Both the position numbers and the translations under genes were made by a program. DNA of 32,746 nt from an uncultured SAR116 cluster alpha proteobacterium. GTDB taxonomy: Bacteria > Pseudomonadota > Alphaproteobacteria > Puniceispirillales > Puniceispirillaceae. The stretch spans positions 1 to 32,746 of the forward strand of contig CABYZM010000018.1 of assembly GCA_902523435.1 (NCBI GenBank), in the 5' to 3' direction. Position 1 is the first letter of the stretch; every line of letters starts with the position of its first letter. The notes below the pieces were generated by a model. That model was not told where the DNA came from and did not search any database. It worked only from the letters and a program-made list of their open reading frames with translations. Of the stretch, positions 1-32,746 are shown in pieces.

Positions 1-1
1 A

Positions 2-172
2 TTGGTTCAAGTCGGACTAGAAAAGGCATCGGCTGAAATTAGAGCTATCGATGCTTTGCAAAATCTCCACCTCGCTGAATTGAAGTTAAATAGTGTTTTA
101 GTTGGAGGTCAGATGGGGCTAGAAACTAACGCAATCTCAGATGCCCCAGCTAAGAAGGCGAAAGGGCATTAA
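2..172 (+). CDS. C-terminal end of a TolC-family outer-membrane efflux protein (partial)
   Basis: This is an open frame running in from the left edge and ending at TAA 170-172, so only the last 56 residues are visible. The stretch with ALQNLHLAELKLNSVLVG resembles the final helix of TolC/CzcC-type outer-membrane channels, in which an Ala-rich helix ends shortly before a disordered tail. The tail here is short and Lys-rich. It lies 42 bp upstream of a multicopper oxidase and in the same direction, which suits a copper-efflux operon. Only the C-terminus is seen, so the family call is an inference of moderate strength. Confidence 0.5.
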   Translation: MVQVGLEKASAEIRAIDALQNLHLAELKLNSVLVGGQMGLETNAISDAPAKKAKGH

Positions 173-214
173 TCTTGCCTGGCAAGGTAATTTCCATAAA
201 TTTTGGAGGTAAAA

Positions 215-1621
215 ATGAAAACAAGACGTGATTTCATCAAGATGTCAGCTGCAGCTGGAACGGCTTTAGCTGGCACTACAGTGGCTACTTCTTCATTAGC
301 TCGACTGCCCGACCCAGTAATACAAACATCACCGGACACCGCAAGCCCCACAAAAACAGATGAAAATTCAAATTATAATCCGGTGGTCACACTAAATGGA
401 TGGACTTTGCCTTATCGAATGAACGGAGAATTTAAAGAGTTTCATTTGGTGGCAGAACCCGTAGTGCGCGAGCTAGGGCCAGGCATGACAGCTAACTTGT
501 GGGGTTATAATGGCCAGAGCCCGGGCCCGACTATTGAGGTTGTTGAAGGTGACAAAATCCGTATTTATCTAACAAATAAACTACCTGAACATACCAGCAT
601 TCACTGGCATGGCCAGCGCCTACCAAATGGTATGGATGGAGTAGCGGGGCTGAATCAAGCAGCAGTAAATCCGGGAAAAACTTTCGTTTATGAATTCCAA
701 GCCAAACGTCCTGGTACATTTATGTACCATCCTCATGCCGATGAGATGACACAAATGGCGATGGGGATGATGGGATTTTGGGTTACTCACCCACAGAATG
801 ATCATCCATGGATAAGTACCGTTGAGAGAGATTATTGCATCTTGCTGAACGCATTTGATATTGTTCCGGGGGCGGAAACTCCGAACATAATGACCATGCT
901 TGACTTTAATTTGTGGGCTTGGAACAGCAGAATATTTCCAGGAATTGCGCCCCTTGTTGCTAGAAAGAATGACCGGGTGAGGGTAAGAGTTGGCAATCTC
1001 ACGATGACAAACCATCCTATCCATGTGCATGGCATTGAATTTGAAGTAACAGGAACTGATGGAGGTCCAACTAGGCCTGAGAGTCGCTGGAAAGAGGTTA
1101 CGACTGACATCGCCGTAGGGCAGATGCGACAAATAGAGTTTGTTGCTGACGAAGAGGGCGATTGGGCAATGCACTGTCACAAAAGCCATCACTCTATGAA
1201 TGCTATGGGACATGATGTGCCAACAATGATTGGCGTTGATCATAGAGGCATTACGGAAAAAATAAGGAAATTAGTCCCAGATTACATGGTAATGGGCGAG
1301 CGAGGAATGGCCGATATGACGGAAATGACAATGCCACTTCCTGATAATACTTTGCCAATGATGACAGGAGATGGACCATATGGTTCTGTTGAAATGGGAG
1401 GAATGTTCAGCATGCTCAAGGTGCGCTCAGATCTTGCTCCGGATGATTATAGTGACCCAGGTTGGTATAAACATCCAGAAGGTCACCAGGCGTATGAGTA
1501 TAGTGGCGAATTGCCGGAGGTATCTGAAAGATTTACACCAGGCAATTCACTGATGGCTCCAAAATCGGAATTGGCGTCAGCCAATTTCAAGGCAGTTAAG
1601 CCAAATCATCGTAAAAGTTAG
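215..1621 (+). CDS. Tat-exported multicopper oxidase (copper tolerance)
   Basis: A 468-residue multicopper oxidase, probably oxidising Cu(I) or phenolic/metal substrates in the periplasm. ATG 215 is chosen because GGAGGT (205-210) sits just upstream; a TTG at 203 would overlap that site. The N-terminus has RRDFIK followed by an Ala-rich segment, a twin-arginine signal. All four copper motifs are visible: HWHG (about residue 130), HPHAD (about 172), HPIHVHG (about 267) and HCHKSHH with M331 (about 320-331). The last gives the Cys, His+5, Met+10 geometry of a type-1 site with axial Met. A His/Met-rich tail follows HCH. The downstream copD-like gene supports copper resistance. The family is certain and the physiological substrate is not. 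Confidence 0.9.
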   Translation: MKTRRDFIKMSAAAGTALAGTTVATSSLARLPDPVIQTSPDTASPTKTDENSNYNPVVTLNGWTLPYRMNGEFKEFHLVAEPVVRELGPGMTANLWGYNGQSPGPTIEVVEGDKIRIYLTNKLPEHTSIHWHGQRLPNGMDGVAGLNQAAVNPGKTFVYEFQAKRPGTFMYHPHADEMTQMAMGMMGFWVTHPQNDHPWISTVERDYCILLNAFDIVPGAETPNIMTMLDFNLWAWNSRIFPGIAPLVARKNDRVRVRVGNLTMTNHPIHVHGIEFEVTGTDGGPTRPESRWKEVTTDIAVGQMRQIEFVADEEGDWAMHCHKSHHSMNAMGHDVPTMIGVDHRGITEKIRKLVPDYMVMGERGMADMTEMTMPLPDNTLPMMTGDGPYGSVEMGGMFSMLKVRSDLAPDDYSDPGWYKHPEGHQAYEYSGELPEVSERFTPGNSLMAPKSELASANFKAVKPNHRKS

Positions 1622-1653
1622 CATACAAACAAAAATCTACAGCAGTGTGACGC

Positions 1654-2523
1654 ATGGATCTCTGGATTATTCTCACCCCAATCCTAAAAACATTTTTTTA
1701 TATTGTTAGCTTATTGGCTTTGGGAACGGTATTTTTTGTGAGACACTTTCACCAGTTCCAGACAGCAGAAAATGCGGAATTCTGCAAAGGTCTCAGCATT
1801 AAAGCGTGCAAATTCGGTATAGCCATTTCTGCTGGTTTGGTGTTTTCAGCAGCTGGTAATCTTGGTGGAGAAATTTGGAGCTTATTTGATCCGACTATTT
1901 TTAGTATTGCCATCACCTCTAGAGGTGGAAATGCAGCGTGCTTGGCCCTTTTAGGTTTTGCAATCATCTTGATTGGTAAAAGTTATGAGTCGGGCTCACT
2001 TTCCGTGCTTGTTTGGGTCGGCGTCTTATTGTTGTTGGCCTCTTTCATATGGACAGGACATGCCCAAAAAGCCGGTCTTATAGCACAAGGTGTTCTCTCA
2101 TTACATCTAATCGGAATAGCGTTTTGGCTTGGTTCTTTTTTTCCATTACAACGGATGTGTTCTGCACTCGAAACGGAAAGCTTGTATAAAATAGCAAGCC
2201 GATTTGGAACACTTGCTATTTTTTATGTTTGCCTTCTGATTATCTCTGGTTTGGTTTTTGCTTATATTTTAATTGCCGACCTGTCGCTCCTTTTTAGCAC
2301 AGTTTATGGAAATGTTTTTTTGCTAAAAATGACTTTTGTTTCCTCACTTCTTGGACTTGGTGCTTTGAATAAATTTAGACTTGTGCCTTTAATCAAAATG
2401 GATCCATCGATTGGTGCACAGAGGCTGCAGAAGTCTATCCAAATAGAAATGTTTATAGCTCTATTAATTCTGTCGTTTAGCGGTTTTCTCACGACATCGA
2501 CAACCCTGCCGATGGGCGGGTAG
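1654..2523 (+). CDS. copD: CopD-family copper resistance/uptake membrane protein
   Basis: A 289-residue integral membrane protein with about eight hydrophobic helices spread over the whole length and short polar loops. Organisation and position next to a multicopper oxidase match the CopD (PF05425) family, inner-membrane proteins that move copper across or sense it at the membrane. Scattered His residues in helices (for example HFHQF near residue 31 and GHAQKAG near 134) could be copper ligands. The gene starts 32 bp after the oxidase, so co-transcription is likely. No obvious terminator follows. The symbol is given by family resemblance and context; the CopC partner is not in the window. Confidence 0.75.
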   Translation: MDLWIILTPILKTFFYIVSLLALGTVFFVRHFHQFQTAENAEFCKGLSIKACKFGIAISAGLVFSAAGNLGGEIWSLFDPTIFSIAITSRGGNAACLALLGFAIILIGKSYESGSLSVLVWVGVLLLLASFIWTGHAQKAGLIAQGVLSLHLIGIAFWLGSFFPLQRMCSALETESLYKIASRFGTLAIFYVCLLIISGLVFAYILIADLSLLFSTVYGNVFLLKMTFVSSLLGLGALNKFRLVPLIKMDPSIGAQRLQKSIQIEMFIALLILSFSGFLTTSTTLPMGG

Positions 2524-2820
2524 TTACAACACTTGTCCATACATTCGTTGCTTTACTTTGATAGAGGAAACCCCCCATTAAGCAGACACCAGCACTAACG
2601 CTATTAGGGGGTGGGATAAAAGTAGGGGGCACTTCGGGGTGCAGAGCCGTGGAAGGATTTTAAAAAATTGAGGCAAAAAAGTAATATTATCGCGCGGAAA
2701 AGTCTCTGTAAGTCATTGATTTTGCGAATTGACTGTCAAGTCTTTGTCGAGCTGCAAAATCGCTGTCGGGTCTTGTCTAGTTGGCGCGTAAGTATCTGAT
2801 TTTACAGAGACGACGTCAGA
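2524..2820. other. Intergenic stretch without a supported gene
   Basis: About 300 bp between copD and a tRNA fragment. It contains G-runs (around 2607-2640) and a short GCAC/GTGC hairpin, but no open frame with a ribosome site and no T-tract terminator. I looked here for the 5' half of the tRNA whose 3' half follows at 2821 and did not find it; GGGGGTGG near 2608 is the only faint resemblance. It may be the worn end of an integrated element. Confidence 0.3.
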
Positions 2821-2865
2821 CTCATAACTTGAAGGTCGTAGGTTCAAATCCTACCCCCGCAACCA
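2821..2865 (+). other. 3' half of an initiator tRNA (fMet), probable attachment-site remnant
   Basis: The 45 bases run from the anticodon loop CTCATAA through a T-arm with GGTTCAAATCC to an acceptor strand ending CCCCCGCAACCA. This is the characteristic 3' half of bacterial tRNA-fMet. No 5' half (GCGGGGGTGG followed by the AGCAGCCTGG D-arm) precedes it, so it is not a functional tRNA. Isolated tRNA 3' halves are the usual product of tyrosine-recombinase integration at a tRNA gene. Confidence 0.7.
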
Positions 2866-2971
2866 AAAACTCAAAATAATATAAGTTTACAGCTCACCAA
2901 AAATTAGTTCGTGTGTGGGCTTTAAGTGTTGATCAGTTTAGTTGAGTTTATGAAAAGTAGGCAACACAAAG

Positions 2972-3835
2972 TTATTTATTTTCAGAAGCCGATATATAGC
3001 TTAATAGCTCATTTACTACTTCGCTACTTGCGCTAACGGTAGTTTCTTTGGTTGGAAACGTTTCTTTCTTGACATCATCGATAAATCGCTCAAATGCCTT
3101 AATTCGGGTTTCTTGGATTCTTTGTTTTAAAGAGTAGACATCTGCATATTGTTTAGAGTGTCTGGGGAAAGGACCTTTAGAATCTCCCAAAATATCCTCT
3201 GCAAATAAAAACTGTATGTCACCCTTTCCACTCCCAATCGATGAGGTGATGAGGGAGGTTCTAGGCGACAATATTTCCATCACATTATTAGGAATTACTT
3301 CAATTTCGACAGCCCAAGCACCTATGTTTTCAAGAGTTTTCAGTTCCTGATATAGCATTTTGGCCTGATTTATTGTTTTGCCGACTGCTTTAAATCCACC
3401 AGTCCAAGTGCTTTTGCGGGGGACAAGGCCAATGTGGCCCTCTGCAGGAATGCCTGCATGTGCAACGACCTCTATGAAACGGTTTCCCCATGTGCCGCAG
3501 ATTATAGAATCTGCGCCAAGTTCCATTGCGTCGAATGATAATTTCAGAGCGTCATATTCTGATTTAGCAGATTGCATAGGAAGCGCGAAGCTCATAAATG
3601 TTTTAGGCGCAGCAGCCCTCAAGGCTCTCGAAATCTCAGGTCTTTCTGGGTTATGTCTTATATTTAAGGTATCGATACCTGATAGTTCTGCGGCAGCAGC
3701 TTCTTCTTCAGTGAAAGGCAATATTTTGGTTAGTTGGCGCTTACCTTTAAATGATTGGATATCAGCAACTGTAAAATTTCGGGTACTGTATTCACCTGAA
3801 ACAGTCATAATCTTCTTATATTTATGATTTTCCAT
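2972..3835 (-). CDS. PanB-like ketopantoate hydroxymethyltransferase homologue, divergent
   Basis: A 287-residue protein with a PanB-type TIM-barrel signature. The segment GHIGLVPRKSTWTGGFKAVG (about residues 133-152) matches the GHIGLTPQ...GGYKVQGK region of 3-methyl-2-oxobutanoate hydroxymethyltransferase. EVIP (about 178) corresponds to the catalytic-Glu ECVP motif, and SIGSGKG (about 200) to the GIGAG loop. The residues that bind magnesium in true PanB (the VGDS and DLPF aspartates) are not visible: the equivalent places read LNIRHNPE and SFALP. It may therefore act on a different substrate or without that metal site. It stands alone between two tRNA-fMet remnants, with no panC or panD nearby, suggesting acquired DNA. 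The fold is a confident call; the reaction is not. Confidence 0.72.
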   Translation of the reverse strand: MENHKYKKIMTVSGEYSTRNFTVADIQSFKGKRQLTKILPFTEEEAAAAELSGIDTLNIRHNPERPEISRALRAAAPKTFMSFALPMQSAKSEYDALKLSFDAMELGADSIICGTWGNRFIEVVAHAGIPAEGHIGLVPRKSTWTGGFKAVGKTINQAKMLYQELKTLENIGAWAVEIEVIPNNVMEILSPRTSLITSSIGSGKGDIQFLFAEDILGDSKGPFPRHSKQYADVYSLKQRIQETRIKAFERFIDDVKKETFPTKETTVSASSEVVNELLSYISASENK

Positions 3836-3986
3836 TTTTGATTTTTCTCAAGACAAGCCAACTTTAGAGTCTATTTCACCAAAATCTTTTGAGTTTTGCA
3901 AAATATCCACTTTTAGTGAGGCGGAAATGTTGTTTGAGAGGGTAAGTTATAACTGCAAATACTGGATATCTAAGTAGCTTTTAAGG

Positions 3987-4030
3987 CTCTTAACTTCAAT
4001 GTCGTAGTCCAAATCCTACACCCGCAACCA
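3987..4030 (+). other. Second, decayed tRNA-fMet 3' fragment
   Basis: The 44 bases align with the fragment at 2821-2865: both run CTC(A/T)TAACTT, then GTCGTAG, then CAAATCCTAC, and end CCCGCAACCA. There are several substitutions and one deletion. The orientation is the same. The two fragments enclose 1.1 kb that contains only the PanB-like gene, as expected for tandem att sites left by an excised or degraded integrative element. Confidence 0.6.
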
Positions 4031-4194
4031 AACATATAGAATAATGAAAATGAATTAGCCTCTTTTTTGATTTGAAGCGATATTTTTGTTATTAAAATTA
4101 TCGCCCCGTTCATTGAGTGCTCTGTCGACAGTTTAAAGGCCAATGCCTGCTTATTTTGCTATATGCTTAAGCCGCGCCTTTTGGGGATGCTTTT

Positions 4195-5343
4195 TCATGA
4201 CCTAAGGTATGCTGGGCCTAATTCACCAATGGAAGTTGCGACGGAGTCGCGACTATTTGTTGGCAAGCCTTCGCTTGGCACCGGCGTATCATATGCATAG
4301 TTTGGGTCTACTTTCTGGTGTTTCCAAGTCTCCCGCATTTCCCTCCAAGCGCCAAATAGTGTCCTCGGAGCCGGCATGTCATCTGCTGTAGCGGAATGCA
4401 ATGCCTTTAAATTATAACAGGGCACACCGGCAAACATATGGTGCTCAAGATGCCAGTTCATATGCCAATATAGAAACTCAGACAGTGGATCTAGGGTAAT
4501 TGTGCGAACCGATTTACGAAAGTCTGTGTCGTTACTCTTTAACCCGCAATGCATCGGTACCCCAACAATATATCGCCAAAAATTAGCTATAAATGGGGAA
4601 CCTGAAATTAATACCGCTAATATCGGCTGACCAACTGCTAAAGACCCACTTATTACAATTGCATGGAACAATAGTGTAATGCGCGCCCAAACACTGGCTC
4701 GGCGGCGATGCTCATCATATCCACTATACAGCTCCTCCCCCCATGAATTGAAAGGATTATCAAACCTGTTTGCTGCAATTAGAACGAAGTTTTGTAATGT
4801 TGGTAGTATCCCTTTTGACTGGTATCCACCAAAGATATTTAGGGTCAGAAGCTGAAGAAGGTACAGCATCCTAAGGGACGGGGTAGCCGGCATCACTTCT
4901 TCACGGTCACCTTCAGGGTGCAAAGTGAAACGGTGATGATAATTGTGGCTGAACTGGTAGATCTCAAAATTATTCCAGCCGAGAAGTGAAAATATTCTAA
5001 GAAAGCTCTCGTTCAACCATTTGGTTTTGAATACAGTGCGATGGCACAATTCGTGATGTGGTGCAGTGAAAAAGGAACCAACTGTTCCGTGGAAAAAAAG
5101 TGCAACCAAACATCCAACCCACATCTGCTGTGAAAACAAATAGAAGGTAACACCTCCGGTCGCTAACCATAAACTAAGATGACCCAACGACATGAATAAT
5201 CCGCGTGCGTCACTGGGCATCATTAAATCACGTAAAATTTTCTTGTCGATAGGACAGCGATACCAACGAATTTGAAGAGTTTTACTAACCTCGCGCATCG
5301 GAGCCAGTTTCATATCCTTTATTTTACTTGAAAGAGTGTTCAT
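4195..5343 (-). CDS. Membrane fatty-acid desaturase
   Basis: A 382-residue di-iron membrane desaturase (PF00487 type). Three histidine clusters are present in the canonical order: HELCH (residues 97-101), HNYHH (133-137) and HLEHH near residue 285. Hydrophobic helices lie at about 50-90, before the first box, and around 205-250. Length and box spacing fit acyl-lipid or sphingolipid-type desaturases that introduce double bonds into membrane lipids using O2. Carotenoid-modifying relatives share these boxes and cannot be excluded. It is monocistronic, transcribed away from 5344-5819, and lies next to the tRNA-remnant region. Confidence 0.85.
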   Translation of the reverse strand: MNTLSSKIKDMKLAPMREVSKTLQIRWYRCPIDKKILRDLMMPSDARGLFMSLGHLSLWLATGGVTFYLFSQQMWVGCLVALFFHGTVGSFFTAPHHELCHRTVFKTKWLNESFLRIFSLLGWNNFEIYQFSHNYHHRFTLHPEGDREEVMPATPSLRMLYLLQLLTLNIFGGYQSKGILPTLQNFVLIAANRFDNPFNSWGEELYSGYDEHRRRASVWARITLLFHAIVISGSLAVGQPILAVLISGSPFIANFWRYIVGVPMHCGLKSNDTDFRKSVRTITLDPLSEFLYWHMNWHLEHHMFAGVPCYNLKALHSATADDMPAPRTLFGAWREMRETWKHQKVDPNYAYDTPVPSEGLPTNSRDSVATSIGELGPAYLRS

Positions 5344-5819
5344 TTAAGAATGTTTCCCATCATTTTACTATTTTCCTAGACCAACTCATCAAGCGCAGAA
5401 GCATTCGCTGCATGTCGGCTTAGCATCAATCTCTTCGCTATAATTTCTCAATTTATAACACAATAAAAATACGGCTTCGAAAAGAAAAAAAATGATTAAA
5501 TGAAATCAATTGATGATGAATAAACACAATTACAAGCGGCACTGCTAGGAAAGTTTATCACAAATATTCCAATGTCTCGCCTCTAAGGGAAGGAATATGG
5601 AGTAGACGATTCCGTTCATTCAATTCTATGTAGTTTTCTGTTTCCAGTAAGGCGAGGAAATTAGTTGCGCGGGTCTGTGATGGTAAAAATATCATAGATT
5701 CAGCCTTTTAAATTTTTTTTCTCAAGTGAGCTTGCATGAGTCACAAATCCTTAACTTTTTTTGGTAGGGGCCAAAGATTATTTTTGTAGCTAAGTAAAAG
5801 GCTTCATGAGGAAAAAGCT
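5344..5819. other. AT-rich intergenic stretch, no gene seen
   Basis: This 476 bp separates the divergent desaturase and the 61-aa gene at 5820. No convincing frame is present on either strand. A CTCGCCT at 5576-5582 and its complement AGGCGAG at 5650-5656 could form a long-range stem. Otherwise I see only promoter-like A/T-rich sequence. Confidence 0.3.
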
Positions 5820-6005
5820 ATGTCTGAACACCTAGTGCCTGCGCAACACTTTATGAAACAATACAATTACACAGAGCTGGAACTACAATTTATGAGAAAG
5901 AAAAATAAGCGAGCTATTCTGATGTTAGAAGGTTGTTACTTCGTAAATATGAAAGAAGTGGAAGCTAAATTCACCAGCGAAGAAATTTTTCTTTCGTCAA
6001 TATAG
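5820..6005 (+). CDS. Small hypothetical protein (61 aa)
   Basis: ATG 5820 is preceded by GAGG (5808-5811) at suitable spacing, and the frame runs 61 codons. The product is charged, with a basic patch RKKNKR near residues 26-31, then a hydrophobic segment and a C-terminal acidic helix. No signal peptide or membrane helix is seen, and I recognise no family. The size and basic patch would allow a small regulator or excisionase-like protein, but nothing decisive supports that. It is included because of its ribosome site and the absence of any competing frame. Confidence 0.42.
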   Translation: MSEHLVPAQHFMKQYNYTELELQFMRKKNKRAILMLEGCYFVNMKEVEAKFTSEEIFLSSI

Positions 6006-6150
6006 TAATTTATACTCAAGCCTTTTCATGACGAAAATTAGTGAAGTTTAGATTGATGGATAGTTCTCCAGCCTGAATGACCTGACGGCACTTTTCTTGT
6101 AAGTCGTTTGGGGTGTCTGTTTCTCATAGTTTTGGCACTCCCATTTCTTT

Positions 6151-6372
6151 TTACAGGCTGATTATATTTGTTTGCTTTAATATCTCAAGATGTTTCTCAC
6201 ACTTCTCAGAGCCAATTTCAATAATTTCAGACTTCAATGCTCTGAGTTCTTTGTTAATAATTCTTCGTTCTTTTTTTGATTTTTTATGCTTGGTTAGGCC
6301 GCTTTTGCGGTAGTTCCATTTTTTACTGCATTTGGGGGCGGAAACAGGTGTGGAATTAAGTGTGCCGTGCAT
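6151..6372 (-). CDS. Small basic hypothetical protein (73 aa)
   Basis: The ATG at 6370-6372 is preceded (on the minus strand) by AAAAGGACAGTC, a plausible ribosome site, so I prefer it to a TTG further out. The 73-residue product is very rich in Lys and Arg (KHKKSKKERR around residue 31) and then forms a probable amphipathic, coiled-coil-like helix (KELRALKSEIIEIGSEKCEK). No family is recognised. It could bind nucleic acid, or it may not be expressed. It lies convergent to the 61-aa gene at 5820. Confidence 0.35.
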   Translation of the reverse strand: MHGTLNSTPVSAPKCSKKWNYRKSGLTKHKKSKKERRIINKELRALKSEIIEIGSEKCEKHLEILKQTNIISL

Positions 6373-6539
6373 GACTGTCCTTTTATTAGCAAACAATCAC
6401 CAGACTCACATTCTTCTGTGACATTTTTTTTACCAAACTTTTTAGCTGCAATCAGAAACCAATTAAATAAATTGGTAATCAGAATTAAATTAATTCGTAA
6501 AATTTATGGGCTAAATTTTTCTTTTTTAGGGAGTTAAGG

Positions 6540-8021
6540 ATGAAAATTAAGCTCAAATTTGTCACAGCTTTTCTAGTCTTTTGCGCTGTACACACAGCAA
6601 GCGCGCTGGAGATGAAGGAAGTTGGGAATTTCAAAATTGGGGATGGAGAGGGTTACGCTGAGATGTTGAGGTATCACCCTCAATCTAAAAGTCTTATGGT
6701 AACTGCCTCTGAAACTGGAACTATTGAAAGGTTGTCTATTCAGACTGTATCCAACATTTCAAAAATGGAAGCTCTCGACCTATCGGGCGGTGACGTCACA
6801 GCGGTCGCAATCCATGGAAATATGATTGCTGCTTCTATCAAAGCTGACGCAGCTGATGCAGCTGGTATGGTTAAATTGTTTAACTCAAATGGTAAAGAGC
6901 TGGCCATATTTACGACAGGTCCACTTCCTGACAACGTCGCTTTTTCGCCAGATGGCCGCTACCTTCTGACTGCAAATGAGGGCGAGCCATCAGACGATTA
7001 CAGCGTTGACCCTGAGGGTAGTTTCACTCTCATTGATTTGGGCTCTGGGCATGCAAACGCCAAGATCACACAAATAGGTTTGTCTGACTTTGCCGTTCCA
7101 AGGGGCGGGCGAATAGTGAAACCTGGCTCAAGCTTTGCAGCAGACGCGGAACCTGAATATGTCGCTTTCGATTCAACCGGTAGAACCGCCTATGTCACTC
7201 TGCAAGAAAATAATGCTGTAGCGGTAATTGATGTGGTCAAAGCTAAAGTTTTAGCTGTCGTTGGATTGGGAGTCAAAAATGTGTCACGTACCAGTCACGA
7301 TATGTCGAACAAGGATAATGGCATCAATATGAAGCGGTGGCCAGTTCTGATGATGTACCAGCCGGATGCAATCGCCACATATGAGGTAAATGGAGCGACT
7401 TATCTTGTAACAGCAAATGAAGGGGATGCAAAAGACTATGATGGCTTTTCAGAAGAGACGCGGGTCGCAAAATTAAAGCTTGATAAAACCATGTTCCCCA
7501 ATGCTGACACGCTACAAAAGCCGGAACATTTAGGTCGTTTGAAGACTACAACGACAATGGGAGACACTGACGGTGATGGAGACCATGACATAATCTATGC
7601 TTACGGCGGTCGTTCATTCTCGATTTGGGGTGCTGATGGCAGTCTTATTTTTGACAGTGGCAATGCTTTTGAAAATGTTATTGCGAAACGCTCACCGGAA
7701 GTTTTCAATGCAAATGGCGGAAAATCCGAATTTGATGACCGCTCAGATGACAAGGGTCCAGAGCCTGAAGCCCTTGATCTGGGTAAGATTGAAGGTAGAA
7801 CCTATGCTTTTATCGGTATGGAGAGAAACAATGCAATTTTCGCTTATGATATTACCCTCCCGTCGGACCCGCATATGGTTGGTTATATGATGCCAACTGA
7901 TATGCATAATTCTCCAGAAGGACTTGAATTTATATCAGCTAAAGATAGCCCAACGGGAACCCCACTTCTTGCGGTTGCATATGAAATGACCGGAACCATT
8001 GCCGTGTATGAAATAAGATAA
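6540..8021 (+). CDS. Secreted choice-of-anchor-I family beta-propeller protein
   Basis: A 493-residue protein with a Sec signal peptide (hydrophobic core FVTAFLVFCAVHTASA, cleavage near residue 22). The mature part shows the repeating blades of a WD40/YVTN-like propeller. Motifs typical of the choice-of-anchor-I family are PLPDNVAFSPDGRYLLTANEGEPSD, RPDAI-like YQPDAIATYEV with LVTANEGDAKDYDGFSEE, DTDGDGDHDIIYAYGGRSFSIW, and DDRSDDKGPEPEALDLG near the C-terminus. Proteins of this group are exported, often metal-binding, and some are associated with phosphatases. No C-terminal anchor is seen here. ATG 6540 follows GGGAGTTAAGG. Its setting beside phosphonate genes suggests, but does not show, a role in phosphorus scavenging. 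Confidence 0.8.
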   Translation: MKIKLKFVTAFLVFCAVHTASALEMKEVGNFKIGDGEGYAEMLRYHPQSKSLMVTASETGTIERLSIQTVSNISKMEALDLSGGDVTAVAIHGNMIAASIKADAADAAGMVKLFNSNGKELAIFTTGPLPDNVAFSPDGRYLLTANEGEPSDDYSVDPEGSFTLIDLGSGHANAKITQIGLSDFAVPRGGRIVKPGSSFAADAEPEYVAFDSTGRTAYVTLQENNAVAVIDVVKAKVLAVVGLGVKNVSRTSHDMSNKDNGINMKRWPVLMMYQPDAIATYEVNGATYLVTANEGDAKDYDGFSEETRVAKLKLDKTMFPNADTLQKPEHLGRLKTTTTMGDTDGDGDHDIIYAYGGRSFSIWGADGSLIFDSGNAFENVIAKRSPEVFNANGGKSEFDDRSDDKGPEPEALDLGKIEGRTYAFIGMERNNAIFAYDITLPSDPHMVGYMMPTDMHNSPEGLEFISAKDSPTGTPLLAVAYEMTGTIAVYEIR

Positions 8022-8104
8022 GCCTAGTAGCAATTGCCGCTCACTGTAACGCATGTCATTAAAATGTAATTATTAGGCAGTAGCGTAAAAAGCCCTTAAA
8101 GTGT

Positions 8105-8149
8105 GAAGTCTCAGCATCCTCACTTAGGGCGCTGAGACTTCTTCCATTT
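8105..8149 (+). terminator. Hairpin after the propeller gene
   Basis: GAAGTCTCAGC (8105-8115) and GCTGAGACTTC (8131-8141) form a perfect 11-bp stem with a 15-nt loop, followed by TTCCATTTT. The tail is an imperfect T-tract, so it is a likely terminator for 6540-8021. It is also only 27 bp ahead of the next gene and could serve as a leader element. Confidence 0.5.
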
Positions 8150-8168
8150 TAAATTGAGAAACGAAATT

Positions 8169-8384
8169 ATGGCTAAATCACCTTCTGTGAATAAAACTGC
8201 TTCGAAAAAGGTAAAAGCGAAAACCAAAGCAAAGTTTCCGACAGATCAGCAAAAAGAGCAAATTCAAGTCACTCAAAAAAATACATTTGAAGCTAAGTTT
8301 GGAGAAGGTACAGCATTCGACCTTGATTATGGTAAGCTGGTTATTATCGCTTTACTTTTATATGTCGCTTATCAAGTAAGTTAA
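8169..8384 (+). CDS. Small tail-anchored membrane protein (71 aa)
   Basis: ATG 8169 is used; a TTG at 8154 lacks a ribosome site. The N-terminal half is dominated by Lys, Ser and Ala (KKVKAKTKAK around residues 14-23). The C-terminus is a single hydrophobic helix, LVIIALLLYVAYQ, ending two residues before the stop, the layout of a tail-anchored inner-membrane protein with a cytoplasmic basic domain. I recognise no family. It stands alone between the propeller gene and the convergent PHP gene. Confidence 0.55.
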   Translation: MAKSPSVNKTASKKVKAKTKAKFPTDQQKEQIQVTQKNTFEAKFGEGTAFDLDYGKLVIIALLLYVAYQVS

Positions 8385-8470
8385 TATTTGGAAAAGCTCA
8401 GGGTTAATAATGTTCATTTATAAAGGCTAGTTCTCTAACTTTTACGAGCAGGCCTTGAAGAGTTCTAGGT

Positions 8471-9391
8471 CTAGTGAATGTCATTAAGCCAATAAGGATT
8501 TGACCATGCCATCTTATTACTCTGATCTATAATTGAAACTCGAAACCAATCGGATTTAAGCGCGCTTAAATCGAAAGTTGCTCTGGTTATTTTTGAACCA
8601 TGGTGGCTAAGAGAGGCATGCCCCTGGCCGACGACAACGATATCTGAACATGGTGATGTCTCCACCTCAAGACGTTCACCTTCAAGGTCTAAGTTAATTA
8701 TATCAGCTCCCGTCGATGAGTAATGGCATCCATTCTTCAGTGCAGTTATAATTTTATCTGCCTGTAGGCTTTCTGCCGCCACCATAACCCAGCCACCTCC
8801 AGAGTCAGGAATATGAAAATGTGAGTCATCTGTGGCTGTTAAACTGATGCGTTTACCTTCTTGCAGCAAATAGTCTGCGACACCTGTCCCATCCCCACGC
8901 ATGGCTCCAATAGCGCAGGAGTGGTTGTATATTTCAACACCATCAGCGTGGCCCACTACCATGGCCTCGTCAAATGTCATGCTATACCAAGCAGGATGTG
9001 CAATCGTGACATAAGCCCCTGCAGCCAAAGCTCGATCTATCAATTCGGGTGCAGTTTCAGTTTTCCGTGCTATAGAAAAATCAAGAGGCAAACCATTTGC
9101 AACAAAATGCCAAAGACCATCATTGTCGTAAGTCTTGCCTTGGCAATGAATTTCAGCGGATGGAATTGTAATAAAATTGGGTGCGTCGAACGAGCTGCAA
9201 TCTAAAACTGATTGAGCACAAAACCGTGCGTCATGCCAAAGATGATCTGATATACAGGCAAAATCATAACCAAGGTCTTTATATCTGCGGATAACCTCTT
9301 GAGGTGATAGTGCACCATCAGAATGGTTCGAATGGCCATGGAGATTGCCACGAAAAAAGGGTCTGTCTAAATTGTATGGTGGCAGTCTCAT
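8471..9391 (-). CDS. PHP-domain metal-dependent phosphoesterase
   Basis: A 306-residue PHP-family hydrolase. The start at 9391 is chosen because GAGGAAAATTGG precedes ATG there; the frame stays open upstream by chance but that part has no protein-like character. PHP motifs are in order: HGHSNHSDG (H18, H20, D25), a SDHLW motif near 46, EIH near 78, HPAW near 131 and DDSH near 194. These are the metal ligands of TrpH/YciV-like trinuclear phosphoesterases. A beta-rich C-terminal domain follows. Proteins of this family in phosphonate loci hydrolyse 5-phosphoribosyl cyclic phosphate (PhnPP) or nucleotides. The C-P lyase locus in this window lacks phnP, so this gene is a candidate to fill that step, although a permease gene lies between. 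Confidence 0.82.
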   Translation of the reverse strand: MRLPPYNLDRPFFRGNLHGHSNHSDGALSPQEVIRRYKDLGYDFACISDHLWHDARFCAQSVLDCSSFDAPNFITIPSAEIHCQGKTYDNDGLWHFVANGLPLDFSIARKTETAPELIDRALAAGAYVTIAHPAWYSMTFDEAMVVGHADGVEIYNHSCAIGAMRGDGTGVADYLLQEGKRISLTATDDSHFHIPDSGGGWVMVAAESLQADKIITALKNGCHYSSTGADIINLDLEGERLEVETSPCSDIVVVGQGHASLSHHGSKITRATFDLSALKSDWFRVSIIDQSNKMAWSNPYWLNDIH

Positions 9392-9695
9392 CCAATTTTC
9401 CTCAAAAATAATACTAATGAATGAAAATTGCGTTTTTATGACTGCCCAGCCGTGGCTGTAATTAACCACGCAGCTGATAAACGAGGTTGCTAACCATCTA
9501 ATTAGAAACTGGTTTTGACCATTCCAAACAGGGGCAGAGGCGGTAAATAGGCAGATTGTTTGCAGCTGCGGGAATTTGCCATTTTTGGTGGATTGACAGA
9601 GCTGTCTGATGTTGGAGAGACAGTTCCGAGGGCCCATCTTTAAACATTGGGAGTGCTGACGAAAGCAGGTTGTGACCTTTGCTAGTCCTCCGGTT
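9392..9695. other. Gap between the PHP gene and permease, nothing convincing
   Basis: This is 304 bp upstream of the PHP start and downstream of the permease stop. A 49-codon minus frame (9647-9498) exists but has no ribosome site. The PHP promoter should lie here. No T-tract terminator is visible after the permease gene. Confidence 0.3.
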
Positions 9696-10745
9696 CTATG
9701 CCAGTGCCCAGAGCTGGAAGAGAACGCCGGATGCGAAAGCGCCACTGAGTGAGAGCGCAATGTAAAGCGCGAACACTTGGGGTCGGGCCAGCGCCCAGAC
9801 TGCCACCGCCGCTGGAATTGAGGTTACGCCCCCAGCGACCAAGAACGCCATGCCCGCGCCTGGGGCCATGCCTTGTTCAAGTAGCCCGCCCACCAGCGGC
9901 AACGCCGCATAGCCGTTGAGGTACGCTGGCACACCGACCAGCGTTGCCGTCACGATGGGCAACAAGCCCTCGCCACCCAGCGTGGTGGTAACCGTTTCTG
10001 TAGGGATCCAGGCTAACATTAGACTTTCCAACAAAAAGGCAAGCGTCAGCCACTTCGCTAGAAACAACGTGGTACTAAGTCCTGTTTTGTTGAACTTCGT
10101 CCGCAGTTGTGCATTTTCCCAAAAACGCCAAATTACAGGCTTTGGCGAACGGATCTTTGCGCCGCCACAGCCGCCGTCGCCAATGCCTTCGCGCAGCGGA
10201 TCGGCGAAGGCGCCGCCGCGCATGATCAGATGTACGACGGCACCCCCAAATATTCCGAGCCCAATGGCGGAAAATGTTTTAGCCAAGGCAAATTTGAAGC
10301 CGAGCACTCCGGCGGTTAACAAGAACATAGATGGGTCCATAATCGGCGATGCAAGCCAGAAGGCCATTACTGCCGAAAGTGGAATCCCCATTGCCAGAAG
10401 CGCAGCAATCAATGGAATCACCCCGCAAGAACAGAACGGCGAAAGGCCACCCGCCAGCGCACCCAGAACCACCATCAAAAGGGGTGCGCCGGTGAAGGCC
10501 CTGGCAATCAAATTGTCAGCCCCGGTAGCGTTGGCCCAAGCAGCGACTGCAATGGACAGGAACAGAAAAGGAGCTGTGTTCAGCAGTGCATTACCTGCAA
10601 AGACAGCGCTTTCGCGTCCTTGCAATGGATCGATAACGGTCAGAACCAACAGTATTAGTGCCGTTACCAGCCAAACCCGCTGTTCTTGCCAGATATACCC
10701 TAGGGCAGACCAAAAACTAGGGATGGTAAAAGATGTGTGAGACAT
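9696..10745 (-). CDS. YraQ/ArsP-type permease (PF03773)
   Basis: A 349-residue membrane protein with about eight helices. The diagnostic motif SPFCSCGVIPL (about residues 101-111), with a vicinal CxC inside a helix, and the later LVGVPAYLNGYAALPLVGGLLEQGM (a repeat of the fold) identify the UPF0718/ArsP permease family. Characterised members export organoarsenicals, and others are of unknown cargo. The gene is markedly richer in G+C than its surroundings (the 60-bp line at 9781 is about 70% G+C), pointing to recent transfer. It sits between the PHP gene and phnX, all on the minus strand. A link to phosphonates or arsenicals is conceivable but unproven. Confidence 0.88.
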   Translation of the reverse strand: MSHTSFTIPSFWSALGYIWQEQRVWLVTALILLVLTVIDPLQGRESAVFAGNALLNTAPFLFLSIAVAAWANATGADNLIARAFTGAPLLMVVLGALAGGLSPFCSCGVIPLIAALLAMGIPLSAVMAFWLASPIMDPSMFLLTAGVLGFKFALAKTFSAIGLGIFGGAVVHLIMRGGAFADPLREGIGDGGCGGAKIRSPKPVIWRFWENAQLRTKFNKTGLSTTLFLAKWLTLAFLLESLMLAWIPTETVTTTLGGEGLLPIVTATLVGVPAYLNGYAALPLVGGLLEQGMAPGAGMAFLVAGGVTSIPAAVAVWALARPQVFALYIALSLSGAFASGVLFQLWALA

Positions 10746-10839
10746 TGTTATCTATCCATGATTTTATCAGTCAGGAAAACATACAGGCGTGGAGGGGTTG
10801 TTTCAAATTCAGTCATTCGTTTCAGAAAATGCCTGTTGC

Positions 10840-11628
10840 TTAAGGTTTACCTTCGTTTAACTTCTCCATTAATTGCGGCAGCTCGTCCACTGACCGCAAA
10901 ACATAATCAGCTCCCGCTTTGAGAAACATTTCAGAGTGCTTTTTGTGCATTTGTTCAATCTCGTCTGTTGCGCATGCCCGTAATTCATCTTCCGTTAATC
11001 CTGTGGCATTGCCAGATAAAGTCAGCCCAACTGTGAGTGTGCCTGCGGAAATCCCTTCAGCGATTCCAGGCAGTGTATCATCAACCTTTATTACCGCCTT
11101 TGGGGGATAGACCCCAAGATTGATAAAATTTTGATACATCATGAACGGGCTCGGTCTAGCTTCGATTAGTTCATCTCCACAGACAACTGTATCGGGGATT
11201 AACCCTTCCTCGGCAGCCCTAACCAAAACTCTTGACATTATGGCACGCCCATAACCAGTCGTACTACCTATTTTAATGTCTCTTTCTCGCAAGTATGAAA
11301 AGCATTTTGCTGACCCTGTAATGGGAACTACATAATTCATTACAACATCTTCATTAATGCGTAAAAAGGTATCATACATCCGTTCAAGGTCGCTGTCATT
11401 TGGCGCATGACCGTTGATTGCAGAAAAAGCATCACTAATACGAGGCATTGAGAGCATTGCGTTGATATGTTCTCGCTTTGCGATACCCATTGGGATTCTG
11501 CATTCACCCAAAGTAACGTTGATTTTTTCTGTTGCAAAAACTTCTTGAAATACTGCAACAGGGGCTAATGAGCCATGGTCAATGAGTGTCCCAGCCCAAT
11601 CAAATATAACTGCTTTAATGGGTTCCAT
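10840..11628 (-). CDS. phnX: Phosphonoacetaldehyde hydrolase (phosphonatase)
   Basis: A 262-residue HAD-superfamily enzyme that cleaves the C-P bond of phosphonoacetaldehyde to acetaldehyde and phosphate. FDWAGT places the nucleophile D10, with Ala two residues later as in phosphonatases. MGIAKREH gives K51, the Schiff-base lysine unique to PhnX. GSTTGYGR (about 127), ARPSPFMMYQN (about 160), and KVDDTLPGIAEG (about 184) complete the HAD motifs. AAGGAA precedes ATG 11628. It is divergent from phnC across 11629-11832, so a shared control region is likely. The aminotransferase PhnW that makes its substrate from 2-aminoethylphosphonate is not in the window. Confidence 0.93.
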   Translation of the reverse strand: MEPIKAVIFDWAGTLIDHGSLAPVAVFQEVFATEKINVTLGECRIPMGIAKREHINAMLSMPRISDAFSAINGHAPNDSDLERMYDTFLRINEDVVMNYVVPITGSAKCFSYLRERDIKIGSTTGYGRAIMSRVLVRAAEEGLIPDTVVCGDELIEARPSPFMMYQNFINLGVYPPKAVIKVDDTLPGIAEGISAGTLTVGLTLSGNATGLTEDELRACATDEIEQMHKKHSEMFLKAGADYVLRSVDELPQLMEKLNEGKP

Positions 11629-11749
11629 CTCTATTCCTTGAGGAAAATTTTTGTTGCCTTCTCTTCAATAAACACCTTTCAAACTCAACACTAGGCCAAA
11701 TAACTTGCAAAGAAAAAAAGGCAACCATTTTCATAATTCTGCAACAAAC

Positions 11750-11778
11750 TCTTAAACGTTTTGTAACACTTTTGAAAA
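11750..11778 (+). promoter_or_regulatory. Probable Pho box upstream of phnC
   Basis: Half-sites TCTTAAA (11750), TTGTAAC (11761) and TTGAAAA (11772) recur every 11 bp, the PhoB spacing. TTGTAAC matches the box at 27301. It lies in the divergent phnX/phnC region, 54 bp before the phnC ATG. No strong -10 follows, so moderate confidence. Confidence 0.4.
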
Positions 11779-11832
11779 TAAAGAGTCACCATTTGCCCGC
11801 TATCGTACCTTTTCAAAAAACAAGAGGTCGGT

Positions 11833-12636
11833 ATGTTAGAAATTCGTAGTCTGTCCAAATCGTATGGCGAGATCAAAGCGATAAAGGACGTATCTTTTGA
11901 AGTCACAAAGCCACAAATGATTGGCATTATCGGGCGTTCGGGAGCTGGAAAATCAACGCTCCTCAGGGTCATAAATCGACTGGCGGATGCATCAAGCGGT
12001 GAAGTAATATTCGACGATAAAAATGTATTAACTCTGTCTGGGCAGCAGAAACGTGATTGGCAGCGGGACTGTGCCATGATTTTTCAACAGTTCAACCTCG
12101 TGCCTCGCTTGGATGTTCTTTCCAACGTGATCATGGGACGACTTAATGGTCAATCTCTGTTTCGCTCGTTACTCAAGTTGTTTAACGAGGAGGAACGATA
12201 TGACGCTCTGACATTGCTAGACCGCTTTGGAGTTTCCCAAACAGCATTGCAGCGAGCAGAGAATTTGTCTGGCGGACAACAACAGCGGGTCGCAATTTGT
12301 AGAGCGATGATGCAATCCCCTAAATTACTTTTAGCAGATGAACCTATTGCCTCTTTGGACCCGCTCAATGCGCGTCTAGCCATGGAAGCACTGCATTCGA
12401 TTAACAAAGACGACGGTATTACAGTAATTTGCAATTTACATACACTTGATACAGCGCGCCACTATTGCGACAGAATAATAGGAATGAAATCGGGTGAAAT
12501 AGTATTCGATGGAACACCAAGAAAACTCACTGACAAACAAGCTAGAGATATATACGGAGCAGAAGCCGATGAGGCATTCGAAGCGTCTGTGACGTCCACG
12601 TCATTGGGCAACACCCCAATAAAGGCTGCCAGCTAG
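11833..12636 (+). CDS. phnC: Phosphonate ABC transporter ATP-binding protein
   Basis: A 267-residue ABC ATPase that powers phosphonate import. Walker A GRSGAGKST at residues 34-42, Q-loop in MIFQQFNLVPRL near 85, signature LSGGQQQRV near 150, Walker B LLLADEPIASLD near 167 and the H-loop in CNLHTLD near 205. The long insertion between Q-loop and signature (SLFRSLLKLFNEEER) is typical of PhnC. AAGAGGT precedes the ATG. It is the first gene of phnC-phnD-phnE-phnE2 and lies directly downstream of the proposed Pho box. Confidence 0.94.
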   Translation: MLEIRSLSKSYGEIKAIKDVSFEVTKPQMIGIIGRSGAGKSTLLRVINRLADASSGEVIFDDKNVLTLSGQQKRDWQRDCAMIFQQFNLVPRLDVLSNVIMGRLNGQSLFRSLLKLFNEEERYDALTLLDRFGVSQTALQRAENLSGGQQQRVAICRAMMQSPKLLLADEPIASLDPLNARLAMEALHSINKDDGITVICNLHTLDTARHYCDRIIGMKSGEIVFDGTPRKLTDKQARDIYGAEADEAFEASVTSTSLGNTPIKAAS

Positions 12637-12671
12637 GCGGCGTTAACTTTGCTAACAAGGAGAACTTAACA

Positions 12672-13631
12672 ATGTTAAGAAAAGCTTTAGTTTTGGCCGC
12701 TGCACTTTTGGTGGGCGGCGCGGGCTCTGCAATAGCAGACGGCCACATTAAATACACTGGACCAAAGATGGACTTGAGCAAATTCCAGCCTGAATTCCGC
12801 GTAGGCTTTCTTGGAGATGAAGCTGCCCAAGATATTATTACGCGTAACGCATGTTTTGGGCCCTATCTTGAAGCTGCATACAACGTTCCGGTCAAGATGT
12901 TTACGTTTAAAGATTATGCAGGAACTATGGAGTCAATTCTTGGTGGAAACTTGGACTATGGCTGGTTTGGTGCTTCAGGCTATGCGGGGATTTATCTCGA
13001 GGATCCAGAGGCTGTTGTTCCTGTTCTGACTAGAATGCAGCCAACTGGCGATACAGGTTATTATTCAGTAATGGTAGCGCGCGCCGATTCAGGCATCAAA
13101 TCTCTTGACGACCTTAAAGGTAAAAAATTGGGTTTTGCTGATCCAAACTCAACCTCTGGTTATCTGATTCCGTCTATCGAACTTCCTGAGATGTACAATG
13201 TTGACATCGACACATATTTCTCAAGCGCTACGTTCCAAGGCGGCCACGAGAATAATGTTTTAGCAGTGCTTAATGGTGATGTTGATGCAGGCGTTACCTG
13301 GGTTTCAGGTGTAGGTGAATGGTCTGAAGGTTATTCATCTGGCAACCTTCGCAAAATGGTGGACAAAGGCATCCTTAATATGGATGACATCGTTCAGGTT
13401 TGGTCATCTAAGCTTATACCGAACGGGCCGATTGTCATGCCAAAAGCGCTGCCTCAAGAAGCAAGAGACATAATGATTGGCGTTAAGCAATGGATCCACA
13501 AAAACGACCCAGAATGCTCTGAAAATGTCGCGAACGGCATTGTGAAGGCATGGGTTCCTGTCGACCACTCTTTCTACGAAGTGGTAGTAAAGGCGCGTAA
13601 AGCTAAAATTGAAGCAAAGAAAAAAGGCTAA
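12672..13631 (+). CDS. phnD: Periplasmic phosphonate-binding protein
   Basis: A 319-residue solute-binding protein of the PhnD family. A Sec signal peptide covers residues 1-22 (hydrophobic LVLAAALLVGGAG, cleavage after AIA). Family features are FGPYLEAAYNVPVKMF, GNLDYGWFGASGYAGIY, a LDDLKGKKLGFADPNSTSGYLIP segment (SxSG-type phosphonate-binding loop near residues 158-164), and AVLNGDVDAGVTW. GGAG at 12659-12662 sits ahead of the ATG. A strong hairpin follows the stop, probably setting a high PhnD-to-permease ratio. The ligand range (2-aminoethylphosphonate or others) cannot be told by eye. Confidence 0.94.
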   Translation: MLRKALVLAAALLVGGAGSAIADGHIKYTGPKMDLSKFQPEFRVGFLGDEAAQDIITRNACFGPYLEAAYNVPVKMFTFKDYAGTMESILGGNLDYGWFGASGYAGIYLEDPEAVVPVLTRMQPTGDTGYYSVMVARADSGIKSLDDLKGKKLGFADPNSTSGYLIPSIELPEMYNVDIDTYFSSATFQGGHENNVLAVLNGDVDAGVTWVSGVGEWSEGYSSGNLRKMVDKGILNMDDIVQVWSSKLIPNGPIVMPKALPQEARDIMIGVKQWIHKNDPECSENVANGIVKAWVPVDHSFYEVVVKARKAKIEAKKKG

Positions 13632-13643
13632 CAAAAGCCGCAT

Positions 13644-13681
13644 AGAGATGGGGGCTTCTTAAATCCCCATCTCTTTTTATT
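13644..13681 (+). terminator. Intra-operon terminator/attenuator after phnD
   Basis: AGAGATGGGG (13644-13653) pairs perfectly with CCCCATCTCT (13665-13674), followed by TTTTTATT: a textbook intrinsic terminator between phnD and phnE. Partial read-through would give more binding protein than permease. The stem could also protect the phnD mRNA 3' end. Confidence 0.65.
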
Positions 13682-13703
13682 CGATGAAATTAGGATGTCA
13701 CTT

Positions 13704-14585
13704 ATGTCACTTTCTCAATCTCAAACAGTTGGTTTGATTCTACCGGATCACCTCCAGCAAGTTGAAAAAAACCTGAAGCAAATGACCAAACAGCGAACAC
13801 TCTATTCGTTGTTTTCGATAGCACTAGTAGCTTTTGTTGTTGTAACAGGTGTGAAGGTTGCTGACAGCTACAATGCAGGTTCATTCCAGCGAGGTCTTGA
13901 AAATTTTTTTGATTATCCGATTGACCTGATTGTTGAGGCATGGGAAGCGGGCTGGGTTTGGCCCACTCTTCTTGTTCATCACCTGCCAGATTTGTTTAAC
14001 ACTATAAACATTGCAGTTTTTTCAACTGTTGTTGGGGCAATATTTGGTTTTCTATTCAGTGTTCTGTCGAGCAAAAATTTAATGAAAAATGAGGCAGTGA
14101 GACAATTTTTTCGTCGCACAATGGATATATGTAGGTCATTTCCTGAGCTCGTTATAGCCATGGTGTTTTTGTATATTATGGGTAAATCGCTAGTCCCAGC
14201 ATTAATCGCTATAACCATCCACACTTCTGGCGCTTTGGGAAAATTATTTTCAGAGGCTATCGAAAACATAGACAAAAAACCATTAGAGGGGCTCGAGGCT
14301 GCAGGTGCTGGTTGGTGGCAGCAAATTCGCTTTGGTGTGATTACTCAAGCTTTGCCACTCATGGTTTCCTATTCGCTACTAAGATTGGAAATTAACGTTC
14401 GCGCATCAACAATATTAGGCTTCGTTGGTGCCGGTGGAATTGGAGAAGCATTGTCTACGAATATTCAATGGCGATACGGTGATGAGGTTACAGCGATTAT
14501 GTTTTTGCTCGTGATTACGATTGTTTCATTGGATTATTTATCAGGTTATGGACGCGCTAAACTCATCGGTTTAGGAGAAAAATAA
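13704..14585 (+). CDS. phnE: Phosphonate ABC transporter permease 1
   Basis: A permease of about 293 residues with roughly six membrane helices, the first near residues 36-56. The cytoplasmic EAA loop reads EGLEAAGAGWWQQIRFGVITQALP (about 191-214), and GFVGAGGIGEAL near 237 is the PhnE C-terminal signature. I prefer ATG 13704 because AGGA (13692-13695) stands eight bases before it; an ATG at 13695 overlaps that site and would add three residues. It follows the phnD terminator and its stop overlaps the next gene in TAATG. Confidence 0.9.
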   Translation: MSLSQSQTVGLILPDHLQQVEKNLKQMTKQRTLYSLFSIALVAFVVVTGVKVADSYNAGSFQRGLENFFDYPIDLIVEAWEAGWVWPTLLVHHLPDLFNTINIAVFSTVVGAIFGFLFSVLSSKNLMKNEAVRQFFRRTMDICRSFPELVIAMVFLYIMGKSLVPALIAITIHTSGALGKLFSEAIENIDKKPLEGLEAAGAGWWQQIRFGVITQALPLMVSYSLLRLEINVRASTILGFVGAGGIGEALSTNIQWRYGDEVTAIMFLLVITIVSLDYLSGYGRAKLIGLGEK

Positions 14586-16012
14586 TGGCGTCAGTTTCAG
14601 CGGTTAGAACCATGTCAGAACAGGTAACATTTGATGCTGTAGAGAAGGAATATAAAAAACATTCTCTTTATACATTTGTCACAATTGCATGCGTTGTCAT
14701 CTATTTTATCTTTTCAACTGTCCAATTCAACATCATTTCGAGCTTTGATAGATGGAATGGCGAACGGGGCAGCTTATTCATGCTTGACATGTATGCGCAT
14801 AAAGATCACGTCTCCATGAAGTGGGAAAAACCCGAGGAAACAACTGTGAAATTTGAGGGTGGTTATAGATATGACTACTTTAATCCTGATCACAGTTTTG
14901 GCGGAAAAATATTGCCTCCCGAGTGGTTTTCAAAAGATGCGAAGACTGGGGTCTCCATAGTCAATTTTCAAAATGGTGGCTCTGTCATTCTCGCCAGAGA
15001 GGAAGTGTCTTTGGTAAATTGGCCAGGTTTGGAAAGCGACCTTGTCTTCAAACGATATGATGACGGCAAACCTTATGTAGTAGGCTATGAGAATAGAGAA
15101 TTGGAACTACCAAAATGGATACGCGTGACTGATAACAAGATTGAAGTGCGCCCAACATTGTGGGAGCGAGTTCAGCTATATAGGAAGAAAGTAGAGGTGC
15201 ACCGCTATGATTATGGTTGGAAATTTTTCTTCTTTGATTTTAAAAGCCCTCTGCGAGATTTCAGTATCTGGCAAGCACTTGGATTAGTGTTTTCGGGAGA
15301 CAGAATAATAGCTGAAAAATCTAATCTAAACTTAGTTTTTACCGAAATAAAAGATAATGAGCTATGGCAGCACGGCGTTGTTTGGTTTGCTTTGCTAGAG
15401 ACTGTTATAATGGCTGTTTTGGGCACTTTGATCGCTTCTATAGTCGCCTTACCGCTAGCTTTTTTGACTGCGCGAAATGTATTTGGCAAAGCAGGACTTC
15501 GTTTCTTTTTGCGCCGATGTTTCGACTTCCTGAGAGGTATTGATATGCTTGTTTGGTCTCTTATTTTTCTAAGAGCTTTTGGCCCAGGTGTATTCACAGG
15601 TATTTTTGCGATTGCATTTACAGACACTGGTTCCCTTGGAAAATTAATGTCAGAAGCAATTGAAAATGTGGATCAAAAGCAGAACGAAGGAGTTGAATCC
15701 ACTGGCGCGAGTAAAGTGCAGCAACATAGATTTGGAATAATACCTCAGATCCTTCCTGTGTTCATTTCAACATCGCTATATGTTTTAGAATCAAATACAA
15801 GAAGCGCCATTATCATCGGCGCAATGGGCGCCGGCGGAATTGGATTACAATTCTTAGGAGCGCTGCAGACCGGGACAGATTTTGAAAACGTAGCATACAT
15901 GGCGATCGTGGTTTTGGCAGTGGTTATCGGAATGGATATGGCGTCATCTTCCATCAGAAACCGACTTATCGGCATGGACCAGATAAAGTTATTTGCAGGA
16001 GTAAAACAATGA
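14585..16012 (+). CDS. phnE: Phosphonate ABC transporter permease 2 with large inserted domain
   Basis: A 475-residue second PhnE. One helix (about residues 30-50) is followed by some 200 mostly hydrophilic residues rich in Asp, Lys and aromatics before the helices and EAA loop NEGVESTGASKVQQHRFGIIPQILP (about 360-384). It ends with GAMGAGGIGLQF. PhnE pairs forming a heterodimer channel are common in alphaproteobacteria, and longer second subunits occur; the insert should lie in the periplasm by helix count. It starts within the TAATG of phnE1 and ends in ATGA overlap with the next gene, so all are translationally coupled. Confidence 0.88.
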   Translation: MASVSAVRTMSEQVTFDAVEKEYKKHSLYTFVTIACVVIYFIFSTVQFNIISSFDRWNGERGSLFMLDMYAHKDHVSMKWEKPEETTVKFEGGYRYDYFNPDHSFGGKILPPEWFSKDAKTGVSIVNFQNGGSVILAREEVSLVNWPGLESDLVFKRYDDGKPYVVGYENRELELPKWIRVTDNKIEVRPTLWERVQLYRKKVEVHRYDYGWKFFFFDFKSPLRDFSIWQALGLVFSGDRIIAEKSNLNLVFTEIKDNELWQHGVVWFALLETVIMAVLGTLIASIVALPLAFLTARNVFGKAGLRFFLRRCFDFLRGIDMLVWSLIFLRAFGPGVFTGIFAIAFTDTGSLGKLMSEAIENVDQKQNEGVESTGASKVQQHRFGIIPQILPVFISTSLYVLESNTRSAIIIGAMGAGGIGLQFLGALQTGTDFENVAYMAIVVLAVVIGMDMASSSIRNRLIGMDQIKLFAGVKQ

Positions 16013-16431
16013 GGCAAGGTCTTTTACTAGTAGCAGCTGTTTCTATAATTTCGGCTCATAGCAATTCATTTGCACAGGAGCAAGAAGCAGGCAAACTTAC
16101 AGATACAGAGGCAGTTTTTCAAAAGTTAGTGGAGCAGTGCGACAATGTAGATATGTTAATGTTAAGAGCGCGCATTCGACTAGAATTGCCAAGAACAACG
16201 GAAGAGGCAGCCGGTGTGGCAAGAGAAAAGCTCTTACAAGGTTTTGAGCTATGTGCATCTGGAAATATGGCTGAAGGAAAAGTTGTTTTAGAAGAAGGAT
16301 ATGAAATAGCAAAAATTGGGGTGACTGAAAAATTTGGGCAAGAGGGGACTGGCGGAGATGAAACAACAGTTTCTGAACCAAAGCCCGTTGAAACAGCAAG
16401 CAACAAAAACCCTTGGTGGAAATTCTGGTAG
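16009..16431 (+). CDS. Small periplasmic protein coupled to the phnCDE operon
   Basis: A 140-residue exported protein. Signal peptide LLLVAAVSIISAHSNSFAQ, cleavage near residue 23. The mature part is helical and acidic, with two cysteines (QCDN about 44, ELCASG about 83) that could form a disulphide. It then has a disordered Gly/Thr/Glu segment and an aromatic C-terminus NPWWKFW that may sit at the membrane surface. Its ATG overlaps the phnE2 stop in ATGA, so it is made with the transporter. I recognise no named family. A helper of PhnD or of the PhnE2 extracytoplasmic insert is a reasonable guess only. Confidence 0.75.
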   Translation: MRQGLLLVAAVSIISAHSNSFAQEQEAGKLTDTEAVFQKLVEQCDNVDMLMLRARIRLELPRTTEEAAGVAREKLLQGFELCASGNMAEGKVVLEEGYEIAKIGVTEKFGQEGTGGDETTVSEPKPVETASNKNPWWKFW

Positions 16432-16434
16432 GTA

Positions 16435-16959
16435 TCAGATGTCAAAATTGTGGACAAAATCCTCTTGTTCTTTCGTTTCTACGCTTCCAGGCCGGTGAAG
16501 TCTCACAATACTGATAGCATTTTTAGGCGACATGCCGAGCCGCCGAAAAAGTAGCGCTGTAACCAAGCCTGTGCGTCCAAGTCCAGCTTGGCAATGTATA
16601 TAAAACACTTTGTTTGTTTCTAGATATGTTTCCATTTTTAGAATCATTGAACGAAGTGTCAGGTGTGATTCCAAGTTTGGAACTGAGCGGTCATCAATAG
16701 GAAAATGTGTAACTGCAAAACCATAATTAATAAAATCTGAGAAGGGATTATTAATACCAAGTTGGCGCAAGTCTGCATTAGAAATTAGACTGAAAATATA
16801 CTCCACCCCTAGTGTTTTTAATGTCCTGAGGTCTCCCAATGCTGTTTTTTGATGTTTGCAAGGGCAGGCGCCAGCAAGAAATAAACCAGAGTTGTTCGAC
16901 AATCCAGATAGGATCGGGCTGTTAAAGTTATATTCTGTTATGTCAAATTGATTGTTCAA
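16435..16959 (-). CDS. Cysteine-based (dual-specificity-like) phosphatase in the phosphonate cluster
   Basis: A 174-residue phosphatase. The P-loop HCQAGLGRTG gives nucleophile C123 and R129 (CX5R), and FPIDD around residue 90 supplies the general acid Asp. The C-terminal HRPGSVETKEQEDFV segment is typical of CDC14/PTP-like enzymes (COG2453). No ATG is available; TTG 16959 is the start consistent with the domain, with GGAAAT just upstream. The gene is convergent with 16009-16431 (three bases apart) and divergent from the acyltransferase gene. Phosphatases of this type recur in phosphonate loci, but the substrate is unknown. Confidence 0.75.
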   Translation of the reverse strand: MNNQFDITEYNFNSPILSGLSNNSGLFLAGACPCKHQKTALGDLRTLKTLGVEYIFSLISNADLRQLGINNPFSDFINYGFAVTHFPIDDRSVPNLESHLTLRSMILKMETYLETNKVFYIHCQAGLGRTGLVTALLFRRLGMSPKNAISIVRLHRPGSVETKEQEDFVHNFDI

Positions 16960-17015
16960 GGTATTTCCATTTCATAAAAATTGGCCAATAGCCTCATCCA
17001 TAAAGGACTGTTTGT

Positions 17016-17630
17016 ATGCCAAAACTCTCACCTTCAGAGCCATTCATACACAAGGATTGTGAAATAAATAATTCATCATTCGGAGCTTACACGGAGATCG
17101 GGCAAGGGTCTCGTGTCAGCAACAGCACCTTAAATGACTATAGCTATTGTGATCGATTTGCTGACATAGCAAATGCAAAGATTGGAAAATTTTCAAATAT
17201 TGCAAGTTTTAGTCGAATAGGGCCGACGGATCACCCTAAAGAATTAGCTAGCTTGCACCATTTTCATTATCGCTCAAGCTATTATTTTGATAATGTCGAG
17301 GATGACTCAGACTTCTTCGCATACAGGGCCTCGCGTATCGCTACGCTTGGTCACGATACTTGGGTCGGTCATGGTGCAATAATTCGCCCTGAAGTTAAGG
17401 TAGGAGACGGTGCGATTGTTGCAGCAGGTGCAGTGGTTACTAAGGATGTATCTGATTACATGATTGTCGCAGGCATACCTGCCACGCCCCTGCGCGCCCG
17501 CTTTCCTAAAAATGTTGCCAGCCGCCTGATCAATCTTGCCTGGTGGGACTGGCCACATGAGAAACTGAAACAAGCCCTGCCAGATTTTCGTGCCTTGCCG
17601 ATTGAGGCGTTCTTGGAGAAGTACGTCTAG
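17016..17630 (+). CDS. Phosphonate-cluster hexapeptide-repeat acyltransferase
   Basis: A 204-residue left-handed beta-helix acyltransferase. Repeats run from about residue 10 to 75 (CEINNSSFGAYTEIGQGSRV). The acceptor loop with catalytic His is around ASFSRIGPTDHPKEL (about 66-80), and a second coil set runs IRPEVKVGDGAIVAAGAVVTKDV with GIPATPLRARF near 160. This matches the transferase-hexapeptide proteins found in C-P lyase loci (TIGR03308 type), thought to acetylate aminoalkylphosphonates or a pathway intermediate, like PhnO. AAGGA precedes the ATG. Its stop overlaps the phnF stop in CTAG. Confidence 0.83.
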   Translation: MPKLSPSEPFIHKDCEINNSSFGAYTEIGQGSRVSNSTLNDYSYCDRFADIANAKIGKFSNIASFSRIGPTDHPKELASLHHFHYRSSYYFDNVEDDSDFFAYRASRIATLGHDTWVGHGAIIRPEVKVGDGAIVAAGAVVTKDVSDYMIVAGIPATPLRARFPKNVASRLINLAWWDWPHEKLKQALPDFRALPIEAFLEKYV

Positions 17631-18343
17631 GCTGAACTGTCCTCGTCTACTACAAAGGCAATATGATTGGCCGAAAAGAGGCTAGTGCCGAATTCAATAG
17701 GAACATTATTTGACTGGTTCAAACTGCGGGTTCGCAAGAGCGGATCTCCGACCTGACAAGCTAGATGGATCGCGGTTTCAGGTGTTGCTAAAACTGCGGT
17801 AATCTCAGTGCGTTGGCGTTCATAATCCAAAATATTGCACGCGGCAAGTGCTGTTGAAATGGACCCTGCTGATTCGAGCGCTTCGATGAAGCCATCAAGT
17901 GGTGCTGCTGGAAATATGCTGGTGAAATGGGTGATCGGGATATTGTTTGAAAGTCCGATCCCCTCGACGACATGAACTTCGGCAGTTCTACCCAAGGCAA
18001 GATTTTCCAGCTCAATCTTGTCGGCATGACGTGTTTCAAGTCGCAGAAAGCGGAGTGTCGGAGCTTGCTGTGCATGAACTAGGTTTTTCGAAAACCGTGT
18101 TTTCCGACCGATTTTGTAGGTCATTGGTTTCGTGGCAACAAAGATGCCGGAACCACGTCTGGAATAGACAATGCCATGGTCACGCAATTCAGTTATAGCA
18201 TGCCGTACAGTATGACGATTTACCCCAAACCGGCAAGCAAGCTCTGTTTCGGTTGGCAGTTTTTCCCCCGGCTTGTAATGGCCAGTCGCAATCTCTTCAT
18301 GCAACCGGTCGTGAATAGAACGCCATAGCATCGATTTTGTCAC
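17627..18343 (-). CDS. phnF: GntR-family repressor of phosphonate genes
   Basis: A 238-residue HutC-subfamily GntR regulator. The N-terminal winged helix reads GHYKPGEKLPTETELACRFGVNRHTVRHAI (about 21-50), followed by RRGSGIFVA. The C-terminal UTRA domain spans about 85-235. Similarity of the start (WRSIHDRLHEEI) and position to PhnF is clear. GTG 18343 is the likely start; an in-frame ATG at 18331 would still keep the HTH. It is divergent from phnG, so the 90-bp region between them should hold its operator and both promoters. Confidence 0.9.
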   Translation of the reverse strand: MTKSMLWRSIHDRLHEEIATGHYKPGEKLPTETELACRFGVNRHTVRHAITELRDHGIVYSRRGSGIFVATKPMTYKIGRKTRFSKNLVHAQQAPTLRFLRLETRHADKIELENLALGRTAEVHVVEGIGLSNNIPITHFTSIFPAAPLDGFIEALESAGSISTALAACNILDYERQRTEITAVLATPETAIHLACQVGDPLLRTRSLNQSNNVPIEFGTSLFSANHIAFVVDEDSSA

Positions 18344-18371
18344 GAAAACTTAACATAATGTCTGTTGAGTA

Positions 18372-18415
18372 ACTATAGCAATACAATTATTATTAGTCTA
18401 GTTGTATAGTATAAT
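18372..18415 (+). promoter_or_regulatory. phnG promoter with possible PhnF operator
   Basis: TATAAT at 18410-18415 is a consensus -10, 18 bp before the phnG ATG. Overlapping it are inverted arms ACTATA (18372-18377) / TATAGT (18405-18410) and ATACAA (18381-18386) / TTGTAT (18402-18407). GTATAG in the right arm resembles the core of known PhnF operators. A repressor bound here would block both divergent promoters. Confidence 0.38.
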
Positions 18416-18432
18416 GATGCAGGTTTTTTGAG

Positions 18433-18867
18433 ATGGATGGGCGAGCAAACTGGCTTAGTTTGATGGCGAAATCACCAGTGAAATTTATAGACGAATGCTG
18501 GCAGAAAGCTGGCCTGTCACCAGAATTTGAGGTAATTCGTAGCCCGGAAATTGGAAGTGTTATGGTTCGTGGCCGGATGGGTGGAACAGGGGACGCCTTC
18601 AATCTGGGTGAAATGACCGTCACCCGTGCATCAGTAAAACTATCATGTGGAACTGTAGGGCATGGTTATATCATGGGAAGATCAAAAAGGACGGCAACCC
18701 GGGTGGCCTTATGCGATGCGTTGTTACAAACAGGGGATAAACAACAGGTTAAAGACAACATCATTCAGCCATTAATTTTGCTCAAAAAAGAGAGTGATCA
18801 ACGTATTCTGGCGAAAGCTGCGGCTACCAAGGTTGACTTTTTCACGCTGGCGAGAGGCGAAGATTAA
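18433..18867 (+). CDS. phnG: C-P lyase core subunit PhnG
   Basis: 144 residues, the usual PhnG size. Recognisable are ANWLSLMAKSP at the N-terminus and the FNLGEMTVTRASVKL...GHGYIMGRSKRTATRVALCDALLQ segment (about 56-97), conserved in the family. PhnG is the small subunit of the PhnGHIJ complex that makes ribose-1-phosphonate triphosphate from ATP and an alkylphosphonate and then splits the C-P bond. Its stop overlaps the phnH start (TAATG). It is the first gene of the C-P lyase operon. Confidence 0.95.
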   Translation: MDGRANWLSLMAKSPVKFIDECWQKAGLSPEFEVIRSPEIGSVMVRGRMGGTGDAFNLGEMTVTRASVKLSCGTVGHGYIMGRSKRTATRVALCDALLQTGDKQQVKDNIIQPLILLKKESDQRILAKAAATKVDFFTLARGED

Positions 18868-19436
18868 TGGATGCATCCTCACTCTCTGGCGGTTTTGTAG
18901 ACCATGCGGTTCAATCTGCGACGGCCTTTCGTGACCTGCTACAGGCCATGGCTCGGCCGGGTCTAATCTTCACCATGAATGGTACGGAGCCTCCAGCGCC
19001 ACTTTCAATTGCAGCAGGGGTAGCGGTGCTGACGCTTTGCGATGCCGATACAATGATATATCTTGCTCCTTCGGTGGATAACGATGATATCAGGTCTTGG
19101 GTCGCTTTTCACACAGGCGCTCCATTTGCATCATCTCGAGTAGCGGATTTTGCCATTGGCAAATGGGATGAACTCTTCGAAATCAAAGATTTTCCAGCAG
19201 GAAATGATGAGTACCCCGATCGGTCCGCCACGTTGATCTGTTCTCTTCCTGCGCTTGTAGCGGGGAAAACACGCCTTACCGGACCTGGTATAAAAGGGGC
19301 GCACTGGCTAGACCTTCCCGATGGCGGTGATGAAATGCGGCGAGTCGACCTCTATCCATGTGGCAGGGATTTGATACTCACGGCTGGAGACCAGCTGGCG
19401 GCACTTCCCCGAACAATCCATCTGGAGACAGGCTGA
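18867..19436 (+). CDS. phnH: C-P lyase core subunit PhnH
   Basis: 189 residues with PhnH landmarks: GGFVDHAVQSATAFRDLLQAMARPG at residues 7-31, a CDADTMIYLAP core strand and LTGPGIKGAHWLDLP near 136. PhnH is a structural subunit of PhnGHIJ, related to PLP-dependent transferases but lacking the cofactor lysine. It is translationally coupled to phnG (TAATG) and to phnI (TGATG). Confidence 0.95.
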   Translation: MDASSLSGGFVDHAVQSATAFRDLLQAMARPGLIFTMNGTEPPAPLSIAAGVAVLTLCDADTMIYLAPSVDNDDIRSWVAFHTGAPFASSRVADFAIGKWDELFEIKDFPAGNDEYPDRSATLICSLPALVAGKTRLTGPGIKGAHWLDLPDGGDEMRRVDLYPCGRDLILTAGDQLAALPRTIHLETG

Positions 19437-20515
19437 TGTATGTAGCAGTTAAAGGTGGGGAAAAGGCGATATCTAACGCGCATCAATGGCTGGCCGAAGA
19501 ACGCCGAGGTGACCCAGATCTTCCCGATACATCTGTTGCCCAGATTAGGGAACAACTCTCACTTTCTGTTGCCCGAGTGATGGCTGAAGGGTCACTCTAT
19601 GACCCTGAACTAGCGGCGCTGGCAATTAAGCAGTCACGAGGCGATCTTATTGAGGCAATCTTTCTTATCCGTGCCTACCGGACAACTTTGCCAAGATTTG
19701 GCTACAGTAAGCCTGTGGATACTGAAGCGATGCGGTGCAAGCGACGTGTATCTGCGACTTTCAAAGATATTCCGGGTGGGCAGGTTTTGGGGTCAACTTT
19801 CGACTACACGCACCGTCTGCTTGATTTCAAGCTTATGGCTGAAGGCGATGTCCCAAAAGCAGAAGCCGGCACACCTACTGACGGACCTATGCCGCACATC
19901 CTCTCCCTGCTGAACAAGGATGGTCTTATTCAGGATGAGATATCCAGCGATGCGGAACCAGGTGATCTTACAAGAGAGCCCTTGTCCTATCCGGCAGACC
20001 GCGCTGTTCGCCTTCAGGCTCTTGCGAGAGGGGATGAGGGGTTTCTTCTTGGTCTCGGTTATTCAACACAGAGAGGTTATGCCCGCAATCACGCTTTTGT
20101 CGGTGAATTGCGCATAGGATTTGTTACCGTCGAGATGAGCATACCTGAGCTTGGTTTCAGCATTGAGATTGGTGAGATTGAAATTTCTGAATGTGAAACG
20201 GTCAACCAGTTTCAGGGGTCTAAGAGCGAACCGCCGCAATTTACCCGTGGCTATGGGCTTGTTTTTGGCCAACAGGAGCGCAAAGCCATTTCCATAGCCC
20301 TTGTTGATCGCGCTTTAAGGTGGCGCGAACTTGGCGAGGATGATTTGGGTGCTGCTGCCCAGAATGAGGAGTTTGTCCTTTCACATTGCGATAATATTCA
20401 AGCGACAGGTTTCGTCGAACACATCAAGTTGCCGCATTACGTAGATTTTCAATCAGAACTGGAGCTCATTCGTCAGATACGGCGAGATGCCCTCATGCTG
20501 GAGGCTGGGGAATGA
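19436..20515 (+). CDS. phnI: C-P lyase core subunit PhnI (nucleosidase/transferase)
   Basis: 359 residues from ATG 19436, which overlaps the phnH stop (TGATG). The start MYVAVKGGEKAI is the canonical PhnI N-terminus; an earlier in-frame ATG at 19358 would lie inside phnH. Conserved blocks ALAIKQSRGDLIEAIFLIRAYRTTL, KDIPGGQVLGSTFDYTHRLLDF, and YARNHAFVGELRIG are present. PhnI with PhnG, PhnH and PhnL exchanges adenine of ATP for the phosphonate. The stop overlaps the phnJ start by four bases. Confidence 0.96.
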   Translation: MYVAVKGGEKAISNAHQWLAEERRGDPDLPDTSVAQIREQLSLSVARVMAEGSLYDPELAALAIKQSRGDLIEAIFLIRAYRTTLPRFGYSKPVDTEAMRCKRRVSATFKDIPGGQVLGSTFDYTHRLLDFKLMAEGDVPKAEAGTPTDGPMPHILSLLNKDGLIQDEISSDAEPGDLTREPLSYPADRAVRLQALARGDEGFLLGLGYSTQRGYARNHAFVGELRIGFVTVEMSIPELGFSIEIGEIEISECETVNQFQGSKSEPPQFTRGYGLVFGQQERKAISIALVDRALRWRELGEDDLGAAAQNEEFVLSHCDNIQATGFVEHIKLPHYVDFQSELELIRQIRRDALMLEAGE

Positions 20516-21408
20516 CAACGCATTCTGAAATCCATGACGACCTCTCTTTTGAGGACAGTTACAATTTTGCTTATCTTGATGAGCAAACCAAACGCATGAT
20601 CCGTCGTGCTCTGCTCAAAGCTGTGGCGATACCGGGATATCAGGTGCCCTTTGCGTCGCGTGAGATGCCCATGCCTTATGGCTGGGGAACTGGAGGTGTT
20701 CAGGTAACCGCCGCCTGCCTTGTACCGGATGATTGCGTCAAAGTGATTGACCAGGGAGCGGATGATACTACAAACGCCGTTTCCATCCGAAGTTTTTTTG
20801 AACGAACAGCCGGGGTCGCCACCACTGAAAAAACAACGGATGCGAGCCTGATCCAGACCCGGCATCGAATCCCTGAAACACCGCTCACTGAAGACCAGAT
20901 ACTGGTCTATCAGGTCCCGATCCCTGAACCTTTGCGTTTTCTTGAGCCGCGTGAAACCGAGACACGCAAGATGCACGCGCTTACCGAATACGGGCTAATG
21001 CATGTCAAACTCTACGAGGATATCTCCCAGCACGGGCATATAGCAACTTCCTATGCTTATCCTGTCAAGGTTGATGACCGCTATATCATGGATCCTTCAC
21101 CGATTCCAAAATTTGACAATCCAAAAATGGATGACTGCCCGGCGCTCCAGCTGTTCGGGGCAGGTCGCGAGCAGCGGATATACGCCATTCCGCCCTATAG
21201 CAAGGTTAAGAGCCTTGACTTTGATGACTATCCATTCAGCCAGCTAAGGGCGCCGGAAACCTGTGCGATATGCGGTGCAGATGACAGTTACCTTGACGAG
21301 ATGATCATTGATGATGACGGCGGCCGAATGTTTGTGTGCTCGGATACCGATTTCTGTGCATCCCGACAAAACGAACAGGGTTTTGAACCCGCGGAGGTGG
21401 CATCGTGA
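20512..21408 (+). CDS. phnJ: C-P lyase radical-SAM subunit PhnJ
   Basis: 298 residues; the enzyme that breaks the C-P bond. The cysteine set is complete: CAIC (C251, C254), C276 and C282, with the same spacing as E. coli C241, C244, C266 and C272. The first three hold the 4Fe-4S cluster and the last forms the thiyl radical. FAYLDEQTKRMIRRALLKAVAIPG and MPMPYGWGTGGVQVTA near the N-terminus are highly conserved in PhnJ. Its presence shows true C-P lyase capacity. It starts inside phnI and overlaps phnK by four bases. Confidence 0.97.
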   Translation: MTTHSEIHDDLSFEDSYNFAYLDEQTKRMIRRALLKAVAIPGYQVPFASREMPMPYGWGTGGVQVTAACLVPDDCVKVIDQGADDTTNAVSIRSFFERTAGVATTEKTTDASLIQTRHRIPETPLTEDQILVYQVPIPEPLRFLEPRETETRKMHALTEYGLMHVKLYEDISQHGHIATSYAYPVKVDDRYIMDPSPIPKFDNPKMDDCPALQLFGAGREQRIYAIPPYSKVKSLDFDDYPFSQLRAPETCAICGADDSYLDEMIIDDDGGRMFVCSDTDFCASRQNEQGFEPAEVAS

Positions 21409-22175
21409 CACCTTTATTCAGCGTTAACAATATCACAAAATATTACGGATCGCAGATTGGCTGTGCTGGAGCCAGTTTTGATATCTATCCAGGTGAAGTT
21501 CTTGGCATTGTCGGTGAATCTGGTTCTGGCAAATCAACGCTGCTGAATTGTATTTCAGACCAACTTTCCTTTGATGAAGGACATATCTTCTTTGATATGC
21601 AGGACCGCGGGTTTTGTAACCTTGCCAACCTGACCGAACCGGAACGGCGTATGCTATCTCGCACCGATATGGCCTTTGTTCACCAGAATCCACGTGACGG
21701 CCTGCGCATGACTGTGAGTGCAGGGGGGAATATTGGCGAAAGACTGATGAATACTGGCGCTCGTCACTATGGCAATATAAGGACGGCGGCAGCTGAGTGG
21801 ATGGAACGGGTTGAGTTGGCCGCAGGGCGTATCGATGACCGCCCATCCACGTTTTCAGGTGGAATGCAGCAGCGACTGCAGATCGCCCGTAATCTGGTTA
21901 CTGCCCCACGGCTGATTTTCATGGATGAACCTACCGGCGGGCTTGATGTATCGGTGCAAGCAAAACTGCTTGACCTGCTGCGTGGACTTGTTCAGCAACT
22001 TGGGCTTGCGGTTGTTGTGGTTACACATGACCTGGCCGTTGTCAGAATGCTTGCGGATCGTATGATGGTTATGCAGAAAGGTCATGTTGTCGAAACAGGT
22101 CTTGCCGACCAGGTGCTGGATGATCCGCAGCATCCTTATACACAACTTCTTGTCAGCTCGGTTTTACAGGTATAG
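21405..22175 (+). CDS. phnK: C-P lyase complex ABC-type ATPase PhnK
   Basis: 256 residues. GTG 21405 overlaps the phnJ TGA and has GGAGG (21393-21397) upstream. Walker A GESGSGKST at residues 37-45, FVHQNPRDGLR Q-loop near 97, signature FSGGMQQRL near 150, Walker B LIFMDEPTGGLD near 170 and H-loop TH near 208. PhnK binds the PhnGHIJ core through PhnJ rather than a membrane channel. No permease is encoded next to it, as in other C-P lyase operons. Confidence 0.95.
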   Translation: MTPLFSVNNITKYYGSQIGCAGASFDIYPGEVLGIVGESGSGKSTLLNCISDQLSFDEGHIFFDMQDRGFCNLANLTEPERRMLSRTDMAFVHQNPRDGLRMTVSAGGNIGERLMNTGARHYGNIRTAAAEWMERVELAAGRIDDRPSTFSGGMQQRLQIARNLVTAPRLIFMDEPTGGLDVSVQAKLLDLLRGLVQQLGLAVVVVTHDLAVVRMLADRMMVMQKGHVVETGLADQVLDDPQHPYTQLLVSSVLQV

Positions 22176-22178
22176 ACA

Positions 22179-22883
22179 ATGTTCGAGATACGTGATCTTT
22201 CCAAGTCATTCCGTTTGCATCACCAGGGCGGTATTGAAATACCTGTTATGAACAATGTCGGGTTTTCCGTTTCGCGCGGGGAATGTGTTGCCTTGACTGG
22301 CCCAAGCGGTGTTGGAAAATCAACCGTTCTACGTTTGCTCTATGGCAATTATCTGCTGCAGGCGGGCCAGATAACAATAGGCGATCTTGATCTGGGTAAG
22401 GCAAATTCTCGGGATATCCTTGCGATGCGGCATCACCAACTGGGCTATGTCAGCCAGTTTCTGAGAGTCCTGCCGCGAATATCCACCTTGCAGGTCGTTA
22501 CTGAGCCGATGCGAAATGCCGGCATGCCAAATGCACCGGCCGAGCGACGCGCAAAAGACTTGCTTGAACAGCTTCGAATTCCACCTGCCCTGTGGGGTAT
22601 CTCGCCGCTTACTTTTTCGGGTGGAGAGCAGCAGCGCGTTAATATTGCCAGAGGCATGGGGCCACAATATCCTGCGCTGTTGCTTGATGAGCCAACAGCA
22701 AGCCTTGATCAGCAAAACCGGGCTACTGTTTTGGAATTGATCCGTGAAGCGAAAACAAACGGGGCGGCGATTATAGGAATTTTTCATGATGCCGCTGCTC
22801 GTGAAGCAGTTTGTGACCGTGAAATTGATGTGGGGGCTTTCCGACCTTCTGTATCTGCATGTACGGTAAACGAACATCAATGA
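22179..22883 (+). CDS. phnL: C-P lyase accessory ABC-type ATPase PhnL
   Basis: 234 residues with Walker A GPSGVGKST at 41-49, the PhnL-type YGNYLLQAGQI following it, YVSQFLRVLPRI Q-loop, signature FSGGEQQRVNIAR near 150 and Walker B ALLLDEPTASLD. PhnL assists formation of the ribose-1-phosphonate triphosphate and docks on PhnK. It begins three bases after phnK and its TGA overlaps the preferred phnN start (ATGA). Confidence 0.95.
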   Translation: MFEIRDLSKSFRLHHQGGIEIPVMNNVGFSVSRGECVALTGPSGVGKSTVLRLLYGNYLLQAGQITIGDLDLGKANSRDILAMRHHQLGYVSQFLRVLPRISTLQVVTEPMRNAGMPNAPAERRAKDLLEQLRIPPALWGISPLTFSGGEQQRVNIARGMGPQYPALLLDEPTASLDQQNRATVLELIREAKTNGAAIIGIFHDAAAREAVCDREIDVGAFRPSVSACTVNEHQ

Positions 22884-23431
22884 GCGGTCGTCTCTTCTGC
22901 ATTCTTGGACCATCAGGTAGCGGCAAGGACAGTTTGCTTAATGAATTGCGTGGTCGTGCGCCGCATATCAAAATTGTTAAGCGCTATATTACGCGTCCGA
23001 CTGGCAACGATGATGAAGATCACTACTATCTTTGTCCCCAGAGTTTTGACCGGCATATAACAGAGGGCGAATTTCTCTTTACTTGGCGCGCTCATGGTCT
23101 TTCTTATGGGATACCGATTTCATGCCTTGATTATGTTCGTGCCGGACAAGATGTTGTTTTCAATGGTTCACGCACCGCTCTTGAGGAAATGAAGTTGATT
23201 TTTCCTGATCTTCAGGTGATATGGATATCTGTTTCCATCGAAATACTTGCTGGTCGGTTGCGCCAGCGTGGCCGCGAGCCTGAGCAGCAAATTCTTGAAC
23301 GGCTCAACAGGAAGGGACCCAAACCCCCGAAAAATGCCATCATCATTAATAATGACGGGACGATTGACCAAGCCGCAGAAGCGCTCTCAGACTGTTTCAG
23401 CTACCCAGCGGCACACGTTCAATCAGAGTGA
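22880..23431 (+). CDS. phnN: Ribose 1,5-bisphosphate phosphokinase PhnN
   Basis: 183 residues from ATG 22880, which overlaps the phnL stop; an in-frame ATG at 22859 is possible but places 24 bp inside phnL. The P-loop GPSGSGKD is at residues 10-17, and RYITRPTGNDDEDHY (about 35-49) is the guanylate-kinase-like substrate loop of PhnN. The enzyme makes phosphoribosyl diphosphate from ribose 1,5-bisphosphate, closing the C-P lyase pathway into nucleotide synthesis. Its 3' end overlaps the convergent DUF1045 gene by 35 bp. Confidence 0.93.
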   Translation: MSGRLFCILGPSGSGKDSLLNELRGRAPHIKIVKRYITRPTGNDDEDHYYLCPQSFDRHITEGEFLFTWRAHGLSYGIPISCLDYVRAGQDVVFNGSRTALEEMKLIFPDLQVIWISVSIEILAGRLRQRGREPEQQILERLNRKGPKPPKNAIIINNDGTIDQAAEALSDCFSYPAAHVQSE

Positions 23432-24092
23432 ACATCCCATTCTCCATCTGGCCAACCACAGCGACGTCCTTGACCTCTATGGGTTGCTCTAGCATGGGGG
23501 AAATCTGTTCTTGAAGATAATTCTGAATCTTGAGGATTTGATCTTTCTCAAGCTTGCCGGTCAGGGTGAGATGGAAATGAAACTCATCAAGAACATAAGG
23601 ATAACCCCATGCTTCCAGAAGTTCCGTCTGGCGCGATGTGAGCTCGACACTCAACCGGCGGGTGGTTTCCTCTTGTGTGGGAGCTTCGCGAAAGGAATCA
23701 AGGCCGGTAACAAGAGCTGAGGCAAGATTATGCATTGCAGGCGAATGTTCCATAGGAACAAGCGCCATGAATTGGTCAACGACTTGAAGAATTAGGCCTG
23801 GCATCATGAAGGGATGGTGCATTTTGGCGATATGGTGAACCGCATTTATAAGTTCATTTTGCCCGAATTCATCTTTGAGCCGCAAGGGGGGCTTTAATGT
23901 GCCGTGAAACCCGTATTTCTGTGGGGTTACAGTGATTTTTGCATGCTCGGTTGCGGGTATTTGTCCTTTCAGGTGGTTAATAAATTCCCCATCCGTGATG
24001 CTCCAGCCGAGCCATTTGTCACCAAATCTTTGCAAGGGGGAACCAGGGCAGGGAAGATAGTAAACCGCAAATCGGGAGAAATTCGGCTTCAT
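23397..24092 (-). CDS. DUF1045 2H-phosphoesterase-like protein of the phosphonate operon
   Basis: 231 residues. The two motifs of the 2H phosphoesterase fold are present: HGTL at residues 63-66 and HLTL at 174-177, with RFAVYYLPCPGSPL at the start typical of DUF1045 (the Phn-operon protein of TIGR03223). AGGAGA precedes ATG 24092. Such proteins are found almost only in C-P lyase loci and are expected to act on a cyclic or 2'-phosphate intermediate; they have been proposed to substitute for PhnP. The gene runs against phnN and divergent to phnM. Confidence 0.9.
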   Translation of the reverse strand: MKPNFSRFAVYYLPCPGSPLQRFGDKWLGWSITDGEFINHLKGQIPATEHAKITVTPQKYGFHGTLKPPLRLKDEFGQNELINAVHHIAKMHHPFMMPGLILQVVDQFMALVPMEHSPAMHNLASALVTGLDSFREAPTQEETTRRLSVELTSRQTELLEAWGYPYVLDEFHFHLTLTGKLEKDQILKIQNYLQEQISPMLEQPIEVKDVAVVGQMENGMFTLIERVPLGS

Positions 24093-24175
24093 TTATTTGC
24101 TCTCCTGAAGAGGGTTTCACCTAAATGTAATAATAAACAATTATAAACGTTGTAATAAAAATCTGTGACAGAAAC

Positions 24176-25321
24176 ATGACGACAACAACCCTTGCCAATG
24201 CACGACTGATTACTGAAGACGCTGAATTTATCGGCTCCATCACCTTCAGTGAACACGGTATTATTGACTTGGACGAAGGAACTACTGTGCCAATTGGTGC
24301 AATTGATTGTGAGGGTGATTATGTATGCCCGGGTCTCATAGAATTGCATACTGACAACCTGGAGCGGCACCTACAGCCCCGGCCCGGAGTGCAATGGGGC
24401 CGAAAAGCGGCCATCCTTGCCCATGATCGTGAACTTGCCAGCATTGGCATTACCACTGTTTTCGATGCGCTACGTGTTGGGTCAGTTCTCTCCGATACTG
24501 ATACCACCGGCTATGCCAAATATGCTCGAGAAACAGCAACTGATATATTGTCATTGGTCGCCTCAAACAACCTAAAGATAAGCCATTTTCTGCATCTACG
24601 AGCTGAAATCTGCACCGACACCTTGCCCGATGAACTCGATGAGTTTGGTGAGAGTGATCGGGTTGGGCTAGTATCGCTGATGGACCATACACCTGGTCAA
24701 CGTCAGTTCCGGAATATTGAAAAGCTGCGTGAATATCTAAGGGGGAAGCATGGGTTTTCTGATGACGAGATTGAGGCACATTTTGCAGAACGTGTTGAAC
24801 TACAGGCTCGTGTTGGCAGAAAACATCGCAATATTGCCGTTGACTTTGGTCGTTCGGTAGGGGCGATTCTGGCCAGTCATGATGACACGACGAATGAAGA
24901 TGTTGGTGCATCGGTAGATGTTGGGGTTACCGTTGCTGAATTTCCGACGACTATCGAAGCTGCTGAAGCATGCAGGAGCGCAAATCAATCCATCATTATG
25001 GGCGCGCCAAATGTAATCCGCGGGGGTTCCCATTCCGGGAATGTTGCGGCAACAGAATTGGGTGATTCAGGATTGCTTGATATTCTCAGCTCAGATTATA
25101 TTCCGGCATCGTTGCTCATGGGAGCGGTTCGTCTTGGACAGAGGCAAGGTGACCTCGTGGCAGGCATCCGGATGGTAACATCAACACCGGCGGATGCAGC
25201 GGGTCTTGATGACCGTGGTAGGCTTGAAGTGGGCAAGCGTGCCGACATCATACGGTTTTGCATCAATGATGATTTGCCAATGATTGGCGGCGTTTATGCT
25301 CGAGGCCGGCAGGTTGCCTGA
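24176..25321 (+). CDS. phnM: Ribosyl-phosphonate triphosphate diphosphatase PhnM
   Basis: 381-residue amidohydrolase-superfamily enzyme that removes pyrophosphate from 5-triphosphoribosyl-1-phosphonate before PhnJ acts. ELHTDNLERH (H58, D60, H65) is the PhnM metal motif. SLMDHTPGQRQF near 166, PTTIEAAEACR near 255, GAPNVIRGGSHSGN near 280 and SDYIPASLL near 308 complete the family pattern. It is separated from phnN by the opposing DUF1045 gene, so it needs its own promoter in the 83 bp at 24093-24175. Confidence 0.95.
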   Translation: MTTTTLANARLITEDAEFIGSITFSEHGIIDLDEGTTVPIGAIDCEGDYVCPGLIELHTDNLERHLQPRPGVQWGRKAAILAHDRELASIGITTVFDALRVGSVLSDTDTTGYAKYARETATDILSLVASNNLKISHFLHLRAEICTDTLPDELDEFGESDRVGLVSLMDHTPGQRQFRNIEKLREYLRGKHGFSDDEIEAHFAERVELQARVGRKHRNIAVDFGRSVGAILASHDDTTNEDVGASVDVGVTVAEFPTTIEAAEACRSANQSIIMGAPNVIRGGSHSGNVAATELGDSGLLDILSSDYIPASLLMGAVRLGQRQGDLVAGIRMVTSTPADAAGLDDRGRLEVGKRADIIRFCINDDLPMIGGVYARGRQVA

Positions 25322-25329
25322 CTGAATGG

Positions 25330-25818
25330 TCAAGTTTTATTGCGTGCTTTTATCAGACTTGTTTCCTGTATCGTTTCCGGGCAGCGATACATGGTATCTG
25401 ATGCATTACTGCCTAGCAGAGTTTTGCTGTCATAGACATCATTCCGGATTTTGCTAAGTGACCATGCAACTGGTTTATTTTCGGAGATAATGCGCTTACT
25501 TGTGTAGACATTCATTTTACAGGCTAACGTTTCATTTTTGAAAAGGCAGGGTGTATCTGCAACTGCCCAGAACATGTAGCTTCCACTTGAACCAAGAGTT
25601 ATGGCTTCAACACGCAGATCTGCATGGATGATAAATTTGAAACCAGCACAATTTTTCATGATCATGTCAGGCTCCATTTCATGGTTTATGCCATTGTCCG
25701 ATGTGGTCCAGACGCCAATTAGTTCGTTTGGCCGAATAGATTGATCTGCGTTTGCCATTGAATTTATGATTGCTCCACACGCAATAAAAATGAAGGAGAC
25801 CCAATTTATCTTTAACAT
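25330..25818 (-). CDS. Small secreted protein of unknown function (162 aa)
   Basis: The start at ATG 25818 gives a clean signal peptide (INWVSFIFIACGAIINSMANA, cleavage near residue 24); the longer frame would put charged residues ahead of it. The mature domain begins with RPNELIGVWTTSD, a pattern seen in small lipocalin-like secreted proteins. It contains several Cys (KNCAGF, TPCLF, LACKM, YRCPE) that could form two disulphides. I recognise no named family. It is convergent with phnM (nine bases apart) and divergent from the XRE regulator. Confidence 0.6.
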   Translation of the reverse strand: MLKINWVSFIFIACGAIINSMANADQSIRPNELIGVWTTSDNGINHEMEPDMIMKNCAGFKFIIHADLRVEAITLGSSGSYMFWAVADTPCLFKNETLACKMNVYTSKRIISENKPVAWSLSKIRNDVYDSKTLLGSNASDTMYRCPETIQETSLIKARNKT

Positions 25819-25914
25819 GACTTCTCTTTCTGTGTTGTATTTAGTGCGCAACCAATTCGTTGAGAGCGCTTTTGTGCGCGATAGATCCGACTTTCATGTT
25901 GAAACAATATCAAA

Positions 25915-25952
25915 TTTATGCACAATGTACATAAAAAAAACGCAATTATTGC
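25915..25952. promoter_or_regulatory. Palindromes upstream of the XRE regulator gene
   Basis: TTTATG (25915-25920) / CATAAA (25930-25935) and GCAATTATTGC (25942-25952) are inverted repeats in the divergent region 25819-25982. They are plausible operators for the helix-turn-helix protein encoded at 25983. Confidence 0.3.
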
Positions 25953-25982
25953 ATAAAAAATATTTAACCAGTTGAATTTGCG

Positions 25983-26255
25983 ATGAAACCAAAAGAATTT
26001 AAGAGATGGCGTAAGGCACACGGGTTGAATCAAACCAAAGCTGCCCGCAAGTTGGGCCTGAAGCTAAGAACCGTGCAATATTATGAAAAGGGTGAACGCA
26101 AAGGGAAGGTTGTGGAGATACCAAAAGCTGTATCTTTGGCTTGTTTCGCTATCTCATGTGGTATAGATCATGTTGATTTTTCTGAACCAAAAGGTAAGCC
26201 AATAACTTCTGATGTAAAAAGATTCGAACTAAGGAGTGATGGTGATGAGTCATAA
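25983..26255 (+). CDS. XRE-type helix-turn-helix regulator (90 aa)
   Basis: 90 residues. The first 55 form a Cro/C1-type HTH: FKRWRKAHGLNQTKAARKLGLKLRTVQYYEKGER, with LNQTKAARKLG and KLRTVQYYEKG as the two DNA-contact helices. The C-terminal part is short and polar with an Ala/Ile/Cys-rich helix (SLACFAISCG). No ribosome site is strong. It is the last ordinary gene before the small-RNA region and may control itself and the divergent secreted-protein gene. Confidence 0.7.
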   Translation: MKPKEFKRWRKAHGLNQTKAARKLGLKLRTVQYYEKGERKGKVVEIPKAVSLACFAISCGIDHVDFSEPKGKPITSDVKRFELRSDGDES

Positions 26256-26387
26256 AATTAGACAAAAATATTTGTCTCAGGAGAATGACTAAGATTTTAA
26301 AATTTTTCCTGAAAAAGTGATGAAATACAAATTCAGCTCAACGATTTTTCCAAATAGCTTAGCACATCCTTGTAATATTCAGCGTGT

Positions 26388-26416
26388 CTGTCATTGCGTT
26401 TCATCAGAAAAGAAAA
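26388..26416 (+). promoter_or_regulatory. Possible Pho box ahead of direct repeat copy 1
   Basis: CTGTCAT (26388-26394), an exact Pho half-site, is followed 11 bp later by TTTCATC and then a weak third site. A candidate -10 is in TAGCTAAAAC (about 26423). It points into the repeat at 26476. Confidence 0.32.
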
Positions 26417-26494
26417 GGAATAGCTAAAACATGAGCAAAAGTGTTCAAAAATGCCGTTCAAGTGTCCGATTTATTCAATCAAATTAGATGTTAA

Positions 26495-26580
26495 TTGCTG
26501 GCGATTTAAGAGTCACTGAGTCAGTGAGTTGACTATGGGTGGTGTCTACACCGCCAGCTAGGCGCAAGATGGCTCTCTGT
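26495..26580 (+). ncRNA. Structured RNA candidate, copy 1
   Basis: An outer stem AGAGTCA (26509-26515) / TGGCTCT (26570-26576), a palindrome CACTGA-G-TCAGTG (26514-26526) and a hairpin GGTGGT (26538-26543) / ACCGCC (26550-26555) are visible. The outer stem and hairpin use G-U pairs that only work on the plus strand. The outer stem and the palindrome share two bases, so they may alternate. A diverged homologue at 28534-28641 keeps the hairpin. No terminator is seen downstream. Confidence 0.38.
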
Positions 26581-26681
26581 GAGTATGAATCGGCAAATCT
26601 AAAAACCGTGAATTACTGTCAATCGTATGGCTGGCTACTTACGCTTATTAATAAATTCCAATAGTACGATGGTAAGTTTTT

Positions 26682-26831
26682 TCATGATGATATGAAGAAA
26701 TGGTATGCCAGACCACCTACCAGAATACCCTTGATGAAAGAAATCCATGCAACCCCGTGGTCTGAAATTCCAAGTGTTTTCTTCCACCAGTTTATTTGTC
26801 TTTTCTCCCAATCAATATAGCGCGCTATCAT
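26682..26831 (-). CDS. 49-aa membrane-type small protein, copy 1
   Basis: ATG 26831 is preceded by AAAAGGAGTTCAAGAAG, a strong ribosome site. The product has a basic, Trp-rich N-terminal half (IDWEKRQINWWKKTLGI) and a hydrophobic C-terminal helix (WISFIKGILVGGLAYHFFI) ending at the stop. That is the look of a small inner-membrane protein or type-I-toxin-like peptide. An identical gene lies at 30132-30281. A Pho-box-like set (26853-26881) overlaps its promoter region. No family is recognised. Confidence 0.55.
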   Translation of the reverse strand: MIARYIDWEKRQINWWKKTLGISDHGVAWISFIKGILVGGLAYHFFISS

Positions 26832-26852
26832 CTTCTTGAACTCCTTTTACAA

Positions 26853-26881
26853 TTCAAGAATTATCAAAACCCTTTGTAAAG
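26853..26881 (-). promoter_or_regulatory. Pho-box-like promoter of the 49-aa gene, copy 1
   Basis: On the minus strand CTTTACA, GTTTTGA and TCTTGAA occur at 11-bp steps, paralleling the box at 30433-30461 (CTGTCAT, CTTTAAC, CCCTTGC). An alternative reading is TTGACC with GATAAT as -35/-10. The same sequence is in repeat copy 2. Confidence 0.35.
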
Positions 26882-26902
26882 TGAAGGTCAACGCTTGCAG
26901 CC

Positions 26903-26954
26903 AAAAAAAGCCCCGCAGAAAGTCTGGGAAGGCTTGTACGGGGCATCAGGTAAT
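26903..26954 (-). ncRNA. Predicted short Pho-controlled RNA with terminator (copy 1)
   Basis: On the minus strand a CATCTA -10 (26961-26966) lies 10 bp after the Pho box at 26977-27005. Transcription from about 26954 would give a roughly 52-nt RNA ending in GCCCCG...CGGGGC (26910-26915/26939-26944) plus seven T. The loop is pyrimidine-rich (CTTCCC). There is no room for a gene. The terminator lies in the 474-bp repeat while the promoter lies outside it. Confidence 0.5.
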
Positions 26955-26976
26955 GTGACTTAGATGGTAAAAAGGT

Positions 26977-27005
26977 ACAAGAGTTTTATTAAAAATTTAT
27001 GACAC
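26977..27005 (-). promoter_or_regulatory. Pho box (minus strand)
   Basis: Half-sites GTGTCAT, TTTTAAT and CTCTTGT at 11-bp period on the minus strand, followed after 10 bp by CATCTA. The geometry is the same as in four other minus-strand boxes of this region. Confidence 0.5.
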
Positions 27006-27007
27006 GG

Positions 27008-27118
27008 ACAAACGAAAGCCCCGCAGAAAATAAAGGGAGGAAAACACTGCGAGGCTCTAGCTTGTCACGGGACATCGAAGGATGATGGCCTGGACGCTAC
27101 CTTAATTTCATCACGTCC
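27008..27118 (-). ncRNA. Predicted Pho-controlled RNA with CCTCCC terminator loop
   Basis: A minus-strand transcript from about 27118 (TGTCAC -10 at 27125-27130) to the hairpin AGCCTCGCAG / CTGCGGGGCT (27047-27056/27017-27026). Its one G-U pair is only possible on the minus strand. The loop contains GTGTTTTCCTCCC, complementary to a Shine-Dalgarno site. The tail is TTTCGTTT. It is paralogous to the unit ending at 30811. Confidence 0.48.
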
Positions 27119-27140
27119 ATGCTAGTGACAATACCTTAAT

Positions 27141-27169
27141 GCCAGTGATTTATTAAAACCCTATGACAA
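27141..27169 (-). promoter_or_regulatory. Pho box (minus strand)
   Basis: TTGTCAT, TTTTAAT and CACTGGC at 11-bp steps, then a 10-bp gap to TGTCAC. Just upstream is a block (AATGAGTATGGGAAAGAGC) that is conserved ahead of the boxes at 30433 and 30890. Confidence 0.5.
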
Positions 27170-27196
27170 TTGCTCTTTCCCATACTCATTTTTAGC

Positions 27197-27310
27197 AAAA
27201 AAGCCTCACTGGATAACCAATAAGGCATGGAGTTTGCAATCAGGGAGAAGTGACCTGAGCCACTCCTATGTTGCTCATTCCACAATAGAGTAACGGCTCA
27301 GTGTCACACT
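27197..27310 (-). ncRNA. Predicted two-hairpin RNA, copy 1
   Basis: On the minus strand a long hairpin (27250-27307: CTGAGCC with GGCTCAG, inner GTTGCTC with GAGTAAC) is followed by a terminator GCCTTATTGG/CCAGTGAGGC (27203-27226) and TTTTTT. The terminator stem needs two G-U pairs that exist only on the minus strand. The homologue at 30946-31060 has the same architecture with different, compensating stem bases. Confidence 0.5.
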
Positions 27311-27345
27311 TTTGTAACATTCTCCAATACTCGACTATGTTAGAT
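27301..27345 (+). promoter_or_regulatory. Pho box and -10 for the 97-aa gene
   Basis: GTGTCAC (27301), TTGTAAC (27312) and TCCAATA (27323) at 11-bp period; 10 bp later TTAGAT (27340-27345) as -10. It points to the gene at 27411. It overlaps the base of the minus-strand hairpin RNA. Confidence 0.5.
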
Positions 27346-27410
27346 TTTCTAATGATTGAACCAAAGCACAAAAGGCTGGCCTATACGCTCTTTTTACTGG
27401 GAGACCGAAA

Positions 27411-27704
27411 ATGCAAAAAGTAATCGCAAATATGTGGAATGGGGTAATGGACCACAGAATAAACCCACTTAGACATATCGATGATTTGCAAACACGACAC
27501 ATAGTGATGCAGTTTCTTGCGTGGATGTGGTGTATCATCTTTTCTACGAGCATTGGGTCTATGACTGTGTTCGGAATTAGCGCAGTTGCTCATGCTTTAC
27601 TAATAGCCGGTGTTGTAGTTACAGTTGCCACGTTCAAGGTAGCGCAATACCGCCCCAATAGTTTTGCTCAGCTCGCCAGAGGAGCTGGGGGTGAACACGA
27701 ATAA
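27411..27704 (+). CDS. Small membrane protein (97 aa), Pho-promoter linked
   Basis: ATG 27411 follows GGGAGACCGAAA. The product has a polar N-terminus with several His and Arg, then two hydrophobic helices, about residues 33-52 (MQFLAWMWCIIFSTSIGSM) and 54-76 (FGISAVAHALLIAGVVVTVATF), and a polar Gly/Glu tail. It is probably a small inner-membrane protein; I recognise no family. The transcript should start near 27352, under the Pho box at 27301, and end at the hairpin at 27752. Confidence 0.6.
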   Translation: MQKVIANMWNGVMDHRINPLRHIDDLQTRHIVMQFLAWMWCIIFSTSIGSMTVFGISAVAHALLIAGVVVTVATFKVAQYRPNSFAQLARGAGGEHE

Positions 27705-27751
27705 ATAAAAGAAATTACATACCTCCCTATATGTACTTCGTTTTTCATCAA

Positions 27752-27781
27752 GCCTCGTTGGTCTTCCGGTGGGGCTTTTCA
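27752..27781 (+). terminator. Terminator after the 97-aa gene
   Basis: AGCCTCGTTGG (27752-27762), loop TCTT, CCGGTGGGGCT (27767-27777), then TTTTC. All 11 pairs form on the plus strand, four of them G-U, which fixes the direction. It shares the GCCTCG/GGGGC stem theme with the minus-strand RNAs. Confidence 0.6.
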
Positions 27782-27809
27782 AGCCAATAGTGCGACAATA
27801 AAGCAGTAG

Positions 27810-27877
27810 TCGCCTATCAGGCGAACACTAGGTTAAAGTGGGAAAAAATGGGCCTCGCTGCGTAGGACAGCGGGGTC
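27810..27877 (+). other. Two hairpins in the pseudoazurin leader region
   Basis: TCGCCT-ATC-AGGCGA (27810-27824) and GGCCTCGCTG / CAGCGGGGTC (27851-27877) form on the plus strand, the second using G-U pairs. Neither has a T-tract. TTGACA at 27886 may be the pseudoazurin -35. They could be leader structure or a decayed member of the small-RNA family. Confidence 0.3.
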
Positions 27878-27921
27878 TACCTGTCTTGACAAAATTTAGG
27901 CAACCAGCACAAGGGTCTAAG

Positions 27922-28341
27922 ATGAAATTATATGTCTTCATGATTACGGCATTTCTATCCACACCTTCCTTCGGAGCCGACATTTCAATTGAAATGCTTA
28001 ACAAGGACGCTAACGGGAATAAAATGGTCTACAGTCAAGAAGTTGCCAAAATAGACGTTGGTGAGACCATAACATGGCTTCCAGCTTCAAAAGGCCACAA
28101 CGTGGAAATAATTTCATCTCCCAACAAGATGAAGTTTAAATCTAAGAATGGCAAAGAAGTCAAAATAACTTTTGATACCCCAGGGATTTACTACTACTGG
28201 TGCACACCTCACAAGGGCATGGGTATGATTGGCCTGGTGATTGTGGGTGATGATTTGTCGAATATCGACGGTATTGCAAGCGCTAAAGCAATGGGAAAGA
28301 GCAAAAAGAAATTAAAGAATCTCCTTGCCAGTCTGAATTAG
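27922..28341 (+). CDS. Pseudoazurin-type blue copper protein
   Basis: 139 residues from ATG 27922 (AAGG upstream); a longer GTG frame would spoil the signal peptide KLYVFMITAFLSTPSFG. The cupredoxin core shows VGETITWLPASKGHNVE (His ligand near 55) and YYYWCTPHKGMGMIG (Cys, His+3, Met+8), the four type-1 copper ligands of pseudoazurin/plastocyanin-like electron carriers in the periplasm. The Lys-rich C-terminal helix (GKSKKKLKNLLASLN) is typical of pseudoazurins. No reductase partner (nirK, nos) is in the window; the multicopper oxidase is 26 kb away. Confidence 0.9.
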   Translation: MKLYVFMITAFLSTPSFGADISIEMLNKDANGNKMVYSQEVAKIDVGETITWLPASKGHNVEIISSPNKMKFKSKNGKEVKITFDTPGIYYYWCTPHKGMGMIGLVIVGDDLSNIDGIASAKAMGKSKKKLKNLLASLN

Positions 28342-28385
28342 TTCGGGCTGATCCAACCTCATTACATTATTTAATGGAGACAACT

Positions 28386-28511
28386 ATGTTTTTAATAGCA
28401 AAACTGAATTTGATTTCTGGTATGTTGATTGGTGCGGCTGCCGTGTTAACTATGAAGCAGATGTGCAAGCATAAGAGAAGCTCAATGCCAACTGATACAC
28501 CGCAAGAATAA
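28386..28511 (+). CDS. 41-aa single-helix protein downstream of pseudoazurin
   Basis: ATG 28386 is preceded by GGAGA (28376-28380). The product has one hydrophobic helix (LNLISGMLIGAAAVLTM) followed by a basic then polar tail, as in a small inner-membrane protein. It lies 44 bp after pseudoazurin in the same direction and may be co-transcribed. No family recognised. Confidence 0.5.
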   Translation: MFLIAKLNLISGMLIGAAAVLTMKQMCKHKRSSMPTDTPQE

Positions 28512-28533
28512 GTTCACCACTTGACAAAGGAAA

Positions 28534-28641
28534 GCCATTTCAAGACTAACAGAGAGTCATCTTGTGCCTGACTGGTGGTAAAGAGACACCACCCACAGTC
28601 AACTGACTGACTCAGTGGCTCCTAAATCGCCAGCAAATGGC
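28534..28641 (-). ncRNA. Diverged, inverted homologue of the structured RNA in the direct repeats
   Basis: On the minus strand about 90 nt align with 26495-26580, sharing TGCTGGCGATTTA, CACTGAGTCAGT, GGGTGGTGTCT and CAAGATG.CTCTCTGT. The central hairpin is GGTGGT with ACCACC (instead of ACCGCC) and an 8-nt loop. A further outer stem GCCATTT/AAATGGC closes this copy. Substitutions that keep pairing suggest a functional RNA. Confidence 0.45.
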
Positions 28642-28689
28642 ACATTTAAGCCCCTTGGGAACACTTACTCATTCCTTTGGGTCTTCTTT

Positions 28690-28731
28690 CGTCATCTAAT
28701 TGCAACAAAGAAACGATAATAGAAGTATACT
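28690..28731 (+). promoter_or_regulatory. Pho box and -10 (plus strand)
   Basis: CGTCATC (28690), TGCAACA (28701) and AACGATA (28712) at 11-bp steps; TATACT at 28726-28731 is a good -10. Start expected near 28738. Confidence 0.45.
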
Positions 28732-28737
28732 CATTAA

Positions 28738-28791
28738 GCTAGTCGCCCCATCGTGCAACTGCCCTCGTTACATGATGGGGCGTCTTTTTCC
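28738..28791 (+). ncRNA. Short RNA or attenuator ahead of the 94-aa gene
   Basis: From the predicted start a roughly 53-nt RNA ends with CGCCCCATC (28744-28752) / GATGGGGCG (28774-28782) and TCTTTTT. The loop holds GCCCTC. It is the plus-strand counterpart of the short minus-strand RNAs. Because the 94-aa gene starts only 30 bp later, the terminator could attenuate that gene. Confidence 0.5.
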
Positions 28792-28820
28792 TCAGAATGG
28801 ATTGTAAATTGGAGAAAACC

Positions 28821-29105
28821 ATGAGCAGAAAACTAAGCATAATCCGCTTCAAACCAAAGCCTGAGCATTACGACCAATTTCTTACGGATGTTCTGGAAAA
28901 CCATAAAGACAAAGACCCAAACACACGTTTTGCCGTAAGTGCTGGTGATGAAGTCATAGTAGTAGCGATAAGAGATGCTGATGGCTTTGAGCAAAGCGCA
29001 AAAGACGGCGTAGTAAATTGGTTGGATGAGCGACGTCCAATGTTACAGGAGTATGACCCTGTAAACAGACATACGCTGCCGCTTACTGGAGATTTGGTAG
29101 AATAG
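28821..29105 (+). CDS. Small hypothetical protein, ABM-like (94 aa)
   Basis: ATG 28821 is preceded by GGAGAAAACC; an earlier in-frame ATG at 28797 lies too close to the terminator. The 94 residues alternate strand and helix: LSIIRFKPKPEHYDQFLTDVLE, then DEVIVVAIRDADGFEQS. That resembles the dimeric alpha/beta-barrel (ABM/monooxygenase-like) fold by pattern only. It follows the Pho box and terminator at 28690-28791. Confidence 0.62.
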   Translation: MSRKLSIIRFKPKPEHYDQFLTDVLENHKDKDPNTRFAVSAGDEVIVVAIRDADGFEQSAKDGVVNWLDERRPMLQEYDPVNRHTLPLTGDLVE

Positions 29106-29174
29106 ACAAATAAATCTATCACCATGATACAGACTAAGATGCATGAAAAGATAAGGGGTCTTGGATTGATAATT

Positions 29175-29705
29175 TCAAATAAAATCAGAAAATAAAATTG
29201 CTGCGGCGGGGAGAAGACCGACAGCTGCTGTGAAGTAGGCACTTCTAAGCATTATATATTTATTCTTCAAAGCAAATCCCATGTCGTAAAAATCATTTAA
29301 AATCAATTTATAAACTAGTTCGGGCTTCTCCATGTTTTCAAGCATAATCGCATTGAACGCTTCCTTGTCCATGGTTAAGAAATGCATAAAATACAGAGGA
29401 TTGTGCGCTTTAGGTAAAAAACCACTTCGCACTTTTGACCCGAGTCTTGGCACTATCACAAGTAGTGACATAAGCACGGCTATTGTTTCTGTTACGCAGA
29501 ACACACCAAAAGCTATCTTCGCAATTTCATTATCCAGGTCGTTCATCGCCATATTTGAAACGATTACACTGAGGGCGACCAGAATAATGCCCATCAACAT
29601 GTTTGCTTTCTGGTCCGCTAAAACTGTCAACTGAACCTGTTTCATGTGTGCATTTCGCAACATGCCAATGGTTTCTTTGTCAATTTTATCAAAACGGTCA
29701 ACCAC
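29175..29705 (-). CDS. PycTM/DUF5706-like membrane protein
   Basis: 176 residues. LTVLADQKANMLMGIILVALSVIVSN (about 26-51) is the signature of DUF5706, the membrane effector domain of Pycsar antiphage systems (PycTM). A second helix lies at about 64-87 and a third near the C-terminus (AYFTAAVGLLPAAAILF). GTG 29705 starts the helix before the signature; an ATG 42 bases in would still retain it. A Pycsar effector normally pairs with a uridylate or cytidylate cyclase; none is encoded within this window. It may be an orphan or have another role. Confidence 0.62.
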   Translation of the reverse strand: MVDRFDKIDKETIGMLRNAHMKQVQLTVLADQKANMLMGIILVALSVIVSNMAMNDLDNEIAKIAFGVFCVTETIAVLMSLLVIVPRLGSKVRSGFLPKAHNPLYFMHFLTMDKEAFNAIMLENMEKPELVYKLILNDFYDMGFALKNKYIMLRSAYFTAAVGLLPAAAILFSDFI

Positions 29706-29838
29706 TCTTAAATTACCTAGTTAACAATTGTAATTGATAAGGTTTCCAAAATATTTTTAAGCTACAATGTTACTACCAGAATATTTCAATTTTGTTAAAA
29801 CATGCCAAAATCTGTCCCTGAATACTGCTGGGTGTTCT

Positions 29839-29860
29839 CCTCTATAGTTAATTATAGAGG
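29839..29860. other. Perfect hairpin upstream of direct repeat copy 2
   Basis: CCTCTATA / TATAGAGG (8 bp) with loop GTTAAT, in a gene-free 220 bp. There is no T-tract, so it is more likely an operator or structural element than a terminator. Confidence 0.3.
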
Positions 29861-29899
29861 TAGATGTTGGTCGTCTGCTAAGGTGCTATCTGAATATTG

Positions 29900-29928
29900 T
29901 TGTCATTCAGAGTTGACTGACGTTGGAC
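29900..29928 (+). promoter_or_regulatory. Pho box ahead of direct repeat copy 2
   Basis: TTGTCAT (29900), AGTTGAC (29911) and GTTGGAC (29922) at 11-bp period. Ten bases later is GATGTT, with TTAGAT overlapping, as -10. It would drive the plus-strand structured RNA. Confidence 0.42.
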
Positions 29929-29946
29929 AATCAAATTAGATGTTAA

Positions 29947-30033
29947 TTGCTGGCGATTTAAGAGTCACTGAGTCAGTGAGTTGACTATGGGTGGTGTCTA
30001 CCGCCAGCTAGGCGCAAGATGGCTCTCTGTGAG
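29947..30033 (+). ncRNA. Structured RNA candidate, copy 2
   Basis: Same stems as copy 1. The two-base deletion shortens the GGTGGT/ACCGCC hairpin loop from six to four bases and leaves the stem intact. Confidence 0.38.
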
Positions 30034-30131
30034 TATGAATCGGCAAATCTAAAAACCGTGAATTACTGTCAATCGTATGGCTGGCTACTTACGCTTATTA
30101 ATAAATTCCAATAGTACGATGGTAAGTTTTT

Positions 30132-30281
30132 TCATGATGATATGAAGAAATGGTATGCCAGACCACCTACCAGAATACCCTTGATGAAAGAAATCCATGC
30201 AACCCCGTGGTCTGAAATTCCAAGTGTTTTCTTCCACCAGTTTATTTGTCTTTTCTCCCAATCAATATAGCGCGCTATCAT
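30132..30281 (-). CDS. 49-aa membrane-type small protein, copy 2
   Basis: Identical in sequence and ribosome site to the gene at 26682-26831. The frame is intact in both copies, and the only difference between the repeats falls outside it. See copy 1 for the protein features. Confidence 0.55.
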   Translation of the reverse strand: MIARYIDWEKRQINWWKKTLGISDHGVAWISFIKGILVGGLAYHFFISS

Positions 30282-30352
30282 CTTCTTGAACTCCTTTTAC
30301 AATTCAAGAATTATCAAAACCCTTTGTAAAGTGAAGGTCAACGCTTGCAGCC

Positions 30353-30410
30353 AAAAAAAGCCCCGCAGAAAGTCTGGGAAGGCTTGTACGGGGCATCAGT
30401 GTCACAGGAA
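30353..30410 (-). ncRNA. Predicted short Pho-controlled RNA with terminator (copy 2)
   Basis: The same terminator as copy 1 (30360-30365/30389-30394 plus T7), but the 5' part lies outside the repeat and differs. TATCAC (30417-30422) is the -10, 10 bp after the Pho box at 30433. Predicted length is about 58 nt. Confidence 0.5.
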
Positions 30411-30432
30411 AGCTTTGTGATAAAAATAAAAT

Positions 30433-30461
30433 GCAAGGGTTTCGTTAAAGTCTTATGACAG
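30433..30461 (-). promoter_or_regulatory. Pho box (minus strand), best match in the window
   Basis: CTGTCAT-AAGA-CTTTAAC, then GAAA and CCCTTGC, read on the minus strand: three half-sites at 11-bp period, the first an exact consensus. The AATGAG.ATGGGAA.GAGC block precedes it. Confidence 0.58.
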
Positions 30462-30500
30462 CCGCTCATTCCCATACTCATTATCATTGTAAACTAACAG

Positions 30501-30701
30501 CTATCCAAAATGCTCTACACCCCCGTCCTCAGAGGGAAATTTGTTGTCATTTTCTTCTGGGCCAAACTCTGGCCTGATGTCATAATCTAATGTAGGGTCT
30601 GTAGGGTCATTTTTGATAAATGCATTCTTAGGTAACGGCCTTGGAAACCCACAATCATGGCCAGTAGGAGTGTTGTCATTAATTAATAGTCTCTTAGGCA
30701 T
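30501..30701 (-). CDS. Acidic, proline-rich small protein (66 aa)
   Basis: ATG 30701 has AAGGAG at ideal spacing. The product is hydrophilic, rich in Pro, Asp and Asn (DPTDPTLDYD, FGPEENDNKFPSEDGG) and probably largely disordered; no signal peptide or helix. It lies between two small-RNA units and under its own Pho-type promoter (30729-30773), so it is likely expressed under phosphate stress. No family recognised. Confidence 0.55.
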   Translation of the reverse strand: MPKRLLINDNTPTGHDCGFPRPLPKNAFIKNDPTDPTLDYDIRPEFGPEENDNKFPSEDGGVEHFG

Positions 30702-30728
30702 TCTTGCGACTCCTTCGTTGTAAACGTT

Positions 30729-30773
30729 GTGATGCCTTTCTGTTAGTAAGGAACCATTTCATATTTTTGACAG
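30729..30773 (-). promoter_or_regulatory. Pho-type promoter of the 66-aa gene
   Basis: Minus strand: CTGTCAA, ATGAAAT and CCTTACT at 11-bp steps, exactly 10 bp, then CATCAC. This spacing and -10 are identical to those of the 30890 promoter. Start near 30722, giving a 20-nt leader with the ribosome site. Confidence 0.5.
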
Positions 30774-30809
30774 GGATTTAAATTTCATAAAACCTTAACT
30801 CGATGAAAG

Positions 30810-30867
30810 AAAAAGCCTCGCAGTTTGTCTGGAGGAAAACACAGCGAGGCTTTTGATTATAACGGGA
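30810..30867 (-). ncRNA. Predicted Pho-controlled RNA with CCTCC terminator loop
   Basis: From a CATCAC -10 (30874-30879) an RNA of about 58 nt ends in the hairpin GCCTCGC/GCGAGGC (30844-30850/30815-30821) with TTTTTC. The loop starts GTGTTTTCCTCC, as in the unit at 27008-27118. The stem extends through A/T on both sides and could also terminate plus-strand transcripts. Confidence 0.5.
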
Positions 30868-30889
30868 AAACTAGTGATGGTAAGCGAAT

Positions 30890-30918
30890 ACTAGAGTTTT
30901 GTGTAAATCTTATGACAG
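30890..30918 (-). promoter_or_regulatory. Pho box (minus strand)
   Basis: CTGTCAT, TTTACAC and CTCTAGT at 11-bp period, 10 bp, CATCAC. Confidence 0.55.
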
Positions 30919-30945
30919 CAGCTCTTTCCCATGCTCATTTTGAGG

Positions 30946-31060
30946 AAAAAAGCTCCACTGAATGAACAGCGAGGCATGGAAGTTGCAAGCAAGGAAAAGT
31001 AACCCGTGCCACGTCTATGTTATTGCAACCACAAACAATAACGGCACGGGTTCACTCTTT
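30946..31060 (-). ncRNA. Predicted two-hairpin RNA, copy 2
   Basis: A long hairpin AACCCGTGCC/GGCACGGGTT (31001-31010/31043-31052) with inner GTTATTG/CAATAAC, then a terminator GCCTCGCTG/CAGTGGAGC (30952-30975) and T6 on the minus strand. It aligns with 27197-27310. The terminator pairs better on the minus strand (two G-U pairs, one mismatch). The promoter is not clear; TAAAAT near 31068 is a candidate -10. Confidence 0.5.
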
Positions 31061-31176
31061 ATTATTTTAGAAACGTACAAGCAGCCTCATTCAAAGTGCC
31101 TTATCGCAAACCTACTCCATTCGTGTGCTTGAGGAGTAGTGAATTTGCAATTTTTCGTAATAAAGATTTAAAAATT

Positions 31177-31205
31177 TCGTCACGATTTATTAACGCTCAT
31201 CGCCC
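31177..31205 (+). promoter_or_regulatory. Weak Pho-box-like site before the NTF2-like gene
   Basis: TCGTCAC, TATTAAC and ATCGCCC at 11-bp steps, then 10 bp to TTTATT. Matches are partial. Confidence 0.28.
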
Positions 31206-31237
31206 ATCGTTTATCTTTATTTTGACGGAGGTGAGCG

Positions 31238-31576
31238 ATGACATTTGGTCAGAAATTTATAGATAATTTGAGAAAAGGTCATTTAAGTGGCGAGATTCCA
31301 ACTGAATTAGCTGATGCAATGAGTGATGACTTAATTTGGACGTCACTGGCTAAATCTAGCCTTGGCAATCAATCCAGAGGTAAAGAGGAATGGCTCGATT
31401 ATATAAAAAATGATAATGAAGATTATTCATCTGAAATAGTGTATGAAAATGATGAAATCGTGGTTTGGAAGGGTGCCGGAAATATTAATGGAGTGCCTCA
31501 GGTTTTTCTTTTTTGTATGAACATTGAGGGTGAAAAAATTAAATACGTCCAGCATGTCAGAGGTCCTGCTACCTAA
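31238..31576 (+). CDS. NTF2/SnoaL-like small protein (112 aa)
   Basis: ATG 31238 follows GGAGGTGAGCG, a strong ribosome site. The pattern of an N-terminal helix pair, DDLIWTSLAKSSLGNQSRGKEEWLDYI and a strand-rich second half (SEIVYENDEIVVWKGAGNINGVPQVFLFCMNIEGEKIKYVQHVRG) fits the NTF2-like/SnoaL cone fold. Catalytic residues cannot be assigned. It is monocistronic, ended by the hairpin at 31580. Confidence 0.65.
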   Translation: MTFGQKFIDNLRKGHLSGEIPTELADAMSDDLIWTSLAKSSLGNQSRGKEEWLDYIKNDNEDYSSEIVYENDEIVVWKGAGNINGVPQVFLFCMNIEGEKIKYVQHVRGPAT

Positions 31577-31579
31577 AAC

Positions 31580-31621
31580 ACAGGGTCATCGTCCCCCCGA
31601 ACTCGGGCCGCCCTGTTTTTC
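31580..31621 (+). terminator. Terminator of the NTF2-like gene
   Basis: ACAGGG (31580-31585) pairs with CCCTGT (31611-31616), with an inner CCGA/TCGG stem, followed by TTTT. Confidence 0.6.
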
Positions 31622-31946
31622 AATTCTAGTAACCCCTGCAATCACCGCCCTCTTTACAATGCAAGAAGGGGTTTCTAATTCAAAAAGATGTCATCGACCA
31701 CATCTCAAAGAGCGTCCTGATGCTCAGCGACGCAGGATAACAGGTTGGTTGACCCTCCTTTTCTGACCCTCAACCTCCAGACCCACTGATTAAGTTTTGT
31801 GGGGCCAAAAGTTATGCAAACTCTTTGGAGTTATCTCCCAGCCAACCGTGTAAGGAAAGGGTGGATGCTGCTCGTAGAGATAGATGAGATGAGAACAGTG
31901 GGCATAGTCATTCGTGCCTCTAGTCTTGAATGTGTAATTAATGAGA
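31622..31946. other. Gene-free stretch between convergent genes
   Basis: No frame with a ribosome site or protein-like composition. A plus-strand frame at 31799-32023 overlaps the acyltransferase gene tail and looks accidental. Confidence 0.3.
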
Positions 31947-32746
31947 TCAATTTAATTTTGTTTTTGGCGCAGTATCAAATGATAAATAAGGTTCAACATA
32001 ACGGGCATATTTTGCAGGTTTAAGCTTCTTCAGATCGACCATTACAAATGAGTCTAGACACATTGAAAAGTCTGAGTCGACGTTAAAGGCAGAAAAACTT
32101 ACCCCGCCATAATGGCATAGTTCAGAATACTGCTTGTACAGGGTTGGAACACGCATCTGCATATGGCTTAATTGGTCTCGCAAATTAGCATAATCCTTTT
32201 GTGGGTCATCCCCATCCATCAGTTTTTCCATTTCTGCTATCGCGCTTGTGGAAAGTTTGAAGCCAGCTCTTGGCTCAGCTGTAAAGTGGCTTTCAGGATA
32301 GTAATTTTGATAGTACCACACCAACATATCGCGTGCACGTGCTGGCAAGCTAGCAGATAAAGACACAGGACCGAATAAATAGCGCACTTTGGGGTGTCGC
32401 GCGATATACGCACCTATCCCCTGCCACAAATAATCGAGACTACGCTTACCCCAAAATTGAGGCTGAACAAAACTGCGACCAAGCTCAAGTCCAGCTTCCA
32501 TTACCTCACTAATATTGTTAGCAATTCCATTTTCTGACCCATCACGAAATTTAAACAAGCTTTCTGAATAAAGTCCTTGCGATGGTCTATGAAAATGGTG
32601 TTTCGAATCTACAAAGCAGCTTTCATCCTGTTTGCACCATTTCCACACCTCACCTAAACGGTAAGCTCCAGCAATTTCCAACAAGTCATCATCCCATACT
32701 ATGATATGACGATAATATGCATCATAAAGGTCTGTATCCTTTTTGT
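31947..32746 (-). CDS. GNAT-type N-acyltransferase, OlsB/hemolysin family (5' end cut by the window)
   Basis: The frame continues to the right edge, so the N-terminus is missing; 265 residues are visible. HIIVWDDDLLEIAGAYRLG, LYSESLF, GLELGRSFVQPQFWGKRSLDYLWQGIGAYIARHP and YLFGPVSLSASLP are in the order seen in COG3176 proteins (PF13444), including OlsB, which makes lyso-ornithine lipid from ornithine and 3-hydroxyacyl-ACP. Ornithine lipids replace phospholipids when phosphate is scarce, which would suit this window. Other family members act on different amino acids, so the substrate is inferred. Its C-terminus is hydrophilic. Confidence 0.78.
   Translation of the reverse strand, partial: KKDTDLYDAYYRHIIVWDDDLLEIAGAYRLGEVWKWCKQDESCFVDSKHHFHRPSQGLYSESLFKFRDGSENGIANNISEVMEAGLELGRSFVQPQFWGKRSLDYLWQGIGAYIARHPKVRYLFGPVSLSASLPARARDMLVWYYQNYYPESHFTAEPRAGFKLSTSAIAEMEKLMDGDDPQKDYANLRDQLSHMQMRVPTLYKQYSELCHYGGVSFSAFNVDSDFSMCLDSFVMVDLKKLKPAKYARYVEPYLSFDTAPKTKLN

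Follow-up and report, generated by a model that had tools for sequence, protein, structure and literature searches.

A probable tandem array of integrase-less gene cassettes with phage-type attachment sites at the initiator tRNA of SAR116 marine bacteria

What places two 3' halves of an initiator tRNA gene about 1.1 kb apart on the same strand, with a single gene between them? This arrangement lies on a contig of an uncultured SAR116 cluster alphaproteobacterium (assembly GCA_902523435.1, contig CABYZM010000018.1), a marine bacterium whose genome, G000, is 64% complete. The window, meaning the whole stretch of DNA that was analysed, is the entire contig of 32,746 nucleotides from base 1 onward. 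An original prediction made from the letters alone had recognized the two tRNA-fMet halves with one gene between them, and both the coordinates and the profile E-values agreed with it. Throughout, a cassette means a stretch of cargo bounded at its end by a tRNA-fMet 3' half. The features of the window are these:

203..1621 (+): multicopper oxidase, cargo of the cassette ending at half 1 (Pfam PF07732/PF07731)
1654..2523 (+): CopD-like membrane protein, cargo of the cassette ending at half 1 (Pfam PF05425, E 1.3e-18)
2637..2813 (+): left arm (P) of a phage attachment site, in register with viral contig L193 (72.8%, 191 columns)
2641..2685 (+): decayed 3' end of a phage holin gene within the left arm, from the alignment with L193
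2814-2865 (+): tRNA-fMet 3' half 1, anticodon stem to CCA (profile match E 9.8e-18)
2866..2923 (+): right arm (P') of a phage attachment site, in register with viral contig L185 (87.5%, 40 bp)
2972..3835 (-): PanB-like gene (ketopantoate hydroxymethyltransferase superfamily), sole gene of its cassette (Pfam PF02548, E 4.6e-31)
3984-4030 (+): tRNA-fMet 3' half 2, degraded, 47 nt (profile match E 8.5e-8)
4195..5343 (-): fatty-acid desaturase-like gene, in the flank past half 2 (Pfam PF00487)

The profile used to find halves was built from 27 clean examples and searched in 522,589 bases; in reversed DNA its top match had an E-value of 0.53. Half 1 spans 52 nt (CGTCAG...CCA) and differs from the intact consensus at two positions, half 2 is conserved in another genome (G005:C3; L095 4411-4459), and the source genome carries a third half at G000:C40:3772-3823(-). 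An intact tRNA-fMet, which the original prediction had proposed to locate, was not found in the 64%-complete source genome; in the window itself ARAGORN reported no tRNA, and Rfam reported none at E 1 in the first 12 kb. Because the contig starts at window base 1, an intact gene lying upstream would be off the contig, and the rRNA operon ending in tRNA-fMet most likely sits beyond its left end.

The protein encoded between the halves scored 95 bits, set against a PanB cut-off of 272, and since it falls under both NCBIfam cut-offs we do not claim true PanB function for it. PanB above the TIGR00222 cut-off was present elsewhere in 4 of 12 genomes searched, G000 not among them. The named relatives of the PanB-like gene are SAR116 single-cell genomes at 12 of 13 loci, and the thirteenth is labelled Alphaproteobacteria only. 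Past half 2, positions 11833-25321 resemble what we take, from phn names given to the translations, to be a phosphonate uptake and C-P lyase operon.

In relatives, halves of this kind stand behind the initiator tRNA. The intact tRNA-fMet followed the 23S and 5S rRNA genes in all three loci tested with Rfam, and downstream of it were up to four halves on the same strand, mostly spaced 1-16 kb apart. At least two sites were present in 22 of the 54 loci scanned (the window, L002, L085-L104, L106-L117 and L238-L257; L105 duplicates L095 and was left out of the counts), and all 22 were same-strand; 40 genome regions had been picked mainly because of clustered matches, so these array counts are not prevalence figures. 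Sites below 25 bits were excluded from cassette extraction and pairing and from the array, arm-type, arm-extent and terminator counts, and many weak half matches, being the tail of another tRNA, were not counted as halves. Gene content differed among close relatives at the same tRNA-fMet site. The halves were no more decayed far from the intact tRNA than close to it (rho -0.13, n = 21), which leaves insertion solely at the array head unsupported. A reading by eye of the matches listed for 240 genomes turned up just two instances outside SAR116 (G144, G298) of same-strand copies no more than 15 kb apart. The initiator tRNA had been predicted to be a less usual target; in SAR116 arrays it is a hot spot.

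The point at which the halves begin is shared with phages. Across 58 array halves, identity to the tRNA was low through nucleotide 26 and high from nucleotide 27, in the 5' strand of the anticodon stem, and in 92 phage halves among the matches listed it climbed over the same few bases, the search pattern itself having fixed the phage-half letters from nucleotide 31 on. A tRNA-fMet 3' half was present in at least 120 viral contig stretches; among those listed, 24 had the tRNA 5' half as well, 92 were without it, and 4 lay too close to the contig end. Among the matches listed, 56 viral contigs extended 2.5 kb or more past the half on its downstream side, and 50 of these encoded a same-strand integrase no more than 3.5 kb from it; these integrases were recognized by profile, and a motif search missed them. 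Ten proteins were common to half-bearing viral contigs, including integrase, RecE, Erf, replication, repressor, RusA, holin, and tail families. Marine temperate phages use the tRNA-fMet half as their attachment site, and their integrase gene adjoins it. On viral contig L130 the order was two ORFs that we take to be lysozyme- and holin-like (names given from comparison and recall), the half, small ORFs, and the integrase. Another contig, L144, opens with a SAR116 5S-tRNA spacer that shares 91-97% identity with eight g14 loci (101-129 bp aligned). It runs from this spacer into an intact tRNA-fMet and then a phage right arm, with a phage integrase 1.4 kb further on; we take this contig to be a lysogen junction.

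Of 198 genomes searched with the L130 integrase, one encoded a relative at E 1e-10 or better, so full prophages of the L130 type are rare among the genomes searched, and the 86 records that this integrase matched among deposited phages were all below 60% identity, with no close relative. A 26-row integrase profile matched many tyrosine recombinases in 151 genomes, presumably including XerC/D-like ones, and among the places listed only G033:C44 was near a half; because it matches so many recombinases and few of them lie near halves, this profile cannot be used to count prophages.

In most cases the DNA flanking the halves is the P' and P arms of a SAR116 temperate-phage attachment site. A left arm in register with phage was found at 32 of 67 distinct halves, with zero matches in each of ten random controls, and a right arm at 52 of 78 sites (9 of 12 intact genes among them), where the controls gave 0, 0, 0, 0, 0, 0, 0, 3, 0, and 0. 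An earlier left-arm comparison with loose limits had given 11/67 control matches and was superseded by this stricter in-register test. Arm homology extended for a median of 84 bp on the left (n = 35) and 115 bp on the right (n = 47), with cargo directly beyond. In the window, both arms of half 1 matched phage attachment sites, and its left arm also matched G005:C24 and G000:C40; by the same in-register comparison half 2 had a phage-like arm on neither side. The holin ORF of L193 (3945-4319) terminates at the same place as the decayed holin remnant in the window. Taken with the same-strand arrays behind the tRNA-fMet of the rRNA operon, the two arms of half 1 bear out the original reading of this locus as the product of repeated integration at the initiator tRNA. 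A hairpin followed by a T-run was present after the CCA at 50 of 75 array sites and at 73 of 90 phage halves (among those listed), compared with 3 of 73 stretches further downstream and 7-9% of shuffles; incoming DNA would thus restore both the end of the tRNA and its terminator.

With intervals shorter than 300 bp excluded, 36 complete cassettes were obtained, their lengths lying between 1.1 and 16.3 kb. Both arms were phage-like in 18 of them, one arm in 14, and neither in 4. When phage types were assigned by left arm, 16 of 20 cassettes had one and the same type at their start and end (permuted mean 6.2; no permutation among 20,000 gave as many as 16), and the types on the two sides of a single tRNA half agreed in 12 of 30. 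This pattern, agreement within cassettes and less of it across halves, indicates that cassettes came with their own attachment site and that neighbours often came with different ones. The cassettes held a median of 3.5 ORFs of at least 100 aa, on both strands (65 plus, 71 minus), and by Pfam their cargo was metabolic or sensory: the class III adenylate/guanylate cyclase domain (PF00211) was the commonest family, in 12 of 136 ORFs, and further cargo included ABC transporters, an ATP-grasp/transglutaminase/proteasome-like module, multicopper oxidases, and CobW.

Cassettes recur between genomes as units, and homology breaks at the halves. They were found in other genomes between other neighbours, and in the 15 listed cassette pairs that had at least half of one member in common, all 15 were in the same orientation and none was inverted. 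A 4.4 kb cassette was 96.6% identical between G097 and G072 with different neighbours, and one of 2,385 bp was 99.8% identical between G033 and G023, G033 also having a second, tandem copy of its gene. Homology breakpoints were counted after masking the tRNA halves and discarding any breakpoint up to 600 bp from an intact tRNA. Of the 241 counted, 67 lay no further than 200 bp from a half, and 2000 rotated controls averaged 16.1 and never exceeded 36; this test supersedes an earlier one that included intact tRNAs, in which 81 of 298 fell within 150 bp (control mean 17.6).

The window shows the same behaviour. Positions 1-2582 were 96.5% identical to G005:C24 18-2599 and positions 2968-8444 were 94.5% identical to G005:C3, so that the homology partner changes from one contig to the other at half 1. 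The PanB-like gene and half 2 are common to the window and G005; the left boundary differs, being in G005 a short junction ending CCCCCGCAACCA. Homology therefore stops at the stop codon of the PanB-like gene, and the single-gene state of this cassette may have come from later exchange. The single-gene cargo described originally is present as one gene between the halves, with the caution that this state may be secondary.

Together, these data make it probable, in our judgement, that the window contains a section of a tandem array of cassettes anchored at tRNA-fMet, with phage-type sites and an integrase supplied in trans. We read the cassettes as integrase-less, integron-like units bearing a phage attachment site. 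A circle of cargo plus phage attachment site would integrate by a crossover in the anticodon stem-loop; this would restore the 3' half of the tRNA and bring a new transcription terminator, and the old 3' half would be displaced downstream and left as a scar. Because nearly all cassettes are without an integrase, we infer that the enzyme acts in trans, and it would probably be the tyrosine integrase of a phage with the same arm type. The original suggestion to look for a recombinase and matching attachment sites thus had a divided outcome: no recombinase was found in the window and the cassettes mostly have none, and matching integrases were located in temperate phages. Two cargo proteins (window:2972-3835, L087:11090-12295) were compared with the viral contigs and neither had a relative there, which leaves packaging of cassettes by phages unsupported. 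A more complete version of this proposal, an integron-like SAR116 system in which the cassette site is a phage attP with a tRNA-fMet half, arm-type-matched phage integrases acting in trans insert and shuffle metabolic cassettes where the rRNA operon ends, and each cassette carries a terminator that insulates the operon, is put forward tentatively, as a little short of an even prospect.

A different history would make the cassettes decayed prophages that are now immobile: old fMet prophages kept their two attachment ends, as in the formation of CIMEs, and the cargo came later by some other route. Phage holin 3' ends do lie beside the left arm in the window and in C40, with a longer piece in G023 (L086), and the accessible parts of two papers already describe a CIME and accretion scheme (PMC5704250, PMC3146451). 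Weighing the other way, 33 of 36 cassettes had no detectable phage DNA beyond the arms in a comparison with partial phage contigs, the other three had only a hidden arm or P-P' junction, and whole cassettes recur between different neighbours. We regard this history as unlikely, if the foremost of the alternatives. The three exceptions, none with a half counted at the spot, are L087 2031-10786, L089 8059-12401, and L104 8484-16099 (in tRNA orientation); the arms hidden in these long cassettes are probably older, worn scars.

Homologous recombination could also account for part of the pattern, if site-specific integration made only the first repeats and RecA-type exchange between the halves and arms, which form direct repeats of 100-300 bp, has since swapped the cassettes. 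Such exchange likewise predicts the kept orientation and the breakpoints at halves, and intact-looking halves were indeed found beyond degraded ones. Recombination within the halves would not tie the arms of a cassette so strongly to one type (16/20, against 12/30 across halves), although exchange of whole cassettes would preserve that pairing. This account seems to us slightly less likely again than decayed prophages.

Classical islands, each integrated at tRNA-fMet with an integrase of its own that was later lost, are improbable. Recombinases do lie beside a half in a few intervals or flanks, in G083 (L243), G033:C44 (L238), and G013 (L251), and G005:C24 has a serine recombinase and two tyrosine recombinases beside a half. 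Yet integrase PHROGs each matched at most 2 of the 136 cassette ORFs, and with cassettes down to 1.1 kb and one gene, and arms reaching the cargo, there is little space for remnants of a lost gene. Finally, a dispersed tRNA-derived repeat, named originally as the finding that would overturn the integration reading, or chance tRNA-like sequence might be suspected from three halves in one incomplete genome, but the profile E-values, the ordered same-strand arrays behind tRNA-fMet, the phage arms, and the breaking of inter-genome homology at the halves contradict it, and we rejected it as having practically no likelihood.

Among known systems, the cassette arrays come close to the additive flexible genomic islands at tRNA genes described, in the portions available, for Alteromonas (PMC4119200), Ca. 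Actinomarinales (PMC7771536), and, with tRNA-Lys repeats, Ca. Methylopumilus (PMC10872708). In both, cassettes sit at a tRNA target, 3'-end direct repeats remain, and number and content vary; the SAR116 arrays share the insertion at a conserved tRNA with 3'-end direct repeats and the content that varies among close relatives. They differ in that the SAR116 target is the initiator tRNA ending the rRNA operon and the cassette ends are paired temperate-phage arms, which go unreported in those portions. CIMEs, tandem accretion, and the Dehalococcoides ssrA islands provide integrase-less tandem elements (PMC5704250, PMC3146451, as far as their accessible text goes) that also keep attachment sites and stack behind one RNA gene; retention of both attachment sites corresponds to the 18 of 36 SAR116 cassettes with both arms. 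Those elements derive from conjugative or serine-integrase islands, whereas the SAR116 arms are those of temperate phage.

Integron cassettes and CALINs, as presented in the accessible text of PMC11389934, likewise form oriented, mostly integrase-less arrays with one recombination site per cassette that are common to genomes. Their site is attC, whereas SAR116 cassettes end in tRNA-fMet halves with phage arms, and their genes, several per cassette, lie on both strands. Tycheposons and marine phage satellites, known to us second-hand from parts of PMC10872708 and PMC11389934, are also marine and tRNA-targeted with metabolic cargo; according to the same passages tycheposons have their own tyrosine recombinase, which most SAR116 cassettes are without. 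Nor do the cassettes resemble prophages in having structural, lysis, or replication genes, their interiors matching nothing in the partial phage contigs except for the arm or junction in 3 of 36. The SAR116-assigned marine phages G16 and G18 were linked to SAR116 by an integrase and a tRNA attachment site (PMC3861242), the same two elements as here; the accessible part of that paper does not name tRNA-fMet or cassette arrays. In a SAR116 phylogenomics paper (PMC8547437), the main text as available does not contain the words integrase, prophage, or flexible, and a search by title and abstract start, which mostly did not extend to subscription literature, returned no paper on a tRNA-fMet array or phage-armed cassettes in SAR116.

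Additive tRNA islands are one way in which streamlined ocean bacteria acquire genes, and the accessible text of the three island papers (PMC4119200, PMC7771536, PMC10872708) leaves open which recombinase moves them. In SAR116 the cassette ends, with their type-matched arms, suggest one particular enzyme family, namely the integrases of SAR116 phages that target fMet, which makes the question directly testable. If the proposal is true, temperate phages would drive the shuffling of metabolic genes without carrying the genes themselves.

Several further observations were made at these loci. At L093 (G005:C24), 13357-17941(-), the 3' end of a 549-aa serine recombinase gene overlaps a tRNA-fMet half, and two tyrosine-recombinase ORFs (386 and 593 aa) that overlap each other come next; the serine-recombinase layout resembles the serine-integrase layout of the Dehalococcoides ssrA islands as given in the accessible part of PMC3146451. 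A second junction type retains no more of tRNA-fMet than its final ~21 nt, with a common sequence around TAGGGTCTTGA in front of them; it was found in four SAR116 genomes (L095 5599(-), L104 17673(-), L254 3578(+), and L256 112(-)), and its exact 25-nt form had no match among viral contigs. An intact variant tRNA-fMet, CGCGGGATGG...CTACTCCCGC, is present at L052 (G036:C59), and halves ending ACTCCCGC like this variant occur at other places in several genomes, perhaps derived from a second target copy.

Follow-up and report, generated by a model that had tools for sequence, protein, structure and literature searches.

Direct repeats of 11 nt, at least two in number, make up a Pho box (PMC4415409). 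The features that define alpha-R8 small RNAs are a weak hairpin, UUUCCUCCCU in single-stranded form and a terminator (PMC12559287). The literature that we searched describes no sRNA from SAR116, an abundant ocean clade often found in phosphate-poor water. We analyzed a stretch of 32,746 nt (the window), which is one contig (C18) of a SAR116 MAG of 1.5 Mb that is 64% complete (G000), and which contains an array of Pho promoters coupled to hairpins. Among 101 genomes, the DNA of the array is present only in G000 and in its sister genome G005 (SAR116-cluster MAG AG-894-E05), where it is flanked by pstS, phoB and a fused acyltransferase gene on one side and by the C-P lyase (phn) operon on the other; by the gene order of G005, the array is located in the middle of the Pho regulon. 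The pstS surroundings differ in three other genomes of the genus (G001, G002, and G007), where the array is absent from the pstS neighbourhood, and no plasmid relatives were found. The fused acyltransferase-GNAT gene adjoining phoB and the array (window 31947-32744; L008:6058-7947) possibly has a role in phosphorus-free lipids. The coordinates of the features are collected in Table 1.

Table 1. Features of the promoter array and of the phn promoters in the window. T, position of the T of TGTCA; PWM, score with the independent Pho matrix and, where given, rank in the window.
Feature	Coordinates	Strand	Description
P1	30874..30918	-	CTGTCAT-AAGA-TTTACAC-AAAA-CTCTAGT, 10 bp, CATCAC; T at 30917; PWM 6.8
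P2	30729..30773	-	Pho box, 10 bp, CATCAC; T at 30772; PWM 7.1; precedes 66-aa ORF
P3	30417..30461	-	Pho box, 10 bp, TATCAC; T at 30460; PWM 13.5, rank 3
P4	26961..27005	-	Pho box, 10 bp, CATCTA; T at 27004; PWM 15.7, rank 1
P5	27125..27169	-	Paralogous, doubtful Pho site, TGTCAC; T at 27168; PWM 2.9, rank 36
phnC Pho site	11729..11772	+	PWM 7.9, T/C-A at +38
phnG Pho site	18338..18381	+	PWM 7.8, TAGCAA at +38
phnM Pho site	24115..24158	+	PWM 9.8, TAATAA at +38
H1	30807..30869	-	Leader and terminator hairpin, loop UUUUCCUCCAG
H2	27010..27074	-	Leader and terminator hairpin; exact UUUCCUCCCU in loop, 27034-27043
H3 copy 1	30352..30411	-	Leader and terminator hairpin, loop CCUUCCC, U7
H3 copy 2	26902..26960	-	Leader and terminator hairpin
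HP-A copy 1	30945..31060	-	Two-hairpin alpha-R8-like RNA element
HP-A copy 2	27196..27312	-	Two-hairpin alpha-R8-like RNA element
66-aa ORF behind P2	30504..30701	-	82 aa in G005
49-aa ORF copy 1	30132..30281	-	MIARYIDWEK...
49-aa ORF copy 2	26682..26831	-	
Direct repeat, left copy	26476..26935		Near-identical to right copy
Direct repeat, right copy	29928..30395		Near-identical to left copy

The original prediction, which gave no strand, held that five promoters share three Pho half-sites followed at exactly 10 bp by an unusual -10. All five are on the minus strand, and their alignment bore out the fixed geometry, because the distance from the T of TGTCA to the start of the -10-like hexamer is exactly 38 nt in every one of them. 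The literal pattern TGTCA-N33-NATCAC is found three times in the window vs. 0.10 expected, and none of 100 shuffles reached three. A scan of the whole 1.5-Mb MAG with the same string, as had been proposed, retrieved seven matches, three of them from the array; a control pattern shifted by one base gave five, so that the four matches outside the array are at chance level and the literal string does not retrieve further Pho promoters. The claim of three half-sites stood in part: the first is good in the five promoters and the second in most of them, but the third is degenerate in all (CTCTAGT, CCTTACT, CCCTTGC, CTCTTGT, and CACTGGC). The promoter at 27168 also lacks the A of the -10 and scores weakly with an independent Pho matrix. 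Four of the sites are members of one repeat family (D6), and part of the common spacing is therefore due to shared descent; only 30772 has an unrelated spacer. A conserved AATGAGYATGGG precedes three of the Pho boxes; its interpretation as a coding end is possible for the 82-aa ORF of G005 and was otherwise rejected.

The independent position matrix was derived from the pstS upstream regions of 26 other SAR116 genomes, with the window and G005 excluded; it reads TGTCACAAAACTGTAATATTTCTGTCATA, with a period of 11 bp. We applied it to the window and to the fetched loci; sites in the window were counted at a score of 6.5 or more, and also with a double criterion that further requires T/C-A where the -10 is predicted. 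At four of the five sites, the first two half-sites agree with the matrix, with 27168 failing by score; 27004 (15.7) and 30460 (13.5) rank first and third when both strands of the window are considered. The region 26400-31300 contains eight sites scoring at least 6.5 vs. 0.65 in shuffles (0/500 shuffles reach eight), and five sites with both matrix and geometry vs. 0.09, a number that no shuffle reached; these five are P1 to P4 plus a plus-strand site at 30783. A chance origin of the promoter pattern is thus ruled out by the shuffles, both for the literal pattern and for the matrix combined with the geometry. In the other 26.4 kb of the window, the double criterion retrieved three sites only, which are the promoters of phnC, phnG, and phnM, as anticipated for phn genes. 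The plus-strand site at 30783 (PWM 9.2, CAGTTT at +38) faces H1 from the opposite side, with its -10 inside the hairpin. Additionally, a strong matrix site at 29799 on the minus strand (15.2), upstream of a PycTM (Pycsar-effector-like) gene (29175-29705, minus strand), is devoid of the A2 -10 at the fixed distance.

Downstream of each of P1, P3, P4, and P5 there is a conserved element, H, in which a short leader (consensus TTTCCCGTGACAANC) precedes a terminator hairpin with CCUYCC in its loop. When 136 genomes of the order were searched with a covariance model of H, it retrieved six strong copies (E of 7e-14 or lower), which are the same six sequences used to build it; all six are in the arrays of G000 and G005, behind a Pho site. 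Outside the arrays, the only matches in these 136 genomes were two weak ones, both to ordinary terminators that follow other genes and have no Pho box. The fold of H1 is much better than those of shuffles (z of -4.9; -5.6 in G005), and that of H3 is only marginally better (-1.3 to -1.9). Within the window, the 8-mer TTTCCTCC is present in two places, the loops of H1 and H2, although these are not independent events because both elements are paralogues. The exact alpha-R8 anti-Shine-Dalgarno 10-mer UUUCCUCCCU is found once in the window, in the loop of H2, the U-run of which is interrupted; in comparison with RF00519, this 10-mer is inside the terminator loop and not single-stranded upstream of the terminator. 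The H copies are few, paralogous, and come from two closely related genomes, so that the conservation of the loop is weakly tested. A palindrome of 46 nt (TGGACG...CGTCCA, 27079-27124) is inserted between P5 and H2; it is 92-98% conserved and dispersed in several genomes of the genus (L110, L111, and L112). Between G000 and G005, six of the 25 differing columns (over 2823) fall in a 47-nt stretch of the H1 transcript (30815-30861; L008 9020-9088), and the H1 stem stays stable despite these changes, as a fast-changing hairpin.

We assign a probability of about 0.58 to the reading that these are PhoB-dependent promoters of the usual activator type, four of them convincing and 27168 doubtful, driving a 66-aa mRNA and short sRNAs that end in a terminator. 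The promoter motif and its geometry, the hairpins, the coupling of promoters to hairpins and the Hfq gene, present in the genome, are all backed by computation; we infer PhoB binding, transcription, termination and target pairing. PhoB~P would take the place of a -35 element by occupying the half-sites with their 11-bp period, and the RNA polymerase would melt a weak -10 that lies 10 bp past the last half-site and of which only A2 is required. The promoters lie in an island flanked by pstS-phoB-acyltransferase and by the phn operon. P2, which is followed by a ribosome-binding site and the 66-aa ORF, would produce the mRNA for this protein, found only in G000 and G005 of 61 genomes of the family. 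P1, P3, and P4 would give very short transcripts, of about 55-65 nt, and P5, if active, one of about 115 nt, longer because of the inserted palindrome. Each short transcript would consist of a short leader and a terminator with the CCUYCC anti-Shine-Dalgarno motif in its loop, and the products of P1, P3, P4, and P5 are putative tiny PhoB-induced anti-Shine-Dalgarno sRNAs, which would be induced by phosphate starvation and would depend on Hfq to block ribosome-binding sites. More tentatively, they could be PhoB-switched single-hairpin sRNAs of around 60 nt, with the alpha-R8 seed in the terminator loop, tying phosphate starvation to the carbon and nitrogen sRNA network.

Terminators with GC-rich stems are common and the leaders of small ORFs may contain terminators, which are counterpoints to the sRNA reading. 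Its main rival is that H1 to H3 are leader attenuators or insulating terminators, limiting read-through or separating tandem promoters, and that it is the small ORFs, of 49 and 66 aa, for which the Pho promoters exist. The arrangement fits this, with H3 between P3 or P4 and the 49-aa ORF and H1 between P1 and P2, and the H hairpins resemble common intrinsic terminators, the two weak matches of the model being ordinary gene terminators. However, relatives of the 49-aa ORF in another SAR116 family have neither H nor a Pho box, by which its interpretation as an obligate Pho gene was also rejected, and the CCUYCC loop and the leader, which an insulator does not need, are kept between copies. We consider an attenuator or insulator role possible, if doubtful. 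The 49-aa ORF encodes a conserved small protein, 77-83% identical in that other family (L066, L068, and L070-L079), where its relatives occupy varied locations, sometimes beside a tRNA-like sequence; no viral relatives were found for either this ORF or the 66-aa one.

It appears quite improbable that the plus strand is the active one, with the H loops (AGGGAGGAAAA) acting as a sponge for alpha-R8-like sRNAs as in CrfA of Caulobacter. On that strand, the H loops could indeed pair with the alpha-R8 10-mer by complementarity, a stem-loop rich in G and A is used in this way by CrfA (PMC12559287), and there is the plus-strand Pho-like site at 30783 described above. Nevertheless, the Pho site is on the minus-strand side for all the H copies, H2 has no U-run on the plus strand, and the hairpin would contain the -10 that belongs to the 30783 site.

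The pstS promoters of SAR116 were aligned on columns 1-29 only, and their sorting into those with three or four half-sites was blind to the -10. The hexamer located 10 bp past the last half-site has an A at base 2 in the 16 promoters with four half-sites and in 7/8 of those with three, whereas neighbouring columns have A in 1-7 of the 16; besides A2, no base of the -10 is fixed. Consequently, the retention of an unusual -10 did not hold up, and CATCAC as a special -10 was rejected, being one acceptable form among many. Conversely, the proposal of one regulator and one polymerase configuration gained support, with the same boxes and gap at pstS across SAR116, at phnC, phnG, and phnM, and at phoB in G005. 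The geometry is a general rule of SAR116 Pho promoters, and their architecture is of the standard PhoB type, already known; a gap of 10 bp agrees with E. coli pstS and phoA as well. That the fixed spacing reflects only a recent duplication of one promoter, and not selection, is suggested by the repeat family that includes four of the five sites, but this is the least credible of the alternatives and is largely refuted by the pstS comparison, because the pstS promoters of other genera and those of phnC, phnG, and phnM hold the same distance, as does 30772 with its unrelated spacer.

Just upstream of P1 and P5 there are copies 1 and 2 of another element, HP-A. A model built from eight copies retrieved 21, distributed among 8 genomes out of 136; G000 has six of these copies. 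Among the 21 distinct sequences, 91% of the pair cells are paired and 14 of 23 pairs vary on both sides, figures that are somewhat inflated because the alignment was fitted to the structure; none of 500 shuffles reached the observed covariation, and slid controls dropped to 35-40%. Folds and covariation reveal a hairpin, a single-stranded linker and a Rho-independent terminator; the linker is rich in C and U and, in most copies, approximates YUCCUCCCUUAAGCAAA. The seed UUUCCUCCCU is near-exact in several copies (UUCCUCCCUU) and degenerate in both array copies. The best copies reach 26.5 and 23.3 bits with the Rfam suhB/MmgR (alpha-R8) model, below its gathering cut-off of 41 bits, and no known Rfam RNA was found in the window at E ≤ 1. 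Four genomes of this genus do have canonical alpha-R8 RNAs that score above the cut-off, and none of these copies has a Pho box upstream. HP-A looks, and probably works, like an alpha-R8 sRNA, though it is below the cut-off for membership of the family. Integron attC sites, an idea raised by small ORFs followed by palindromes, were rejected by eye because the ends of the element are not complementary, and are further excluded because HP-A forms two separate hairpins. A second conserved stretch (GCTCCT...AGCGGTTGCGAA-like) occurs 3' of HP-A in four copies from three genera (L115, L125, L117, and L119), with no Rfam match in L117 and L125.

The near-identical 460-bp repeats flank a 3.45-kb segment of G000 that is absent from G005. 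The second HP-A/Pho set is around 72% identical to the first and, therefore, was probably acquired by recombination with a lineage bearing a similar array. The segment also includes a 97-aa membrane-protein-like ORF and a cupredoxin gene (27411-27704 and 27838-28341), with relatives in IMG/VR contigs (L083, L086, L089, and L096) that, judging from their neighbours (clamp loader, gp46-like, and Hsp20), look like T4-like phages; for the 97-aa family there are 23 viral matches, besides many in SAR116 genomes. In several contexts (window 27712-27782, plus strand; L084:4432-4547; L133; L106:1967-2040), including one viral contig (59.5 bits), an HP-A-like element is located immediately downstream of the stop codon of the 97-aa ORF, and is possibly a 3'-UTR sRNA. 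A 53-nt repeat is dispersed in both orientations (26495-26547, 28584-28636, inverted, and 29947-29999; also in L106 and L110), and adjoins the 97-aa ORF in G007 as well.

Like PhoB-dependent promoters (PMC4415409), those of the array have TGTCA half-sites with an 11-bp period, no -35 and a -10 at a fixed distance, and they neighbour pstS, phoB, and phn; unlike typical ones, they show a degenerate third half-site and a weak -10, and several occur in tandem before terminators and small ORFs. HP-A shares with the alpha-R8 sRNAs (MmgR and SisA-D; Rfam RF00519 suhB; PMC7143759, PMC12559287) the same order of hairpin, CU-rich single-stranded linker and terminator, as well as the presence of several copies per genome, and differs in its long, strong first hairpin, its Rfam score below the cut-off and the degenerate seeds of the array copies. 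H2 has the exact alpha-R8 10-mer UUUCCUCCCU, whereas in the H elements the motif is borne by the loop of the terminator. The alpha-R8 RNAs known so far are linked to nitrogen and carbon. As in CrfA of Caulobacter (PMC12559287), the complementary strand of H1 and H2 would show a G/A-rich loop matching the alpha-R8 seed, but this is the wrong strand relative to the Pho promoters, and the inducer of CrfA is carbon starvation rather than lack of phosphate. A clade-wide Pho rule of half-sites and an A2-only -10 would allow Pho regulons to be read from fragmentary marine genomes and, should the hairpin transcripts exist, anti-Shine-Dalgarno sRNAs would be under the direct control of PhoB. The promoter architecture is thus a known one, and what is new is an array of Pho promoters placed before seed-bearing hairpins with a putative role as sRNAs.
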